Positions 1 to 64,000 of a stretch of 64,000 nucleotides of DNA are shown piece after piece. The notes beneath the pieces were generated by a model. That model was not told where the DNA came from. It searched no databases and was given only the letters and a program-made list of their open reading frames with translations. Position numbers and translations under genes: made by a program. How positions within the stretch are numbered: the stretch's first letter is position 1; each line of letters begins with the position of its first letter. Source of the DNA: Clostridia bacterium (lineage in GTDB: Bacteria > Bacillota > Clostridia > Oscillospirales > RGIG8002); the NCBI GenBank assembly GCA_017620395.1, contig JAFZQJ010000022.1, positions 1-64,000 of the forward strand, given 5' to 3'.

Positions 1-1
1 C

Positions 2-1675
2 ACTGCGGAAGCGCACGAGGGCGCCAAGGCGCTCTGCCTTAAAGCTCCCGCCGGCTCCGCGAACTACACCAAGGTCGCCAGACAGAACGGCATAGCTATC
101 GAGGCGAATAAGGACTACGTTTTCACCTTCTGGGCGAAGGCCGCTTCCGACAACACCGGCTCCAAGGGATATCACGCCTACGTTTTCGGCGACAGCAGCA
201 ACAAGCTTGCGGATAATTCTTTCTCTCCCACCGCCGTATGGACTAAGTACACGATCGAGTTCAACAGCGGCGCGTTCACGTCGTGCTTCGTCAATTTCTC
301 GACCGGCAGTTCGCCCGACGGCACCGCTATCGTCATCGATGATTTGTTTATGGAAGAGAAGATTATCGTTGACGACGCTATCATCAAGAACGGCGGCTTT
401 GAGAACGCCGACATCGATCCGTGGGAGATCTTCAACGGCAGCGCGATAACCTCCGACGCTCATACCGGAAGCAAGGCGCTGATCCTTTCCGGCTCCTCTT
501 ACTATGCGAAGGTCGCAAGGCAGATGGGATTGAAGATCGAGCCGAATACCGATTACGTTTACACCTTCTGGGCTAAAGCCGCCGGGAGCAGCACGGGCGC
601 AAAACCTTATCACGCCTACGTTTTCGGCGGAAGCTCCGGACAGGATAACAAGTTTACCGACAAGACGATAGATATCACTAATGATTGGACGCTCTATACC
701 GTCAGATTCAACAGCGGCGACTTTACCGAGTGTTACATTCATTTTTCAGCCGGCAGCTCGCCAGACGGCAGCGCCGTGGTAGTTGATGATTTTGCTATGG
801 AAGTTTCTGTAGATACGACGCTTGTTAAGAACGGCAATTTCGAAGCCGCGACCGTAGACCCCTGGACGCTTTACGAGAACACCGCTGTCACCGCGGACGC
901 TCATTCGGGCGAAAAGGCGCTTTGCCTTCTTGCTACGGGTTCTTATGCGAAAGCCGCGAGGCAGAGCGGTATCACCATAAAGCCGAACACCGATTATATC
1001 CTTTCCTTCTGGGCGAAGGGCGATCAGAACGCTCAGGGCTCGAAGGGCTACCACGCCGGCGTTTATGACGCGGGCGGAACCAAGATCGTGAGCGAGTACA
1101 TAGCGATACCCGCTGAATGGACTTTCCACACAATCTCCTTCAACAGCGGCGACGTTACCTCCTGCTATATCAACTTCTCAGCTTCAAGCTCGCCCGACGG
1201 AGCCGGCATGATAATCGACGACGTCGTGCTTGAAGAGAAGCCCGACGAGGTTCTTATCAGAAACGGCGGATTTGAAGAGAACGGGTATTCTCCGTGGACC
1301 ACCGGCGGCACGACCGCTCTCAGCGACGTTGCTCACGAAGGCGGGCATTCGCTCCGCCTGATGGGAAGCAGCTACTATCAGAGCGTTGCCAAGCAGACCG
1401 GTCTGATCCTCACAAAGAACACCGAGTATATCCTGATCTTCTGGGCGAAGTGGGATTCCGAATCCGGCGGAACGAAGCAGTATCACAGCTACGTTTTCGG
1501 CGACAAGGAGAAGCTTTGCTCCAATTCGATAGCGTTGACCGACGACTGGAGACGCTACGCAATCGCATTCAACAGCGGCGACTATTCCGACTGGTACGTC
1601 AACTTCTCCGCGGGCAGCTCGCCCGACGGCAGCGCAATATACATCGACGACGTTGAAATTATCCACAGAGACGGC
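2..1675 (+). repeat. Four tandem coding repeats of a CBM-like module
   Basis: Roughly 430-nt units repeat inside the first gene. Each begins near an NGGFE or NGNFE motif and ends near SSPDG and IDD. They are diverged at DNA level, so they are old protein-module duplications and not a satellite or CRISPR array. The first copy is cut by the window edge, so the true number is four or more. Half-modules of the same family recur in the gene at 15408-18221. Confidence 0.8.
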
Positions 1676-2875
1676 AGCGGCTACTTCGGCGAATACCCCG
1701 AGCAGCTCGTTGAGGGAGCCGATATCAGAATCGTATCCTTCAACGTGCTCGTCGCGCAGGAAGACTTCAGCTGGAGCCCCTGGGTTATCGGCGAAAGGCC
1801 CGAGAAGTTCAAGGCGTTTATCGACTACTATAAGCCCGACGTCGTAGGTCTGCAGGAATGCTCCGAGAAGTGGCACGACGGCATCAACCGTCTGCTCGGC
1901 GATACCTATGAGTTCCTCAACCCCGATTTCGGCGGTCAGGCGGGTATGAACTGCAGTCCGATCATATATGACAAGACCAGGCTCCGCGTTATCGCGAGCG
2001 AAGTGTATTCCTACACGATAGGCAACAGCCCGCGCTTCCGCCTTATCGACATCGGCGTTTTCGAGCGCATCAGCGACGGCAGAAGATTTATCGTCAGCTC
2101 CACTCATCTCGATCCGGGCTGGGACGACGACGATCACACCGAGCAAAGAAACGTTCAGGCGGGCGAGCTCGTCGTTAAGGCGAGAGAATATATCAATCAG
2201 TGGAACTGCCCCTTCATTTCCACCGGCGATATGAACTGCCCGGCCGGCGATATTCCTTATAATACCATCGTCAACAGCGGAGTATTTGTCGACGCCGACG
2301 ATCATCCGGACCCCGGCGTTGTCGACCACATTTTCCATACCGTAGGCACCGAATGCCTTTTCACCGCGCGCGTGACGGACGCGGACCTCCAGGGAACTTC
2401 CGATCACTATCCGCTCATCGGCGATTTCAAACTGACCGCAATGCCGCAGATCACCGGCATCGAAGTCACCGCTCCCGACAAGGTCGAATACGTTGAGGGC
2501 AGAGAAGAGCTCGACCTGTCCGGGGGAAAGGTAACGGTCACTTACGATAACGGCTCGACTGAAGAAGTCGCTCTCACGGCCGAAATGGTCGAGGGCTTCG
2601 ACAACACCGTCGTAGGACCGCAGACCCTGACGGTAACTTACAACGGATTCACCGACACCTTTGACGTCACGATAATCGCCTACGTGCTCATCGGTGACAT
2701 AGACGGCGATGACGAAGTCACCGTAGCGGACGCTCTTGCGGCGCTGCGTATGGCTGTCGGCCTTGCCGATCAGCCGGAAGGAGACGCGCTCGGCGTTGCC
2801 GACGTTGACGCCGACGGCACCGTGACCGTTTCCGACGCGCTGCGTATTCTCCGCATTGCCGCGAGACTCGACTGA
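2..2875 (+). CDS. Partial secreted CBM-array / EEP-domain / dockerin protein (N-terminus outside window)
   Basis: The frame is open from the window edge, so the N-terminus and signal peptide lie upstream; about 957 residues are visible. Four tandem modules of about 140 residues (the first incomplete), roughly nt 2-361, 368-814, 815-1246 and 1247-1675, share NGxFE, FWAK, FNSGD, SSPDG and IDD signatures and resemble CBM4/9-type jelly-roll carbohydrate-binding modules. An endonuclease/exonuclease/phosphatase domain follows (about nt 1690-2440) with the expected catalytic set: Asn in SFNVL, Glu in GLQEC, His in STHLD, Asp/Asn in GDMN and Asp-His in SDHYP. Then come a bacterial Ig-like domain (nt 2447-2674) and two calcium-loop dockerin repeats (nt 2684-2872). 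The EEP domain is a close paralogue of the one at 12534-13604. The substrate is unknown; DNA, phospholipid and phosphosugar cleavage are all possible for this fold. The domain calls are firm, the biological role is not. Confidence 0.85.
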   Translation, partial: TAEAHEGAKALCLKAPAGSANYTKVARQNGIAIEANKDYVFTFWAKAASDNTGSKGYHAYVFGDSSNKLADNSFSPTAVWTKYTIEFNSGAFTSCFVNFSTGSSPDGTAIVIDDLFMEEKIIVDDAIIKNGGFENADIDPWEIFNGSAITSDAHTGSKALILSGSSYYAKVARQMGLKIEPNTDYVYTFWAKAAGSSTGAKPYHAYVFGGSSGQDNKFTDKTIDITNDWTLYTVRFNSGDFTECYIHFSAGSSPDGSAVVVDDFAMEVSVDTTLVKNGNFEAATVDPWTLYENTAVTADAHSGEKALCLLATGSYAKAARQSGITIKPNTDYILSFWAKGDQNAQGSKGYHAGVYDAGGTKIVSEYIAIPAEWTFHTISFNSGDVTSCYINFSASSSPDGAGMIIDDVVLEEKPDEVLIRNGGFEENGYSPWTTGGTTALSDVAHEGGHSLRLMGSSYYQSVAKQTGLILTKNTEYILIFWAKWDSESGGTKQYHSYVFGDKEKLCSNSIALTDDWRRYAIAFNSGDYSDWYVNFSAGSSPDGSAIYIDDVEIIHRDGSGYFGEYPEQLVEGADIRIVSFNVLVAQEDFSWSPWVIGERPEKFKAFIDYYKPDVVGLQECSEKWHDGINRLLGDTYEFLNPDFGGQAGMNCSPIIYDKTRLRVIASEVYSYTIGNSPRFRLIDIGVFERISDGRRFIVSSTHLDPGWDDDDHTEQRNVQAGELVVKAREYINQWNCPFISTGDMNCPAGDIPYNTIVNSGVFVDADDHPDPGVVDHIFHTVGTECLFTARVTDADLQGTSDHYPLIGDFKLTAMPQITGIEVTAPDKVEYVEGREELDLSGGKVTVTYDNGSTEEVALTAEMVEGFDNTVVGPQTLTVTYNGFTDTFDVTIIAYVLIGDIDGDDEVTVADALAALRMAVGLADQPEGDALGVADVDADGTVTVSDALRILRIAARLD

Positions 2876-2952
2876 CAACCGCTGCAAAACGTTAGTTTTT
2901 GATATTTCCCGCATATCCTTACATCCGAACGCTGAAAAACGGAGGAATCACC

Positions 2953-5900
2953 ATGAGAAAAAAGATTATCGCGTTAATCCTTACGCTCGCTGTTGCGTCT
3001 TCGCTGATTTCGATAGCGGGCCTCATTCCCGCGTCCGCAGCGGATACGTCCGCGCTTGACGCGGAGATTACCTCTGCGAAGGTTCTCTTGAATAAAGGCT
3101 ACGGCGAGCAGTCGCGTAAGTACCTTGCGGACCGTGTTCAGAGAGCCGAGGCCGTACTCTTTGACGAGACGGCTCCGCAGGATGAAATTGACGCCGCGCT
3201 TGAAATCCTCATCGCCGCGGAGGACTCTCTCTCGCAGATGTACGGTTTCAGCCTTATAGATATGAACGGCGTATCCGGCTGGAATGAAGCCGCTCTCGCG
3301 CAGATGAACGAGTTTTCTTCTTCCCGTTCCGTCGACGCCGTAAATAAGCCGGATGGCGTTGATTTCTCCGTCAGCGTAAGCGGAGACGGCTCCGCGTATA
3401 TTTCCAACTCGAACGCGGCGGGCGACGGCATTATAGGCGCTTCGCCGTTCGGAACAGACCTCGTGCGCGCCGACGGCTTCAAGCTTTGGATCTCCGTGGT
3501 AGCGCCGGCCGAGTTTGAAATAACCGTCGGTTCATCCGATATGAGCCGCGCGTATTCCGCGAGTTTTTGGGCGGACGGGGACGGTTACGTCATGATACCG
3601 TTCGACGCGTTCTCCACGGTCGACGGCGCCGCGGTCAAAGAGGAAACCGATTTAGGATATCTCCGCATCGGAACCGGCGCTGCGGCTTCTTTCAAGTTCG
3701 CCGATCTCAACGCTTATGACGAGATACTCGAGGGCAGCACGAAGACCGCTTATTCCGAGACGAAGATAACCTCGCGCAATCAGTTGGAGAACAACGCTTA
3801 TTACAAGATCATCGAATCCACCTCCGGCAAAGCCGTTACGCTCGGACCGGAGATCAGCGAAACGGCAACTCAATGGGAACTTTGCATCGGCGTGGACGAT
3901 GACAATCTTGATCTTTATCTTGACGAAAACAGGGAAGGCGATCGTAAGCAAATGTGGCAATTCTCGCTTTCTCCTTCCGGCAATAACACGTTCCGTATTA
4001 TCAACAAATCTTGCACGCATGCGCTCGAAATTTCGTCTTCCGGCGGAAGCCTCGCTCATCCCAGACCGGTTCTCAATGAGGCCAGGCAGGAGTGGTCGGT
4101 CAGCATCACCGGCGGCAAGGCGACCATTCAAGTCCGCAACGTCGGCAAGCTCACTACCGCGGGAGACACCGTAAAAGCGACGACAGGCAGCACTTATAAG
4201 AAGTTTGAGCTTTACAAGGTCGTAGAGACCGAATACGTTCAGAGCTGGAGCGACGAATTCGACGGCGACAAGCTCGACAGATCGAAGTGGTCGGTCGACG
4301 ACGGCTTCTGGTTCGGCGGAACGGTTTCAACCATGCACACTGATGACGACGAGCAGCTCGAAGTTTCGGACGGCATGCTGAATATGACCGTCACACCCGA
4401 CAGATACGGCGCTTTTGAAATGCAGGGAACTTATATGAGCACAAGCGGCAGGTTCGCTTTGAGCTACGGCAAGGTCGAGATACGCGCGAAGCTCGCTTAC
4501 GGCAACGGTCAGTTCCCGGCGTTCTGGATGATGCCTACCGATATGATGAATATGGGCGGCGGCGAGATCGACATCATGGAGATTGTCGTTACTGATGACA
4601 TTAGAGATAACGGCATTCAAATCGGCACTATCCACTGGACGAGTGACGACGGATACACCCATTGGTCAAAAGCCCATTATATGAAGATCCACGGCTACGG
4701 AGAAAAGTATCTCAGCGATGAGTTCCATACCTACGGCGTGGAGATGGATCACGATCAGGTCAGATTCTACTTTGACGGAATGCAGTACAATTCGCTTGTG
4801 TTAAACAGCGAGGGTAAGAAGTTCGCGTTCGGAGACATCGCGAGATATATCATTATAAATAATTCCACCAAAGGCGACGGTGCAAGCATCGTTAACGAAG
4901 CGTGGGGTCTCGAGGATAAATACGAAACCAAGATAGACTACGTCAGGTGCTATCTTGAAGCCGGTGAAATGAGCGATAATACCGTCGACTTCACGACTGA
5001 CGACAGCATCAACTATTCATCCGGCATAGAGGCCGTTGCCACCAACGACGCGTGGGATATCAATATGCCGATGGATATCAACTGCTACGGCAACGAAGGC
5101 GCCGCTGCGGATCATTTCGCCAATCTCTACATATTCGATCCGCATACCGGAGAAACGCTCAGATACATCAACCTTGCTTCTGCGATGTCTAAGTACACCA
5201 GATCCTTCCGCGTTCTGTATTCGCCGGATGCCACGAAGCTCGCTGTCGCAAACACGCAGGGATGCATACAGATTTATGATACTTCCAATTACGATAACAC
5301 GCCGGTCAGAATCTATAACGGCGCCGTTATTCAGGAAAACGTTCTGTTTACGCCGGACAGTAAATACCTGATAGTCGGCGGTTACAACGGCGGTTCGCAG
5401 GCATATTACAACCCCCAGACCAACGGCAAGACGGAAAAATGGCGTTTCCGCGTTTTCGACGCTGCCACGGGCGCGAAGCTGCAGGATATAGACGTCGGCA
5501 GCGATCCGCGCTTCATAGCGATAACCGACGACGGTTCTAAGGTGGCGGTAACGACCACGAGCAACGGCACGTTCATTTATAACGTTTCCGACTGGAGTGA
5601 ATACGGCCATATAACCGAAGGCCACGACGGAGCGATCCGCGGCGCCGACTTTTCTTCGGACGGCAGCCTGCTCGTGACTTCCGACGACAAGGGCGTCATA
5701 AACGTCTGGAACGTTTCCGATCTTTCGCTCAACAAGAAGCTCAACAACGTCAACTCCGGCTCGGTAAGACGCGTAGTCTTCTCGCCGGACGATAAGAACG
5801 TCCTCGCGACCGCGACCTATGGCGCCGCGCGTCTGTTCGAGGTCGAGAGCGGAGAGCTTATCTCGCTGCTCGGCGGTTTCGGCAACGTCATCCGCGAAGC

Positions 5901-7719
5901 GACCTATTCTACGGAAGGCAAATATATCGCCGTCGCCTCATACGACGGCGGGGCGAAGCTTTTCGCCGCAGACGGCACATATCTCGAAACGCTGAAGGCG
6001 GGTGAGACTGACGAGAACGGCGAAGGCTTCATCCTTTCCCGAATCAAGTTCTCGCCTTATGAGGACGATTACGTTATGTTCTCCACCCGCACCGATCCTT
6101 ACTCGGTGCAGAAGTGGGACCTCCCGAAGCAGTACGACAAAACGCAGCTTAAGCTCGCCATGAGCGACTGCGCGGACAAAACCACGCCCGAATACGCTTA
6201 CGCGGCGAAGATTTCCGGCTTGAAGTATGCTACTCCGCAGATGATCTACAAGGCGTATACCGGCATTGGCGGAACGACGAAGACCGACGAATTCATCAGC
6301 GTCTCTCCCGACGGATACACGATGCCGCCGAGCGTTACCGTCAATAAAAACGCTTTCGTCTACGTTACCGCAGGGGCGTCTCCGGAATACGCGGATCTCG
6401 CGCTGAAGGTCACAAATACCGACGACGGCACAAGCGAGCTTATTTCCGCGGACGACGCCGGATTCTTTATGGATTATAATGAAAACGACGAAATTGAGGC
6501 GTATTGCAGTTACGATTTCAAGGTCAAGATGGCGGAAGCCGGCTCCTTCGAGTTCGAACTCGTCGACCTCGATTCCAACAAGGCGTTCCCGAAGGCAAGC
6601 GCTGCCGTCAATGAAGAAAGCGCGGCGGAGGGATTCCTCTATTCGATAAAGGACGGAGAAGTCACGATAACGAAGTGTATCTCTGGCAGGCGCAACGTCG
6701 TTGTTCCGAGTGAGATAGAGGGGTACCCTGTCACCAAGATCGGTTCTTATGCCTTCGACGGCTACGGAACCAACGTTATGCATATGGCGGTTACGCTTCC
6801 CGACACGCTGAAGGTTATCGGCAGTTACGCCTTTTATAACTGCTGGTCTCTGCGTGAGATAAAGTTCCCCGCAGGACTTGAAAAGATAGAACAGTACGCT
6901 TTCAGCAGATGCAGACTGCTCAGCGTCGTCGATATCCCCGCCGGCACGACAGTCAGTTCCAACGCTTTTAACAACGCCGGCGTCGGAACTATAAAGCTCA
7001 ACTCCGGATCGGGTATTGCGAGCAGTTCTCTTTCGGGAATGTCCAGAGTACGCGAGATAATTATTGCTGACGGTATCGAGAACGTTAACCTGAGTATTTC
7101 TTCTCAGTATCTGTTAGAGGCGGTTTACGTTCCCGAAAGCGTGACCTCGATAACCGGAGGCATATACAATTTCGTTGACACAAGCTCTTTGCACACAAAG
7201 TATATCGCAAAGATCTACGGCGTCCCGGGAAGTTACGCGCAGACTTACGCCGAGTCGTATCCGACGAAGTTTACCTTCGTACCGATTTGCGCGCCGACGA
7301 TTACCGGAGTAGAGGAAGGCAAGACCTACGATCTCTACGAAGCGCCCGTTTCGGCGACCTGGGAAAACGGGCACATCGGATACCTCAACGGCGAAGCGTG
7401 TTACAGACACGCCGACGTGACCGAGCCCGGCGAGTACACGCTCGAAGTTATAAACGGCTATGACGAGTATAAGACGACCGTGACCTTCACAGTCGTCGAT
7501 ACTACGCCTCCGCCGTACACGATCGGCGACATTGACGACGATGGTGAAGTCACCGTTACCGACGCGCTCGCCGCGCTGCGCATCGCGCTCGGGATTGCCG
7601 AGCCGGAGGGCTATCAAGCGGAAGCCGCCGACGCTGACAAAGACGGCGAAGTGACAGTTTCCGACGTGCTCCGCATCCTTCGCGTCGCCGCGAAGATTGA
7701 CGATCCCTTTGAACAATAA
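2953..7719 (+). CDS. Giant secreted GH16 / beta-propeller / BspA-LRR / dockerin protein (paralogue 1)
   Basis: A protein of 1588 residues. The ATG at 2953 is chosen because GGAGG lies at 2941-2945 and a signal peptide (MRKKIIALILTLAV, ending near ASA) follows; an earlier in-frame ATG at 2899 lacks both. Approximate domain order: helical FIVAR-like linker 31-95, beta-sandwich 95-270, ricin-like beta-trefoil with QMW and QEW motifs 275-425, GH16 425-670, WD40-like beta-propeller 687-1070, beta-rich stretch to 1225, BspA-type leucine-rich repeats 1227-1446, Ig-like module 1449-1518, dockerin 1524-1586. The GH16 active site EIDIME is intact (nucleophile E538, D540, acid/base E543), so a beta-1,3/1,4-glucanase or related activity is expected. 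It is followed 58 nt later by a paralogue of the same architecture. An intracellular-type propeller fused to a secreted glycanase is unusual. The exact glycan is unknown. Confidence 0.88.
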   Translation: MRKKIIALILTLAVASSLISIAGLIPASAADTSALDAEITSAKVLLNKGYGEQSRKYLADRVQRAEAVLFDETAPQDEIDAALEILIAAEDSLSQMYGFSLIDMNGVSGWNEAALAQMNEFSSSRSVDAVNKPDGVDFSVSVSGDGSAYISNSNAAGDGIIGASPFGTDLVRADGFKLWISVVAPAEFEITVGSSDMSRAYSASFWADGDGYVMIPFDAFSTVDGAAVKEETDLGYLRIGTGAAASFKFADLNAYDEILEGSTKTAYSETKITSRNQLENNAYYKIIESTSGKAVTLGPEISETATQWELCIGVDDDNLDLYLDENREGDRKQMWQFSLSPSGNNTFRIINKSCTHALEISSSGGSLAHPRPVLNEARQEWSVSITGGKATIQVRNVGKLTTAGDTVKATTGSTYKKFELYKVVETEYVQSWSDEFDGDKLDRSKWSVDDGFWFGGTVSTMHTDDDEQLEVSDGMLNMTVTPDRYGAFEMQGTYMSTSGRFALSYGKVEIRAKLAYGNGQFPAFWMMPTDMMNMGGGEIDIMEIVVTDDIRDNGIQIGTIHWTSDDGYTHWSKAHYMKIHGYGEKYLSDEFHTYGVEMDHDQVRFYFDGMQYNSLVLNSEGKKFAFGDIARYIIINNSTKGDGASIVNEAWGLEDKYETKIDYVRCYLEAGEMSDNTVDFTTDDSINYSSGIEAVATNDAWDINMPMDINCYGNEGAAADHFANLYIFDPHTGETLRYINLASAMSKYTRSFRVLYSPDATKLAVANTQGCIQIYDTSNYDNTPVRIYNGAVIQENVLFTPDSKYLIVGGYNGGSQAYYNPQTNGKTEKWRFRVFDAATGAKLQDIDVGSDPRFIAITDDGSKVAVTTTSNGTFIYNVSDWSEYGHITEGHDGAIRGADFSSDGSLLVTSDDKGVINVWNVSDLSLNKKLNNVNSGSVRRVVFSPDDKNVLATATYGAARLFEVESGELISLLGGFGNVIREATYSTEGKYIAVASYDGGAKLFAADGTYLETLKAGETDENGEGFILSRIKFSPYEDDYVMFSTRTDPYSVQKWDLPKQYDKTQLKLAMSDCADKTTPEYAYAAKISGLKYATPQMIYKAYTGIGGTTKTDEFISVSPDGYTMPPSVTVNKNAFVYVTAGASPEYADLALKVTNTDDGTSELISADDAGFFMDYNENDEIEAYCSYDFKVKMAEAGSFEFELVDLDSNKAFPKASAAVNEESAAEGFLYSIKDGEVTITKCISGRRNVVVPSEIEGYPVTKIGSYAFDGYGTNVMHMAVTLPDTLKVIGSYAFYNCWSLREIKFPAGLEKIEQYAFSRCRLLSVVDIPAGTTVSSNAFNNAGVGTIKLNSGSGIASSSLSGMSRVREIIIADGIENVNLSISSQYLLEAVYVPESVTSITGGIYNFVDTSSLHTKYIAKIYGVPGSYAQTYAESYPTKFTFVPICAPTITGVEEGKTYDLYEAPVSATWENGHIGYLNGEACYRHADVTEPGEYTLEVINGYDEYKTTVTFTVVDTTPPPYTIGDIDDDGEVTVTDALAALRIALGIAEPEGYQAEAADADKDGEVTVSDVLRILRVAAKIDDPFEQ

Positions 7720-7777
7720 TCGTCAATCAACTCAAATTATTACTTCGTCTTTCCCGCAAAAGAAACGGAGGTAAACC

Positions 7778-10700
7778 ATGAAAAGAAGACTCATTGCCAT
7801 ACTGCTTACGCTCGCTTTCGCGCTTTCGATGCTGCCGTTTTCGTCGGCGGTGACCGTCGGCGCTGACGAACCGAAAGCGATCGACGAATATGCTTACGCC
7901 AGATCCCTTTTATATAAAGGTTACAGCGAGCAGTCGAGAAAGTATCTTGCGGATCGCATCGAGAGATACGAGGCGACTCTGGTTATGTATAACGACCTTG
8001 CGACTGGCGAAGAATTCGAAGCCGCGTTTACAGAGCTGAAGCACGCCGAAAATATGCTCGAGCCGATGCATGACGTCGAGCTTATTCCGCTTAACGGCTT
8101 CAATGGCTGGACGTCCGAGGATCTTGCCGCTATGAACGAGTCCTCATCGACTCCCGTTCTCGACGGTGAGCATAAACCGGATGGCGTTGAGTTTTCCGTT
8201 TCCGTAAGAGGTGACGAAAACGGGACCGTCCTTTCCAACGGCGCGTCAAGAAGCGGTGTTGCGGGGCAGTCTCCGTTCGGCCTTGATATGTCGAAGGCGG
8301 ACGGTCTGAAACTGTGGATCGATCCGGAATTCGGGGACGTTTTCAGCATTACGATAGGTCTGCGTTCGGGTGTGGATAATTATATTTACACAGCCTCGGA
8401 TATTGTTGTATGGGGATTCGGATATATCTATATCCCGTTTGAAATCTTTACTACTACCGGCGATTCTCCGCTCGCTAAGGACGGCAGCATGAACTATATC
8501 CGTATAGAGTCGAACGGTACGTCGTTCTTAGTTGCGGATCTGAACGCTTATAACGAGATACTTGAAAGCAGCGCGGCGACCGCTTATTCCGAGACGCAGA
8601 TAACCTCACGCAATCAGATAGTTAATAACGCGTACTATAAAATAATTGAAGCAACCGGCGGCAAGGCGATAACGCTCGGGCCTCCCGTTCCGGAAACGGC
8701 TATTAGATGGGGAGATAACACTCTCGCAATCGAAGACAGCTCGCTCAAGTATTCGCTTGAGGAAAACAGGGAAGGCGATCGCACGCAGATGTGGCAGCTT
8801 TCAATGTCTCCCTCCGGCAACGGTACTTTCAGGATAATCAATAAATCGAGCACCAACGTGATTACGATTTCGGAATCCGGCACAAGTATCGAGGCGAAAG
8901 AACCGAACCTCAATAACACGCGCCAGGAGTGGTCTATCAGCATTACGGGTGGAAAGGCGACTATTCAGGTACGCAATGTCGGAAAGTTAACCGTTTCGGG
9001 TGAAACCGTTAAAGCCACTACCGGTTCGACGTATAAAAAGTTCTATCTGTATAAAGTCGTTGAAGAAGAATACGTTCAAAGCTGGAGCGACGAGTTCGAC
9101 GGCGATTCGCTCGACCGCACCAAGTGGAACGTGAACGACGGTTATTCCGACGGTGCCATTTATCCGGATGACGACGACCTTATCGACGTTTCCGACGGCA
9201 ATATGCATTTCAAGGGCAGATACGGCAGATACGACGCTTATGAAATGTCCGGTACTTATATGAACACCAGCGGCAAATTCGCGTTCGGCTACGGCAAGAT
9301 CGAGATCCGCGCAAAGCTGGCGTACGGCACCGGTCAGTTCCCGGCGTTCTGGCTTATGCCGACAGATATGATGAATATGGGCGCCGGCGAAGTCGACATA
9401 ATGGAAATGGTCGTCGAAGATGATATAGCCAAAAACGGCACGGTCATCGGCACCGTTCACTGGACGGATGACGAGGGCAAAAAGGACTGGGCCAAAGTTA
9501 TATATATGAATATAAACGGCTACGGCGAGAAGTACCTGAGCGACGATTACCACACCTACGGTCTTGAAATGGACCGTGATATGATCAGGTACTACTTCGA
9601 CGGAATGCAGTACAATTCGCTTCTTTACAACAGCGAGGGCAAGAAATTCGCATTCGGCGATACTGCCAGATACATTGTTTTCAATAACACCCCGCGCGCA
9701 AGGACGCCTAAAAATGACGGCTGGCCGAGCAATATAGTCGACGAATCCTGGGGCGCCGAGAAAGAATACGTCATCGACGTCGACTACGTCCGCTGCTTCC
9801 TTGAGGCGGGCGAGTTGACCGACGGCACCGAAGACTACACGACCGAGGAAAGCGTGAACTATTCCACCGGTCTCAACGCGGTCGCCATCAACGATTACTG
9901 GGACATCAACTTCCCGACGGACGTCAAGCCCGACGGCACCGAGATCGCCTCCGCCGACCACATGAAGAAGGTCTATATCATGGATCCGGTCACGAACGTG
10001 ACGAAGCACGTGCTTTCCACCGGCTTTGACAGAGCGCTGCGCGTTTTGTATTCTCCCGACGGCAGCAAGCTGGCGGTCGCGTCCACGCAGGGCAATATAG
10101 CGATTTTCGATACCTCGGATTACACAAAAGCGCCGCGCAGGATATACAACGGCACGGTCATTCAGGAGAGCGTTGTTTTCACCAAAGATAGCAGCGCTTT
10201 GATTGTGGGCGGTTTCAACGGCGGTTCCCAGAAGTATTCAAGCGGCACCGGGAAATGGAAGTTCCGCGTTTTCGACGCGGATACGGGCGCTAAGCTGCAG
10301 GAAATCGACGTTGGCAGCGACCCGCGCTTCATAGCGATTACCGACGATGGTTCAAAGGCTGCGGTTACGACAACGAGCAACGGTACGTTTGTTTACAACG
10401 TTTCCGACTGGACCGAATACGCGCACATTACCGACGGACACGTCAGGGCGATCCGCGGCGCGGATTTCTCCTCGGACGGAAGTCTGCTCGCCACCTCCGA
10501 CGATAACGGAGTCATCTGCCTTTGGGACGTCGGGAGCAAGGCGCTTATAAAGAAACTCAACAACGTAAACACCGGCTCGGTAAGACGCCTCGAGTTTTCG
10601 CCCGACGATAAGAATATTCTCTGCACCTCCACCTACGGCGCTGCACGTTTATTCGACGTCGAAAGCGGCGAACTCGTTTCGCTGCTTGGCGGTTTCGGCA

Positions 10701-12496
10701 ACGTTATCAGAGAAGCGGCGTATTCGCCGAACGGCAAATATATAGTTGTCGCGTCTTACGACGGTGGCGCCAAGGTCTTTGCGTCCGACGGCACGTATCT
10801 CGAAACGCTGAAAGCCGGAAACACCGACGCTAACCTCGAAGGGTATATAGTTTCGCGCATTAAATTCACGCCGGACAGCTCATACGTTTTCTTCGGCGAG
10901 CGCACCTATCCGCATTCGCTGCAGAAGTGGGCGCTTCCGAAGGAGTATGACAAATCTGACTTGCAAGCCGCAGTCGCGCGGCTGAGTCCCTCGTCGCCGT
11001 ATTACAAGATCGCCTCGAAGGTTGCCTACATGAAGTACGCGACGCCTCACATGATAGACAGGATGATGACCGCGACAGGTCCGAGACCTACGGTTATCTA
11101 CGATTTCATCAGAGTTTCGGCGGACGGTCACGAGTTCTCGGATACCGTTACCATAAACCGTAACGGCTACGTTTACCTTGAAACCGTCAACTCGCCTTAT
11201 TATGAGCATCCGTCCGTCAGGGTGAAGAATCTCGACGACGATACGGAAGTGATAATTCCTCTTGATAAAGATAATCTGCTTTCGCTTGAAGCGGACGCTA
11301 ATTATCTAAAACTAACACGCCTTATCAGGGTTCGTATTACCGAAGGCGGAAACTACCGCGTGCAGCTTATTGACGAGGCGCGGGGAAAATCGTTCGCTTC
11401 GGCTGACTTTACCGTCGACGGGACGAAAACAGCGACCGATGAGTTTATGTATTCTATCAATAACGATCAGGTCACGATAACCGACTGTATCTCCGGTTTG
11501 CGCGACGTCGTCATTCCGGACGAAATAGAAGGATACCCCGTGACGGTTATCGGGCAGTACGCTTTTGCCGGCTACGGCAGAACCGTGCACCATATGACCG
11601 TCAGACTGCCTGATACTCTTACGAAGATCGATCAGTACGCCTTCCAGGCGTGCAGCTCGCTGCGCGAAATAGAGTTCCCGTCATCGCTTAAAACGATAGG
11701 GCAGTACGCGTTCAACGACTGCAAACTGCTCGGCGCCGCGGATATTCCGGACGGCACTTCGGTCAATACTTACGCATTCCGCAACACCGGCGTCGGCACC
11801 GTGACGGTAGGGAACGGAACGTCCTTTTCTTCCACCGCGCTTAACGGAAACTACCGCGCGAGAGAGCTTATCGTGAGAGACGGCACGACGAGCGTAAGCG
11901 CCAATCTCGGCACACAATACCTTATGGAATCCGTCTATATCCCCGAGAGCGTCACATCTATAAGCGGAACGCTTTTCGGCGGAAACAGAAAGATTGTCAA
12001 GCTCTACGGCGTTGAGGGTTCGTATGCGCAGACGTTTGCCGAAAACAATCCGACCAAGTTCGAATTCGTACCGCTCGGCGCTCCCGTTATAACCGGCGTC
12101 GAGGACGGAGCGACTTACGACCTTTACACCGATCAGGTGCACGCGTCCTGGAACTGCGGGCATATCGCGTATCTCAACGGCGAGCGCCGCTACGGAGAAG
12201 CCGACTTGACCGAGCCCGGCGAATATGAACTCAAGGTCGTGAACGGATACGACGAGTATTCAACTACCGTTAGGTTTACCGTCGTCGACACTACGCCTCC
12301 TCCTTACACTAGGGGGGATCTTGACGAAGACGGGGAGATAACCGTCGCGGACGCACTCGCCGCGCTGCGTATTTCCGTCGGGCTTGCAGAGCCGCAGGGC
12401 TACCAGCTCCAAGCCGCTGATATCGACGGGGACGGCGTAATTACCGTTTCCGATGCTCTTTGGATACTCCGCAAGGCTGCCGGATTGATTGATTAG
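7778..12496 (+). CDS. Giant secreted GH16 / beta-propeller / BspA-LRR / dockerin protein (paralogue 2)
   Basis: A protein of 1572 residues starting at an ATG with GGAGG at 7767-7771 and a signal peptide (MKRRLIAILLTLAFALS). It is colinear with the preceding gene over its whole length: helical linker, beta-sandwich, ricin-like trefoil, GH16, beta-propeller, LRR_5 repeats, Ig-like module and dockerin. The GH16 motif is EVDIME with E538, D540 and E543, so catalysis should be retained. Most divergence lies in the N-terminal sandwich, the GH16 loops and the region after the propeller, which suggests two enzymes with different substrate subsites. The best-conserved part is the propeller and LRR core, which may therefore be the more constrained function. 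This is a tandem duplication, most likely in one transcript with the gene before it. Confidence 0.88.
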   Translation: MKRRLIAILLTLAFALSMLPFSSAVTVGADEPKAIDEYAYARSLLYKGYSEQSRKYLADRIERYEATLVMYNDLATGEEFEAAFTELKHAENMLEPMHDVELIPLNGFNGWTSEDLAAMNESSSTPVLDGEHKPDGVEFSVSVRGDENGTVLSNGASRSGVAGQSPFGLDMSKADGLKLWIDPEFGDVFSITIGLRSGVDNYIYTASDIVVWGFGYIYIPFEIFTTTGDSPLAKDGSMNYIRIESNGTSFLVADLNAYNEILESSAATAYSETQITSRNQIVNNAYYKIIEATGGKAITLGPPVPETAIRWGDNTLAIEDSSLKYSLEENREGDRTQMWQLSMSPSGNGTFRIINKSSTNVITISESGTSIEAKEPNLNNTRQEWSISITGGKATIQVRNVGKLTVSGETVKATTGSTYKKFYLYKVVEEEYVQSWSDEFDGDSLDRTKWNVNDGYSDGAIYPDDDDLIDVSDGNMHFKGRYGRYDAYEMSGTYMNTSGKFAFGYGKIEIRAKLAYGTGQFPAFWLMPTDMMNMGAGEVDIMEMVVEDDIAKNGTVIGTVHWTDDEGKKDWAKVIYMNINGYGEKYLSDDYHTYGLEMDRDMIRYYFDGMQYNSLLYNSEGKKFAFGDTARYIVFNNTPRARTPKNDGWPSNIVDESWGAEKEYVIDVDYVRCFLEAGELTDGTEDYTTEESVNYSTGLNAVAINDYWDINFPTDVKPDGTEIASADHMKKVYIMDPVTNVTKHVLSTGFDRALRVLYSPDGSKLAVASTQGNIAIFDTSDYTKAPRRIYNGTVIQESVVFTKDSSALIVGGFNGGSQKYSSGTGKWKFRVFDADTGAKLQEIDVGSDPRFIAITDDGSKAAVTTTSNGTFVYNVSDWTEYAHITDGHVRAIRGADFSSDGSLLATSDDNGVICLWDVGSKALIKKLNNVNTGSVRRLEFSPDDKNILCTSTYGAARLFDVESGELVSLLGGFGNVIREAAYSPNGKYIVVASYDGGAKVFASDGTYLETLKAGNTDANLEGYIVSRIKFTPDSSYVFFGERTYPHSLQKWALPKEYDKSDLQAAVARLSPSSPYYKIASKVAYMKYATPHMIDRMMTATGPRPTVIYDFIRVSADGHEFSDTVTINRNGYVYLETVNSPYYEHPSVRVKNLDDDTEVIIPLDKDNLLSLEADANYLKLTRLIRVRITEGGNYRVQLIDEARGKSFASADFTVDGTKTATDEFMYSINNDQVTITDCISGLRDVVIPDEIEGYPVTVIGQYAFAGYGRTVHHMTVRLPDTLTKIDQYAFQACSSLREIEFPSSLKTIGQYAFNDCKLLGAADIPDGTSVNTYAFRNTGVGTVTVGNGTSFSSTALNGNYRARELIVRDGTTSVSANLGTQYLMESVYIPESVTSISGTLFGGNRKIVKLYGVEGSYAQTFAENNPTKFEFVPLGAPVITGVEDGATYDLYTDQVHASWNCGHIAYLNGERRYGEADLTEPGEYELKVVNGYDEYSTTVRFTVVDTTPPPYTRGDLDEDGEITVADALAALRISVGLAEPQGYQLQAADIDGDGVITVSDALWILRKAAGLID

Positions 12497-12533
12497 TTGT
12501 GCTTTATCCTCATTATTCTCTGGAGGTATTATA

Positions 12534-13604
12534 ATGAAAATGAAATTGATTGCAATTCTGCTTTCGGTCGCGCTCTTTATGACCGCGTTCCCTGCGGCCG
12601 GCGCGGTTGCCGAAACAAAAGACGACTACGTCGGGACGTATCCCGAGCAGCTCGTCGAAGGGGCGGATATACGAATCATTTCGTATAACGTGCTCGTCGC
12701 GCAGGAAGACTTCAGTTGGAGCCCGTGGAAAATCGGTACCCGCCCCGAACTATTTGCCGATTTTGTCAATTATTATAAACCGGACGTCGTAGGTCTTCAG
12801 GAGTGCTCGAAGCTGTGGCATATCGGTATTCGCGAATTGCTCGGAGATAAGTATGAATTTGTCTATCCGGACCTCAACGATGAAGGCGATGATGAAAACT
12901 GTTCGCTGCTTTTGTACGACAAGACTAAGTATAATGTTGTAAAAACAGAGTTGTTTAAGTATTCGGTTTCTAACGCCGCTCAAATGCGTCACATGGCGAT
13001 TGCTCTTTTGGAAAATAAAGTCGACGGCAGGAAGTTCGCGGTTAGCTCGACTCATCTGAATTCCGGATGGGAAGGATCCGGCGGAGACAACACTCCGCAG
13101 AGAACCATTCAGGCGGGCGAGCTCATTAAAAAAGCGCAGAGCTGGCTCAGTAAAAACAAGTGCCCGTTTATTTCTACCGGCGATATGAACACTACGATCG
13201 ACGAGGTACCGTATCAGAATATCGCTAACAGCAACGTTCTGTTTGACGCCGATCCTAACCCCATAAGCGGTTGCGTCGACCACATCTTTTGCAGCGTTGA
13301 GGCAACATGCCTTTACACCGCGCAGGTCAGGGATCAGCAAATCAGAGCCGCTTCCGACCACTGGCCGCTGATTGCGGATATCAAGCTTCCCGTCGTGAAG
13401 CCGACTTACACCCTCGGAGACCCGAATAAAGACGGGGAAACCAACGTTGAGGACGCGCTTCTCGCGCTTCGTTATTCCCTTGGAATCAAGAAGCCTACCG
13501 CGAACCAGCGCAAAGCCGCGGACGTTGACCTCGACGGAAGCGTTACCGTTTCCGACGCCCTTATCATTATGCGATATATCGCGAAACTGATAGAAACTTT
13601 TTAG
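12534..13604 (+). CDS. Secreted endonuclease/exonuclease/phosphatase-family protein with dockerin
   Basis: A protein of 356 residues. The ATG at 12534 follows GGAGG at 12522-12526 and opens a signal peptide (MKMKLIAILLSVALF, cleavage near AVAE). The EEP domain (about residues 35-285) shows Asn in SYNVL, Glu in GLQEC, His in STHLN, Asp/Asn in GDMN and Asp-His in SDHWP, so it looks catalytically competent. Two dockerin calcium loops follow (LGDPNKDG and ADVDLDG). The EEP domain is strikingly like that of the first gene in the window (shared YPEQLVEGADIRI opening), but this copy has no CBMs and no Ig domain. It may be a non-targeted version of the same enzyme. The substrate cannot be read from the sequence; DNase, phospholipase C-like and inositol-phosphatase activities all occur in this superfamily. 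Confidence 0.87.
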   Translation: MKMKLIAILLSVALFMTAFPAAGAVAETKDDYVGTYPEQLVEGADIRIISYNVLVAQEDFSWSPWKIGTRPELFADFVNYYKPDVVGLQECSKLWHIGIRELLGDKYEFVYPDLNDEGDDENCSLLLYDKTKYNVVKTELFKYSVSNAAQMRHMAIALLENKVDGRKFAVSSTHLNSGWEGSGGDNTPQRTIQAGELIKKAQSWLSKNKCPFISTGDMNTTIDEVPYQNIANSNVLFDADPNPISGCVDHIFCSVEATCLYTAQVRDQQIRAASDHWPLIADIKLPVVKPTYTLGDPNKDGETNVEDALLALRYSLGIKKPTANQRKAADVDLDGSVTVSDALIIMRYIAKLIETF

Positions 13605-13634
13605 TAGTTGATATTTTTCTCCGGAGGAGTTATA

Positions 13635-14555
13635 ATGGACTATATAAGCTTTCCAAAGCTGGGAATAACGATAAACATTTCGCCTACCGCTTTTAAGATC
13701 GGTTCAATCGAGATTAAGTGGTACGCGCTCTGCATTATGCTCGGATTCGCGCTTGCGATCGTTTACGTTCTTGTTCAGGGCAAAAAACAGGGCTTCAAGA
13801 GCGATACGTTTATCGATCTCGCTATTATCGCTATGGTCTTCGGACTTATCGGAGCGCGTCTGTATTACGTTTTGTTCCGCCTTGATCAATATATAAAGGA
13901 TCCGATAAGCATTCTCTATATTTGGAAAGGCGGGCTCGCGATATACGGAGGAGTTATTCTCGCCGTGCTTGCGTCATTCGTTTATTGCCGCGTGAAGAAG
14001 CAGCCGTTCTTTAAGCTGGCGGATATTGCGGCTCCCGCGCTGCTTATCGGTCAAGCTCTCGGGCGATGGGGCAACTTCTTCAATCAGGAAGCCTTCGGCG
14101 TTAACACAGACCTCCCTTGGGGGATGACGGGCAACATTATCGCTGAGAATATTCGCAGTGAAGCCGTTGAAGTTAAAGACAGATTCGGCATTCTGCTTGA
14201 TTCGTCAAAACCCGTGCATCCGACGTTCTTGTACGAATCGCTCTGGTGTCTGCTCGGCGTGATTGTTCTGTGGCTCTTTTATAATAAATACAAGAAGTTC
14301 GACGGAGAAGTGGCGCTCCTGTACTGCGCCTGGTACGGATTTGAGCGGATGTTCGTCGAGGGGCTTCGCACCGACAGCCTTATCCTTTTCGCCAATATCC
14401 GCGTGTCGCAGGTCATCGCTGCCGCCACATTCGTTGCCGCGGTTGTGTTGATAATAGTATTCCGCATCAAAAGCGGCGGAAGAAAAAAACGCGTCAAACG
14501 GTTGCCGGAGCACGACGACAGTCTGATAATCAACATACCGGAGGATACTGATTAG
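13635..14555 (+). CDS. lgt: Prolipoprotein diacylglyceryl transferase Lgt
   Basis: A 306-residue polytopic membrane protein. The ATG at 13635 is preceded by GGAGGAG (13623-13629). The Lgt signature GRWGNFFNQEAFG is present, with several hydrophobic segments before and after it. The enzyme moves diacylglycerol from phosphatidylglycerol to the lipobox cysteine of prelipoproteins in the cytoplasmic membrane, the first step of lipoprotein maturation. It lies 30 nt after a secreted EEP gene and overlaps folD by one base, so it is probably co-transcribed with the secretome genes. The hydrophilic basic tail (GGRKKRVKRL) is longer than the minimal family core. The identification is firm. Confidence 0.95.
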   Translation: MDYISFPKLGITINISPTAFKIGSIEIKWYALCIMLGFALAIVYVLVQGKKQGFKSDTFIDLAIIAMVFGLIGARLYYVLFRLDQYIKDPISILYIWKGGLAIYGGVILAVLASFVYCRVKKQPFFKLADIAAPALLIGQALGRWGNFFNQEAFGVNTDLPWGMTGNIIAENIRSEAVEVKDRFGILLDSSKPVHPTFLYESLWCLLGVIVLWLFYNKYKKFDGEVALLYCAWYGFERMFVEGLRTDSLILFANIRVSQVIAAATFVAAVVLIIVFRIKSGGRKKRVKRLPEHDDSLIINIPEDTD

Positions 14556-15415
14556 TGGCTACTATTCTTGACGGTAAATCACTTGCCGCAAAGCTTAAAG
14601 AAGAAATCAAAGCCGAGGTATCTTTACTGAAGAGCGGGGGAACGGAGCCAAAGCTCGCCGTAATCCTCGTCGGTGACGATCCCGCCTCGCATGTTTACGT
14701 GCGCAATAAAAAGCGCGACTGTGAAGACGTCGGTATACTGTCGGAGAGTATAACGCTCCCGGCGAATACCGAAAAGTGTGAGTTGATCGACATCATTAAG
14801 TCGCTCAATAACAACGCGTCTGTCCACGGAATACTCGTGCAGCTTCCGTTACCGCATGGACTCGACGGAACCGAGATAACGCAGCTTATTGCTCCCGAAA
14901 AGGACGTTGACGCCTTCTCTTATTATAACGTAGGCCGGATAATGACCGGTGACTATTCATTCGTTCCGTGTACGCCTGCGGGTTGTATGGAACTTATAAA
15001 GCTCTCCGGTATATCGGTTGAAGGCAAAAACTGCGTTGTTATCGGCAGGAGCAATATCGTCGGCAAGCCGATGGCGATGCTTCTGATGCAGGCGAACGGA
15101 ACCGTTACCGTTTGTCACTCGCGTACAAAGAATCTTGCTGAAATAACTCGCGGAGCGGATATACTCGTATCGGCGATCGGCAAGGCGGGCTTTGTGACGG
15201 GGGATATGATCAAAGACGGCGCCGTCGTAATAGACGTCGGCATCAACAGAGGCGAAGACGGCAAGCTCTGCGGCGACTGCGATTTCGATTCCTGCGCCGC
15301 AAAAGCGTCGTTCATCACTCCCGTTCCGGGCGGTGTCGGCCCGATGACAAGGGTTATGTTATTGAAAAATACTGTAAATGCAGCTAAAGTCCAAGGAGGA
15401 AAAGAAAATGCTTAA
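14555..15415 (+). CDS. folD: Bifunctional methylenetetrahydrofolate dehydrogenase/cyclohydrolase FolD
   Basis: A 286-residue cytosolic enzyme that interconverts 5,10-methylene-, methenyl- and 10-formyl-tetrahydrofolate. The start is a GTG at 14555 that shares one base with the lgt stop (TAGTG); GGAGG at 14540-14544 supports it. Family marks are YVRNKKRDC with the catalytic Lys, QLPLP, GRSNIVGKP in the Rossmann domain and PGGVGPMT. Length is typical. Its last eight bases contain the start codon of the next gene, an alkaline-phosphatase-like secreted protein, which points to translational coupling between a folate enzyme and an exported protein. Confidence 0.96.
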   Translation: MATILDGKSLAAKLKEEIKAEVSLLKSGGTEPKLAVILVGDDPASHVYVRNKKRDCEDVGILSESITLPANTEKCELIDIIKSLNNNASVHGILVQLPLPHGLDGTEITQLIAPEKDVDAFSYYNVGRIMTGDYSFVPCTPAGCMELIKLSGISVEGKNCVVIGRSNIVGKPMAMLLMQANGTVTVCHSRTKNLAEITRGADILVSAIGKAGFVTGDMIKDGAVVIDVGINRGEDGKLCGDCDFDSCAAKASFITPVPGGVGPMTRVMLLKNTVNAAKVQGGKENA

Positions 15416-18221
15416 AAGATCAGCATCGTTAATCGTCGCGTTTGCGCTCGTGCTGACGCTGTTTGCCGGTATAGGCGTTTACGCGGTAGCGCCGCAGCCC
15501 GACCTGACGGCAAAGAACGTTATTCTGCTCATAGGCAGCGGAATAAGTCCCGCGCATGTTAACGCCGCGAGAATCAAATCCGGAAGGCAGCTCAACCTGT
15601 TGAATCTTACGTATTCCGGAACTCTTGATACCACAAACTCCGATAACGCCATATCGGATCCCGCGGCTGCCGCTACCGCTCTTTCTACGGGTAAGAAAAC
15701 GCTGAATTTTAACCTCGGTATAGATCACGAGGGTAATCCTGCTACGCTTATTACCGAGGCTTTGCAGAGCGCCGGCAAGAAGATAGGTATCATTACGGAT
15801 AAATACCTTAACGACGCCACTCCCGCGGCTTTTGCGGTGCACAATCCGCTGAAATCCGATCTTTACGGAGTTGCCCGTCAGGAGATTGCCAGCGGTTTCG
15901 ACCTTTTCCTCGGCGGCGGCTCGAAATACTTCGATAATTACAGGGCGGAAATGAAGGCCGCGGGCTATGAATACGTGACCTCGCCCGGCAGACTTTCCGA
16001 ACTTACGCCCGATAAAAAGATTATCGGCGCTTTCAGCAACTATTCTTTTGATACCGGTTATCAGGTGCCTTCGCTTTCCGCAATGCTCACGAAGGCGACG
16101 GAGCTGCTCGGCAACCCTGACGGCTTCTTCATTGTTGCCGAGGGCGGACTTATCGATAAGTACTGTTTCGAGAGAAATATGAATAAGATGGTCGAGGAAT
16201 TTGTCAAGTTTGACGAAGCCGTCGGCGTCGCAATGGCTTATGTTGACGAGCACCCCGATACTCTTCTTGTTGTCGCGGGCGACGTTGAAGCCGGTCAGCT
16301 GACGCTCAATGACCGTCCGAATCAGGGGAACACGACTAACTCGTGCTTCAAGAAATACGGCACAAGCTCGCTGAATACCGCGCTCTATACTTACGGCAAA
16401 AACGCTTCTGCGCTTACCGGCGAACACAAGAGCATAGACGTCCCGAAGTTTATATCCGCGTCTATGGGAGTTTATGATTTTGCGCAGGGCGCTGAACAGA
16501 CCTCCGCCGTTAACGATTATACCGTTGATGAACTGAATTCCTTCTCGTCGTGGTCTTTTACCAATATTAAGAAGAATAGTCACGTCAACGGCATAACGCT
16601 CAACACGACTTCTTCCAACAACTCCGCCGTCACCGCGATGGTTTCCAAAGGTTCTCTTGTCGTTATGGCCAACGCGAGAGTCGGATTCGACCTTACGGTT
16701 ACGACGCCGCTCGCGTCTCCCTTTAAGCTGAAGAACGGCGGAAGCACTGATCTTTCCGCTTATGACGGTTTCGTTCTCAGCGCTTCGGGGCTTGAGGATA
16801 ATGCCTTTACTCTCACGGTAGGTAAGGGAAGTACCTTTACCGCGTCGGCGGACTTCAGTGAAGCTATGAAGAACGAGTACGGCGAGATACTCCTTCCTTT
16901 TGACAGTTTTGAGCCTGCAATATCTGCGGAAAACGCCGTCGGTCTTGACACGTTCGGACTCTCTACGGCGGGCTGCTCTGCAAAATCGACTGTCAAGCTC
17001 GACTCCATACACGCTTATAAGACAGACACGGGAATCAGTTACGCAGAGCTGCTGGGCATCTCTTACGGTAAGGATCCGTTTGAATATACCTCCGCAAGCT
17101 TCGCCGCTTTTTCGTCTTCGTTTGAGACTTTCAAATCCGCGGTGACAAGAGAAGAAAGATATGCCGCAAAGCTCGATTTGATTTCGAAGATCGACGCTCT
17201 TGTTCCGATTCCTCTCTCCTCGGAAGAATTCGGACTTGTTGAAGCGAACAAGGATTCGCTCGACGTTTCCTGTGCCGCTGCGTCCGTTTCCGACGGCATG
17301 CTCGATACGTTCTGCGGCAATGCCGACACCAGACTTGCGACCAAATCTGTCGAAATATCCCGCAGCTGGACGCAGTACACCGTTAATTTCAACAGCAGGA
17401 ATTATACAAAGGTATATCTCAGCTTCACGTCCGGTAATTCGCCCGACGGCAGTTCGCTTCTGATAGACGACCTCGCTGTTACGCCCGCTCCCGCCGCAGG
17501 TGAAGTATTGGTAAAGAACGGCGATTTTGAAGACGCGGCCGTTGATCCGTGGATAATCTATAACGACAGCTTTATCACAAACGACGCCCACGGAGGAAGC
17601 CGCGCGTTGCGCCTGATGGCTGCCGCAAAGAACGCAAAGACCGCAAAACAGACCGGAATCACCGTGAGCCCGAACACCGACTATACCTTGACGTTCTGGG
17701 CAAAGGGCGAGAATGACAATACCGGTACAAAGCCTTATATTGGCTATGTTTACGGTGACTCTGCCAATGCGTCGGTCATGTTTGAAAATATCCCGGAAGT
17801 TTCCGGCAATTACGGAGCGATTCGCTTCAGACTCGCTTCGCTCCATCCGGATTTCACCAATGATGATTTTGCGGTAAGAATGACTGTTGCTACTGCCGAC
17901 GGAGAAACCGCGGCGATGATCGAACGCGCACTTATTTCCGAAGGGAATTATTGCTTCGCGCTTCCTGCCGCGCCTTCCGAAATAGTCAGCATAAAGGTCG
18001 AATTCATCAATGCCGCCATCGGCGCGGTAGTCAGAATCGAAGGCGTTGACCTTCTCTCAAACGCTCCCGTTAAATCCGCGAATCCGAGCGTACCCTCGGC
18101 GCTCTCAATACTTCGTGCGGCCGCGGGACTGGCTGTCGTTGATAACGCCGATCTTAACGGCGATGGTAGGGTAGACGTTGCGGATGCGCTTCTCGCTCTC
18201 CGTGCTGAATGCGCCCTCTGA
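15408..18221 (+). CDS. Secreted alkaline-phosphatase-fold protein, predicted catalytically dead, with CBM fragments and partial dockerin
   Basis: A protein of 937 residues. The ATG at 15408 has AAGGAGGA at 15393-15400 and opens a signal peptide (MLKRSASLIVAFALVL); it overlaps folD by 8 nt. Residues 33-370 align by eye to the PhoA family, but the nucleophilic Ser is Pro (D84-P85-A), the bridging metal Asp is Ser (IGSGIS, S44), one zinc His is Phe (F254) and the DH pair is DV (D292-V293). Retained are E245, D250, H340 and the ATPAA segment. Hydrolysis by the PhoA mechanism is therefore unlikely, and a binding role is more plausible. Downstream are a beta-sandwich like the GH16 proteins' N-terminal domain, a helical linker, the C-terminal half of a CBM module, the N-terminal half of another, a further beta domain, and a dockerin with only one good calcium loop (DLNGDGRVDVAD). 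Confidence 0.82.
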   Translation: MLKRSASLIVAFALVLTLFAGIGVYAVAPQPDLTAKNVILLIGSGISPAHVNAARIKSGRQLNLLNLTYSGTLDTTNSDNAISDPAAAATALSTGKKTLNFNLGIDHEGNPATLITEALQSAGKKIGIITDKYLNDATPAAFAVHNPLKSDLYGVARQEIASGFDLFLGGGSKYFDNYRAEMKAAGYEYVTSPGRLSELTPDKKIIGAFSNYSFDTGYQVPSLSAMLTKATELLGNPDGFFIVAEGGLIDKYCFERNMNKMVEEFVKFDEAVGVAMAYVDEHPDTLLVVAGDVEAGQLTLNDRPNQGNTTNSCFKKYGTSSLNTALYTYGKNASALTGEHKSIDVPKFISASMGVYDFAQGAEQTSAVNDYTVDELNSFSSWSFTNIKKNSHVNGITLNTTSSNNSAVTAMVSKGSLVVMANARVGFDLTVTTPLASPFKLKNGGSTDLSAYDGFVLSASGLEDNAFTLTVGKGSTFTASADFSEAMKNEYGEILLPFDSFEPAISAENAVGLDTFGLSTAGCSAKSTVKLDSIHAYKTDTGISYAELLGISYGKDPFEYTSASFAAFSSSFETFKSAVTREERYAAKLDLISKIDALVPIPLSSEEFGLVEANKDSLDVSCAAASVSDGMLDTFCGNADTRLATKSVEISRSWTQYTVNFNSRNYTKVYLSFTSGNSPDGSSLLIDDLAVTPAPAAGEVLVKNGDFEDAAVDPWIIYNDSFITNDAHGGSRALRLMAAAKNAKTAKQTGITVSPNTDYTLTFWAKGENDNTGTKPYIGYVYGDSANASVMFENIPEVSGNYGAIRFRLASLHPDFTNDDFAVRMTVATADGETAAMIERALISEGNYCFALPAAPSEIVSIKVEFINAAIGAVVRIEGVDLLSNAPVKSANPSVPSALSILRAAAGLAVVDNADLNGDGRVDVADALLALRAECAL

Positions 18222-18240
18222 TACCTGATGACACAATTAA

Positions 18241-18274
18241 CGCCCGAAGGATTATCCTTCGGGCGTTGTGTTTT
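18241..18274 (+). terminator. Rho-independent terminator after the secretome block
   Basis: An 11-bp perfect stem, CGCCCGAAGGA with TCCTTCGGGCG, around a TTA loop is followed by TTGTGTTTT. It lies 19 nt after the stop of the phosphatase-like gene. It may also end the converging minus-strand transcript of the small gene next to it. Confidence 0.85.
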
Positions 18275-18275
18275 A

Positions 18276-18473
18276 TTATCGGTCCGATATCCCCTTATAC
18301 AGCTCGTTCATCGGAGGCGTGCGCAGCTCGCCGGACTTTATATGCGGATCGCTTGATTCATCGCCGAATGCGGCATAACGTTCGAAATACTCGACCGCTG
18401 TTTCGATCTCCGTACGCCGTGCGAGCGCTGAAAAATGCTCAGCTATTAATTCGGCTTTCTCTTTGTTATCCAT
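18276..18473 (-). CDS. Small hypothetical protein downstream of CDF transporter
   Basis: A 65-residue, soluble, mostly helical protein (MDNKEKAELIAEHF at the N-terminus) that I do not recognise. An upstream in-frame extension is possible, but the ATG at 18473 lies 13 nt after the transporter stop and has GAGG upstream, which fits a two-gene operon. There is no signal peptide, membrane segment or cysteine motif. The charged, short-helix composition would fit a small regulatory or adaptor protein, but nothing in the sequence proves a function. A random frame is less likely given the tight spacing and the terminator right after its stop. Confidence 0.6.
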   Translation of the reverse strand: MDNKEKAELIAEHFSALARRTEIETAVEYFERYAAFGDESSDPHIKSGELRTPPMNELYKGISDR

Positions 18474-18486
18474 CCTGTTTGTAACC

Positions 18487-19656
18487 TCACACGTATGCTC
18501 TGTCGAAATCAACAACGGCGAAGTAGTTTTCGTCGAGCGTTTTTATTAATACATTGATTTCGCGTTCCAGTTCGCCGTCGCCGACCTTGATGTCAAACGG
18601 TACGACAACGTCAAAGATAAGATTGGTATGCGTCGGGCCTACGACCATACGGAAATCGTGGATGCTCAATCGCCCGTCAATATGTTCCTTCAGCAATGCA
18701 TCGACCTTGTCACGCGTTTCCGCAACAGCTTCATCGCCGGTAACGACGGGATCCATATGGATTACCGCGTGACAGCCGAGTTTTTCAGCAAGCTCGCGTT
18801 CGATATTGTCGATATGATCGTGCGTTTCGAGCATATCAGCTGCGGCCGACACTTCCGCGTGAAGGGAAACGATCAGCCTTCCGGGGCCGTAGTCATGAAC
18901 TATAAGATCGTGTACTCCGAGCACCGCGGGATTTGATGAGACTATTTTATTAATATCGTCAACGAGTTTTTTGTCCGGTTTTTGCCCTAAAAGAGGACTT
19001 ATCGTATCCTTTGCGGCGCCGAAGCCGGAGTAGAGAATGAACAGCGCGACTATGCAGCCGCCCCAGGCGTCGGCGTTGAAGTCCGTGAAGCGCGATAGGA
19101 TCGTACTGATCAGGACGACGGTAGTCGTTACAGCGTCGCTGATGCTGTCTTTTGCGGTAGCCTTGATAGCGGGGGAGTCGATCAGCTTGGCGATGTGCAA
19201 TCCGTCGAGGAACATGCCGAATTTTACGGCGATTGAAACCGCAAGAATAACTATTATGATAGCACTGAAGTCTATCTCACCCGGATTGAACAGCTTTTGT
19301 ACTGAAGTGATGCCGAGCTCGAATCCCATCAGCAGTATCGCCATCGCGACTATGAGTCCGGATATGTACTCAATCCTGCCGTGACCGAACGGGTGTGTAG
19401 GATCCGGCTTCTTGCCGGCGAGCTTGAATCCGATCAGGGTTACCGCTGAAGAGCCGCTGTCCGCTATGTTATTCAGCGCGTCTGCCGTTATAGCGATAGA
19501 TCCGCTTATCAATCCGGCTGCGAGTTTGAAGCCGAAAAGGATTATATTGAGAAATATCCCGACCGCGCCGAAAAGCATACCGTATGCTCCTCTGACCTTC
19601 GGGGAAGTAACGTTTTCTCTGTCTTGTATGAATAATCTGGAAAGCAATGCAGTCAT
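18487..19656 (-). CDS. Cation diffusion facilitator (CDF) family divalent metal exporter
   Basis: A protein of 389 residues. The ATG at 19656 has GGAGG just upstream; a longer in-frame start would place the promoter inside the gene. About six hydrophobic segments occupy residues 20-215, with the metal-site motif ADALNNIADSGSS and HPFGHGRIEY typical of CDF proteins. The C-terminal part (about 215-389) is a cytoplasmic ferredoxin-like domain with several His and Asp (HDLIVHDYGPG, VIHMDP) and is longer than usual. Such proteins export Zn, Mn, Fe or Co using the proton gradient; the metal cannot be told from sequence alone. It is transcribed divergently from galM from a well-placed sigma-A promoter. 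Confidence 0.93.
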   Translation of the reverse strand: MTALLSRLFIQDRENVTSPKVRGAYGMLFGAVGIFLNIILFGFKLAAGLISGSIAITADALNNIADSGSSAVTLIGFKLAGKKPDPTHPFGHGRIEYISGLIVAMAILLMGFELGITSVQKLFNPGEIDFSAIIIVILAVSIAVKFGMFLDGLHIAKLIDSPAIKATAKDSISDAVTTTVVLISTILSRFTDFNADAWGGCIVALFILYSGFGAAKDTISPLLGQKPDKKLVDDINKIVSSNPAVLGVHDLIVHDYGPGRLIVSLHAEVSAAADMLETHDHIDNIERELAEKLGCHAVIHMDPVVTGDEAVAETRDKVDALLKEHIDGRLSIHDFRMVVGPTHTNLIFDVVVPFDIKVGDGELEREINVLIKTLDENYFAVVDFDRAYV

Positions 19657-19677
19657 ACTTTCGCCTCCGTAAAAGCG

Positions 19678-19706
19678 ATTATACCACGTTTTCGGCTTAA
19701 CATCAA
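19678..19706 (-). promoter_or_regulatory. Sigma-A type promoter for the CDF transporter
   Basis: On the minus strand, TTGATG (19701-19706) and a perfect TATAAT (19678-19683) are separated by exactly 17 nt. The -10 box ends 21 nt before the transporter ATG, leaving room for the GGAGG site. Confidence 0.8.
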
Positions 19707-19794
19707 GAATAATCGCCGCAAGTATCAAAAAACACTTGAAACGCGCGCGGTTTTAAGGTAACATATCATTATAATACGATTATGGAGATGCGAT

Positions 19795-20817
19795 ATGATA
19801 ATAGAAAGAGATTTCGGAATACTTAGCGACGGAAGGAACGTAACAGCGATAACGCTCGACAACGGAATTCTGAACGTAACGCTTCTCGATTACGGCGCGC
19901 GCGTTCAGTCGATCGTTGTCGGCGGCGTCGACGTAGTGCTCGGTTATGACGACGCCGCGGGATATGAAAAGTGCACCGCGTATCAGGGGGCGACCGTTGG
20001 CCGTTTCGCCAACCGCATAAATGCCGGCAGATTCACTCTGAATGGCGTTGAATACGACGTCGGCAGAAACTCCGGAAAGGTGCATCTGCACGGCGGCGAG
20101 GTCGGATTCGACAGAGCGATATGGAGTTATGAAGTGACGGACGGCGCTGAGCCGACGGTTGTTTTTACCCACGTTTCGCCGGACGGGGATATGGGATACC
20201 CCGGCGAGCTGCGCGTTTCGGTCGCTTTCTCGCTTTCCGACGGCGAACTGCGCATTGAATACTCAGCCGTTTCTGATAAAGACACCGTCATTAGTCTGAC
20301 GAATCACAGCTATTTCAATCTCGACGGCGAAGGCGACGCGCTCGGTCAGTATCTGAAAATCAACGCTTCCGAAATAACGCCTTTGAACGATCTGTGCGTA
20401 CCGGACGGCAGCTTTATGAACGTTGAAGGTACACCGTTTGATTTCAGAGAATTCAAGAGGATCGGAGACGGAATAGACGCGGACGATCCGCAAATCCGAA
20501 TCGGCGCGGGCTTCGACCACAACTTCGTTATCGACGGGGAGGGCATGCGCGCTGCCGCGTGCGCCTTTTCCGAAAAGAGCGGCATATGCATGGAGTGCCG
20601 TACGGATCGACCCGGAATGCAGCTTTACACGTCGAATTTCCTCGGCGAGAGCGAGGGAACAGGGAAGAACGGAGCGCCGTATTTCCGCCGTCAGGCGTTC
20701 TGCCTTGAAACGCAGGGATTTCCGGACGCGCCGAATAAACCGCAGTTCCCGTCCGCCGTGTTAAAGAGCGGCGAGGAGTGGAAATCCGAAACCGTCTACG
20801 CTTTTTCGAAAAAATAG
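19795..20817 (+). CDS. galM: Aldose 1-epimerase (mutarotase) GalM
   Basis: A 340-residue cytosolic enzyme of the galactose-mutarotase-like fold that interconverts alpha and beta anomers of aldoses. The catalytic set lies at almost the same numbering as in characterised GalM: H99 (HLHGG), H171 (NHSYFNL), D241 (GFDHNF) and E305 (CLETQGF). NRINAGRFTLNG is also present. The start ATG at 19795 has GGAGA at 19784-19788. It stands alone between the CDF gene and a tRNA, with no other sugar genes beside it, so the physiological sugar is open. Confidence 0.95.
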   Translation: MIIERDFGILSDGRNVTAITLDNGILNVTLLDYGARVQSIVVGGVDVVLGYDDAAGYEKCTAYQGATVGRFANRINAGRFTLNGVEYDVGRNSGKVHLHGGEVGFDRAIWSYEVTDGAEPTVVFTHVSPDGDMGYPGELRVSVAFSLSDGELRIEYSAVSDKDTVISLTNHSYFNLDGEGDALGQYLKINASEITPLNDLCVPDGSFMNVEGTPFDFREFKRIGDGIDADDPQIRIGAGFDHNFVIDGEGMRAAACAFSEKSGICMECRTDRPGMQLYTSNFLGESEGTGKNGAPYFRRQAFCLETQGFPDAPNKPQFPSAVLKSGEEWKSETVYAFSKK

Positions 20818-20826
20818 AAAAATCAC

Positions 20827-20855
20827 TTGACTTTTTGCTTCAAATTTGTCATAAT
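20827..20855 (+). promoter_or_regulatory. Promoter for tRNA-Pro
   Basis: TTGACT (20827-20832) and CATAAT (20850-20855) with a 17-nt spacer lie just upstream of the tRNA. The predicted start is near 20862, at the foot of an 8-bp hairpin (CTGTTGCG / CGCAACAG, 20861-20879) that would form the extreme 5' end of the precursor. Confidence 0.8.
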
Positions 20856-20884
20856 ATCAACTGTTGCGTCGCGCAACAGTCGAT

Positions 20885-20961
20885 CGGGGTGTAGCTCAGT
20901 TTGGTAGAGCGCTTGGTTCGGGACCAAGAGGCCGTGGGTTCAAGTCCCGTCACTCCGACCA
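20885..20961 (+). tRNA. tRNA-Pro (anticodon CGG)
   Basis: A 77-nt cloverleaf. The acceptor strands CGGGGTG and CACTCCG pair with one G-U. The anticodon stem CTTGG/CCAAG closes the loop TTCGGGA, giving anticodon CGG. The T arm has GTTCAAG. The 3' CCA is encoded, with A as discriminator and C1-G72 as expected for bacterial tRNA-Pro. Confidence 0.97.
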
Positions 20962-20998
20962 CACAAAGAGACCGCCCATTCGGGCGGTCTCTTTGTGT
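20961..20998 (+). terminator. Long terminator hairpin directly abutting the tRNA
   Basis: A perfect 17-bp stem (20961-20977 with 20982-20998) around a 4-nt loop. It begins on the final A of the encoded CCA. The T-rich part (CTTTGTGT) is inside the 3' arm, so 3' trimming must stop exactly at the hairpin base. Confidence 0.85.
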
Positions 20999-21068
20999 AT
21001 AAAAACTCCGCAGGGAATAAAAGCGTGCCGCAATCCGTATTTTCTTTGTCTGCAAAAACACCTTGTAT

Positions 21069-21097
21069 TATCACGCAAAAGATGATAGAATTATAAT
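21069..21097 (+). promoter_or_regulatory. Candidate promoter for the tandem AAA+ gene
   Basis: A perfect TATAAT at 21092-21097 lies 29 nt before the AAA+ start codon. The -35 region is weak: TATCAC (21069-21074) at 17 nt, or TTATCA at 18 nt. Confidence 0.5.
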
Positions 21098-21126
21098 ACA
21101 GTTATCGAATCCGAAAGGGGAACGGT

Positions 21127-23064
21127 ATGAGTAAGTATATTGTCCGCGCTTCCTTGACTTATTCGTTTGCTTTAGACTGCATAATGAAAGGGCAAAAACA
21201 GCTCGACCTCTATTATTCGGCGCTGCAGGAAAAGATGACCGTTGAACGACTTCTTCTTCGCTATACTTTCTCGGTTTTGCGCGTTGAAGCAGAATCCCGA
21301 AAAGAATGCCTCGAAGCGCTTTCGTACGTCTGGAAGGAGCAATGCCCCGAAAACGCCGGCGATATGAGCTTTTTGATAACTCCGGATACCGGAGACGACG
21401 CCGCCGACCTTATGGCGGCGATCTATAAAGGATACTACGGCGTTCTCCCTTATCAGCAGATGACGACCGAACTGACCGCGCAGATAGCGATTCTTCGCGA
21501 GAAAGGCGCGCTTGAAGCCCTTCGCAGGCAGAACTATCTTTTTGCGATCGATTCCGGATGCGGTTTTACGACTCTGCTCTCTTCTTTCGGCGATTATCTT
21601 AACCGCATGAGCGTTTATGACGATCCGGATAAGAAGCGCGCAAATTACGCCGAATACCGTATCGGCGGAGGAACGGAAAACGGAACATGCACCGCGTACG
21701 ACACGGCGAACGACCTTAAGAAAATATTAAAAGATAACATCTATAACGTTATAGGTGTGGATATTAGCTACTTTCTCGGCGATGACAAACTCGACGAGCT
21801 GAGGGATTTCATTAAAAAGCTGCACGAGCTGCAGAATGAATTCGTGTTCGTATTCCGCATCCCGTTTTTGGAGAAGAAGGCGCTGGATAACGTAGCGGCA
21901 ATACTTTCCGACGTCGCTTCGTTCAGAGTCGTTCAGATACCTCCGCTTCATGACGCGGTGCTTATGGAATGCTTTTACGACGTCATTACAAAGTACGGAT
22001 ACACGATCGACGACTCGCTTGCCGAAACTTTTTTCGACAGAGTAAGAGAGGAGAAACGCGACGGACACTTTTACGGTTTCAAGACCGTTGAAAAGATAGC
22101 GCAGGAAGCTGTCCTTCAAAAGGCCGCGCACGATTCGCTGAATGAAGCGAACGGAGAAACCGCCGACGGCTCGACTATTTCTCCCGACGACGTTTACGGC
22201 TTTGCCGCCGTCAAAAAGACGGATAAGAGCGGCTATGAACAGCTTTCCGAGCTGATCGGCATGGAGAAGATTACCGAGCGAGTTAAAGAAATCGTTTCGC
22301 AGGTGAAGCTTGCTGCCGCAGACGAGCGCCTTGACAGGCCTTGTATACATATGCGCTTCCTCGGCGCGCCCGGAACGGGAAAGACAACCGTCGCCCGCAT
22401 TATAGGTCAGATATTCCGTGAGGAAGGTCTGCTGAGAAAAGGCGCGTTTATGGAGTATACGGCGCGCTCGCTCTGCGCCGAATACGTCGGCCAGACCGCA
22501 GCGAGAACGGCGGCCGTATGCCGTGATTCCTACGGCTCCGTGCTATTTATAGACGAGGCGTACGCGCTGTATCAGGACGACACTCATACCAACGATTACG
22601 GCAAGGAGGCCCTGACGACGCTGATCTCCGAAATGGAGAACCACAGAGACGATATGCTCGTTATAATGGCGGGTTATACCGACGATATGGAAACGCTGAT
22701 GAAGGGCAACGCCGGTCTTCGCAGCCGTATGCCTTATGCGATTACTTTTGAGAATTACACGCGTGAGCAGTTGTTTGAAATATTTATGCTTATGGTTCGG
22801 AAGCATTTCGATTTCACGCCGGAATTCGAAAACGGCGCACACGAGTATTTCCGCTCGCTTTCGGACGAACTGCTTTCATCGCGCGAATTCGCGAACGCCC
22901 GCTTCGTTCGCAATCTCTACGAACGAACGTGGTCGAAGGCCGCTCTCCGCGCATCTCACGCTGGAGCGAACAAGATAACGCTTTCACGCGACGACTTTAT
23001 CGCGGCAAGCTCAGAGAAAGAGTTCAGCGAGAAGCTCGAACAGAAAAAACGGATTGGCTTCTGA
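21127..23064 (+). CDS. Tandem AAA+ ATPase of the CbbX/SpoVK type with degenerate first ATPase domain
   Basis: A protein of 645 residues with AAGGGG before the ATG. The C-terminal AAA+ domain (about 370-640) is complete: Walker A GAPGTGKTT with K419, Walker B VLFIDEAYAL with D476 and E477, and an arginine-rich sensor stretch (GLRSRMPY). It resembles the SpoVK/CbbX family, which remodels protein complexes. The N-terminal half looks like a second, decayed AAA+ domain. Residues 143-149 read SGCGFTT, a Walker A with Phe in place of the catalytic Lys, and about 265-335 resemble an AAA+ lid (QIPPLHD, KYGYTIDD). The first about 100 residues match nothing I know. It sits alone after the tRNA with its own candidate promoter and terminator. 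The substrate is unknown. Confidence 0.85.
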   Translation: MSKYIVRASLTYSFALDCIMKGQKQLDLYYSALQEKMTVERLLLRYTFSVLRVEAESRKECLEALSYVWKEQCPENAGDMSFLITPDTGDDAADLMAAIYKGYYGVLPYQQMTTELTAQIAILREKGALEALRRQNYLFAIDSGCGFTTLLSSFGDYLNRMSVYDDPDKKRANYAEYRIGGGTENGTCTAYDTANDLKKILKDNIYNVIGVDISYFLGDDKLDELRDFIKKLHELQNEFVFVFRIPFLEKKALDNVAAILSDVASFRVVQIPPLHDAVLMECFYDVITKYGYTIDDSLAETFFDRVREEKRDGHFYGFKTVEKIAQEAVLQKAAHDSLNEANGETADGSTISPDDVYGFAAVKKTDKSGYEQLSELIGMEKITERVKEIVSQVKLAAADERLDRPCIHMRFLGAPGTGKTTVARIIGQIFREEGLLRKGAFMEYTARSLCAEYVGQTAARTAAVCRDSYGSVLFIDEAYALYQDDTHTNDYGKEALTTLISEMENHRDDMLVIMAGYTDDMETLMKGNAGLRSRMPYAITFENYTREQLFEIFMLMVRKHFDFTPEFENGAHEYFRSLSDELLSSREFANARFVRNLYERTWSKAALRASHAGANKITLSRDDFIAASSEKEFSEKLEQKKRIGF

Positions 23065-23070
23065 TAATGA

Positions 23071-23099
23071 AACCGGGCCGCGAAAGCGGTCCGGTTTTG
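23071..23099 (+). terminator. Terminator after the AAA+ gene
   Basis: An 11-bp stem (AACCGGGCCGC with GCGGTCCGGTT, one G-U) closes a GAAA tetraloop and is followed by TT. It lies 6 nt after the stop and separates the AAA+ gene from the converging dpaB. Confidence 0.8.
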
Positions 23100-23101
23100 C
23101 G

Positions 23102-23677
23102 TTATGATTGAATAATCGGCTGAAGCTGTTTGCCTTCCAGCGCGGCCAGGGAAGCGGGGAGCAGCAGACTCATATCCGCGACGAGCGAGTTTTCCTTGTT
23201 TTCGGGATCGTCCTGCTTGAACGGAACAAAATAGACGTTCTTTGTGTTAAGCAATGCGCCGATATTCTTGGCCGACGCGGAAAGCGCGTCGTTTGTCGAA
23301 ACAGCAATCAGCAGCGGACGCTTGTTTCGCAGATGCGCCTTTGCCGCCATTGTGACAGCTGTGTCGGTTATTCCGCCGGCCAGTTTTCCGAGCGTATTGC
23401 CGGTGCAGGGAGCGATTATCAACAAGTCGAGCAGTTTTTTGGGTCCGATAGGCTCCGCTTGAGCGACGGTGTGTATGATATCTTTCTCCGTTGCTTCTCT
23501 CAGTATTTCCCTGAACTCTTCTGCTTTTCCGAAGCGCGTGTCTGTATCAAATGCAGTTTCAGACATAATCGGAGTTATATCAAATCCGGATTCGTTCAGC
23601 CGCGGCAGTTGTAAGAGCGTTTTTCGCAGCATGCAAAAGGAACCGCAGAGCGCGAATCCGACGCGTATCTTTTCCAT
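23102..23677 (-). CDS. dpaB: Dipicolinate synthase subunit B (SpoVFB/DpaB)
   Basis: A 191-residue flavoprotein-like subunit. Marks include VGFALCGSFC near the N-terminus and the nucleotide-binding stretch IIAPCTGNTLGKLAGGITD. With DpaA it makes dipicolinic acid, the calcium chelator of the spore core, from a lysine-pathway precursor in the mother cell. It starts 33 nt after dpaA with AAAGGAAA as ribosome site, so the pair is one operon. Length matches the family. Its presence shows the organism has genes for heat-resistant endospores. Confidence 0.93.
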   Translation of the reverse strand: MEKIRVGFALCGSFCMLRKTLLQLPRLNESGFDITPIMSETAFDTDTRFGKAEEFREILREATEKDIIHTVAQAEPIGPKKLLDLLIIAPCTGNTLGKLAGGITDTAVTMAAKAHLRNKRPLLIAVSTNDALSASAKNIGALLNTKNVYFVPFKQDDPENKENSLVADMSLLLPASLAALEGKQLQPIIQS

Positions 23678-23710
23678 ATAGGATTTCCTTTCGGTATACG
23701 TTTGTTATTA

Positions 23711-24487
23711 TTATATTCGCGCCTCCTCCATAATCGTGCATACGGTGTCGGCAATAAGTTTTCCTGCGGATACGGGCAGCACCTTGCCCGGAAGACCCGA
23801 AGCGAGTATTACTTTGGTTCCGGTTCCCCATATGTCGCGGCTTTCGATGCCGAACGGCGCGGATGCGAGTTCAACGTAGTAATCCGTTTTTGTCCGGTCG
23901 ATAATATCACGTGTATAGACGTTTGCGGGAACAGTATTGAAAACAACGTCGTATTCGCCGCGGATCGCAGCTGTTTCCATAGGCTTGCAGCCGTATGCGC
24001 GAATAAGCTCTATATCCTGAAGCTTTCTTGCGGAAGCGGTTACGTCGGCGCCGTGCGCTTTCAGCAGCGCGGAGAGCGCTTTGCCTATCCTGCCGAAACC
24101 CGAAACGAGAGCTTTTGCGCCTCTCAGAGAAGTTGCGGACGCGCCGACGTATACCATTATCGCCGCCTCGGCTGTCAGCGCGGAGTTTTCATATGCATAA
24201 CAGTCAGTTTTACAATAATCGATAACAATCCCGCCCTGAGAAGTTATCATCGATTTTGAATCCTCGTCGACCGCTCCGGCGAAAACCGTTGCTCCGTTCT
24301 TTGCGAAACTGACATCTGAAAGTTTTCGAAACGGGGCGGGCGGGGCAAACAAATAATAACGCACGCCGCTCGGGATTGCATTGTCGGAGAACTGAACGGC
24401 TTTTATTCCTTTAACTCGCAAGTGTTCAGTGGAGTAGTACAAGCGCGCGTCGCTTCCTACTACCGCAATTTCAATAACTCGATCCAT
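23711..24487 (-). CDS. dpaA: Dipicolinate synthase subunit A (SpoVFA/DpaA)
   Basis: A 258-residue NAD(P)-binding subunit. The C-terminal Rossmann part shows VSGFGRIGKALSALL, and the N-terminal part carries the family-specific GSDARLYY. It acts with DpaB to form dipicolinate. A slightly shortened N-terminus compared with the roughly 290-residue Bacillus form is possible but not certain. The ATG has a strong GGAGG that is perfectly complementary to a stretch about 20 nt further upstream (listed separately). It lies 47 nt after cca on the same strand. Confidence 0.93.
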   Translation of the reverse strand: MDRVIEIAVVGSDARLYYSTEHLRVKGIKAVQFSDNAIPSGVRYYLFAPPAPFRKLSDVSFAKNGATVFAGAVDEDSKSMITSQGGIVIDYCKTDCYAYENSALTAEAAIMVYVGASATSLRGAKALVSGFGRIGKALSALLKAHGADVTASARKLQDIELIRAYGCKPMETAAIRGEYDVVFNTVPANVYTRDIIDRTKTDYYVELASAPFGIESRDIWGTGTKVILASGLPGKVLPVSAGKLIADTVCTIMEEARI

Positions 24488-24493
24488 AATAAT

Positions 24494-24529
24494 ACCTCCT
24501 CACCTCATTCTATGAAAAAGGGAGGAGGT
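24494..24529 (-). promoter_or_regulatory. Hairpin pairing the dpaA ribosome site with an upstream anti-SD
   Basis: On the transcribed strand, ACCTCCTC (complement of 24522-24529) is followed 20 nt later by GAGGAGGT (complement of 24494-24501), which contains the dpaA Shine-Dalgarno. The 8-bp perfect pairing would hide the ribosome site. The T-run after the first arm (CCCTTTTTC) is within the loop, so this is not a classical terminator. Confidence 0.5.
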
Positions 24530-24534
24530 TGGCG

Positions 24535-25680
24535 TTATTCGGTAATAATCTTCATAAGCGAATCGCGTGTGTTCATATCCGGTGATTTTATCACTTCGTT
24601 AAGCATGCGTTCGAGATTTGCGCCGATTTCTTTTTCCGGTACTCCGGCTTTTATCAGGTCCGTACCGTTAAGCGCGAGGTCCGAAACGCGGTACGGCTCT
24701 CCGTTTTCAATCACACGGCGGCATATGTTGGAATACTCGGCGCTCTTTCCGTAAATCTTATTTGCGATTTCGGCCGCAGTAACGAAAACTTCCGACGAGA
24801 AACGTCTCATTGCGAGTTTAACGCCCGTATCCGTCGGCGAAGGAAGCGAGTCGAGCGCTTCAAAAACGCCGCGGACGAATCGTTTTAAGCGCGTTGTGAG
24901 TTTTAATATTCCCGCGGAATCCCTCCCGCACATATTTATAAACGCAGACATCCGTGTCGGGAGGTCGCTATTCAGTTTCTTAATCATATTGAGCATCGGC
25001 GAGGAATTGAGATTTAAGAAGCTCAGGGCTCCGCAATCAAGCAGAGGAGCTATTTGTTCCGGAGCGGGAGAAATCACAGTTTTGAACAGTTCGTCACGAA
25101 TTCTTTCAACGCTGATGCTTCTGAGCTTATGCGAGCTCACGAGGGCCGCTGAAAGAGTTTCCCGCTCTATCTTGAAGCCGAGCTGCGCGGAAAACCTGAA
25201 TGTGCGCATTATCCGAAGTGCGTCTTCGTCAAAGCGCTGCGCGGGATTCCCGACGCATCGTATGATACGCGCGTCTATATCGTCTTTGCCGCCGAGCGGA
25301 TCGATTATGCGTTCGCCGTCGAAGCACACCGAATTCATTGTGAAGTCACGGCGCTTCAAATCTTCTAACAGATCCGAAGCAAAGGTTACGCTGTCCGGCC
25401 TTCTTGAGTCCGAATACCTTCCTTCGCTCCTGAAAGGCGTAACTTCGGCCTTGCCGCCGTTGTATAATACGGTGACCGTGAAGAACCTCCCGCCCGTGAG
25501 AACGGAATGCGGAAATAACTCTTGTATAATCTGGGGCGGCGCGGACGTAGTAACGTCAACGTCGGCCGCCTCCGTTCCCAGCAACGCATCACGAACACAG
25601 CCGCCTACGGCATAAGCTTCGTAGCCGGCGTTCTTTATGATAGCGATTATTTCTGCGGCGTACTCTGGAATAGGGAACAT
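24535..25680 (-). CDS. cca: CCA-adding enzyme / poly(A) polymerase family tRNA nucleotidyltransferase
   Basis: A 381-residue class II nucleotidyltransferase. The core motif GGCVRDALLG and the catalytic DVDVT carboxylates are near the N-terminus, followed by RRDFTMNS, DPLGGKDD and RFDEDALRIMR, the neck motifs of the family. It repairs or adds the 3' CCA of tRNAs; the tRNA in this window already encodes CCA. The start is the ATG at 25680, because GGTGAT (25685-25690) is 5 nt upstream; in-frame TTG (25692) and GTG (25689) starts are possible but would lie at or before the predicted transcript start. Confidence 0.92.
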   Translation of the reverse strand: MFPIPEYAAEIIAIIKNAGYEAYAVGGCVRDALLGTEAADVDVTTSAPPQIIQELFPHSVLTGGRFFTVTVLYNGGKAEVTPFRSEGRYSDSRRPDSVTFASDLLEDLKRRDFTMNSVCFDGERIIDPLGGKDDIDARIIRCVGNPAQRFDEDALRIMRTFRFSAQLGFKIERETLSAALVSSHKLRSISVERIRDELFKTVISPAPEQIAPLLDCGALSFLNLNSSPMLNMIKKLNSDLPTRMSAFINMCGRDSAGILKLTTRLKRFVRGVFEALDSLPSPTDTGVKLAMRRFSSEVFVTAAEIANKIYGKSAEYSNICRRVIENGEPYRVSDLALNGTDLIKAGVPEKEIGANLERMLNEVIKSPDMNTRDSLMKIITE

Positions 25681-25696
25681 ATCTATCACCAAAGGG

Positions 25697-25725
25697 ATTA
25701 TATCATATTTCTGCGTAAAATTGAA
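25697..25725 (-). promoter_or_regulatory. Candidate promoter for cca with very short leader
   Basis: On the minus strand, TATAAT (25697-25702) is preceded 17 nt upstream by TTCAAT (25720-25725). The predicted start near 25690 would give a leader of only about 10 nt that begins with the GGTGAT ribosome site. Confidence 0.5.
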
Positions 25726-25823
25726 GAAAAATGAAATTAGGGGTTTAATTATTTGAAGAAATGTAATATAATATAAAAAATGCTAATCAGTGGCAGAATG
25801 CCGATTCGATAGGAAGTAATCAA

Positions 25824-27185
25824 ATGGATAATAATCACAACGTACTTGAAGGCGTATCCTCTATTCACTTTACCGGTATCGGCGGGATAGGCATGAGCGC
25901 CCTTGCTGAAATACTCGAACGCCGCGGATATAAGATCAGCGGTTCGGATATCAACACGTCTCCGATAACCGAACGGCTTGAATCCCTCGGCGTTACGGTC
26001 GAAAAGGGCAACTGCGCCGAGTTTGTCGACGGCTGCGATCTTCTCGTTTACACCGCCGCGGTAAAAGCGGATAATCCCGAGCTGCTCGCGGCTAAACAAA
26101 AAGGTGTTCGGACCGTCGAACGCGCTGAGCTTCTCGGCAGCGTCCAGCGTGAATTTCCCGAATCTGTCGCCGTCGCGGGTACTCACGGAAAAACTACCGT
26201 TACGTCTATGATCTCCCTCATTCTTTTAGAAGCGGGATTTGATCCTTGTGTTTGCGCGGGAGGTGTCATACCGGCGCTCGGCAGCAACGCACGCGCATCA
26301 AACGGAGATTGGTTCGTTTGCGAAGCATGCGAGTACGTCGATTCGTTCCTGAATCTAACTCCTAAGTATTCGGTGATCACTAACGTCGAACACGATCACA
26401 CGGACTATTTTCCGACTATTGAGGACGTCATTCGCTCATTTACTTCGTTTATTTCTCAAACGACCGGGACTGTTATAATCAACGGCGCTGACGCTAACGC
26501 GATGAAAGCTCTTCAAGCGGCGGGCAGGGAAGCGGTTACGTTCGGATTGCACGAAGGCGACTACCATGCGGAAAACATCACGTTTGACGCGGGACACCCC
26601 TCCTTCGACGTCATCGAAAGAGGAGAGAATATCGGCAGAGTCAAGCTTTCAGTGCCGGGAATATTTAACGTTGAAAACGCGCTCGCCTCAATTGCGCTCT
26701 CGCGTTCCGTCGGTGTGAATATGCGCTCGATAGTGAGCGGCCTTTACGACTTCACAGGCGCGGACAGACGTTTCCATCTTGTCGGAACATGCAACGGAGC
26801 GGATGTATACGACGACTACGCTCACCATCCGCATGAAATGTCCGTTACGCTCAAAGCTGCTAAACTGTTTGGCAAGAAGCGCGTTATATGCGTTTTTCAG
26901 CCTCACACATTCTCAAGGACCGAAGCGTTCAAAGAGGAGATGGCTCAGGCGCTTTCTATCGCGGACGTCGTGCTGCTCGCCCCGATATATCCTGCACGCG
27001 AAACCAATACTACCGGCATTTCGTCCGACGACGTGGCGGATCTTATACCAGGTGCTTTTTCCTCCGGAAGCTTTGGGGAAATTGCCGATTATCTGCGCTC
27101 TGAAGCCGGACCCGACGATATGATTATAATAATGGGCGCGGGAGACATCAATGCCGTTTCCAAAATGATTATCAACCAGAATTAA
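25824..27185 (+). CDS. murC: UDP-N-acetylmuramate--L-alanine ligase MurC
   Basis: A 453-residue cytosolic Mur ligase that adds L-alanine to UDP-MurNAc. Marks are HFTGIGGIGMSALAE at the N-terminus, the ATP loop AGTHGKTT (G119 to K123), NVEHDHTDYF and DDYAHHPHEM. Length is normal. It opens a three-gene run with coaX and a SpoVB-like flippase, spaced 15 and 22 nt. A TATAAT at 25767-25772 with a weak TTTAAT 17 nt upstream may drive it. The identity is firm. Confidence 0.97.
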   Translation: MDNNHNVLEGVSSIHFTGIGGIGMSALAEILERRGYKISGSDINTSPITERLESLGVTVEKGNCAEFVDGCDLLVYTAAVKADNPELLAAKQKGVRTVERAELLGSVQREFPESVAVAGTHGKTTVTSMISLILLEAGFDPCVCAGGVIPALGSNARASNGDWFVCEACEYVDSFLNLTPKYSVITNVEHDHTDYFPTIEDVIRSFTSFISQTTGTVIINGADANAMKALQAAGREAVTFGLHEGDYHAENITFDAGHPSFDVIERGENIGRVKLSVPGIFNVENALASIALSRSVGVNMRSIVSGLYDFTGADRRFHLVGTCNGADVYDDYAHHPHEMSVTLKAAKLFGKKRVICVFQPHTFSRTEAFKEEMAQALSIADVVLLAPIYPARETNTTGISSDDVADLIPGAFSSGSFGEIADYLRSEAGPDDMIIIMGAGDINAVSKMIINQN

Positions 27186-27200
27186 GGAAGTGAGTTGACA

Positions 27201-27965
27201 ATGTTCCTTGCTATCGACATTGGTAATACCAACACGGTTCTCGGCGTTTTTAACGGTGACGAACTTATTTCTTCATCGCGTGTTTTCACTCGTAAGGACG
27301 CCCTTGCCGATGAGTATTCCGTTTTGTTTCTGAATCTGTTCAATATTGACGGAATAGATCCCGAGGCAATAGACGGATGCGTAATTTCAAGCGTTGTTCC
27401 GAAACTGACAAACAGAATCAGCGAAGCTGTTGAAAAGATTACTTCCTGCAAACCCGTCATCGTTGCCGCCGGGCTTAAAACAGGCATAAATATTATGATA
27501 GATAACCCCGCTCAGCTCGGAAGCGATATGGTGGCCAATGCTGCCGGCGCGGCGTCGCGATACACTCTGCCCGTTATTATCATAGATCTCGGCACGGCGA
27601 TGACTTTTTCGGTAGTTGATGAAACCCGTACGTTTCTCGGCGGTGTTATTACCGCAGGAGTACGTACCGCGCTTGACGGATTGACCGACAGGACTTCTCA
27701 GTTGCCGGATATCAATATTGAAGCTCCCGCGGCCGTGATAGGCAAGAACACTATCGATTCTATGAAGTCCGGTGTTGTGTTCGGCGCTTCTTCGCTTATT
27801 GACGGAATGATCGAACGTATTTCTGAGGAAAAAGGGCGGAGTTTCACCGTCGTCGCTACAGGCGGAATGAGCAGTTATATTATTCCTCACTGTAAAAACA
27901 AAATCGCCGTAGATCCCGATTTGATGCTGTACGGACTGCTCGAAATATACAAGCGCAATTCATAA
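27201..27965 (+). CDS. coaX: Type III pantothenate kinase CoaX
   Basis: A 254-residue ASKHA-fold kinase for the first step of coenzyme A synthesis. It shows the phosphate-binding DIGNTNT at the N-terminus, GSDMVANAAGA, DLGTAMTF and ATGGMSSY. The ATG at 27201 is preferred over an in-frame TTG at 27195 because AGGAAG (27185-27190) is at proper distance from the ATG. It follows murC by 15 nt, so the two are likely co-transcribed. This enzyme type does not need the usual feedback control by CoA. Confidence 0.95.
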   Translation: MFLAIDIGNTNTVLGVFNGDELISSSRVFTRKDALADEYSVLFLNLFNIDGIDPEAIDGCVISSVVPKLTNRISEAVEKITSCKPVIVAAGLKTGINIMIDNPAQLGSDMVANAAGAASRYTLPVIIIDLGTAMTFSVVDETRTFLGGVITAGVRTALDGLTDRTSQLPDINIEAPAAVIGKNTIDSMKSGVVFGASSLIDGMIERISEEKGRSFTVVATGGMSSYIIPHCKNKIAVDPDLMLYGLLEIYKRNS

Positions 27966-27987
27966 TCAGTCGCTGAAAACAGGTATT

Positions 27988-29688
27988 ATGATCAAAGAAC
28001 AATCAACTGCAAAAGGATTCACTTTCATGTCAACGGCAAATCTGATTTGCCGTTGTTTGAGCATACTCTATATTCCAATTCTTACAGGATTCCTCGGCGA
28101 CGTAGGTAACGGCATTTACAGCGCCGGATACACCGTTTATACGCTTTTGTTCGAGATAACGTATATGGGTATCCCGGTTGCGATTTCGCGTATGGTCGCA
28201 AAATTCAACGCGGAGAAGCGTTATTACGATTCATTGCGTACTTTTAAGTATGCCGCCGGACTTTTGGTTCTTGTCGGGCTAATCTGCGGCGGGGCGATGG
28301 CGATTTTCTGCCGTCCGATAGCGGATAAGATTCTTGATACCAAGGACGCGTGGATGACGATACTGCTGCTTTCGCCGGCGATACTGTTCAGCTCCTTCTC
28401 GGGCGCTATCCGCGGCTTCTTCCAGGGGCAGAAGAATATGACCTACACGAGCGTTTCGCAGATAATCGAGCAGGTCATAAACGCGGTGACGACTCCTTTG
28501 CTTGCCTACTTATTCATCGAATACGCAAAAGGGCAGGGGATGGACGCCGGAATGCAGCTCGTTTACGGCGCCGGCGGCGGTGCGCTCGGAACGTTCCTTG
28601 GCGCGCTGGGCAGTTCTCTTTATCTTCTCTTCATACTCGGCAGGCATTATAAGCCGATAAAAGCTGAGGCGAACAGGGATTATATCGAAAACAAGACTCT
28701 TGCCAGAGAAAGCAATATGAGACTTGTGAGAATAATAATCACCACGGCGGTTCCGATAGTTCTCGGCGCCGCGATGGTGTACCTTGCGAATCTTATAGAC
28801 GTCAGCTTTATCAAGCGCCGCTTGGTTGCCGCGGGATTCGGCGACGAAACGCTGAGAAATACGATTTACGGGATTTTCTCGACTCAGTATCACAAAACGA
28901 CGAATATAGTTCTGGGCATCGTGGCAACGCTGCCCGCAACGATACTGCCGGGCATTTCACAGGTCGTCGCAAAGAACAGCAAGCCGCTGCTCGAACGAAA
29001 AATGAAGAACTCAGTCAGGGCGTCGTTTCTTATATCAATGCCTGCGTGCGCCGGACTAGCGATACTCGCGAATCCGATTATATACCTGCTTTTCCCGCGC
29101 AATAGATTCAGCCCGGAGGGCGTAGTCGATCCGCATTTGTTGATTATTTCCGGCGTATGGTCGATAATCATAGTAAGCGTCGTTCAGGTGCTGACCGCGA
29201 TACTGCAGGGTAACGGCGACTTCAAAACGGCGCCGATCAATATGACTATCGGACTTGCGGTCAAGCTCGCGCTAAACTACGTGCTGATTTCCACACGGCT
29301 CAACATTATGGGCGCGATAGTCAGCACTTACGTTTGCTACACGCTCGTGCTCGTTCTCGACTATATCGCCGTCGTTCGCAGAACAGGAATAAAACTGAAT
29401 CTCGCGAAGCTTGCGTTCAACCCGTTTGCCGCGGCCGCGGCTATGTCGGCGGTCGTCTTCGGAATTATGTTCGGCGGAAGATATCTTCTCGAAAGATACG
29501 GATACTACGGCTACGCGACCAACGCGGTTATCACAGTTATATGCGTAATTGCCGGCGGGTTGACCTATTTCGTTTTCGCTTTGAAGTTCAAGGCTATAGA
29601 CAAAGGAGACCTTTCGACCGTGCCGATCATCGGAGGCTTCTTGAAAAAACCGTTTATGATGAAGTTTGTAAACAAGCTTGTGAAATAG
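27988..29688 (+). CDS. SpoVB/MurJ-like polysaccharide flippase (MOP superfamily)
   Basis: A 566-residue membrane protein with about 14 hydrophobic segments and the family opening GFTFMSTANLICRCL and IPILTGFLGDVGNGIYS. The PxxxSRMVAKF segment and FRGFFQGQ-like loop (AIRGFFQGQKNM) fit the SpoVB/MurJ branch that flips lipid-linked cell-wall precursors. Placement right after murC and coaX supports a wall role, either vegetative lipid II transport or spore cortex. It begins 22 nt after coaX with AGG as a modest ribosome site. MurJ and SpoVB cannot be separated from sequence by eye. Confidence 0.88.
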   Translation: MIKEQSTAKGFTFMSTANLICRCLSILYIPILTGFLGDVGNGIYSAGYTVYTLLFEITYMGIPVAISRMVAKFNAEKRYYDSLRTFKYAAGLLVLVGLICGGAMAIFCRPIADKILDTKDAWMTILLLSPAILFSSFSGAIRGFFQGQKNMTYTSVSQIIEQVINAVTTPLLAYLFIEYAKGQGMDAGMQLVYGAGGGALGTFLGALGSSLYLLFILGRHYKPIKAEANRDYIENKTLARESNMRLVRIIITTAVPIVLGAAMVYLANLIDVSFIKRRLVAAGFGDETLRNTIYGIFSTQYHKTTNIVLGIVATLPATILPGISQVVAKNSKPLLERKMKNSVRASFLISMPACAGLAILANPIIYLLFPRNRFSPEGVVDPHLLIISGVWSIIIVSVVQVLTAILQGNGDFKTAPINMTIGLAVKLALNYVLISTRLNIMGAIVSTYVCYTLVLVLDYIAVVRRTGIKLNLAKLAFNPFAAAAAMSAVVFGIMFGGRYLLERYGYYGYATNAVITVICVIAGGLTYFVFALKFKAIDKGDLSTVPIIGGFLKKPFMMKFVNKLVK

Positions 29689-29728
29689 TATTGTCGCTTG
29701 CTTAAAAGTCAGGGAACAGGTGAAAGTA

Positions 29729-32026
29729 ATGAAAAAACAAAAATCAATGAAGGTGTTTACTGTTCTTCGTTACGTATCACTCGGGGCGATACTCGGGTAT
29801 ATGGTCGCGGAGGCTGTCATACACGGGTTTATCAATCGTTATGCGGAGGTGCCGGCCTTTCACGCTCTGTGCCCGTTTGAGGCGTTCGGTACTTTTCTCA
29901 ATTCGCTCACGGGGCTTGAGTTTTTCTCCAATCCGTTTGCGTCCGCAAGCGTCTTTTTCCTGTTTCTAATTCTGCTTGCGATACTGCTGAATCGCGTTTT
30001 CTGCGGTTTTTTGTGCGCTTTCGGAGCGCTGCAGGAATTCGTCGGCAACCTCGGCGCAAAGGTGCTGAAAAAGCGCCCCGTGATACCTCAGAAAGTCGAC
30101 AAGGCGCTGCGAGCGCTGAAATACGTTTTCCTTGTTCTTTCCGTATTGCTTGCATACTTTACCGGGTTTGAGTTCTTTAAGAGCTTTCTCGGCCTTGCGC
30201 AGGGTTCGGACGCGTTTTCGTACGTCGATCCCTGGATCGCGTTCAAGAGCCTGCTTTCGAATAATCTTATAGTGAGCGGATATATCGCGAGCCTTGTTGT
30301 GCTCGTTATTTCACTTGTGGGATCGTTTTTCTTCCAGAGATTCTACTGCAAGTATGCCTGCCCGTTAGGCGCGCTGTACGCCGTTTTCGGCAGTCTCAGC
30401 GGTCTGCACATTTTCCGCAACGTCAAGCCTGAATGCGCCGATTGCGCGCTTGAAACCGGTTCTGACGAGCTGACTGAAGAGCTCGGCGCTCCGGTCGACG
30501 GCGAAGAGGCGGAGGCTCTCGAAGAAGCCGAAGATTATGAAGCGGGAGAAGCGGAAAGAGTCGCGGATGAAGATACAGACGACAGTAATGAGAATCCCGA
30601 CGCTTTCGATTACGATATTGATGATGACACCGACGATTCCGATGAATGCGGCGTATATGACGATTACGACGGCGAATCCGCACCCAAGTGCGACGATTGC
30701 GACGAGCGAGGCGACTGTTACTGCATCAACTGCGGCAAATGCTCCGAAGCTTGTCCTATGGGAATCGACGTTGCGTCCGCCGTGGGAAATATCGATTACG
30801 CCGAATGTATATCATGTCAGCGCTGCGTAGCAGCGTGCCCTAAGAAGGGCGCTCTTCAGACGAAGTATTTCAAGGCGAAATCGCATCCTATTATCATATT
30901 GCTTATAACCTTTGCGGTTTTCTTCGGCGGCGTGTTTGCGTTTAATTTTATAAAAATCGATCGCGGCGGTCCCGCGAAAGAGCCTGTATACGACTCTGTC
31001 AGACTTGCTCCTGAAGCGCCTTCGGACGGCAGTTTTTCCGTGAAGCAGCTTATGGACGCTTCAGGCAAGACGTTTGACGAGATCAAAACCGAGTATCAGC
31101 TTAACGATTCCGTTACCGAGGAATCTACCTATTCCGAGTTCAGCAACGGTATGACGCTCGCGTATTTTAAAGAAAAAAGCGTCGACGAATACAATGAGAT
31201 AATCCGCTTCTTCGGTTTGTCTTCCGACGTTCCGCTCGGAGAATCCATCGGTGAAATACTTGACGCGGCGCCTATCAGCGTAAGCGCGGAATACCTCGGC
31301 TTCGATCCGGAAAAGATCGGCGATTTTGCCGCTTATTTCGGAGCTTCTCCGGAGGATAAGTTTGGTACGATCAGCGCGCGGTATTTTGAGATATACGACG
31401 AGTACTACAAGTATATGAACGCAAACGCCGACGAATGGAACGCGTATATTGCGCAGTACGGAAGCTGGTACGAATGTTCTTACGGAGCAAAGGGACAGCC
31501 GGTCAGTAACTATTACGAGCAAATCACCGAATGTATATATGAAAAAGATCTCGCTCAGTATCTTGCCGCCGGCAGATTCACGGTACAGTGGATGCTTCAG
31601 CAGGACGGAACTACGTTATCCGAGTTTAAAGAGACGTATCATCTTGACGACAGCGTAACTCTGAGATCATCATACTCCGAATTCTATAACGCGATAAAGC
31701 TCTCGTTCTATAAAGAATCCTTCGCGAAAGACGCCGAAGAAACTGGCGTTGACAAATTCCCCGATATGATTGCGGTTTACGGGTATACACCCGAGACCGT
31801 CGACCTCGAAATGACGCTCGGAAAGCTGCTCGACAGCGGAACCGTTGAGCAGGCAGCGAGATTCATGGGGTGCGAAACCGACGTTGAAGTCGCGAACTTC
31901 GCGGAACAGTATGAGGCAGCGTCTGCGGACGCTCCGTTTGCCGATATCCACGCGAATTATAACAAGGCGATGGACGATTACTATAATATGCTTTATCAGT
32001 ATTACAGCGGAGAAGCCTACTATTGA
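29729..32026 (+). CDS. NapH-like membrane iron-sulfur protein with acidic insertion and duplicated extracytoplasmic domain
   Basis: A protein of 765 residues; the ATG at 29729 is chosen because AACAGG is 8 nt upstream, with a GTG at 29720 as alternative. Several membrane segments (about residues 10-220) carry the NapH/4Fe-4S membrane-protein motifs CGFLCAFGALQEF and CKYACPLGALY. A ferredoxin region follows, with CINCGKCSEACP and CISCQRCVAACP (about 320-377). Between an upstream CADC pair and these clusters is a stretch of about 76 residues, nearly half Asp or Glu (nt 30454-30690). After one more membrane helix (about 389-411) a long tail holds two related units starting FSVKQLMDASG and FTVQWMLQQDG, each with YSEF and GYTPE- or GLSSDVP-type segments. 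Electron transfer at the membrane is inferred; the partner is unknown. Confidence 0.82.
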   Translation: MKKQKSMKVFTVLRYVSLGAILGYMVAEAVIHGFINRYAEVPAFHALCPFEAFGTFLNSLTGLEFFSNPFASASVFFLFLILLAILLNRVFCGFLCAFGALQEFVGNLGAKVLKKRPVIPQKVDKALRALKYVFLVLSVLLAYFTGFEFFKSFLGLAQGSDAFSYVDPWIAFKSLLSNNLIVSGYIASLVVLVISLVGSFFFQRFYCKYACPLGALYAVFGSLSGLHIFRNVKPECADCALETGSDELTEELGAPVDGEEAEALEEAEDYEAGEAERVADEDTDDSNENPDAFDYDIDDDTDDSDECGVYDDYDGESAPKCDDCDERGDCYCINCGKCSEACPMGIDVASAVGNIDYAECISCQRCVAACPKKGALQTKYFKAKSHPIIILLITFAVFFGGVFAFNFIKIDRGGPAKEPVYDSVRLAPEAPSDGSFSVKQLMDASGKTFDEIKTEYQLNDSVTEESTYSEFSNGMTLAYFKEKSVDEYNEIIRFFGLSSDVPLGESIGEILDAAPISVSAEYLGFDPEKIGDFAAYFGASPEDKFGTISARYFEIYDEYYKYMNANADEWNAYIAQYGSWYECSYGAKGQPVSNYYEQITECIYEKDLAQYLAAGRFTVQWMLQQDGTTLSEFKETYHLDDSVTLRSSYSEFYNAIKLSFYKESFAKDAEETGVDKFPDMIAVYGYTPETVDLEMTLGKLLDSGTVEQAARFMGCETDVEVANFAEQYEAASADAPFADIHANYNKAMDDYYNMLYQYYSGEAYY

Positions 32027-32027
32027 T

Positions 32028-33320
32028 ATGAAGCGAAACGGCGTACTTGTTCTTGTTATAGCGTTGTTCTGCGTCGCGGCGGCGCTTATTCCGTATGTAT
32101 TTACTTCAAAATCCGTTAAAGAGGCGTTTAACAGCGCCTCTTTTTCCATACCGGAAGGGGAGACCGAACGGGCAGGGGAAAAAGGGGAGACCTTCGCGGT
32201 ATGGATCGCGTCGGTCTATAATCTTAATTATCCCACCAAACAGAATATGACGTCAGATGAGCTTGCGTCGGAGGCTGCGGAAATATGCGAAAAATGCGTT
32301 TCGTTGGGACTTAATACGGTATATTTGCAGGTTCGTCCGAGTGCGGATTCGCTTTATAAATCCGAAATATTCCCGTGGTCTGGCGTTTTGACAGGCATTC
32401 AGGGAAATGATCCCGGATGCGATCCGCTGGAACTGTTCATAAATGAAGCGAAGAAAAAGGATATTCGAGTGCACGCGTGGATAAATCCTTATCGCGTTAC
32501 CGTCGGATCGCTCAAATATCCGAAAACAGACCTTGATTCGCTCGCCGAAAATCACCCTGCGCGAAAACATCCGGAATGGGTCGTACGGTACGGAGGCGCG
32601 TTGTATTTTAACCCCGGGATTCCGGCGGTAAGGCAGCTGATAATCGACGGCGCGGTCGAAATAGCGGAGAAATACGATATCGCGGGCGTTCATATGGACG
32701 ATTATTTTTATCCGTATCCGATAGAACACGACGGCAAAACACTCGAATTTGACGATTCTGCGCAGTATGAGCGGTACGGCGACGGGAAAACGCTCGAAAA
32801 CTGGCGCAGAGACTGTGTAAACGAGCTTGTGAAAGGATTGTATACCTCTCTGAAGATTGTCAACCAAAGGCTCGAATTCGGGATTTCGCCATTCGGGATC
32901 TGGGCCAACGACGACGGCTTCAACGGCGGATCCGCTACCGAGGCCTCCACTGAAGGATATTATGATTTATTCGCGGACGCGACCGCATGGATCGACGGCG
33001 GATATATCGATTATATCTGTCCGCAGATTTACTGGAGTTTTGAAAGCGAAAAAACTCCGTTCAAAAACGTGTATGAATGGTGGTCTGAAACCGTTAAAGG
33101 AACCAGCGTCAAATTGATACCGGGAATAGCCGCGTACAGACTGTATGAGACCGAGACTCCGGGATGGGACCGAATAACGCAGGTCTCAGAGCAGCTACGG
33201 TACGTTCGGGAGAAAGCAAACGCCTCAGGAACAGCGTTTTACGGATACGAGCAATTAGCCGCGGAAAGCGACGCCGTAAGAATGTGCGCGGCTGAAATAA
33301 AAGCGTGGAAAAACGAATAA
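32028..33320 (+). CDS. Secreted glycosyl-hydrolase-like 10 (GHL10/DUF187) family protein
   Basis: A protein of 430 residues with an N-terminal membrane anchor or signal peptide (VLVLVIALFCVAAALIPY). The start is the ATG at 32028, one base after the stop of the iron-sulfur gene; GGAG lies about 15 nt upstream, so re-initiation after the upstream stop is likely. The TIM-barrel-like core shows TVYLQVRPSADSLY, VHAWINPYRV, YFNPGIPAVRQ, AGVHMDDYFYP and SPFGIWAN, features of the GHL10 (YngK/YddW) family thought to cleave envelope or extracellular glycans. No dockerin is present, unlike the secreted proteins elsewhere in the window. The exact substrate is unproven in the family. Confidence 0.88.
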   Translation: MKRNGVLVLVIALFCVAAALIPYVFTSKSVKEAFNSASFSIPEGETERAGEKGETFAVWIASVYNLNYPTKQNMTSDELASEAAEICEKCVSLGLNTVYLQVRPSADSLYKSEIFPWSGVLTGIQGNDPGCDPLELFINEAKKKDIRVHAWINPYRVTVGSLKYPKTDLDSLAENHPARKHPEWVVRYGGALYFNPGIPAVRQLIIDGAVEIAEKYDIAGVHMDDYFYPYPIEHDGKTLEFDDSAQYERYGDGKTLENWRRDCVNELVKGLYTSLKIVNQRLEFGISPFGIWANDDGFNGGSATEASTEGYYDLFADATAWIDGGYIDYICPQIYWSFESEKTPFKNVYEWWSETVKGTSVKLIPGIAAYRLYETETPGWDRITQVSEQLRYVREKANASGTAFYGYEQLAAESDAVRMCAAEIKAWKNE

Positions 33321-33605
33321 AGATTCCAAATAATAACTTGAGTAATATAATGTTAAAATCAGACGATTAATTCATTAGATAATTCATTTAAGAAAACAAA
33401 AATATGATTCCATAGAATTAAAAACAATATAAATAATAAGAACTTGAATAATCGAGAGCGTGAAGGCGCGAAAACGCGCAATCAAGCGCTCGAAGCCTTA
33501 AAAACCGCTGAAAACCTACATCGTATTATACAAAATATTCATTTTGTATAATTGCTAATGTTTTTCAAGAGGCGGTTAAAACCTCTTCCCTCCGTATTTT
33601 CGTAT
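33321..33605. other. AT-rich intergenic region with nested inverted repeats
   Basis: This gap between converging genes is clearly richer in A and T than its surroundings and has no convincing coding frame. Visible pairings: GAGCG/CGCTC (33456-33460 with 33487-33491) enclosing GCGCG-AAAA-CGCGC (33466-33479); a perfect 12-bp stem with 4-nt loop (33525-33536 with 33541-33552); AAGAGG/CCTCTT (33567-33572 with 33582-33587); and a possible closing stem CTTGAA/TTCAAG (33443-33448 with 33564-33569), which competes with the last. It could be a small structured RNA, a mobile-element remnant or a chromosomal spacer. The proximal 33321-33440 part shows only A/T-rich sequence and TATAAT-like boxes. Confidence 0.5.
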
Positions 33606-33639
33606 AAAAAAACCGACCCGTTTATCCGGATCGGTTTTT
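33606..33639 (-). terminator. Terminator of the ABC exporter operon
   Basis: Read on the minus strand, a 12-bp stem with one G-U (33627-33638 with 33609-33620) and a 6-nt loop is followed by a run of T. On the plus strand the wobble becomes a C-A mismatch, so the minus direction is the stronger one. Confidence 0.85.
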
Positions 33640-33655
33640 CTTATTATTGATATTA

Positions 33656-35497
33656 TCAGTTCAGATTGCTTCTCAATATCTGTTCGGCGGCTTCTTTATC
33701 AAACTGTTGCGCGTAAAGATTGTGATAATACCCGTTTTGCGCAAACAGTTCTTTGTGAGTGCCTCTTTCGATAATTTTGCCGTCTTTTACTACGAGGATG
33801 ATATCCGCCCGTCTTATCGTAGAAAGTCTGTGAGCGATCAAAAACGACGTTCTGCCGACAAGGACTTTTTCGAGCGCGTTCTGTATTTTTTGTTCCGTAA
33901 GCGTATCGATCGAAGAAGTCGCTTCGTCAAGTATCAGAATGCGCGGATCGGCGATTATCGCTCTGGCGAAGGAAATGAGCTGTTTTTCGCCGGTCGAAAG
34001 GAGGTCTCCCCCCTCTCCGACGTCGCTGTCGTATCCGTTGTCCATGCGCTCGATTATTTCTTCCGCCTGAACGCTGCGTACGGCGGCTTTAATCGTTTCC
34101 ATATCGGCGTCCGGATCGCCGTAGCGCAGGTTATCCAGCACGCTGCCGGAAAACAGATGCGGCGTCTGAAGCACGTAACCGATATTGCTGTGAAGCCAAA
34201 GTTGCGAACGCTCGCGGTAATCACGCCCGTCGATTAGCACCTGTCCGGACGTCGGCTCATAGAATCGGCATACCAGATTAACGATAGTGCTCTTTCCGGC
34301 GCCGGTTTCTCCTACGATAGCAACCGTTGTTCCCGCGGCGATTTTCAGATTGAAGTTTTCAAGGACGTATTCGTCGCCGTCCGGATACATAAACGAGACG
34401 TCTTTGAACTCGATATCGCCTTTCAGGGGTTCCCAGTTTTCGCGTTTGGGTTCGAAAGCGTCGCCGTATTTTTCAATAACTTCGGGAGAATCGACGATTT
34501 CGGGTTCAGTCTCAATGAGACGCGTCACGCGCTCGATATTGACCTGCATATTTATCATCGTGGCGATTATATGCGCGATGTTTTGAATCGGGTCGACGAG
34601 TCCGATCGCGTATGAGGCGAACGCGGAAAGCGTGCCGATTTCCATCAGCTGATCGATTGAAAGCTTGCCGCCGTACCACATAACTACCGCTATCGCGAAC
34701 ATGCAGAAAAACGTCGTAGTCGCGACGAAAAGACCTCTGAAACGCGCCGCCTTCGTCGAAATACGGTTCATCGCGCGCGTAGTTTCTGAAAAATCGTCGT
34801 ACATCTTATCTTCTATAACGAGAGATTTAGTTGTCTTTGCGCCGGTAATTCCCTCGTTATATTTGCCGGTGATCTGCGAGTTTGTCTCTCTTACCTTTCG
34901 ATTCGCGTAAACAAGTTTGCGCTGGAAGACCGCGGCGATAAAAGTCACGACCGGCACAACCGCAAGAATGATAAGCGAAAGCTTCCAGTTAAGCGAAAAC
35001 ATTACTATGAACGAACCGACGATGTAGATAACGGCCCAAACGCCGTCAACGAGATGCCATGACAGGGTTTCGCCTATTCTTGCGGTGTCGCTCATGACGC
35101 GGGAATGGAGATATCCGACGGAGTTGCGGTTGAAGTATGAAAACGGAAGCGTTTGGAGCTTGTCAAAGGCGTCGCGCTTCAAGTCGCGTCCGATCAGCAT
35201 TTCAGCCTTGCAGGCCTTCCTGAGCATAACTACGGTAGTCATCGTTTGCAGTATTATTACGGCGAGATATACGAGTATGAACAGCCATATTCTGCTCAGC
35301 GTGTTATTCGCGATATAGTTGTTTATGGCGTAGCGCTGGAACAGCGGAAGGACTATATCCACCAACGACGTGATCCCCATAGCGACCGCAACGGTGATCA
35401 ATAAGCTTTTATGCCGCAGTATGTATGGAAAAATCTTCTTTAACCCGAAGAGCGGGAGTTTCACGTCGTACGGGCTTTTTGTCTGCTCTTTGCTCAT
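33656..35497 (-). CDS. ABC exporter half-transporter, canonical Walker B subunit
   Basis: A protein of 613 residues with six membrane helices (about 25-320) and a nucleotide-binding domain. Walker A is GETGAGKST and Walker B is LILDEATSSID with the catalytic Glu. The signature is STGEKQ instead of LSGGQ. It overlaps the upstream half-transporter by ATGA (35494-35497) with GGAGGGG as ribosome site. The degenerate signature here matches the degenerate Walker B of its partner, the arrangement of asymmetric heterodimeric exporters with one active ATP site. Such pairs export drugs, lipids or peptides; the cargo cannot be inferred. Confidence 0.93.
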   Translation of the reverse strand: MSKEQTKSPYDVKLPLFGLKKIFPYILRHKSLLITVAVAMGITSLVDIVLPLFQRYAINNYIANNTLSRIWLFILVYLAVIILQTMTTVVMLRKACKAEMLIGRDLKRDAFDKLQTLPFSYFNRNSVGYLHSRVMSDTARIGETLSWHLVDGVWAVIYIVGSFIVMFSLNWKLSLIILAVVPVVTFIAAVFQRKLVYANRKVRETNSQITGKYNEGITGAKTTKSLVIEDKMYDDFSETTRAMNRISTKAARFRGLFVATTTFFCMFAIAVVMWYGGKLSIDQLMEIGTLSAFASYAIGLVDPIQNIAHIIATMINMQVNIERVTRLIETEPEIVDSPEVIEKYGDAFEPKRENWEPLKGDIEFKDVSFMYPDGDEYVLENFNLKIAAGTTVAIVGETGAGKSTIVNLVCRFYEPTSGQVLIDGRDYRERSQLWLHSNIGYVLQTPHLFSGSVLDNLRYGDPDADMETIKAAVRSVQAEEIIERMDNGYDSDVGEGGDLLSTGEKQLISFARAIIADPRILILDEATSSIDTLTEQKIQNALEKVLVGRTSFLIAHRLSTIRRADIILVVKDGKIIERGTHKELFAQNGYYHNLYAQQFDKEAAEQILRSNLN

Positions 35498-37302
35498 ACG
35501 CTCCCCTCCTCCGTTATCGACGACTGAGCGTCATATATGCGCTTATAGATCCCATCCTCCGATACGAGCTCGGCGTGGGTGCCGAACTGAACCGCCTCGC
35601 CCTTTTCGAGAACGAGTATTTTATCCGCTTCCATTAAAGACACTATGCGGTGAGAAATAAGTATGACCGTTTTATTCTCCGTCTTGTCGCGGAGCGCCTC
35701 GCGGATTTTTTTGTCTGTTTCCGTGTCCACGGCTGAAAGCGAGTCGTCAAAGACGATGATAGGCGTATCGAGCATAATAGTCCGCGCTATTGCCACGCGC
35801 TGCTTCTGCCCGCCTGAAAGGGTGACTCCCCTCTCGCCTACTATCGTATCGTATCGCTGTGTCATTTCGCTGACGTCGCCGGCGATGCTAGCTATCGAAG
35901 CGGCGTGCTCGATGCGCTCTTCAGAAGCGTCCGCGTCCGTCAAAGCAATGTTCTCGCCTATTGAACGCGAGAAAAGGAACGGCTCCTGAAGAACGAGTCC
36001 GACGTTTTTGCGCAGCCAAGACGCTTTGATATCGTTGATATCCACGCCGCCGATCGTGATCCGACCGCCGCCTTCCGGAAGCGGATAAAGTCTGTCGAGA
36101 AGCTGAATAAGCGTCGATTTGCCGGACCCGGTAGCGCCGAGTATGCCGAGCGTGGTTCCCGCTTTAATTTCAAAGCTGACGTTTTTAATGACCTGCTTTT
36201 CCGGGTTGTACGCGAAAGAGACGTTTTCAAATACTATATCGCCGTGCATATCGGGCTCGACGGCTCCCGGGCGGTCGGTTTCTTCTTCCGAATCCATAAT
36301 ATAACGCAATCTGCTTATGGAGACGCGCGCCTTGCTCATTTCCGAAATTATTCTTCCGAGACCTCTTACTGGCCATACGAGCATGCCGTTGTAGGAAATA
36401 AAAGCGATAAGCTCGCCGGTGGTTATCGTTCCGTTTACCGCAAAGACTGTCCCGACGCATACTATCGCCATAACCTGAAGGCAGCTCATAAGATCGCCGA
36501 TTCCCCAGAACCAGCCGAGTATATTACCGAGCTGCACCCACAGTCCCGTGTATTTTTCGTTCTGCTTATTGAACTTGTCTTTTTCAAACTTTTCCCTGCC
36601 GAAGGCGCGGACGACGCGCACGCCGGTAAGGTTTTCCTGCGCCATGGCGGAAAGAACGCCTTCTTGCTCGTCGACTTCGGTAAACTTATTGCGGATCCTG
36701 TGACGGAAATAGTTTGTGTAAAACAAGACGATCGGCACGAAAGCCAAGGCTATGAGAGCGAGGGTCACATTCATGGAGAACATCATAAACAGAGAGAATA
36801 TGATAAGGAACACGATGCGGAACATATTGACAAGCTGCTCGGATACAAAGTTACGGAACGTGTCAACGTCCGAAGTGCATCGCTGGATAATATCGCCGGT
36901 CTGATTCTTGTTGTGCCACGTGAAAGGCAGCTTCTGAATGTGCATAAACAGAGTATTGCGCATATTCTCTGCCAGCGTCTCGGATCCGCGGGCGTTCGCG
37001 ACTCGCGTCAGATAGCGGAAAAACGCGTTCAGCAGCGCCGTTACGAGGATTACGAGCGCAATTACCCAGAGGTTTGCGCGCAAATAGTCGCGGCCGCCTA
37101 AAACAGAGGCTATATATCCCGTTACTGCGCCGGGTTGTCCGTCTCCGATAAGGGAGTCGACGGTGTACCTTATGACCTGCGGAAAAACTGCGTCGAGCAC
37201 CGTAACCATTACGGAAGCGATCATTGTAAGCGCAAAAAAGCCAGCCGCACCTTTCATAAAGCGGCTGAGCATACTTTTACGTTTTTTATTTCTGTTTTCC
37301 AT
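35494..37302 (-). CDS. ABC exporter half-transporter, degenerate Walker B subunit
   Basis: A protein of 602 residues, membrane domain then ATPase. Walker A is GATGSGKST, the signature LSGGQKQR is canonical, but Walker B reads VFDDSLSAVD with Asp in place of the catalytic Glu. It is the first gene of the two-gene exporter operon, 32 nt downstream of a perfect consensus promoter, although its own ribosome site is weak (purine-rich, no GGAGG). The second subunit follows with a 4-nt overlap. Together they should form a heterodimer in which only one composite site hydrolyses ATP. Confidence 0.93.
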   Translation of the reverse strand: MENRNKKRKSMLSRFMKGAAGFFALTMIASVMVTVLDAVFPQVIRYTVDSLIGDGQPGAVTGYIASVLGGRDYLRANLWVIALVILVTALLNAFFRYLTRVANARGSETLAENMRNTLFMHIQKLPFTWHNKNQTGDIIQRCTSDVDTFRNFVSEQLVNMFRIVFLIIFSLFMMFSMNVTLALIALAFVPIVLFYTNYFRHRIRNKFTEVDEQEGVLSAMAQENLTGVRVVRAFGREKFEKDKFNKQNEKYTGLWVQLGNILGWFWGIGDLMSCLQVMAIVCVGTVFAVNGTITTGELIAFISYNGMLVWPVRGLGRIISEMSKARVSISRLRYIMDSEEETDRPGAVEPDMHGDIVFENVSFAYNPEKQVIKNVSFEIKAGTTLGILGATGSGKSTLIQLLDRLYPLPEGGGRITIGGVDINDIKASWLRKNVGLVLQEPFLFSRSIGENIALTDADASEERIEHAASIASIAGDVSEMTQRYDTIVGERGVTLSGGQKQRVAIARTIMLDTPIIVFDDSLSAVDTETDKKIREALRDKTENKTVILISHRIVSLMEADKILVLEKGEAVQFGTHAELVSEDGIYKRIYDAQSSITEEGSV

Positions 37303-37333
37303 AAGACGCGATTCGCTTTCTCTTTATAAGCGT

Positions 37334-37362
37334 ATTATAATATTATTAATACGATTTGTCAA
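37334..37362 (-). promoter_or_regulatory. Perfect sigma-A consensus promoter of the ABC exporter
   Basis: TTGACA (37357-37362) and TATAAT (37334-37339) with a 17-nt spacer on the minus strand, both boxes perfect. Strong constitutive expression is expected unless an operator overlaps; the spacer itself is A/T-rich with ATTAATAAT repeats. The -35 box begins 5 nt after the preceding terminator stem. Confidence 0.9.
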
Positions 37363-37367
37363 CACAA

Positions 37368-37402
37368 ATAAAGGCGCGAAGCATCCGTGCCCGCGCCTTT
37401 AT
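37368..37402 (-). terminator. Terminator of the sipL-spoIVA operon
   Basis: An 11-bp perfect stem, ATAAAGGCGCG (37368-37378) with its complement (37392-37402), plus an inner GCA/TGC pairing. It lies 11 nt after the spoIVA stop and is followed on the minus strand by TTTGTGTT. Confidence 0.85.
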
Positions 37403-37413
37403 GAGTAATTGTC

Positions 37414-38892
37414 CTACAGTATAATGCATATAAGACCGTTGCAGCCGTCGTTGATGACCCGCTGGAGCGTTTCCTGAATCTTGAACCTTGCGTCGGCCGG
37501 CATCCGGTAAATCTTGTTATTCAGCCCTTCGTTCACCAGCTCGTGAAGCGACTTGCCGAATATATCGGAATCCCATATTTTTTCGGGGTCGGATTCGTAT
37601 TCGGAAAGCAGATAGTTTACCAGTTCTTCGGACTGTTTCTCCGATCCGACGATCGGCGCGACCTCCGTACGAACGTTCGCCTTCATCATATGAATGGAAG
37701 GCGCGGACGCCTTCAGACGTATACCGTATTTCCCCCCCTGTTTAACGATTTCCGGAGGCTCGAGCTGCATATCCGATATTGCAGGCGTTACAATTCCGTA
37801 ACCCGTGGATTCGACCTCGCGGAGTGCGTCCTCAAATTTACTGTATTCGGCTTTGAGGCGCGAAGTTTCCATAACAAGCCCGACAAGCGCGGATTCATCG
37901 GTTATTTCCACACCGCTGCTTTCGCTTATTACTCTGAAAATCAACTGCTCCTGCAGTTTAAGGTCGATAGTGCCGGAACCGGTACCGAGGTCAATGGAGA
38001 TTACCTCAGCTTGCGAAATGTGTTCATTTCTTGCCAACGCTTCGACAGCGCCTGCTACTTCCCTCACCTTCCTTACCGCCAGCATATTTGACTTAATATC
38101 CGAATAGACGGACGTTCGAAGCCAATGATCCGAAGGAAGCGAGTTGACCCAGCGCGGTATTGAAACGGCGATCTCTTTTACCGGGAACTCAAGCAACACC
38201 TTTTCAATGATCTCCTTTATTTGATCATCCTGCAGCTCGAGAATATTCATCAGCAGAACGGGCACGCAGTACTTTCTTTCAAGCTGCTGCCTGAGAGAAA
38301 CAGTATCCGGATCGTTTGGAAAGGCGGAGTTCAGAAGTATAATAAACGGCTTATCAAGCGCTTTTAATTCAGCTGCCACGCGTTCTTCCGCATCACGGTA
38401 TTCTTCATAAGGCAGTTCTCCTATAGTGCCGTCCGTTGTAACCATTATGCCGATAGTCGAGTGATCGCTGATTACCTTTTTAGTGCCGATTTCCGCAGCC
38501 TCTTCAAAAGGTATCTGCTCATCAAACCAGGGAGTCGTTACCATTCTCGGGGAATCCTCTTCTGTGTATCCAAGCGCTCCCGGGACGATAAATCCGACGC
38601 AGTCAACCATACGTACGCGTGCGCTCGTATTCCCTGCAAAATTGACTTCGACCGCCTCATTTGGTATAAACTTCGGCTCGGTTGTCATTATTGTACGGCC
38701 GGCCGAGCTCTGCGGCAGCTCATCGGTGGCTCTTTCCGCTTTCACTTCATCAGTGATATTCGGAATAACAAGCTTTTCCATAAACTTTTTGATAAACGTC
38801 GATTTGCCTGTTCGCACCGGCCCGACGACGCCTATATAAACGTCTCCGGAAGTACGTCTGGCAATATCGGCGTATATATTGGTGTTTATCAT
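37414..38892 (-). CDS. spoIVA: Stage IV sporulation protein A (SpoIVA), coat-basement ATPase
   Basis: A 492-residue protein, the same length as the Bacillus subtilis one when the ATG at 38892 is used; AAAGGAG lies 8 nt upstream, and an in-frame GTG at 38910 would remove this site. The N-terminal TRAFAC-type P-loop reads GVVGPVRTGKST and is followed by TTEPKFIPNEA and DCVGFIVPGALGY. SpoIVA binds ATP and polymerises on the forespore outer membrane as the base on which the coat is built. It follows a SipL-like gene by 14 nt, its known partner class in clostridia. Confidence 0.97.
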   Translation of the reverse strand: MINTNIYADIARRTSGDVYIGVVGPVRTGKSTFIKKFMEKLVIPNITDEVKAERATDELPQSSAGRTIMTTEPKFIPNEAVEVNFAGNTSARVRMVDCVGFIVPGALGYTEEDSPRMVTTPWFDEQIPFEEAAEIGTKKVISDHSTIGIMVTTDGTIGELPYEEYRDAEERVAAELKALDKPFIILLNSAFPNDPDTVSLRQQLERKYCVPVLLMNILELQDDQIKEIIEKVLLEFPVKEIAVSIPRWVNSLPSDHWLRTSVYSDIKSNMLAVRKVREVAGAVEALARNEHISQAEVISIDLGTGSGTIDLKLQEQLIFRVISESSGVEITDESALVGLVMETSRLKAEYSKFEDALREVESTGYGIVTPAISDMQLEPPEIVKQGGKYGIRLKASAPSIHMMKANVRTEVAPIVGSEKQSEELVNYLLSEYESDPEKIWDSDIFGKSLHELVNEGLNNKIYRMPADARFKIQETLQRVINDGCNGLICIIL

Positions 38893-38906
38893 TTTTACCG
38901 CTCCTT

Positions 38907-40427
38907 TCACAGCTTTAATGGAATGATAAGCATTTTCCCGATTGCTATCTCGTCGTTGTCAAGTCCGTTTTCTGCAAGGACCTCACTGAAAGAAGCTCCG
39001 TATTTCTTTGATATTTCCCAAACCGATTCGCCGCTCTCGGCATAGTACAAAGTAATCGGGTAACGAGAACATGAATCCTTTTCACCTGATACTGTGAATT
39101 CGGCGACAGCGCGGAGCTTTTTTTCAGAACAAACGGTTGCCTTGATTGCGACGTCGCAGCGGAGTTCAATAAGATTCTCGCCGGTAATTATATAGCCGAC
39201 AGATCCGATCGCGGCGCTTGTTTCGCAGCGGAGCTGAGAATCGCAGTTAAACGGGAAAGAGAATTCAAACGGCAGTTCTGCTTTTTTTGAGCATATTCCG
39301 GTTTCGTCGGAATTATATATCACATCCGCATTTACGATCCCTTCAGCCTTAAGGCATCCGTCGTTAACTGAGACGCGCATAATTCTGTGTGAGGCGTAAA
39401 CGCCGATTACCGATTCAATGCCGCTCTCAGTTTCAACTTCACACCTCACTGATTTTTCGTCCCTGTAGTAGTCAAAACACGTCAGATACTTTTCGTCTGC
39501 GTATTCTTCGTTCAGAGTGTGGCATGGCGAGAAAACGTCAGAAATGATATCGTATTCTCCGGTTTTATAAGCGTGGAGTATCACGTTGATAACTATCTCG
39601 CAGTCAATTATCCTGTTTTTGTTATCGGCGTTTTCTTCCGACTCGGCGTAAACACCGGCAATCTGCAGTTCTGCATCGCATATATAATCCGGGTCAAGGT
39701 TCGGGATGTCGATTATCTGACTTACGGGAAACTTGAACTCGGCGCCGACCGGCTTTCCGTCCGGAGTAACAAACACGGGCTTTATTATCAAATCGCCTTT
39801 GATAACGCATCTGCCTTTTGAAACGGACGTATCCTTCAGATATGCAGCGGCGTCCGTGTAAAGGAGCGCGGATACCTCCGGAAGCGTTTCGGGAAGCTCC
39901 AACTCTTCGGTAAAACGGATCTCGCGTTCCGCGCTCTCGGCGTTTAAGATTGCGGAAATACGTTCTTTGCGAACCTCTATGCCCTCGGAAACACTTTCGA
40001 CGATTTGCAGAACAGCTTTTTTCACGGCGACTAACGACGTTACTATTTCAGCTTTAATCGCGATCTTTCTCGGTCCGGATGCCCTGACGGAGTTGATGCT
40101 TCCGACGGTTTCAGTTGAAATATCATAGTCCGCGTCAGGTTCGCTCACGGCAAACGTATGAGAAAACTCCTTATGCGTCACCGCGCAACCGATCCCGTTT
40201 TCAGCGGATTTGTAAAAAACGCGTATCTCCGCTTCTCCTTCAACGGTAATACGCCCCGCAAGTATATCTCTCGAAGACACACGCGGTATTATTTCACTTC
40301 TCAGTATTTTCTGAACGTCCGGCAGATAATCCGGCAGATAGACTTCCGTTTCAAGTCTGCACTCGTTTTTTTCTTCCAAAACCGGCTCTAAGATATCGAT
40401 ATCGCCGCTTTCGAACAACAGGCCCAT
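38907..40427 (-). CDS. sipL: SipL-like SPOCS (DUF3794) / LysM spore coat morphogenetic protein
   Basis: A protein of 506 residues from the ATG at 40427, which has GGAGG 9 nt upstream. It contains repeated SPOCS/DUF3794-type beta domains (YLPDYLPDVQKIL at the N-terminus, ELPETLPEVSALL in the middle, a third near residues 300-440) and a C-terminal LysM (YYAESGESVWEISKKYG to IPLKL). In Clostridioides difficile, SipL has the same layout, and its LysM domain binds SpoIVA to anchor the coat. Here the two genes are adjacent, spoIVA second. It takes the place of SpoVID of bacilli. The function is inferred from architecture and context. Confidence 0.88.
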   Translation of the reverse strand: MGLLFESGDIDILEPVLEEKNECRLETEVYLPDYLPDVQKILRSEIIPRVSSRDILAGRITVEGEAEIRVFYKSAENGIGCAVTHKEFSHTFAVSEPDADYDISTETVGSINSVRASGPRKIAIKAEIVTSLVAVKKAVLQIVESVSEGIEVRKERISAILNAESAEREIRFTEELELPETLPEVSALLYTDAAAYLKDTSVSKGRCVIKGDLIIKPVFVTPDGKPVGAEFKFPVSQIIDIPNLDPDYICDAELQIAGVYAESEENADNKNRIIDCEIVINVILHAYKTGEYDIISDVFSPCHTLNEEYADEKYLTCFDYYRDEKSVRCEVETESGIESVIGVYASHRIMRVSVNDGCLKAEGIVNADVIYNSDETGICSKKAELPFEFSFPFNCDSQLRCETSAAIGSVGYIITGENLIELRCDVAIKATVCSEKKLRAVAEFTVSGEKDSCSRYPITLYYAESGESVWEISKKYGASFSEVLAENGLDNDEIAIGKMLIIPLKL

Positions 40428-40469
40428 AGCATAATCCTCCTTACAGCGTATTTGTGCCTTGTAAGAAAA

Positions 40470-40498
40470 ATATATTGCCCGTAGGACGAAGCTATTAC
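40470..40498 (-). promoter_or_regulatory. Possible sporulation sigma-E-like promoter of sipL-spoIVA
   Basis: On the minus strand, GTAATA (40493-40498) and CAATATAT (40470-40477) are 15 nt apart, roughly like mother-cell sigma-E sites (ATA at -35, CATA-type -10). No sigma-A promoter is visible in this gap. The predicted start would leave a leader of about 36 nt. This is weak evidence. Confidence 0.3.
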
Positions 40499-40504
40499 TT
40501 TTTT

Positions 40505-40538
40505 GCAAACAAAAATACCCGCGGAAATCCGCGGGTAT
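40505..40538 (-). terminator. Terminator of the recJ-to-tgt operon
   Basis: On the minus strand, ATACCCGCGG and CCGCGGGTAT form a 10-bp perfect stem closing a 4-nt loop, followed by TTTTTGTTT. It is 15 nt after the tgt stop. Confidence 0.9.
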
Positions 40539-40552
40539 CACACTGACAATAT

Positions 40553-41689
40553 TCAGATTCTGACAGAAACCTTCGGAAGTGTCGCGGCCGCATATGATGA
40601 AAAACGGTCGTCTGCTATCGCCTCTCTGATTTCTTCCATAAGATGATTATAGAACCAAAGGTTATGAATTACCGCAAGGCGTTTTCCGAGCGCTTCGTCT
40701 GCCCTCAAAAGATGGCGGATATACGCCTTGGAATATCTGCGGCACGTCGGACATCCGCACCCGTCCTCTATCGGCGAAGCGTCGGTAACGTATTTGGCGT
40801 TATTGAGGTTGATTATGCCGTTATGCGTGAATAGATGACCGTGCCTCGCGTTTCTGGCGGGCATAACGCAATCGAAGAGATCGACGCCGCGCGCGACGCC
40901 TTCGATTATATTAGCCGGAGTGCCGACGCCCATAAGATAGCGGATTTTATCCTTCGGCATATACGGTTCGACTTGTTCGATGATATGATACATTTCATCG
41001 TTTGTCTCCCCTACCGCCAGTCCGCCTATCGCGTAGCCGTCGAGGTCCATTTCGGCGATCTGCTGCATATGAGATACGCGCAGATCGTCGAACGTGCAGC
41101 CTTGATTGATGCCGAACAAAAGCTGATGCTTGTTAATTGTGTCCGGAAGCGAATTCAGCCTCTCCATTTCGGCTTTGCAGCGCGCGAGCCAGCGCGCGGT
41201 GCGCTCGCAGGAAACGGCCGCGTAGTCATACTTCGCGGGGTTCTCGACGCATTCGTCAAACGCCATCGCTATAGTGGACGCAATATTTGACTGTATCCTC
41301 ATGCTGTCCTCCGGACGCATGAATATCTTCCGTCCGTCGATATGTGAGGCGAACGCCACACCTTCTTCGCTTATCTTACGCAGGGGCGCGAGCGAAAACA
41401 CCTGGAATCCGCCGCTGTCTGTGAGCACGGGGCGGTTCCAGTTAAAAAACTTGTGTATGCCGCCCAGCGCTTTTATCACCTCGTCGCCGGGACGCAGATG
41501 CAGATGATACGTGTTAGACAGCTCGACCTGACATCCTATCTCTTCGAGATCGGCAGTCGAAAGTCCGCCCTTTATCGCAGCGGCGGTGCCGACGTTCATA
41601 AACGCCGGCGTTTCCACCGTTCCGTGGACGGTTTCAAATCGGCCGAGGCGTGCGCTACCTTCGGTTTTCAACAGTGTAAAACTTGCCAT
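40553..41689 (-). CDS. tgt: Queuine/preQ1 tRNA-guanine transglycosylase Tgt
   Basis: A 378-residue TIM-barrel enzyme that swaps guanine 34 for preQ1 in GUN-anticodon tRNAs. Marks are FMNVGTAAAIKG, the substrate-binding TDSGGFQVF, the nucleophile region DLFDCVMPARNARHG and the zinc site CGCPTCRR with a downstream His (YIRHLLRA). It begins 8 nt after the queA stop with GAGG as ribosome site. It is the last gene of a six-gene operon and is followed by a strong terminator. No preQ1 synthesis genes (queC, D, E, F) are seen here. Confidence 0.97.
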   Translation of the reverse strand: MASFTLLKTEGSARLGRFETVHGTVETPAFMNVGTAAAIKGGLSTADLEEIGCQVELSNTYHLHLRPGDEVIKALGGIHKFFNWNRPVLTDSGGFQVFSLAPLRKISEEGVAFASHIDGRKIFMRPEDSMRIQSNIASTIAMAFDECVENPAKYDYAAVSCERTARWLARCKAEMERLNSLPDTINKHQLLFGINQGCTFDDLRVSHMQQIAEMDLDGYAIGGLAVGETNDEMYHIIEQVEPYMPKDKIRYLMGVGTPANIIEGVARGVDLFDCVMPARNARHGHLFTHNGIINLNNAKYVTDASPIEDGCGCPTCRRYSKAYIRHLLRADEALGKRLAVIHNLWFYNHLMEEIREAIADDRFSSYAAATLPKVSVRI

Positions 41690-41697
41690 TTAATACC

Positions 41698-42726
41698 TCA
41701 ATACAAGAACATAGCGTCACCGAACGAAAAGAATCTGTATTTCTTTTCAACTGCTTCTTTATATGCGTTAAGTATAATCTCGCGACTCGAAAACGCGGAA
41801 ACCAGCATTATAAGCGTGCTCTCCGGAAGGTGAAAATTGGTTATCAGCGCGTCGATACATTTGAACTCGTAGCCGGGATATATGAAGATGCTCGTCTCCC
41901 CGCTGTCTGCGCGTATTTCGCCGAACTTTGACGCGACGGTTTCGAGCGTTCGGCAGCTTGTCGTCCCGACGGAAACGACGCGGCCGCCGCGCTTTTTGGC
42001 GGCGTTGATTTTAACGGCGGCATCCTCAGGCAGCTCGTACCACTCGCTGTGCATAACGTGTTTCGTAAGGTCGTCTTCTTTTACGGGACGGAACGTGCCG
42101 AGGCCCACGTGAAGCGTCAGAAACGCCGTATCGACGCCTTTTGCGCGGATCCTGTCAAGCAGTTCGTCCGTGAAATGAAGCCCCGCGGTCGGAGCGGCGG
42201 CGGATCCGTCGAACCGCGCGTACACCGTCTGGTAGCGCGACGGATCGGAGGCGCGGCTCTTTATATACGGCGGCAGCGGCGCGGTACCGACACGGTCGAG
42301 TATTTCGTTGAAAATACCGTCGTAGTCAAACTTGACAAGGCGATTGCCGTCTTCTATAACGCCGACGACTTTTCCCGTAAGCCCGCCGCCGAAGAATATC
42401 GGTTCGTTCTCTTTTGCTTTTCGCGCCGGACGGAGCAGACATTCCCAGACGTCGTCTCCCCTGTCGCGGAGCAGCAGAGCTTCGAACTCCCGTCCGGCGG
42501 TGTTCTTTCCGAATATCCTCGCGGGAATCACTTTGGTATTATTCAGCACGAGACAATCTCCGGGGTTCAGAAGGTCGATTATATCGAAAAAATGCCTGTC
42601 GCCCGTTTCGCCGGTGCGTCGGTCTACCGTCATGAGCCGGGAATAATCGCGTTTTTCGGCGGGGGTTTGGGCGATCAGCTCCTCCGGCAAATCATAGTAG
42701 TAGTCGGAACGCTTCAAATCAGCCAT
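41698..42726 (-). CDS. queA: S-adenosylmethionine:tRNA ribosyltransferase-isomerase QueA
   Basis: A 342-residue enzyme that converts preQ1-tRNA to epoxyqueuosine-tRNA. The ATG at 42726 is used because GGAGGA precedes it; an in-frame upstream start would run deep into the kinase gene. Motifs include [40 protein letters not shown] and [11 protein letters not shown]. It overlaps the upstream nucleoside kinase by 8 nt (ATGGCTGA), and tgt follows, the usual queA-tgt pair. Confidence 0.97.
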
Positions 42727-43651
42727 ATATTCCTCCGCCGATGAACTCTCTGAGGAGCGAATCGTACGGAACGAGATCGCGGTCGCCCTCGGGGCAAATA
42801 TCGTAAAGTCTCGCAAGCGCCTCGATATCGGGATCGTGAGCGTATTTGCGATAAGCTTTATTTATCAGCTCCGTCATTTCGTTCTTGAACATAAACGCCT
42901 CATAAGGAAGAAGCGTATCAATAACGTAATCGGCGGTCGGCATATACGGAGCGATATGCTTGGCTTCTCCGGCGCAGACGCTTTCCCACATATCGACCGT
43001 GCGTTCGAGGTGCGATCCTCTGAATTTATGGTCGCGAACGATACGGCGGGCAAGGCGCATCGTGCTTCCGGAGATAGTTTCGTTGCCGAACGCTACGCTC
43101 GAAGCGGTGGAAACGTATACTCTGACGGTGTCAAATTCCTTTCCCATCTCGATAACGTCCTTGTTGAGCGCGTGTATCCCCTCGATGATTATAACGCCGT
43201 GTTCGCTGAGAGTTTCCTTATGCGACTTGTATGCCTTCCGGCCGCTTATAAAGTCGAAACGCGGAATATAGGCCTCTCCGCGCGTTATCAGCTCGTTTAT
43301 CTTATCGAGCATAAGCAGTTCGTTGACGATCGTCGGCGATTCAAAGTCGAATCCCGCCGCGTAAGCGTTCATCTCATCCCTGTCAAAAAAGAAATCGTCT
43401 GTGGACATGGAGATACAATCCACACCGCCGGCGGTGAGGAATTTGTTGAGATTCTCGGCGGTCGTGCTTTTGCCGGAGCTCGACGGCCCCGAAATGAGCA
43501 GAACGTCGCGCCGCGGATCGCTGTTTATGATCCTTTGGGATATGTTTTTCAGCTGGGAGACGTAATTGTTCTCAGCTTCCGCGATACAGGCTTGCGGATC
43601 GCTGTTATACGCCGCTATCACTGATTTCAAGTCGATGATTTTATCAGACAT
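42719..43651 (-). CDS. Uridine kinase-like nucleoside kinase
   Basis: A 310-residue P-loop kinase of the phosphoribulokinase/uridine kinase family. It has the Walker [13 protein letters not shown], the base/acid loop [15 protein letters not shown] and [10 protein letters not shown]. Clostridial proteins of this type often carry an N-terminal TGS-like domain; this one has only a short N-terminal extension (about 40 residues). It overlaps hemZ by 8 nt and queA by 8 nt, so it is firmly in the operon. Uridine or cytidine phosphorylation is the likely activity, but the nucleoside is not certain. Confidence 0.9.
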
Positions 43652-45086
43652 CTTGTTTCCCTCCGCGTGATTTATAAAAGCTTTTTATGAACTTAAGATT
43701 GTCCTCTGTTTTTTCGGGTTTGTTAATATACTCGTACGGATACTTGTAATTGCATATGCGCTTTATGGTCTTTCCCCCGTCCGCGACGATCTTGGTTATA
43801 CCGCCCGCGCCGACGGAAAAAACCGTGGCGGCGTCGCTCATCATAAGTATGTTGTACACGCTCTTTTTACCGGGAAGCGCATAGCCCTTGTTTTCGAGAT
43901 TTGCGCCGGCCCGTTTCTGACGGTACATATAGTATTCGCGGTATCCGGCTTCGTGAATGATCGCTTCGGCCGCGGCGAAAGAATCCGCGGCGAGCGCGTC
44001 ATCAATGCTGAGCGAGTTTTCGTAATATCCGGATGAGCGTTTGATGGCAAGCGTGTGCATCGTTATATCGTCGGCTCCGAGCGCGGTAAGGCGCCTGACG
44101 GTATCGGCGAAAAGCTCGGTCGTTGAATACGGAAGCCCTGCGATCACGTCGCAGTTGATGTTGTCGAACCCCGCATCTCTCGCCGCGGCAAAAGCCTCGT
44201 AAAACTGCGCTACGGTATGCCGGCGGCCGTTTTTTTCAAGCACTTCATCCGACAGTATCTGAGGGTTTATACATATACGCGTAACTCCGGCGCGCTTGAG
44301 AGCGGAGAACTTTTCCTGAGACGCCACGTCCGCCCTGCCGAATTCGTACGTAAACTCCGAGTACCCGCCGAAGTACGTGTTGACGGCGTCGCAAAGACGG
44401 TTTATCTGCTCGACCGTGAGAATACCCGGCGTTCCGCCGCCGACGTAGACGGCGCGGTTTTCAAGTCCCGCGTCGCGGACGAGCTCCGCCGTAGCGCTTA
44501 TTTCCCGAAGCAGAAGATCGATATAAGGCTCAAGCAGCTTCCCCGCTCTTTCTATGGAATGGCTGACAAAAGAACAGTAACCGCATCTGCTCGGACAGAA
44601 CGGAATCGATACGTAAAGATTGCAATGATTCTCGGTGTTTTCCGCGAGGATATCCTTCTGCTCCGCCGCGACGGCTACGCAGGAACGCGCTTTCTCGGGA
44701 AAGACTTTTAAGTCGTTAACGTAATGACCGTATGCGTCTTCCTCGGTTCCTCCGGCAAGCAGGATATCGGTCGCTATTTTTGCCGGACGTACTCCGCAGA
44801 GCACTCCGAAAGGCATATCCTTTCCGGTTAAACTGCGGCAGGCGTTATATACGCATACCCCGAGCCCGTGTTTACAATCCTTGATATAAGAGGGCGAATC
44901 GTTGTTAACAATAATCGCGGCGCTTTCTGTCTTACCATCGAAGTAAACCGACGCGGTCAGCCGCGTTTCGCCGCCCCCACGCGAGAGCTTCGTTTTGATT
45001 GTTGCGTCTGCGTTGTCTTTGAAAAATAATCTGGCGACGTTTTCGGCGTATTGTATATAGGTGTGTCCTATATGTTCAAACTTCAT
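43644..45086 (-). CDS. hemZ: HemZ-type radical SAM coproporphyrinogen III dehydrogenase-like protein
   Basis: A 480-residue radical SAM protein. The cluster motif is CPSRCGYC within YVSIPFCPSRCGYCSF, followed by YVGGGTPG and the HemN-family C-terminal part. An N-terminal domain of about 150 residues precedes the radical SAM core, as in HemZ and unlike HemN/HemW. Family members are annotated as oxygen-independent coproporphyrinogen dehydrogenases, but several relatives are haem chaperones, so the activity is not secure. GGAGAA precedes the ATG; relA ends 16 nt upstream, and the kinase gene overlaps by 8 nt. No other haem genes lie nearby. Confidence 0.9.
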   Translation of the reverse strand: MKFEHIGHTYIQYAENVARLFFKDNADATIKTKLSRGGGETRLTASVYFDGKTESAAIIVNNDSPSYIKDCKHGLGVCVYNACRSLTGKDMPFGVLCGVRPAKIATDILLAGGTEEDAYGHYVNDLKVFPEKARSCVAVAAEQKDILAENTENHCNLYVSIPFCPSRCGYCSFVSHSIERAGKLLEPYIDLLLREISATAELVRDAGLENRAVYVGGGTPGILTVEQINRLCDAVNTYFGGYSEFTYEFGRADVASQEKFSALKRAGVTRICINPQILSDEVLEKNGRRHTVAQFYEAFAAARDAGFDNINCDVIAGLPYSTTELFADTVRRLTALGADDITMHTLAIKRSSGYYENSLSIDDALAADSFAAAEAIIHEAGYREYYMYRQKRAGANLENKGYALPGKKSVYNILMMSDAATVFSVGAGGITKIVADGGKTIKRICNYKYPYEYINKPEKTEDNLKFIKSFYKSRGGKQDV

Positions 45087-45102
45087 CTGTATTCTCCGAT
45101 GG

Positions 45103-47262
45103 CTATACTCTCTTTATCTCGCTTACTCCGCTGATTTTTTCGAGTCGGGAGCAAATCTGCTCGAGATGCGAAGAGCTCTCAACCTCGAGCGTTATATCGG
45201 TAACGACCGAGCCGTCCTTTGAAAGACGCGAATTGACATAGGTCAGCAGCAGGTGCATCTGAGCGCAGATTTGCGTTATATCGGCAAGAAGTCCGTATCT
45301 GTCGTGCGCGACTATTTTAATCGAGGCGATGAAGCGCTCGTTCGCGCTCGCGGCCCAGGACGCGCGTAGAATCCGTTCATTGCCGTTGCTCTTTATGTGG
45401 TCGTTTATGACGCGGCAGTCTTTTCTGTGAACAGAAACGCCGTATCCGCGTGTGACGAATCCTATTATGTCGTCGCCCGGAACTGGGTTGCAGCATTTCG
45501 CGAACTTAACGAGGCAGTTGTCGAGTCCTTCTATGATAACGCCGCCGGAAACCTTTTTCTGAGAGGAAACCGTATGAGACTGAATCTCAACGTCGCGGAA
45601 CTGCTTGGTGAACTCCTCTTTGATTTTCGGAATCATTCGCGATACGCTGATCCCGCCGTATCCGATAGCGTTATAAAGCTCCGTGGCGTTCGGATACTTA
45701 TATATCTGCGCTATTCCGTTGAGGAAGTCTTCTCTGCTCTCTTCGGGAATACTCACAAGATTCGCCCGAAGCTCCGCCTCAAGCATGGATCTTCCCTGCT
45801 CTATGTTTTCCTCGCGGCGCTCTTTTTTGAACCACTGGCGTATCTTGTTTCTCGCTTCGCTTGTCTTGATCAGCTTCAGCCAGTCGCGGCTTGGCCCGTG
45901 TCCTTCGGCGGACGTGGTTATTATCGAAACAATATCGCCGTTCTGAAGTACGTAGTCGAACGGAACGATTTTTCCGCCGACTTTTGCGCCGACCATACTG
46001 TTGCCGACGCCGCTGTGGATGGCGTACGCGAAGTCAATAACGCACGAGCCTGCGGGAAGGTTTATGACGTCGCCTTTCGGCGTGAAAACGAAGACCTCGT
46101 CGAGCGAAAGATCGAGCTTCAGCGATTGCATAACGTCTTCCGGATCGTCGTCTTCCTGATTCTCAAGCAGCCTTCTTACCCATGCAAGACGCTCCTCGAT
46201 ATCCTTCGTATTCTTTTCCCCGGATTTATACTTCCAGTGCGCGGCTATTCCGTATTCAGCCGTATAGTGCATCTCCCAAGTGCGTATCTGGACCTCAAAC
46301 GGAATACCTTCGCTGCCGACAACAGTGGTATGGATAGACTGATACATATTCGGCTTCGGCGTGGAAATATAGTCCTTGAATCGTGAGGTTATAGGCGTGA
46401 ATTCGTCGTGAACGATGCCGAGTATCGCATAACAGTCGGCGACTGTATCAACGATGATTCTGTAAGCGAAAATATCGTATATCTCATCCAGAGATTTGCC
46501 CTGCATGAACATTTTGCGGTAGATGGAATATACGCTTTTGCGTCTGCCCTCGATGTGCAGCTTTATTCCGGAGCTTGAAAGACGGTCTTCGAGCTTGCGG
46601 CGTATGGACTCAAGTATTTTGTCGCGGGACTGACTGCGCTCCTCGAGCGCTTCTTCGATTTCGCGGCATCCTACGGGGTCGAGAACGTGAACGGCTCTGT
46701 CTTCCAGCTCGTGCTTCACGCGCTGTATTCCGAGACGGTGAGCGAGCGGCGCGAAAATCTCCATCGTTTCCTTTGCCTTGTCGCGCTGCTTTTGGGGATC
46801 GAGTCCTTCGATAGTACGCATGTTATGAAGCCGGTCGGCGAGCTTTATGATGATTACGCGGGCGTCCTTCGCCATCGCGATAAGCATCTTGCGCATATTT
46901 TCGACCTGTTGCTCGACATAAGTGAAATACGAGATCTGTCCGAGCTTTGTAACTCCGTCGACGAGCTCGGCGACCTGATCGCCGAACATCTTGCGGATAT
47001 CCTCGATCGTCATATCGGTATCTTCGGCAACGTCATGGAGCAGAGCCGCCATTATGCTTTCGTTATCAAGGTTTATATCCGCGAGAATTACGGCAACCTC
47101 GACAGGATGGTGAATATAAAGCTCGCCTGTCTTTCTGCGCTGTTCACCGTGAGCTTTGGCTGCAGTTTCAAATGCAAGCTTGATCCTGTCATATTCATAA
47201 GGGAGCCCCGTGGAACGCAGTTTATCTTCCAGCTGCTTCCACATAGTTTCTAATTCAGTCAT
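45103..47262 (-). CDS. relA: Bifunctional (p)ppGpp synthetase/hydrolase RelA/SpoT (Rsh)
   Basis: A 719-residue long Rsh enzyme. The hydrolase HD domain has HHPVEVA and LLHDVAEDT. The synthetase domain has DIFAYRIIV, YQSIHTTVVG and the catalytic EVQIRTWEMH. TGS (VFTPKGDVINLPAG), a zinc-finger-like region (KCCNPVPGDDIIGF) and a C-terminal ACT domain follow. It makes and degrades the stringent-response alarmone. It overlaps recJ by 8 nt (ATGACTGA) with GGAG upstream, so it is translated with the exonuclease gene. Both catalytic halves look intact. Confidence 0.97.
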   Translation of the reverse strand: MTELETMWKQLEDKLRSTGLPYEYDRIKLAFETAAKAHGEQRRKTGELYIHHPVEVAVILADINLDNESIMAALLHDVAEDTDMTIEDIRKMFGDQVAELVDGVTKLGQISYFTYVEQQVENMRKMLIAMAKDARVIIIKLADRLHNMRTIEGLDPQKQRDKAKETMEIFAPLAHRLGIQRVKHELEDRAVHVLDPVGCREIEEALEERSQSRDKILESIRRKLEDRLSSSGIKLHIEGRRKSVYSIYRKMFMQGKSLDEIYDIFAYRIIVDTVADCYAILGIVHDEFTPITSRFKDYISTPKPNMYQSIHTTVVGSEGIPFEVQIRTWEMHYTAEYGIAAHWKYKSGEKNTKDIEERLAWVRRLLENQEDDDPEDVMQSLKLDLSLDEVFVFTPKGDVINLPAGSCVIDFAYAIHSGVGNSMVGAKVGGKIVPFDYVLQNGDIVSIITTSAEGHGPSRDWLKLIKTSEARNKIRQWFKKERREENIEQGRSMLEAELRANLVSIPEESREDFLNGIAQIYKYPNATELYNAIGYGGISVSRMIPKIKEEFTKQFRDVEIQSHTVSSQKKVSGGVIIEGLDNCLVKFAKCCNPVPGDDIIGFVTRGYGVSVHRKDCRVINDHIKSNGNERILRASWAASANERFIASIKIVAHDRYGLLADITQICAQMHLLLTYVNSRLSKDGSVVTDITLEVESSSHLEQICSRLEKISGVSEIKRV

Positions 47263-49267
47263 TTTGCTTTAGTCTCCTCAGTAGTTCTGAACGAGTCAGC
47301 TCGGTCTTCGGCGCGTCCTTTATAACGCTGTATTCAAGCGAAGAACCGCTATTCGATATATTCACGAGCGAAAGCTCTGAAAATACGGAAAGGATAATCA
47401 GAAGCTTGAGAGTTGAGATTTTTTCGCCGCCGACGGAAAGTTCGGCAGCAAATGCATCCGGACGAAGCGAGCCGTTTCCGGATCTAAGAAGCGCCCTGTA
47501 AACACGCTCAAAATCGGAAAAACACGGGAAGTCATTACCGTCCTCAAGCACGCCGCTTGTTTCAACCTTCCTGAAACGCTCCATATCCTCATCGAACGTG
47601 CCGGCAGATGAAATGTCTTTAACAACAATCTGCAGGTTTTCCTGACCGTTATATTCATTAATGCCGAGCGCAAACGCAATATCGACCGTATCTCCGGTCG
47701 AAACGTCAAGCGTTTCCGGAAGAGTATTGTAGAATATCGAGTCGAAACTGTTTACCCCGCAACGGAAAGTGACGCGGGTGTGTTTTTCGCCCACGACCTT
47801 CATATACGTCAGCTTCGCGTCGCGTATAACGAAAACGGGCTGCGGATTGCCTTCTCCGTATGGTTCAAGGACCCCTATATCCCGCACGGTGGCGATCGAA
47901 AGCTCCTCCGGATAAATCTCCGCGTCGATCTCAAGCCGCCTCACTGGTATTTCTATATGAGACGTTATATCGTTGATTCTTTTTCTGAATTCCTGAATCC
48001 TGCCCGTTTCTATCCCGAGACCGACCGCGTACTCATGACCGCCGAAGTTGGTCAGCATTTCCGCGCATTCTGATACGGCCTTATGTATTGAAAATCCGGA
48101 AACGCTTCTTCCCGAGCCCTTACCCGTTCCGTTTGCAAGAGTAAACAGAATCGCGGGTTTTTCATACTTCTCCGTTATTTTGGCTGCAACAATGCCGATA
48201 ACGCCCTGATGCCAATTCTCGTTGAAAAGCACGATAATATTATCATCTTTATAGCTGTCGTCACTGTCTATCATCGATATAGCCTGGCGGAATATTTCCG
48301 CCTCTGTTTCCTGACGCTGTTTATTGAGGGAACAGAGCTTTTCCGCAATAAGTCCCGCGGTGTATGCGTCGTCTTCAAGAAGAAGTTTTAATGCTGTTTC
48401 CGCGCTTTCCATTCTGCCGGCAGCGTTCATTCTCGGCGCGAGAATGAACGAAACGGAGAAAGAATTAAAGCGCGACGGCGATACACCGGCCTTGTTCATA
48501 AGCTCCGTAAGTCCTACGTTCACACCGGATTGAATGTATTGCATCCCGTTGATTATAATGCGTCTGTTTTCTCCCGAAACGGGCATCATATCCGCAAGGG
48601 TACCGAGCGCAGCGAAAGCTATGTACTCATCATCACGATCGCTCACTCCGATTGCGCTGACGAGCTTATATGCAACACCTACGCCCGAAAGTTTCTGATT
48701 CGAATAGGTATCGCCCGGACGCTTGGGATTGATTACGGCAACACAGTCAGGAATGACTTCCCCGACCTCATGATGATCCGTAACGATCATGTCCAGACCT
48801 ATCGAACGAGCATATTCGGCTTCTTCAACCGCGGTGATACCGCAGTCCACGGAAATCACAAGACTGCAGCCGCGCTCCTTCATAGTGCCGAGAGTGTCTT
48901 TACTTATGCCGTACCCCTCTCCTTCACGGGAGGGTATATGATAAACAGTATTCACGCCGGCGCGGGTAAAGTACTTATATAGAATCGCTGTCGCGGTGAT
49001 GCCGTCGACGTCGTAATCTCCGATAATGCCGATCGTTTCACGCGAGCTTATTGCCGAACGAATTCTTTCAACGGCTTTATCCATATCCGTCATAAGCATC
49101 GGATCGGTATAAGCGATTTCGGGAGACAGAAACTCTTTTGCTTCCGAAACGTCGCTGAATCCACGCGAAGCCAATACGCTTGCAGTCACACGCGACAGTC
49201 CCAAATCCGACATGAACGAACGTTCCGCATTCTTGTCAGCGGATTTAACTATCCAGTTTTTTCGCAT
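47255..49267 (-). CDS. recJ: Single-stranded-DNA-specific exonuclease RecJ
   Basis: A 671-residue DHH-family nuclease, 5'-to-3' on single-stranded DNA. Catalytic motifs are GDYDVDG, SVDCG and VTDHHEV, followed by the DHHA1 region (NAAGRMESA, GSGRSVSGFSIH) and an OB fold. The ATG at 49267 is preferred because AGAGGGAAG precedes it; a longer in-frame start at 49306 lacks one. It is the first gene of the operon recJ-relA-hemZ-nucleoside kinase-queA-tgt. Somewhat shorter than the roughly 780-residue Bacillus protein at the C-terminus. Confidence 0.95.
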   Translation of the reverse strand: MRKNWIVKSADKNAERSFMSDLGLSRVTASVLASRGFSDVSEAKEFLSPEIAYTDPMLMTDMDKAVERIRSAISSRETIGIIGDYDVDGITATAILYKYFTRAGVNTVYHIPSREGEGYGISKDTLGTMKERGCSLVISVDCGITAVEEAEYARSIGLDMIVTDHHEVGEVIPDCVAVINPKRPGDTYSNQKLSGVGVAYKLVSAIGVSDRDDEYIAFAALGTLADMMPVSGENRRIIINGMQYIQSGVNVGLTELMNKAGVSPSRFNSFSVSFILAPRMNAAGRMESAETALKLLLEDDAYTAGLIAEKLCSLNKQRQETEAEIFRQAISMIDSDDSYKDDNIIVLFNENWHQGVIGIVAAKITEKYEKPAILFTLANGTGKGSGRSVSGFSIHKAVSECAEMLTNFGGHEYAVGLGIETGRIQEFRKRINDITSHIEIPVRRLEIDAEIYPEELSIATVRDIGVLEPYGEGNPQPVFVIRDAKLTYMKVVGEKHTRVTFRCGVNSFDSIFYNTLPETLDVSTGDTVDIAFALGINEYNGQENLQIVVKDISSAGTFDEDMERFRKVETSGVLEDGNDFPCFSDFERVYRALLRSGNGSLRPDAFAAELSVGGEKISTLKLLIILSVFSELSLVNISNSGSSLEYSVIKDAPKTELTRSELLRRLKQND

Positions 49268-49334
49268 AACTTCCCTCTTATATTCAAACTTCATTAACAG
49301 AATCACGCGGGAGGATTTATCCCGCCGGAGTATA

Positions 49335-49371
49335 ACATCATCTCCCGCCCTTAAAGAGCGAGAGATGACGT
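49335..49371 (-). terminator. Hairpin terminator between cdaR and recJ
   Basis: A 16-bp stem with several G-U pairs on the minus strand (49356-49371 with 49335-49350) and a 5-nt loop begins 15 nt after the cdaR stop. No clear T-run follows (TATACT), so termination strength is uncertain. Confidence 0.6.
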
Positions 49372-49385
49372 TGTATTATGGCGTG

Positions 49386-50675
49386 CTATTTGATCTCGAT
49401 GTTCACAGCGGGGACCGACGCGCCCTCAGAAACATAGACCCAAACGTTCTCAAGTTCTCCGAAATCTATCGATACGGGGTATTCGCGTATTCCCGCGGCG
49501 GTTGCGGGCAAGCTTACAGTCGCGCGAACGCCGCCTTCTTTGGCAAGCCTGACAGAATCAAACGCTCCGCAGATTGTAACGCGCATAGACTTGGACGTTA
49601 TCTCCGCGGTCTTCCCTGACGGTACGCTCTTTACCACTATTTGATCAGGCATCAGCGTAATGCTGTCAGTCGTCATGCTCGAAAACTCAATCGTAACGCC
49701 GACGGTCGTTATTCCGGAAATATTCGTTACTCCAGAAGGCATTTCAACGGTAAACTCGGTCGTGTAGCTCTTTGTATAAATCTTCGAGAAATCAATGGCG
49801 CCGATATTGATTTCGGTTATATCATCAAATACACCGTCAGTCGCGGCGATCTCAATATCGTCAAGCTTATGATACTTCTCGTCGCCTATTGAATAAGTCA
49901 AATCATAGAAGTTGCCCGTCAGCGAAGGAGCGTTTATGAAATCAAGCTTCATAGGCACTTTCTTCCATCTGATGATAGGAACGGAGACCGTCACTCTGTC
50001 TATATCCGCGGCGGCTGATTCTATATCGACCTTATTCATATCCTTATCAAGGAAGTTGATTTCGCAGTCCTTGAATACGATTATTCCTACGCTTTCCTCT
50101 TCTATCTCAACATTTACTACCGCCCTGTCGATACTATCGACAACAGCCTTCGGTCCCGTAATCTTGACGCTGTTCGAAGAAAGCGACGGAGAAGCGATAT
50201 AATACCCCTCCGGAGCGGCATAACCGCCGTCGTCCACTTCTATCGTAAACGTCTTGCTCTCAGTAACGTCAAGCACTATTGTCGTCGAAGCCGGGGAAAC
50301 GGAAATAATTTTAACAAATTCGCTGCCGGATGAAACCTCGATCGCTTTTTCATAAGTGCCTGATTTTGTTTCTCCGGACAAATCGATCTCAGCCGTAAAG
50401 CTGTCAGCGCTTAATGACGGGACCTGACTTCGGGGAGCTTTTACTTCGATATCGACAGTTTCTATCTTGCCCGAAACAATGGAAAGCGAAACCGCTTCCT
50501 GCGAGCTTGTGCTGATGTTGACCGGAACGTCATGGATAACAATGGTTGTATCCGGGTCAACGTAGAAAATAATCGCCGCCCAGAGCGCAACAGCAACAAC
50601 AAACGACAGTACGTAAAGCAGTATCTTGTCTTTGGTGAACCAGGATCTGATTTTCGCCTTAATATCGGTCTTCAT
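49386..50675 (-). CDS. cdaR: YbbR-repeat protein CdaR, regulator of diadenylate cyclase
   Basis: A 429-residue protein with one N-terminal membrane helix (YVLSFVVAVALWAAIIFYV) and about four YbbR beta repeats outside the membrane, with recurring patterns such as SLSIVSGKIETVDIEVK and SSNSVKITGPKAVVDSI. It controls CdaA activity across the membrane in Firmicutes. Its ATG shares one base with the cdaA stop (TAATG), the usual cdaA-cdaR arrangement. The glmM gene often found next is absent; a hairpin and recJ follow instead. Confidence 0.93.
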   Translation of the reverse strand: MKTDIKAKIRSWFTKDKILLYVLSFVVAVALWAAIIFYVDPDTTIVIHDVPVNISTSSQEAVSLSIVSGKIETVDIEVKAPRSQVPSLSADSFTAEIDLSGETKSGTYEKAIEVSSGSEFVKIISVSPASTTIVLDVTESKTFTIEVDDGGYAAPEGYYIASPSLSSNSVKITGPKAVVDSIDRAVVNVEIEEESVGIIVFKDCEINFLDKDMNKVDIESAAADIDRVTVSVPIIRWKKVPMKLDFINAPSLTGNFYDLTYSIGDEKYHKLDDIEIAATDGVFDDITEINIGAIDFSKIYTKSYTTEFTVEMPSGVTNISGITTVGVTIEFSSMTTDSITLMPDQIVVKSVPSGKTAEITSKSMRVTICGAFDSVRLAKEGGVRATVSLPATAAGIREYPVSIDFGELENVWVYVSEGASVPAVNIEIK

Positions 50676-51517
50676 TATTGCTTGCCCCCTTTCTGCGAGC
50701 GGAAGAATCTTCCGCGTTCGCCGGTATTCGGAAGGAGCATCGTTCTGAGCTTAGAGTTGAGCTGCTCTTTTGACAGGTTCTTCTGAAGACCTCCGCCAAG
50801 CGCAACGGATATATAACCGGATTCCTCTGAAACGATTATCACAACCGCGTCGCTGTTTTCGCTCATGCCTATCGCGGCGCGGTGGCGAGTGCCGAGTTCA
50901 GCGCTGATAGACATATTCTGTGAAAGCGGAAGCAGACAACCCGCGGCGCAAATCTTATTGTCCCGGATAACGGCGGCTCCGTCGTGGAGAGCCGCGCCTT
51001 TATAGAAAATGTTTTCGAGAAGGCGTGCCGAGATCTCGGCGTCGATAGCGGTTCCCGTAGCGATTATATCCCCTATAGGCGTCGTTCTCTCTATAACTAT
51101 TAGCGCGCCGGTTTTTGTCTCCTTGAAGTAGCCTACCGCCTCGCAGAGAGAGTCGATCATATTCAGGGTTTTTATATCCGCTTCCTCGCCGGACGAACGA
51201 AAACCGAAGAATTTGCGAAGCCGGCGTCCGCCGAGTCTTTCAAGAGCGCGTTTCAACTCCGGCTGGAAAAGAACTATAAGCGCAAACAAGCCGATCTCAA
51301 GCGTATTCCTCAGAATAAAGTTCAAGCTTCTCAGTTCGAGCCAGCCCGAAACAAAAAACGCGGCCACCAGCAGAGCAACGCCCTTCAGAAGCTGAATTGC
51401 CCGCGTTTCTTTGAAAAGCTTGATTGCTTTGTATACGACGAATGCAACGATCAGTATATCGAGCAGATCGTTCCATTGAACATATATCGGTGAAAGACCG
51501 AATAGTTGTATCGTCAT
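50675..51517 (-). CDS. cdaA: Membrane diadenylate cyclase CdaA (DacA)
   Basis: A 280-residue c-di-AMP synthase. Three N-terminal membrane helices (about 10-75) are followed by the DAC domain with the catalytic DGA (GAALHDGAAVI) and RHR (GTRHRAAIGMSE) motifs, and a conserved SEESG. It condenses two ATP to c-di-AMP, a second messenger for potassium balance and wall homeostasis. It starts about 60 nt after a good promoter, and GAAAGGATGAC is just upstream of the ATG. Both motifs are intact. Confidence 0.97.
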   Translation of the reverse strand: MTIQLFGLSPIYVQWNDLLDILIVAFVVYKAIKLFKETRAIQLLKGVALLVAAFFVSGWLELRSLNFILRNTLEIGLFALIVLFQPELKRALERLGGRRLRKFFGFRSSGEEADIKTLNMIDSLCEAVGYFKETKTGALIVIERTTPIGDIIATGTAIDAEISARLLENIFYKGAALHDGAAVIRDNKICAAGCLLPLSQNMSISAELGTRHRAAIGMSENSDAVVIIVSEESGYISVALGGGLQKNLSKEQLNSKLRTMLLPNTGERGRFFRSQKGGKQ

Positions 51518-51577
51518 ATTCGACTTGTCATCCTTTCGCTTTAATTGCCCGTTTGTATCCGGACTCTTCCCGCTTAT

Positions 51578-51606
51578 ATTTTATCATACTTTTTCCCAAC
51601 ACGCAA
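51578..51606 (-). promoter_or_regulatory. Promoter of cdaA-cdaR
   Basis: On the minus strand, TTGCGT (51601-51606) and TAAAAT (51578-51583) are 17 nt apart, about 60 nt before the cdaA start. No hairpin separates it from the end of the upstream desulfurase gene, so read-through is also possible. Confidence 0.6.
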
Positions 51607-51619
51607 TTATATTTGTTGA

Positions 51620-52756
51620 TTATTTTGAGATTTTTTGCGTAATTTCAAGGAATTTATCAATTTCAGAGGCGGTATTGAACGCTCCGACGCTCAATCTGAC
51701 GGTTCCGTATGCCATAGTTCCGAATTTTTCATGCGCGTCAGGCGCGCAGTGATAGCCGGCGCGGAGGCATATCCCGTGTCTGTCGTAAAGCTCGGCAGCC
51801 TCAAATGACGTCTTGGCGCCAATGTTAAAAGAAAGAACCGGCGCGTCGCTATTTGTCGGCTCGGAAGTGTAAAGCGTTACTTCTTTTATACGTTTTAATC
51901 CCGCATAAGCTTTTCGCACAAGTGACATTTCACGCTTGTGCAGCTTATCTGTTCCGACAAACGTCAGGAATCCGACTCCCTGACAGAGCCCGCTGATCGC
52001 AGGAACGTTCAGAGTGCCGCTTTCAAGTGCGTCAGGAGGGTAATCGGGCTGTTCGGCAGACAAAGAATTGCTGCCGGTCCCTCCGGTGAACAAAGGCTTC
52101 GGCGTCTTGCCGTTCAGAATTATAAAGCCGGTCCCCTGCGGACCGTACATGCCTTTATGCCCGGGCGCGCAAAGATAATCTATACAATAATCCGAAACGT
52201 CGATTTTCAGATAGCCCGCCGTCTGCGCCGCGTCAACTATAACCCTGGTTCCTCGCGAACGCGCAATGCGGCAGATATCGCGAAGAGGTATCGTTTTCCC
52301 CCAGACGTTGGACGCGTGCGAAACGACAAGCCAATCCGCGCCTTCGCCGATAAGTCTGCCGAATTCGGAAACTGTAGCGTCGTCGTTATCAAAATCAACG
52401 CAAGCCTTTATGACTTTGACGTTATTGAGACTGTGAAGCGGACGTCTGACGGAATTATGCTCATAGTCGGTAGTTATAACGCGGTCTCCCGGTCTTATCA
52501 GCCCCAAGATACACGTGTTCAGTGCGGTGGTTGCGTTCTGGGTAAAAACCACGTTTTGTACTGAAGCCGCGTTGAAGTATTCTTTCAGCGCCTTTCTGCA
52601 GCGATAGACCTCAGAGTCGGCAGCGCGGGCAAGCGCGTGTCCTCCTCTGCCCGGATTTCCGCATCTGTTCCGCGCCGTATAAAGCGCGGTATTCCAAACA
52701 ACCGGCGGCTTCGGGAAGGTCGTCGCGGCGTTATCAAAGTAAATCAAGTCATTCAC
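51620..52756 (-). CDS. Class V aminotransferase / cysteine desulfurase-family protein
   Basis: A 378-residue PLP enzyme. It shows YFDNAATTFPKP at the N-terminus, the PLP-lysine loop CAPGHKGMYGPQGTG and a C-terminal active-site cysteine region AGYHCAPDAHE. The best start is a GTG at 52756 that overlaps the stop of the DUF3343 gene by 8 nt (GTGAATGA); an upstream ATG would overlap that gene further out of need. Enzymes of this subgroup release sulfur or selenium from (seleno)cysteine. The paired DUF3343 protein is a likely acceptor. No iscU, thiI or selD is next to it. Confidence 0.9.
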   Translation of the reverse strand: MNDLIYFDNAATTFPKPPVVWNTALYTARNRCGNPGRGGHALARAADSEVYRCRKALKEYFNAASVQNVVFTQNATTALNTCILGLIRPGDRVITTDYEHNSVRRPLHSLNNVKVIKACVDFDNDDATVSEFGRLIGEGADWLVVSHASNVWGKTIPLRDICRIARSRGTRVIVDAAQTAGYLKIDVSDYCIDYLCAPGHKGMYGPQGTGFIILNGKTPKPLFTGGTGSNSLSAEQPDYPPDALESGTLNVPAISGLCQGVGFLTFVGTDKLHKREMSLVRKAYAGLKRIKEVTLYTSEPTNSDAPVLSFNIGAKTSFEAAELYDRHGICLRAGYHCAPDAHEKFGTMAYGTVRLSVGAFNTASEIDKFLEITQKISK

Positions 52757-52952
52757 TCGCTTCAAATCTGAAGGCGTGTGCGTCGAGTATCCGCTCCGCC
52801 TCGGAAAACGTACCGCCGCCGAGCACAAGTTCGACGCAGCATCCGCATTTTGCGTTACCGCCTCTGACGGGACGCGATACTATACCGTGTGATTTTAATA
52901 CGTCAGCGGCGTTGAGAGCCGCGGACATCGATCTGAATAATATCTTTTTCAT
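52749..52952 (-). CDS. DUF3343 small cysteine-rich protein, putative S/Se carrier
   Basis: A 67-residue soluble protein with a ferredoxin-like alpha-beta pattern and the motif KCGCC at residues 35-39 where family members usually have a conserved GCG. DUF3343 proteins are commonly found beside class V desulfurases and are thought to carry sulfur or selenium, by analogy with the TusA family. It overlaps the desulfurase by 8 nt. A TATAAT is visible about 10-16 nt upstream of its GGGTGAT ribosome region, with a poor -35 box. Confidence 0.85.
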   Translation of the reverse strand: MKKILFRSMSAALNAADVLKSHGIVSRPVRGGNAKCGCCVELVLGGGTFSEAERILDAHAFRFEASE

Positions 52953-53021
52953 TTATCATCACCCATCCATTATATGCGCGGCGCTTGAATGAGAAATCAT
53001 CACGCGCAAACCGACTGAACG

Positions 53022-53064
53022 GAAAAACGCCGTTCGCAGAGCATAACGCTCAAGCGAACGGCGT
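53022..53064 (-). terminator. Terminator of the VOR-ispDF operon
   Basis: On the minus strand, an 11-bp perfect stem (53054-53064 with 53027-53037) with an inner GAGC/GCTC pairing is followed by TTTTTCC. It starts about 22 nt after the ispDF stop. Confidence 0.9.
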
Positions 53065-53086
53065 AATCAAGTACCGTTTCAAACGT

Positions 53087-54238
53087 TTATTTGCTTATTG
53101 AACAAACTGCATAAGCCGAAATCCCGTCACCGGCGCCGGTGAATCCGAGTCCCTCTTCGGTGGTCGCTTTTACGCTGACGAAGCCGACGTCGATCCTGCA
53201 GGCAAAAGCAACGTTGCGGCGCATTTCGTCAATATATGAACATATCTTCGGCCGCTGCGCGACAATAGTTATGTCAATACTATGGATTGTATACTTGTTT
53301 GACGCGAGATTGTCAACGACTGTTTCAAGCAGCTTTATACTGCTGATGCCGGCGTATTTCTCGTCGTTATCAGGAAAAAACTTTCCGATATCGCCAAGCG
53401 CAGCGGCGCCGAGAAGCGCGTCCATAAGCGCGTGAAGCGCAACGTCGGCGTCGGAATGTCCGAGCAGCCCTTTTTCAAACGGAACGTCGACTCCGCAAAG
53501 GATAAGTTTTCTGCCTTCGACGAGGCGGTGTACGTCATATCCGAAACCGGTTCTTATCACTTTATTATCCCCTTCCGCAAGGAATGTACCGTATTTCAAG
53601 TCTGACGGCACGGTGATTTTGATATTCTCCTCGTCGCCGCCGCAAACTGCGACGTTTTCACCTGCCTCTTCAAGCATGGCGCAGTCGTCCGTGAATCCGC
53701 TGTCGGCAAACTTGTCAAGCGCTTTGACGTAAAGCTCCGTTTTGAAGATCTGCGGTGTTTGCACACGGTAAACGGCGCTTCTGTCTACTGTTCCGGTAAC
53801 GACTCCGTCCGAGACGGTTTTAAGAGTGTCAAAAGAAGGTATAACAGGAACAGCAGATCCGTGTTCATACGCGGTTTCCGCGCATTCATTAATCAGTTTT
53901 TGCGATACAAAAGGACGCGCGCCGTCGTGGATAGCGATATACTCGCAATCGGAAAGCCGGTTCACGCCGTTTCTGACGGATTCAGTGCGCGTTTCGCCGC
54001 CCGCGACGACCGCCTTCAGCTTTGAAATGCCGCAGCCGTCAAGGATTTCCCTGACGGCGGCGACGTTATCACTTTTTGCAACTACAACGATTTCGGAAAC
54101 GTTACCGTTCGCCTCGAAGGCAAGGCAGGCTCGCGCAATCACCGGTATCCCGCCGATGCGTGCGAACATCTTATCCGGGCCGTTCATACGGCTCGAGCTT
54201 CCCCCTGCGGCGATAACCGCTCCGATACGTCCGGTCAT
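53087..54238 (-). CDS. ispDF: Fused IspD-IspF, MEP-pathway cytidylyltransferase and cyclodiphosphate synthase
   Basis: A 383-residue two-domain enzyme of isoprenoid synthesis. IspD (about 1-220) has [17 protein letters not shown], the CTP-binding loop, and IHDGARPF. IspF (about 225-383) has [10 protein letters not shown] with the zinc-site Dx[20 protein letters not shown] and [10 protein letters not shown]. The domains catalyse steps separated by IspE, so fusion suggests a larger pathway complex. It overlaps the VOR gamma gene by ATGA (54235-54238) and has a weak ribosome site of its own, hence translational coupling. An unusual partner for an oxidoreductase operon. Confidence 0.95.
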
Positions 54239-54768
54239 AGCGACATACCGAGTTCGACGGCTTTGACGTTGGAGGGTATCAGGTGCGCCTTCTTCTCGGG
54301 AACGGCCTTTTTAAGTCCGGCCTCGATTTCCGGAACGCCGAAAATGCCGGTCTCTTTAAGAACCTTGCCGAGCATTATCATGTTGGCGAGGCCTTTCAGA
54401 TCGTTGTTTCTCGCAAGCTCGGTCGCGGGAACAGCGAAAGTATCCACGCCTTCAACTTCCGCCCACTCGGAAATGAGCGAGCTGTCGAGGAATATCTTTC
54501 CGCCCTTTTTCACGCTGCCCTTAAACTTGTCATAAGAGGGCTGATTCATGACGATGATCATATCGGGGCGCGTCACGAGCGGAGAAGCGACGGGCTCTTC
54601 GCAGAGGCAGACGGTGCAGTTGGCGGTGCCGCCGCGCATTTCGGGACCGTATGACGGCAGGTGCGAAACATTGATGCCGTCAACCATTCCCGCGTAAGCG
54701 AGCACCTTGCCGGTAAAGAGTATTCCCTGCCCGCCGAAACCGGCGATTATGATACTGGTGTCAATCAT
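54235..54768 (-). CDS. 2-oxoacid:ferredoxin oxidoreductase gamma subunit (VorA/KorC-like)
   Basis: A 177-residue gamma subunit with [18 protein letters not shown] at the N-terminus and [15 protein letters not shown], both diagnostic of the family. It completes the four-subunit enzyme that oxidatively decarboxylates a branched-chain or other 2-oxoacid to acyl-CoA with reduction of ferredoxin. It overlaps the beta gene by ATGA (54765-54768) and the ispDF gene by another ATGA. Confidence 0.94.
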
Positions 54769-55520
54769 TTCGCTTCCTCCTCTGCGGTGACGTCTTTATA
54801 AACGCCGAGCGGATAATACGCCATGAGGTTCTCGCGAAGCCACTCAAGCGCTTTGACCGGGGTGAGCCCCCAGTTCGTCGGGCAGGTGGAAAGGAATTCG
54901 ACGAGCGAAAGCCCTTTCTTCTCCTGCTGCATGGTGAACGCCTTGCGTATGGCTTCCTTTGCGTGGCGGACGTTCTTGACGCAGTCGACCGCAACTCTTT
55001 CAACATAAGCCGTACCGGTAACCGTAGCCATCATTTCGCATACGCGGATGGGGTTGCCGGAATACTTGACGTCGCGCCCGTAAGGCGTGGTCTGCGTGAC
55101 CTGTCCCGGAAGACTGGTAGGAGCCACCTGACCGCCGGTCATGCCGTAGATAGCGTTGTTGACGAAGAAAATGCATATATTTTCTCCGCGTGCACCGGAA
55201 TGGATCGTTTCGGCGGTGCCTATCGCGGCAAGGTCTCCGTCTCCCTGATAGGTGAAAACGGTCTTGTCGGGATGCGCTCTCTTAACGCCGGTAGCGACTG
55301 CCGGAGCGCGTCCGTGAGGCGCCTGGATCATATCGCAGGAGAAGAAGTTGTACGCGAGGACGGAGCATCCGACCGGCGCGATACCGATGGTATCGCCGGC
55401 GAGTCCCATCTCGTCAACGACCTCCGCGACGAGGCGTGTGATTATTCCGTGAGTGCAGCCGGGGCAATACGACAGCGGCGCATCGGTCAGCATACTTGAC
55501 TTTTTGAATACTACGCTCAT
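54765..55520 (-). CDS. 2-oxoacid:ferredoxin oxidoreductase beta subunit (thiamine diphosphate-binding)
   Basis: A 251-residue beta subunit. It has CPGCTHGII near the start and the thiamine-diphosphate motif GDGDLAAIGTAETIHSGARG ending in NNAIYGMTGGQ. It carries the catalytic cofactor. ATGA overlaps link it to the alpha gene (55517-55520) and the gamma gene. The specificity is set by sequence details I cannot resolve; VOR-type is preferred from the alpha subunit. Confidence 0.94.
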   Translation of the reverse strand: MSVVFKKSSMLTDAPLSYCPGCTHGIITRLVAEVVDEMGLAGDTIGIAPVGCSVLAYNFFSCDMIQAPHGRAPAVATGVKRAHPDKTVFTYQGDGDLAAIGTAETIHSGARGENICIFFVNNAIYGMTGGQVAPTSLPGQVTQTTPYGRDVKYSGNPIRVCEMMATVTGTAYVERVAVDCVKNVRHAKEAIRKAFTMQQEKKGLSLVEFLSTCPTNWGLTPVKALEWLRENLMAYYPLGVYKDVTAEEEAK

Positions 55521-56581
55521 TTCGCACCTCCGTTGATCTTTTCAAGCTCGGCGATGATCTCTTCCGCCGTGGGAACGATTCCGCCGGTGCGGCCGAAGAA
55601 GTATACGGGCTTTTTGCCGTTGACGGCGAGACGGACGTCGTCGACCATCTGCCCCATATTCATTTCGACCGAAAGGAACGCTTTTGCCGTTTCGGCACGC
55701 TTCGCTATGATCTTTTTCGGGAACGGCCAAAGCGTGATGGGACGGATAAGTCCCGCCTTTATTCCCATATCGCGCGCGGTATTGATCGCGCTTTTGGCGA
55801 CTCTGGAGGTAGCGCCGAACGCGGTTATGACGATATCGGCGTCCTCGGTCTTATACTCTTCGAAACGGACCTCGTTTTCCTCTATCTGCGCGTAACGCTC
55901 ATATCTCGCTCTCACCTTGTTTTCAAGCTCCGCGGGGTCGAGGTAAAGCGAGTTGATGATATTGTGCTCACGCTTGTTTCCGTGACCGCAGGCGGCCCAG
56001 GGCTTATCGGCCGCCGAGACTTCCTTTGGCTCGGGAAGCTCCACGGGCTCCATCATCTGCCCCAGTATGCCGTCGCCGAGGATAAGGCAAGGCATACGGT
56101 ATTTTTCCGCGAGATCGAAGGCGTTATAGGTGATGTCCGCCATCTCCTGAACTCCGGACGGAGCGAGGACAATGACGTGAAGATCGCCGTGGCCCGGAGC
56201 CTTCGTCGCCTGATAATAGTCGGACTGAGAGGGCTGTATTCCGCCGAGTCCGGGGCCGCCGCGCTCGATGTTCATAATAACGCACGGAACGTCGGAACCG
56301 CAGATATAAGAAATACCCTCGGTTTTAAGGCTGATTCCGGGCGAAGACGAAGAAGTCATCGCTCTCGCGCCGGAGCCGCCGGCTCCGAGCACCATGTTTA
56401 TCGCGGCGATCTCGCTCTCCGCCTGGAGATACGTTCCGCCGATTTTGGGCATACGCTTCGCGAAATACGCCGCAACTTCCGTCTGAGGCGTTATCGGATA
56501 GCCGAAGAAGTGTCTGCAGCCGGCTCTTATCGCCGATTCTGCAACGGCTTCGTTGCCCTTCATCAATACTTTTTCGCTCAT
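55517..56581 (-). CDS. vorB: 2-oxoacid:ferredoxin oxidoreductase alpha subunit (VorB-like)
   Basis: A 354-residue alpha subunit opening MSEKVLMKGNEAVAESAIRAG and with FGYPITPQTEVAAYF, TSSSSPGISLK and GGPGLGGIQPSQSD, which I recognise as the VorB group (3-methyl-2-oxobutanoate dehydrogenase) of anaerobes. The branched-chain 2-oxoacid is therefore the favoured substrate, giving acyl-CoA for ATP or for branched-chain fatty acids. It follows the ferredoxin subunit gene by 16 nt. Confidence 0.92.
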   Translation of the reverse strand: MSEKVLMKGNEAVAESAIRAGCRHFFGYPITPQTEVAAYFAKRMPKIGGTYLQAESEIAAINMVLGAGGSGARAMTSSSSPGISLKTEGISYICGSDVPCVIMNIERGGPGLGGIQPSQSDYYQATKAPGHGDLHVIVLAPSGVQEMADITYNAFDLAEKYRMPCLILGDGILGQMMEPVELPEPKEVSAADKPWAACGHGNKREHNIINSLYLDPAELENKVRARYERYAQIEENEVRFEEYKTEDADIVITAFGATSRVAKSAINTARDMGIKAGLIRPITLWPFPKKIIAKRAETAKAFLSVEMNMGQMVDDVRLAVNGKKPVYFFGRTGGIVPTAEEIIAELEKINGGAK

Positions 56582-56597
56582 TCTGTCATCTTCCTTT

Positions 56598-56804
56598 CTA
56601 CTTTTCGACAGTTATAGCCGTATCAGGGCACATGGTCGCGCAGAAAGCGCAGCCGATGCAGCTTCCCTCGTCAGTCATTTCCGCGACGGGATAGCCCTTT
56701 TTGTTGAATTTGCTGTCAGAGAGCTTGATTATCTTTTTCGGACAGGCGTCCGCGCAAAGACCGCATCCCTTACAGACGTTTTCGTCTACTGTGATTTTTG
56801 CCAT
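56598..56804 (-). CDS. 2x[4Fe-4S] ferredoxin-like delta subunit of the 2-oxoacid oxidoreductase
   Basis: A 68-residue protein with two cluster motifs, CKGCGLCADACP and CIGCAFCATMCP. Electrons from the TPP centre pass through it to free ferredoxin. First of the four oxidoreductase genes and separated from the upstream ParA-like gene by 54 nt, which contain the inverted repeat CAACGATC/GATCGTTG (56836-56843 with 56846-56853). Confidence 0.93.
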   Translation of the reverse strand: MAKITVDENVCKGCGLCADACPKKIIKLSDSKFNKKGYPVAEMTDEGSCIGCAFCATMCPDTAITVEK

Positions 56805-56858
56805 TTTCTTACTTCCCTTCAGATTGAGTCTATGTCAACGATCTTGATCGTTGTGGCC

Positions 56859-57506
56859 TTACCAATAACGCTTGGTCGTTATTTTAATCGTTATAACAGG
56901 CGAATCGACGATTCCGCATTCGATTCCGTCGTCAACGGAGGTATAAAGCAACGGGAGATTCGACGCCTCGGAAAGAGATTTCGCTTTTTTGACCGATTCT
57001 CTGACGAGCTCGGCGGTTGTTTCGGCGCCGAGATTTGTGTTGTTTATTATTCCGGTAAACGGCAGCTTGCCCGCGTTCTCTATTTCGCGCATAAGCTCAA
57101 TGTTATCGGCGTTTGTCAACGTCAGCGTGCGCATAAAGTTGACGACGTACCAATGCTGCCATGAACCGCTTTTCGCTATTCCTTCGGCGTATTGCCCCAG
57201 GGCGAAGGCTCCGGAATCGTCTCCGCCGACGTCCACGATGACGTTGTCGTAGATTCCGGTGTAGATATTGCTGAACTCACCGGTCAAGGCGGGGGTGTCA
57301 AGATTCGTATTCGCAAACACGGGAGCAACGACGGTTATCCCGTCGCCGCGCATCTTTTCCGTAAAATCCGCCGTTCGAAAGTACGGATTGACGACGTCGA
57401 GATCGAATATCGCTACGCTTCCCTGTTTGAGAAACTTATAGGCAAGATTGATCGAAATATTCGTCTTGCCGCTTCCGTAATGCCCGCTTATTACGTATAT
57501 ACTCAT
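56859..57506 (-). CDS. ParA/MinD-like P-loop ATPase adjacent to VOR genes
   Basis: A 215-residue SIMIBI-class P-loop protein. It has Walker A GHYGSGKTN, switch I/II regions FDLDVVNPYFRT and VIVDVGGDDSGA, and NFMRTLTLTN. A second deviant lysine typical of true ParA is not seen, so the group may be closer to CooC/MinD-like metal or cluster insertion ATPases. GAGGAAA precedes the ATG, 10 nt after an SGNH esterase stop. Association with oxidoreductase genes suggests a maturation or assembly role, by inference only. Confidence 0.75.
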   Translation of the reverse strand: MSIYVISGHYGSGKTNISINLAYKFLKQGSVAIFDLDVVNPYFRTADFTEKMRGDGITVVAPVFANTNLDTPALTGEFSNIYTGIYDNVIVDVGGDDSGAFALGQYAEGIAKSGSWQHWYVVNFMRTLTLTNADNIELMREIENAGKLPFTGIINNTNLGAETTAELVRESVKKAKSLSEASNLPLLYTSVDDGIECGIVDSPVITIKITTKRYW

Positions 57507-57516
57507 GAGCGTTTCC

Positions 57517-58860
57517 TCACGCGAGCTTCGCGGCTATGCGAAGGACTCTCAACGCGTCGGAAACCGTGATAAATCCGTCGCCGTCCATATCGGCAATGCG
57601 AAGCACCTCGGGCGTTTCAGGCGCGAGCCTGGCGGCGACGCGAAGCACGCTGAGCGCGTCCGCGACCGTTACTTCGCCGTCACAGTCGACGTCTCCGGCG
57701 CTGAATGCGGAATTAACAATAGTGAATCGAACGGTTACAACGACGTTATCATTCACCACAACAAGCTCGTGTTCGCCGACGGAAACAATTTCCGTGCCTT
57801 TTACGTATTCAACTCCGTCGAGCGTCGCTGAAGTGGCGTTTTTCCAACTCGCCGAAGGGGCTCCGTCCGCAAGGTCGTACACGGCGCCGTCTTCAACTCC
57901 GGTCACCTTCGGATCGGCGGCGGTAGGATGCGCAAGCACCGGCTCCGAAAGAGGAGATTCTCCGGCGGCGTTGACGGCGGAAACGCGGATCTCATATTCC
58001 TGTCCGTTGACAAGCTTCCCTATCCTCGCGACCTGTCCTGAGCTTGTCGCCGCAAGCTCGCCATTTACATAGATGTTAAAAGAAATCGCGGGCAGATCGC
58101 CCTTATCCGTCATTTCCCACGAAACTATCGTGCTTTTTGCGCCGTCTCTCACTCCGAGATCGTGCGGTACTCCGGGAGCACGCCCGGGATAAGCCCGAAT
58201 ATGCTCCGCCACCTTCTGCGCAATAAAATCGTATCCGGATTCGAGCGGATGCACGTAATCATCGCGGAATTTGTCCTTCTGATCGGCGGTAAGCGAGTGC
58301 ATATCGATCACCGGGCATCCTTTTTCCGCCGCAACTTCCTTCTGAAGCCCGGAAATCTCAGCAACTCTTGCGGGAACGATACCGTAACTGCCGTTTTCAA
58401 AAACCGTGGGTGACGTCATTACGTAGACGGTCGGATGAGTAGGAAGCGCGCGGTAAGTATCAATCAGATCGGAAAGCTCGCTTTTGAACTTGTTTATTTT
58501 CGGATTACTGCCTTCCCAGTTAAACTCCTTGCCGTCGTTCGTGCCGAGCATGATAACGACTATGTCGCAATCGTACTGCAGGCTCTGCTGATAAATATCA
58601 AGACCGATATACGGCTTTTTACCGTCTGAAAGCATGGTAGCGCTGCCCTCGCCGAAGTTAGTTACCTCGTAGTTCGATCCAAGGTATGTTCCGAGCTTGA
58701 ACGGGTAGCTCATTTCGCTCGTCAAACCGTAGCCGTACGTGATACTGTCGCCCACGCATGCGATTTTAATTGTTTGGGCGGCTCCGGCGGTGAACGGAGC
58801 AACGGCGCATACGGAAATTACTATCGCAATAAATATCAGTATAGATAACGCCCTTTTCAT
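57517..58860 (-). CDS. Secreted SGNH/GDSL hydrolase with FN3, Ig-like module and dockerin (copy 1)
   Basis: A 447-residue protein. The ATG at 58860 has GGGGAGGAA upstream and opens a signal peptide (MKRALSILIFIAIVISV, cleavage near AGA). The SGNH domain (about 29-230) has GDSITYGYG with the nucleophile Ser, a Gly block NFGEGS, GTND and DYVHP with catalytic Asp-His. Fibronectin type III (about 235-322), the Ig-like module TGVEDGAVYDLADGAP (323-388) and two dockerin loops follow. An esterase acting on acetylated or feruloylated glycans is likely. It is third in transcription order of a three-copy tandem array, 13 nt after copy 2. Confidence 0.9.
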   Translation of the reverse strand: MKRALSILIFIAIVISVCAVAPFTAGAAQTIKIACVGDSITYGYGLTSEMSYPFKLGTYLGSNYEVTNFGEGSATMLSDGKKPYIGLDIYQQSLQYDCDIVVIMLGTNDGKEFNWEGSNPKINKFKSELSDLIDTYRALPTHPTVYVMTSPTVFENGSYGIVPARVAEISGLQKEVAAEKGCPVIDMHSLTADQKDKFRDDYVHPLESGYDFIAQKVAEHIRAYPGRAPGVPHDLGVRDGAKSTIVSWEMTDKGDLPAISFNIYVNGELAATSSGQVARIGKLVNGQEYEIRVSAVNAAGESPLSEPVLAHPTAADPKVTGVEDGAVYDLADGAPSASWKNATSATLDGVEYVKGTEIVSVGEHELVVVNDNVVVTVRFTIVNSAFSAGDVDCDGEVTVADALSVLRVAARLAPETPEVLRIADMDGDGFITVSDALRVLRIAAKLA

Positions 58861-58873
58861 GACTTCCTCCCCT

Positions 58874-60214
58874 TTACGCAAGCTTTGCGGCAATACGAAG
58901 GACGCGAAGCGCGTCAGAAACGGTGATTTCTCCGTCACCGTCCATATCGCCGATCAGGAGCGCGTCAGCCGTCTCGTCGGCAAGCTTTGCGGCAACACGA
59001 AGGACGCGAAGCGCGTCAGAAACGGTGATTTCTCCGTCGCCGTCCATATCGCCGGGCAAAAACGCGGAATTGATTACGGTAAATCTTATGGTGACAACAA
59101 CGTTATCGTTGGTGACGATGAGCGTGTGTTCGCCAAGCTCCGTAATCTCGGTGTCTTTAACGTAATCAGCGCCGTCAAGAGTTGCGGACGTGGCTTTTTT
59201 CCAACCGGCCTTCGGCGCACCGTCGGCAAGGTCGTACACGGCAGAATCTTCAACGCCGGTTACGCCCGGATTGTCTGCAGTCGGTTCGATGATTACGGCC
59301 TCGGAATGCGCCGATTCGCCGTTAGCATTCACCGACGTAACAGTCACCTCATAAGTCTGACCGTTCGTCAGTTTACTTACGGTGACGCTGTTAGTGAGTT
59401 TATTGGCGTAAAACACGCCGTCGAGATATACGTTGAAAGATAGTATCGGCACTCCGCCCTTCGGACCGGTGCTCCACATAACGGTGGATCTTCCGCTTGA
59501 ATTCCTGAAAACATACGGATCTTTCGGTGCTCCCGGAAGCGTCCCTTCATATGCGAGGATTATGTCGTCGATATAATCCGCAATCAAAGCGTAGCCTTCG
59601 GCATTCGGGTGGATCTTATCTTCGAAGTACTCCTCCATATCAGCCGTGAAGGTATGCAAATCGATAAGCGGAGCGCCGATCTCCTCGGCGACTTCGCGCT
59701 GCAGCTGCGCGATCGTATCAACATTAGACGGTATGAAATGGAAGTGGCAACCCTCAAAAAGCGTCGGGGACGTCATGATGAACACTGCGGGTTTGCTCGG
59801 CAGATCGCGGTAAGTCTGAACGAGTTGTTTCAGTTCGCGCTTCAGAACGGCCGGAGAAGAATCCGGATCCCAGTTATAATACTTGGCGTCATTCGTGCCG
59901 AGCATTATCAGAACGATATCGCCTTCATAATCGAGACTTGGCTGATACTCGATATATTGCGTATAAGGAGTGTCTCCGGTGCTCATCAGCGTTTTACCGC
60001 CGGCGCCGAAATTCTTCACTTCGTAGCTGTCCTTCAAAAGCTCCCCGAGCTGAGACGGGTAGCTTCGCGGATCGTCGAGTCCGTAACCGTATGTAATGCT
60101 GTCTCCCACGCAGGCGATCTTCGCCTTATAAAGCCCTTTTGAAACAACCGGGAATCCGACCAATACGGATAACGCAACGGAGACGGCGATTAAAAAAGCC
60201 GATAATCTTTTCAT
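58874..60214 (-). CDS. Secreted SGNH/GDSL hydrolase with FN3, Ig-like module and dockerin (copy 2)
   Basis: A 446-residue protein with signal peptide (MKRLSAFLIAVSVALSV), AAGGAG before the ATG and intact catalytic blocks: GDSITYGYG, GTND and DKIHP. Domain order matches copy 1. The two dockerin halves are almost identical to each other (GDMDGDGEITVSDALRVLR in both), reflected in a 74-bp direct repeat in the DNA. It lies between copies 1 and 3 in the probable long operon. The residues around the active site differ from copy 1, so substrates may differ. Confidence 0.9.
   Translation of the reverse strand: MKRLSAFLIAVSVALSVLVGFPVVSKGLYKAKIACVGDSITYGYGLDDPRSYPSQLGELLKDSYEVKNFGAGGKTLMSTGDTPYTQYIEYQPSLDYEGDIVLIMLGTNDAKYYNWDPDSSPAVLKRELKQLVQTYRDLPSKPAVFIMTSPTLFEGCHFHFIPSNVDTIAQLQREVAEEIGAPLIDLHTFTADMEEYFEDKIHPNAEGYALIADYIDDIILAYEGTLPGAPKDPYVFRNSSGRSTVMWSTGPKGGVPILSFNVYLDGVFYANKLTNSVTVSKLTNGQTYEVTVTSVNANGESAHSEAVIIEPTADNPGVTGVEDSAVYDLADGAPKAGWKKATSATLDGADYVKDTEITELGEHTLIVTNDNVVVTIRFTVINSAFLPGDMDGDGEITVSDALRVLRVAAKLADETADALLIGDMDGDGEITVSDALRVLRIAAKLA
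58879..59054 (-). repeat. 74-bp direct repeat coding the two dockerin halves
   Basis: 58879-58952 and 58981-59054 differ at only two positions over 74 bp, with a 102-bp period (34 codons). This matches a recent duplication or gene conversion of one dockerin half. The other dockerins of the window are far more diverged between halves. Confidence 0.92.
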
Positions 60215-60255
60215 AAATCATTCTCCTTCGCAACGCAGACGGGTAAGCGGGTTTA

Positions 60256-61647
60256 TCAAGCGAGTCCGGCCGCAATACGCAGAACGATAAGCGCATCGGA
60301 AACGGTAATACTTCCGTCGCAATCCATATCGCCTACCGCGATCGCTTCGGCAGTCTCTTCGGCGAGCTTCGCGGCGATCCGCAGAACTCTGAGCGCGTCC
60401 GCGACGGTGATAACGCCGTCTCCGTCCATATCTCCGGGTGTAAACGCGGAGTTTACGACAGTGAACGTTATTGTGACGACGACGTTGTCGTTTGTGACGA
60501 CAAGCGTATGCTCGCCGAGCTCCGTTACAGCGGTTTCCTTGACGTATTCAACGCCGTCGAGCGTCGCGGAAGTCGCGACCTTCCAGCTTGCGGCCGGAGC
60601 TCCTTCGGCGAGGTCGTACACGGCGCCGTCGGTAACGCCGGTGACTTTAGGGTCCTGCGCGGTAGGTTGAAGCTGCACGGTTTCCGAAAAAACGGATTCG
60701 CCGAGCGAATTGACGGCTGTCACGTTGAAATCATATACGCTGCCGTTTGTGAGGTTTTTCGCGGTATAAGTCGTGCGTTCGAAATCCGCGACGAACTCGC
60801 CGTCTATGTAGACCTTGAAATATAGCGTAGGCAGTCCGCCCTTGTTGCCTGTCGTCCAGGAAAGGATCGATCTGCCGCTGCCGTTGCTCACGACTCTGAC
60901 GTCGACAGGCGCGGAAGGCGCCGCGAAAGTCGGCACAAGCTCGTTATACACAAGCTGCGCCAAACGGGCGTATCCCGCCTGATTCGGGTGGATATTATCA
61001 CTGAAATAAGAACCCATATCAGCCGTGAGCGCGTGCATATCGATAAGAGGAGCGTTGAGATCCGCGGCAACCTCGCGCTGCAGTTCCGCTATCGTGTCAA
61101 CGTTGGCGGGAACAATGTTGTAATTGCCGCCGTTGAACGCGGTGGGCGAAGTCAGAACGTAAACCGTCGGATGACTCGGCAGGTTGCGATAAACCTCGAT
61201 AAGCGCCTCCAGATCGGTCTTGAACTGCTGCGGGCTATCCTCTTTCCAGTTTGTCGTATTCGGATCATTTGTAACCTTGGCGTCGTTAGTGCCGAGCATA
61301 ATAAGAACGATGTCGGCATCGTACTGAAGGCTTTCGCGATACAATTCTCCGGGAGCGGAAATATAAGGATAATCGGCGGTGCTCATCAGCGTTCTGCCGC
61401 TGTCGCCAAAGTTCTTAACCTCGTAATTCTCACCGAGAAGGGCTTCAAGCTGCTTCGGATAGCAGCGAGGGTCGTCGAGCCCCTGTCCGTCGGGATATCC
61501 GTATCCGGGTATAAAGCCGCCGTCGGTAATGCTGTCGCCTATGCAGGCGATTTTCACTTTATATAACGCTTTCGCGGTTACCGGCGCGATTATGAAAAGC
61601 GACGCAACCAGCGAAAGGGCAATTATGACGGAAAAGAATCTTTTCAT
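60256..61647 (-). CDS. Secreted SGNH/GDSL hydrolase with FN3, Ig-like module and dockerin (copy 3, first in operon)
   Basis: A 463-residue protein with signal peptide (MKRFFSVIIALSLVASL) and GGAG before the ATG. The catalytic blocks are GDSITDGG, GTND and DNIHP. Next to the nucleophile it has an insertion of about a dozen residues (PGYGYPDGQ region) compared with the other two copies; the frame is continuous there, so this is a real loop difference near the active site. FN3, Ig-like module and dockerin follow. It is the promoter-proximal gene of the minus-strand block. Confidence 0.9.
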   Translation of the reverse strand: MKRFFSVIIALSLVASLFIIAPVTAKALYKVKIACIGDSITDGGFIPGYGYPDGQGLDDPRCYPKQLEALLGENYEVKNFGDSGRTLMSTADYPYISAPGELYRESLQYDADIVLIMLGTNDAKVTNDPNTTNWKEDSPQQFKTDLEALIEVYRNLPSHPTVYVLTSPTAFNGGNYNIVPANVDTIAELQREVAADLNAPLIDMHALTADMGSYFSDNIHPNQAGYARLAQLVYNELVPTFAAPSAPVDVRVVSNGSGRSILSWTTGNKGGLPTLYFKVYIDGEFVADFERTTYTAKNLTNGSVYDFNVTAVNSLGESVFSETVQLQPTAQDPKVTGVTDGAVYDLAEGAPAASWKVATSATLDGVEYVKETAVTELGEHTLVVTNDNVVVTITFTVVNSAFTPGDMDGDGVITVADALRVLRIAAKLAEETAEAIAVGDMDCDGSITVSDALIVLRIAAGLA

Positions 61648-61667
61648 TCCAAAATCTCCTTTTGGTA

Positions 61668-61696
61668 TTGCAAAATGAGGATTCGGCGCTTATAAT
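61668..61696 (+). promoter_or_regulatory. Promoter of the PHP-Lrp-aminotransferase operon
   Basis: TTGCAA (61668-61673), a 17-nt spacer and a perfect TATAAT (61691-61696) give a predicted leader of about 98 nt before the PHP gene. It lies inside the leader of the divergent esterase operon, so the two transcripts overlap. Confidence 0.75.
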
Positions 61697-61743
61697 ATAC
61701 TTAACAAATCAAAGAAATACGCTTTCGCCTACTCTATCATCTC

Positions 61744-61772
61744 ATTATATCACGCTGAAATGCACTTTTCAA
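61744..61772 (-). promoter_or_regulatory. Promoter of the SGNH esterase operon
   Basis: On the minus strand, TTGAAA (61767-61772) and a perfect TATAAT (61744-61749) are 17 nt apart. The leader is about 90 nt and covers the promoter of the divergent PHP gene. Confidence 0.85.
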
Positions 61773-61800
61773 TAATAAAATCAAGTTTTTAGAGGTTTTT

Positions 61801-62658
61801 ATGAGTACGCTTGCAACTATCGAAAGAACGAATCCCGCGCCGCTTCCGTCCCCCTTTGCGACCGATGAAATCAAGAGGCTCGCGGACTATCATACGCACA
61901 CGGAAGCTTCGCCCGATTCCAAGGAAAATATCTTCAACGTCTGCTCCGCCGCGGTCAAGGCGGGACTTTCCGAAATATGTATAACTGACCATTACGACTG
62001 CGGATACAAGGAATGCCGCGACGTCCTCGCCGCATCCTATGCTTCTATAGAGCGGGCGGCTCTTGAATTCGAGCCGGTGCTCAAGGTCAAAAGAGGCGCA
62101 GAGGTCGGCGAAGCGACGCAGAATCACGACGATGAACGCCATCTGCTTGACAATTACAAATTCGACTGTCTGCTCGGGTCGATGCACAATATCCGCGGAA
62201 ACGTCGATTTCTACTTTATGGACGCCCTTCCCGATCCCGAAGGCATGCTGAGGATGTACTTCGAGGAGCTTATTGAAATGTGCGAGACCTGCGACTTCGA
62301 CGTGCTCGCGCATCTGACCTATCCCATGCGCTACAAGGGATTTCTCGGAATTAAAGACCTTTCGCTCTTTGATAAAGAGATAAGCCGTATATTGCGACTT
62401 GTGGCGGATACCGGAAGAGCTCTCGAAATCAACACCGGCGGAGTCCGTAACCACGATTACAGGCTCACCGACCCCTGGCCGGAATTCGTGCGTCTTTATA
62501 AGTCTTTCGGCGGCGAAATGATCACGTTCGGCTCCGACGCACACACCGCAGACGTCGTCGCCGCGGACTTCAACGCCGCAGTCGATATCGCGAAAGCCGC
62601 CGGATTTACTCATTACACAGTCTATAACGACCGCAAGCCTAAGCTCGTTGAATTCTGA
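61801..62658 (+). CDS. PHP-domain phosphatase, histidinol-phosphatase-like
   Basis: A 285-residue metal-dependent phosphoesterase. PHP metal-binding motifs are visible: DYHTHTEASPDS, ITDHYD, GAEVGE, GSMHNI, LAHLTYP and FGSDAHTADV. It resembles HisJ-type histidinol phosphatase, but no his genes are near, so another phosphomonoester substrate is possible. GAGG lies 5 nt before the ATG. It begins the plus-strand operon with the Lrp regulator and the aminotransferase, 23 nt before the regulator gene. Confidence 0.88.
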   Translation: MSTLATIERTNPAPLPSPFATDEIKRLADYHTHTEASPDSKENIFNVCSAAVKAGLSEICITDHYDCGYKECRDVLAASYASIERAALEFEPVLKVKRGAEVGEATQNHDDERHLLDNYKFDCLLGSMHNIRGNVDFYFMDALPDPEGMLRMYFEELIEMCETCDFDVLAHLTYPMRYKGFLGIKDLSLFDKEISRILRLVADTGRALEINTGGVRNHDYRLTDPWPEFVRLYKSFGGEMITFGSDAHTADVVAADFNAAVDIAKAAGFTHYTVYNDRKPKLVEF

Positions 62659-62681
62659 TATATGAAACGGAGGAAAACAAA

Positions 62682-63161
62682 ATGCTGAAACTGCTTGAAC
62701 TGCTCAAAAGCAACGCCAAACTGACAAACGAACAACTCGCCAGTATGCTCGGAATGAGCGTCGACGAGGTCGCGAAAACCGTTGCGGAACTCGAAAAGAA
62801 CAAGACCATCGTTTGCTACTCCGCCGTAGTCAACTGGGACAAAACCGAAAAGGACACCACCACCGCGCTTATAGAGATCAAGGTCACTCCTCAGCGCGGA
62901 CACGGCTTCGAGGCCGTCGCCGAGCGTATCTTCCAGTTCCCCGAGGTTAAGAGCCTGTATCTGGTTTCCGGCGCATACGATTTCCTCGCGGTCGTCGAGG
63001 GAAAGACGCTGAAGGACGTCGCTACCTTCGTTTCTTCCCGCCTCGCGCCGCTGGAGCAGATACTTTCCTGCGCGACGCACTTTATGCTGAAGAAATATAA
63101 GGACGACGGCGTCGTCTTCGTCGAAAACGAGCCGCCCGTCCGTGAGGAAGGCTTATTCTGA
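62682..63161 (+). CDS. Lrp/AsnC family transcriptional regulator
   Basis: A 159-residue regulator. An N-terminal winged helix-turn-helix (about 1-55, LTNEQLASMLGMSVDEVAKTV) is joined to a RAM ligand-binding domain (about 65-140, IEIKVTPQRGHGFEAVA to YDFLAVVEG). Proteins of this type bind amino acids as octamers and control amino-acid metabolism. GGAGGAAAA precedes its ATG. The stop shares one base with the start of the aminotransferase gene (TGATG), which suggests that the enzyme or its product is the regulated target. Confidence 0.93.
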   Translation: MLKLLELLKSNAKLTNEQLASMLGMSVDEVAKTVAELEKNKTIVCYSAVVNWDKTEKDTTTALIEIKVTPQRGHGFEAVAERIFQFPEVKSLYLVSGAYDFLAVVEGKTLKDVATFVSSRLAPLEQILSCATHFMLKKYKDDGVVFVENEPPVREEGLF

Positions 63162-64000
63162 TGGATTACGATAAGATTCTCAACCCCGCGGTATGCGCAA
63201 TCAAACCCTCGGGCATAAGAAGATTCTTCGACATCGCCGCCGAGATGGACGACGTTATCACGCTCGGCGTCGGAGAACCCGACTTCATGACCCCGTGGCA
63301 CATCCGCGAAGCGGGCATATATTCGCTTGAAACGGGCAAGACGTTCTACACCGCCAACCGCGGCCTTGCTCCTCTTTGCGATGAAATCAGCCGCTACCTT
63401 TCGCGGCGCTTCGGGCTAAATTACGATCCGAAATCCGAAGTCGTCGTTACCGTAGGCGGCAGCGAAGCGATAGATATAGCGATACGCGCGCTGGTTTCTC
63501 CGGGCGACGAAGTTCTCATTCCGGAGCCGTCCTTCGTCTGTTATTCGCCGATAACGTCACTCGCGGGCGGCGTTCCCGTTCCGGTTCCCACGCGTGAGGA
63601 AAACGACTTCCGGCTGACAGTCGACGACGTTAAGCCGCTTATTACGCCAAAAACCAAACTGCTCGTACTTCCCTTCCCGAACAACCCGACCGGCGCGGTA
63701 ATGCGCAAAAGCGACCTCGAAGCTCTCGCGGGTTTCCTGCGCGAAACGGATATAATGATCCTATCCGACGAGATCTACGGCGAACTCACCTATACCGGCG
63801 AAGGTCACGTTTCCATCGCCTCGATAGACGGTATGCGCGAGCGTACCGTGCTTGTCAGCGGATTCTCGAAAGCGTACGCGATGACCGGCTGGCGTCTCGG
63901 CTACGCCTGCGCTCCGGCGCCGATACTCAAGCAGATGCTGAAGATACATCAGTTCTGCATCATGTGCGCGCCCACGTCCGCGCAGTACGCCGCGATAGAG
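63161..64000 (+). CDS. Class I/II aminotransferase, C-terminus beyond window
   Basis: 280 codons are visible from the ATG at 63161, which overlaps the regulator stop by one base; the frame is still open at the window end. PLP fold type I marks are present: GVGEPDF, NPTGAV, LSDEIYGELTY and the Schiff-base lysine in SGFSKAYAMTGWRLGY. This group includes aspartate, alanine and aromatic aminotransferases. The operon with an Lrp regulator fits amino-acid turnover. About 100 residues are probably missing at the C-terminus. Confidence 0.93.
   Translation, partial: MDYDKILNPAVCAIKPSGIRRFFDIAAEMDDVITLGVGEPDFMTPWHIREAGIYSLETGKTFYTANRGLAPLCDEISRYLSRRFGLNYDPKSEVVVTVGGSEAIDIAIRALVSPGDEVLIPEPSFVCYSPITSLAGGVPVPVPTREENDFRLTVDDVKPLITPKTKLLVLPFPNNPTGAVMRKSDLEALAGFLRETDIMILSDEIYGELTYTGEGHVSIASIDGMRERTVLVSGFSKAYAMTGWRLGYACAPAPILKQMLKIHQFCIMCAPTSAQYAAIE

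What the first reader, a model, noticed from the sequence alone, without database searches (positions are those of the whole stretch)
2953..12496. Tandem giant proteins fusing GH16, beta-propeller, BspA-type LRR and dockerin
Both paralogues join an intact GH16 glucanase site, a ricin-like trefoil, a WD40-like propeller, leucine-rich repeats of the surface-adhesin type and a dockerin in one secreted chain. The propeller and LRR core is the most conserved part between the copies. This suggests a scaffold or receptor-like glycan-processing machine, not a simple enzyme.
Basis: partly seen in the sequence, partly recalled or inferred. Interest (0 to 1): 0.6.

Follow-up and report, generated by a model that had tools for sequence, protein, structure and literature searches.

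The report
Rumen glucanases fused to WD40 propellers
Two giant secreted proteins of a rumen Clostridia bacterium join a probably active glucan-cutting enzyme to an eight-bladed propeller, adhesion-type repeats and a docking plug; they belong to a 16-member family found so far in one genus only, including one membrane-bound copy that has lost its catalytic residues and sits in a sugar-import operon.

Summary
Two adjacent genes (2953-7719, 7778-12496; 60% identical) each encode helical bundle, unnamed beta-sandwich, ricin-type trefoil, GH16, WD40 propeller, second sandwich, BspA-type LRR, Ig-like domain and type I dockerin. AlphaFold2 gives an eight-bladed propeller (Z 39.5 to ODA16) and a laminarinase-like GH16 (Z 29.8); ExDxxE is invariant in the 25 rows aligned. 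One sub-claim fails: the propeller is the best-conserved part between the copies (71%), but the LRR is not (56%). The genome (Clostridia; relatives are rumen MAGs) has five cohesin hits and about 70 dockerin proteins, so docking is plausible. There are 16 GH16-propeller proteins in 1.93 Mb. They recur in all four species of the genus and in none of about 390 other genomes of the order or about 397 of the phylum. LRR-bearing members form one clade, so the conserved unit is trefoil-GH16-propeller. One paralogue, conserved in all four species, is membrane-anchored, has lost both catalytic glutamates and ends an ABC sugar-permease operon. Best reading: cohesin-docked endo-beta-1,3(4)-glucanases whose propeller is a binding platform; substrate and propeller ligand are unknown. 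Dockerin-GH16 and LRR-dockerin proteins are known; the WD40 fusion and its family appear undescribed.

The parts
2953..7719 (+). Giant protein P0001, 1588 aa: signal peptide, helical bundle, beta-sandwich, trefoil, GH16, eight-bladed WD40 propeller, beta-sandwich, LRR, Ig-like, dockerin
   Evidence: GGAGG upstream
3037..3240 (+). N-terminal three-helix bundle of P0001 (FIVAR-like by appearance only)
   Evidence: AlphaFold2 model, helices 6-18, 25-43, 49-64, pLDDT mostly 80-95
3241..3738 (+). Beta-sandwich module of P0001 without a Pfam family; also found in other dockerin proteins of this genome and in the alkaline phosphatase gene at 15378-18221
   Evidence: no Pfam or PDB sequence match; own HMM search
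3763..4227 (+). Ricin-type beta-trefoil of P0001 (QxW motifs at residues 333-335 and 379-381)
   Evidence: PF14200 30.6 bits, cut-off 25.6; model
4228..4968 (+). GH16 catalytic domain of P0001, laminarinase-like
   Evidence: PF00722 45.8 bits; 3azx E 5.2e-21; Z 29.8 to PtLam
4564..4581 (+). Catalytic ExDxxE (EIDIME, residues 538-543) of P0001
   Evidence: invariant in 25 family rows; aligned to Tm laminarinase; position
5008..6126 (+). Eight-bladed WD40 propeller of P0001
6142..6624 (+). Helices plus beta-sandwich between propeller and LRR; least conserved part between the copies
   Evidence: model; 32% identity between copies
6628..7242 (+). BspA-type LRR of P0001
   Evidence: PF13306 117.8 bits, cut-off 27.7
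7270..7500 (+). Predicted beta-rich (Ig-like) domain of P0001, no Pfam match
   Evidence: model of the region to residue 1480; 69% between copies
7519..7707 (+). Type I dockerin of P0001, two DxDxDG...D loops
   Evidence: PF00404 31.2 bits, cut-off 22.9
7778..12496 (+). Giant protein P0002, 1572 aa, same architecture, 60% identical
8597..9064 (+). Trefoil of P0002
   Evidence: PF14200 34.3 bits; mapped by alignment
9065..9814 (+). GH16 of P0002; catalytic EVDIME at 9389-9406
   Evidence: PF00722 44.8 bits
9854..10939 (+). WD40 propeller of P0002
11438..12031 (+). LRR of P0002
   Evidence: PF13306 70.6 bits
12308..12493 (+). Dockerin of P0002
   Evidence: PF00404 31.3 bits
2..2875 (+). Neighbour, cut by the contig end: CBM4_9 x4, endonuclease/phosphatase fold, Big_3, dockerin
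   Evidence: full-length counterpart at G002:C4:115031-118978
12534..13604 (+). Neighbour: endonuclease/exonuclease/phosphatase-fold enzyme with dockerin, 356 aa

Best explanation
P0001 and P0002 are secreted endo-beta-1,3(4)-glucanase-type enzymes of a cohesin-dockerin system. The trefoil and the N-terminal beta-sandwich hold polysaccharide, the GH16 domain cuts it, and the eight-bladed propeller fused behind it is a rigid binding platform for glycan or a partner protein. The LRR, present in one clade only, adds adhesion, and the dockerin hands the chain to a cohesin, for example the membrane-anchored one on contig C32. Products would be taken up by an ABC sugar importer; the catalytically dead, membrane-anchored paralogue at the end of an ABC permease operon would hold or pass on glycan at the membrane. 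Shown by computation: the domains, the intact catalytic motif, the predicted fold of propeller and GH16, the family, its restriction to the genus in the genomes searched, the dead paralogue and its operon. Inferred: activity, substrate, cohesin binding, ligand of propeller and LRR, link to import.
For: Domains above Pfam cut-offs. GH16 closest to laminarinases in sequence and fold; ExDxxE invariant in 25 rows. Propeller predicted with eight blades. Dockerins about 70, cohesins 5 in the same genome, one protein ending in a transmembrane segment by sequence. Purifying selection on every domain, dN/dS 0.02-0.29 where measurable. 16 of 18 GH16 genes in the genome carry the propeller. Dead membrane paralogue conserved 75-85% in all four species, in an ABC permease operon.
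Against: No binding or activity data. Predicted models only; domain packing is unsure (pTM 0.57 and 0.65). WD40 propellers mostly bind peptides and proteins (general knowledge), so glycan binding by this one is a guess. No cohesin-dockerin pair was modelled. The substrate-binding protein of the importer was not examined. GH16 fold alone does not fix the substrate: endo-O-glycanases acting on mucin also match (Z 27.5).
Confidence: 0.5

Rival explanations
1. Ordinary multimodular dockerin enzymes: GH16 does the work, and propeller, sandwich and LRR are stable spacers or generic carbohydrate-binding parts with no special partner.
For: Dockerin-GH16 and LRR-dockerin proteins are well known in Ruminococcus flavefaciens (PMC2930009; PMC4081043). 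GH16 has the lowest or near-lowest dN/dS in the pairs tested.
Against: The propeller is the best-conserved domain between the copies, is kept in all paralogues seen, and persists in the paralogue that lost catalysis. A mere spacer would be expected to drift like the stretch at 6142-6624.
Confidence: 0.3
2. Adhesins that tether the cell to plant, fungal or microbial surfaces or host proteins through LRR and propeller; GH16 is secondary or only trims the binding site.
For: BspA-type LRR and many LRR-dockerin proteins in the genome; variable C-termini including a PnrA-like domain.
Against: LRR absent from most of the family; catalytic motif strictly kept.
Confidence: 0.12
3. The substrate is not beta-glucan but microbial or host glycoconjugates; the system scavenges glycoproteins and phosphorylated debris, with GH16 acting as an endo-O-glycanase or on another galactan or glucan. 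(This concerns the substrate and can be true together with the platform reading.)
For: No GH9 match. Dockerin partners include tyrosine-phosphatase-fold, alkaline and purple acid phosphatases, GH92, NAGLU, alpha-rhamnosidase, amidase and GDSL esterases. Mucin O-glycanases are among the fold matches.
Against: Best sequence and fold matches are laminarinases.
Confidence: 0.2

Closest known systems
Dockerin-bearing GH16 enzymes of Ruminococcus flavefaciens FD-1 (for example Doc-GH16-GH16-GH16)
   Same: Secreted GH16 joined to a type I dockerin in a rumen Clostridia bacterium (PMC2930009; PMC4081043)
   Different: No propeller, trefoil or LRR in the chains listed there; that system is cellulolytic (GH9, GH48), whereas no GH9 was found here and the GH48 test was uninformative
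LRR-dockerin proteins of R. flavefaciens
   Same: LRR and dockerin on one secreted chain (28 LRR modules in the table)
   Different: Not joined to GH16 and propeller in the published lists read
GH16 laminarinases (PtLam, Thermotoga maritima 3azx, ZgLamC)
   Same: Catalytic fold and GEIDIME motif, 25-29% identity
   Different: No WD40 propeller or dockerin in the structures found
Eight-bladed WD40 propellers (ODA16, TBL1XR1, Rsa4, design Tako8)
   Same: Propeller fold and blade number, Z 35-39.5 over about 330 residues
   Different: Intracellular eukaryotic or designed proteins; here secreted and fused to GH16; 14-15% identity
Limousia mucinolysome
   Same: Non-cellulolytic cohesin-dockerin system in gut Clostridia (PMC12997984)
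   Different: Mucin-active set with several scaffoldins; no GH92 or phosphatase mentioned in that text

Membership tests
GH16 (laminarinase-type) | GH16 domain above curated cut-off | tested here: met
   45.8 and 44.8 bits, cut-off 22
GH16 (laminarinase-type) | Catalytic ExDxxE present | tested here: met
GH16 (laminarinase-type) | Hydrolysis of beta-1,3 or mixed-linkage glucan | not testable with these tools
   needs enzyme assay
WD40 beta-propeller | WD40 match and closed propeller fold | tested here: met
   PF00400 above cut-off; model and fold search
Cohesin-dockerin complex component | Type I dockerin with two calcium loops | tested here: met
   PF00404 above cut-off in both; loops visible in sequence
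Cohesin-dockerin complex component | Cohesins encoded in the same genome | tested here: met
   five matches, four above cut-off
Cohesin-dockerin complex component | Physical binding of this dockerin to a cohesin | not testable with these tools
   no complex prediction available; needs binding assay
Classical cellulosome | Cellulases of GH9 | tested here: not met
   no GH9 match while controls rang
Classical cellulosome | Cellulase of GH48 | tested here: inconclusive
   no match, but no control genome rang either
Classical cellulosome | Scaffoldin with many cohesins | tested here: not met
   at most two cohesins per protein found; divergent cohesins may be missed
   no cohesin among the Pfam matches shown for P0001 or P0002 and none at these places in the genome-wide cohesin search
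BspA-type LRR protein | LRR_5 above cut-off | tested here: met
   117.8 and 70.6 bits

The most novel reading that the evidence does not exclude
Trefoil-GH16-propeller is a dedicated glycan capture and relay unit: docked active copies cut glycan at the cell surface and a conserved catalytically dead membrane copy receives or senses it beside an ABC importer, with the propeller mediating assembly between copies. That would be a new type of Gram-positive surface glycan-uptake machine.
Probability: 0.2. Interest if true: 0.75.

Novelty: new variant of a known kind. Interest (0 to 1): 0.52.

Why it matters
Cohesin-dockerin systems are usually read as plant-fibre degraders built from enzymes and carbohydrate-binding modules. 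Here a small rumen genome without detectable GH9 has built its GH16 repertoire almost wholly around an eight-bladed WD40 propeller, a module best known from eukaryotic protein assembly, and keeps a catalytically dead membrane copy in a sugar-import operon. If the propeller binds a defined ligand, this links polysaccharide cutting, surface docking and import in one testable family, and it supplies an unnamed beta-sandwich as a candidate carbohydrate-binding module.

Tried and rejected
Chance or chimeric assembly: rejected, the architecture recurs in four genomes. It gave only generic WD40 proteins outside the genus; none had a GH16, trefoil or N-terminal match in the same frame. Viral contigs: nothing. 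The one same-order hit, G086, shows by sequence an NTPase-like protein with WD40 repeats; the domain search found no GH16 or trefoil. Papers on WD40 with dockerin or laminarinase: nothing relevant; this covers open-licence papers only. The fold of the N-terminal sandwich on its own was not searched, since GH16 filled the result list, so there is no claim that it is a new fold. The idea that the LRR is part of the essential core: rejected by the family tree. GH48 absence is not claimed.

Full report
What is there. Two adjacent genes on the + strand (2953-7719 and 7778-12496) encode secreted proteins of 1588 and 1572 aa, 60% identical, each behind a GGAGG motif. Pfam finds ricin-type trefoil, GH16, WD40, LRR_5 and dockerin above the curated cut-offs in both.

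Structure. An AlphaFold2 model of P0001 residues 660-1480 (20 sequences, mean pLDDT 78.6, pTM 0.57) has 31-32 strands in the propeller region, that is eight blades. Foldseek and VIA-align match it to eight-bladed WD40 propellers: ODA16 Z 39.5, TBL1XR1 Z 38.5, Tako8 Z 35.9. A model of residues 28-672 (pLDDT 88.8, pTM 0.65) has a helical bundle, a beta-sandwich, a trefoil and a GH16 whose best matches are laminarinases, Z 29.8. The low pTM values mean that domain packing is not established.

Catalysis. EIDIME (538-543) aligns with GEIDIME of Thermotoga laminarinase, and ExDxxE is invariant in 25 aligned family rows. In the four ortholog pairs tested dN/dS is 0.02-0.29 where it could be computed (one domain was saturated), with GH16 at 0.05-0.07.

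Conservation between the two copies. Propeller 71%, trefoil 69%, Ig-like 69%, dockerin 66%, GH16 65%, LRR 56%, the stretch between propeller and LRR 32%.

The family. In the window's genome (1.93 Mb, 98.7% complete) there are 18 GH16 matches. Two are short frames of about 250 aa; the other 16 are trefoil/GH16/propeller proteins: C22 x2 (the window), C16 x2, C27 x3, C14 x2, C28 x4, C29, C31 and C3 (for C29 the WD40 part was seen clearly by Pfam, and only weakly by similarity to P0001). Twelve have dockerin matches and a thirteenth, C28:33582-37103, ends in a dockerin by eye. C-termini differ: LRR plus Ig-like, LRR alone, a PnrA-like domain, a second N-terminal-type sandwich, or only a dockerin. 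In a GH16 tree the LRR-bearing members form one clade (96/94), with long branches present and the root set at the midpoint, so the LRR looks like a later addition.

Distribution. The full architecture occurs in all four species of the genus. A propeller profile search at E 1e-20 found no match in the other genomes of 394 from the order, and only short WD40 stretches without sign of GH16 in 398 from the phylum (the frames of three of these loci were checked for the other domains). Among 80 loci from a collection of 84,980 species genomes only those of this genus carried GH16 or trefoil as well, with the limits given under tried and rejected. Two relatives are named rumen MAGs, goat and water buffalo.

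The dead paralogue. G000:C3:32161-34482 encodes 773 aa: an N-terminal hydrophobic segment, trefoil, GH16 and WD40 propeller, no dockerin. In place of ExDxxE all four species have R-[VA]-D-x-x-D, and identity between species is 75-85%. It is the last gene of a run with four ABC permeases, DUF5696 and a Yip1/NHL protein. No match at E 1e-12 outside the genus among 394 genomes of the order. That trefoil and propeller persist without catalysis is the best evidence that the core does more than support an enzyme.

The docking system. Five cohesin matches lie in four proteins: one ends in a transmembrane segment (C32), one has two cohesins and a dockerin (C8), one joins LRR, dockerin, Big_3 and cohesin (C28), one has cohesin, Big_2 and dockerin (C22). 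About 70 dockerin proteins include five tyrosine-phosphatase-fold proteins with CBM4_9, purple acid and alkaline phosphatases, GH92, NAGLU, alpha-rhamnosidase, amidase and GDSL esterases. No GH9 was found; GH48 could not be judged. Cohesins are common in this order, so the docking system itself is not special.

Interpretation. Most likely these are cohesin-docked endo-beta-1,3(4)-glucanases with a binding platform. The substrate, the ligand of the propeller and the link to import are inferences. In open-licence papers I found dockerin-GH16 and LRR-dockerin proteins but no WD40-GH16 or WD40-dockerin protein.

Mosaic history. P0001 residues 1 to about 400 are 44-70% identical to the G002 ortholog, while the rest is 91-96%; the first 262 residues are 78-82% identical to G001. 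This fits recombination of the N-terminal part.

Noticed in passing
window 2953-4150: The N-terminal part of P0001 (about 260-400 residues) is closer to the G001 ortholog, the rest much closer to G002: likely recombination.
   Followed up: partly
window 3241-3738; also 15378-18221 (residues 385-548): A roughly 165-aa beta-sandwich without a Pfam family recurs in other dockerin proteins of this genome and, weakly (iE 9e-5), in the alkaline phosphatase gene: candidate carbohydrate-binding module.
   Followed up: partly
L049 (G000:C20:28839-44605): Five tandem genes each with CBM4_9, a tyrosine-phosphatase-fold domain and two dockerins.
   Followed up: no
L190:8162-10483 (G000:C3): Membrane-anchored GH16-propeller protein without catalytic glutamates, last in an ABC permease/DUF5696/Yip1 gene run.
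   Followed up: yes
L041:14591-19855 (G000:C27): GH16, propeller and dockerin fused to a PnrA-like (Bmp) solute-binding domain on one chain.
   Followed up: no
G000:C16:19101-26498; counterpart L052:9602-17005: A 2465-aa protein next to two of the giants; its counterpart in G002 has GH94 and glycoamylase-type domains, like cyclic beta-glucan synthases.
   Followed up: no
window 1-2875: First gene is cut at the contig start in its CBM4_9 repeats; the end of contig C16 probably carries its other half, as gene order in G002 suggests.
   Followed up: partly
window 57517-61647, - strand: Three tandem dockerin genes; the two scanned one by one are GDSL esterases with fn3.
   Followed up: no
L043:11864-14641 (G000:C14): A family member without an obvious signal peptide or dockerin, beside one with a lipoprotein-like N-terminus (G000:C14:33835-36849).
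   Followed up: no
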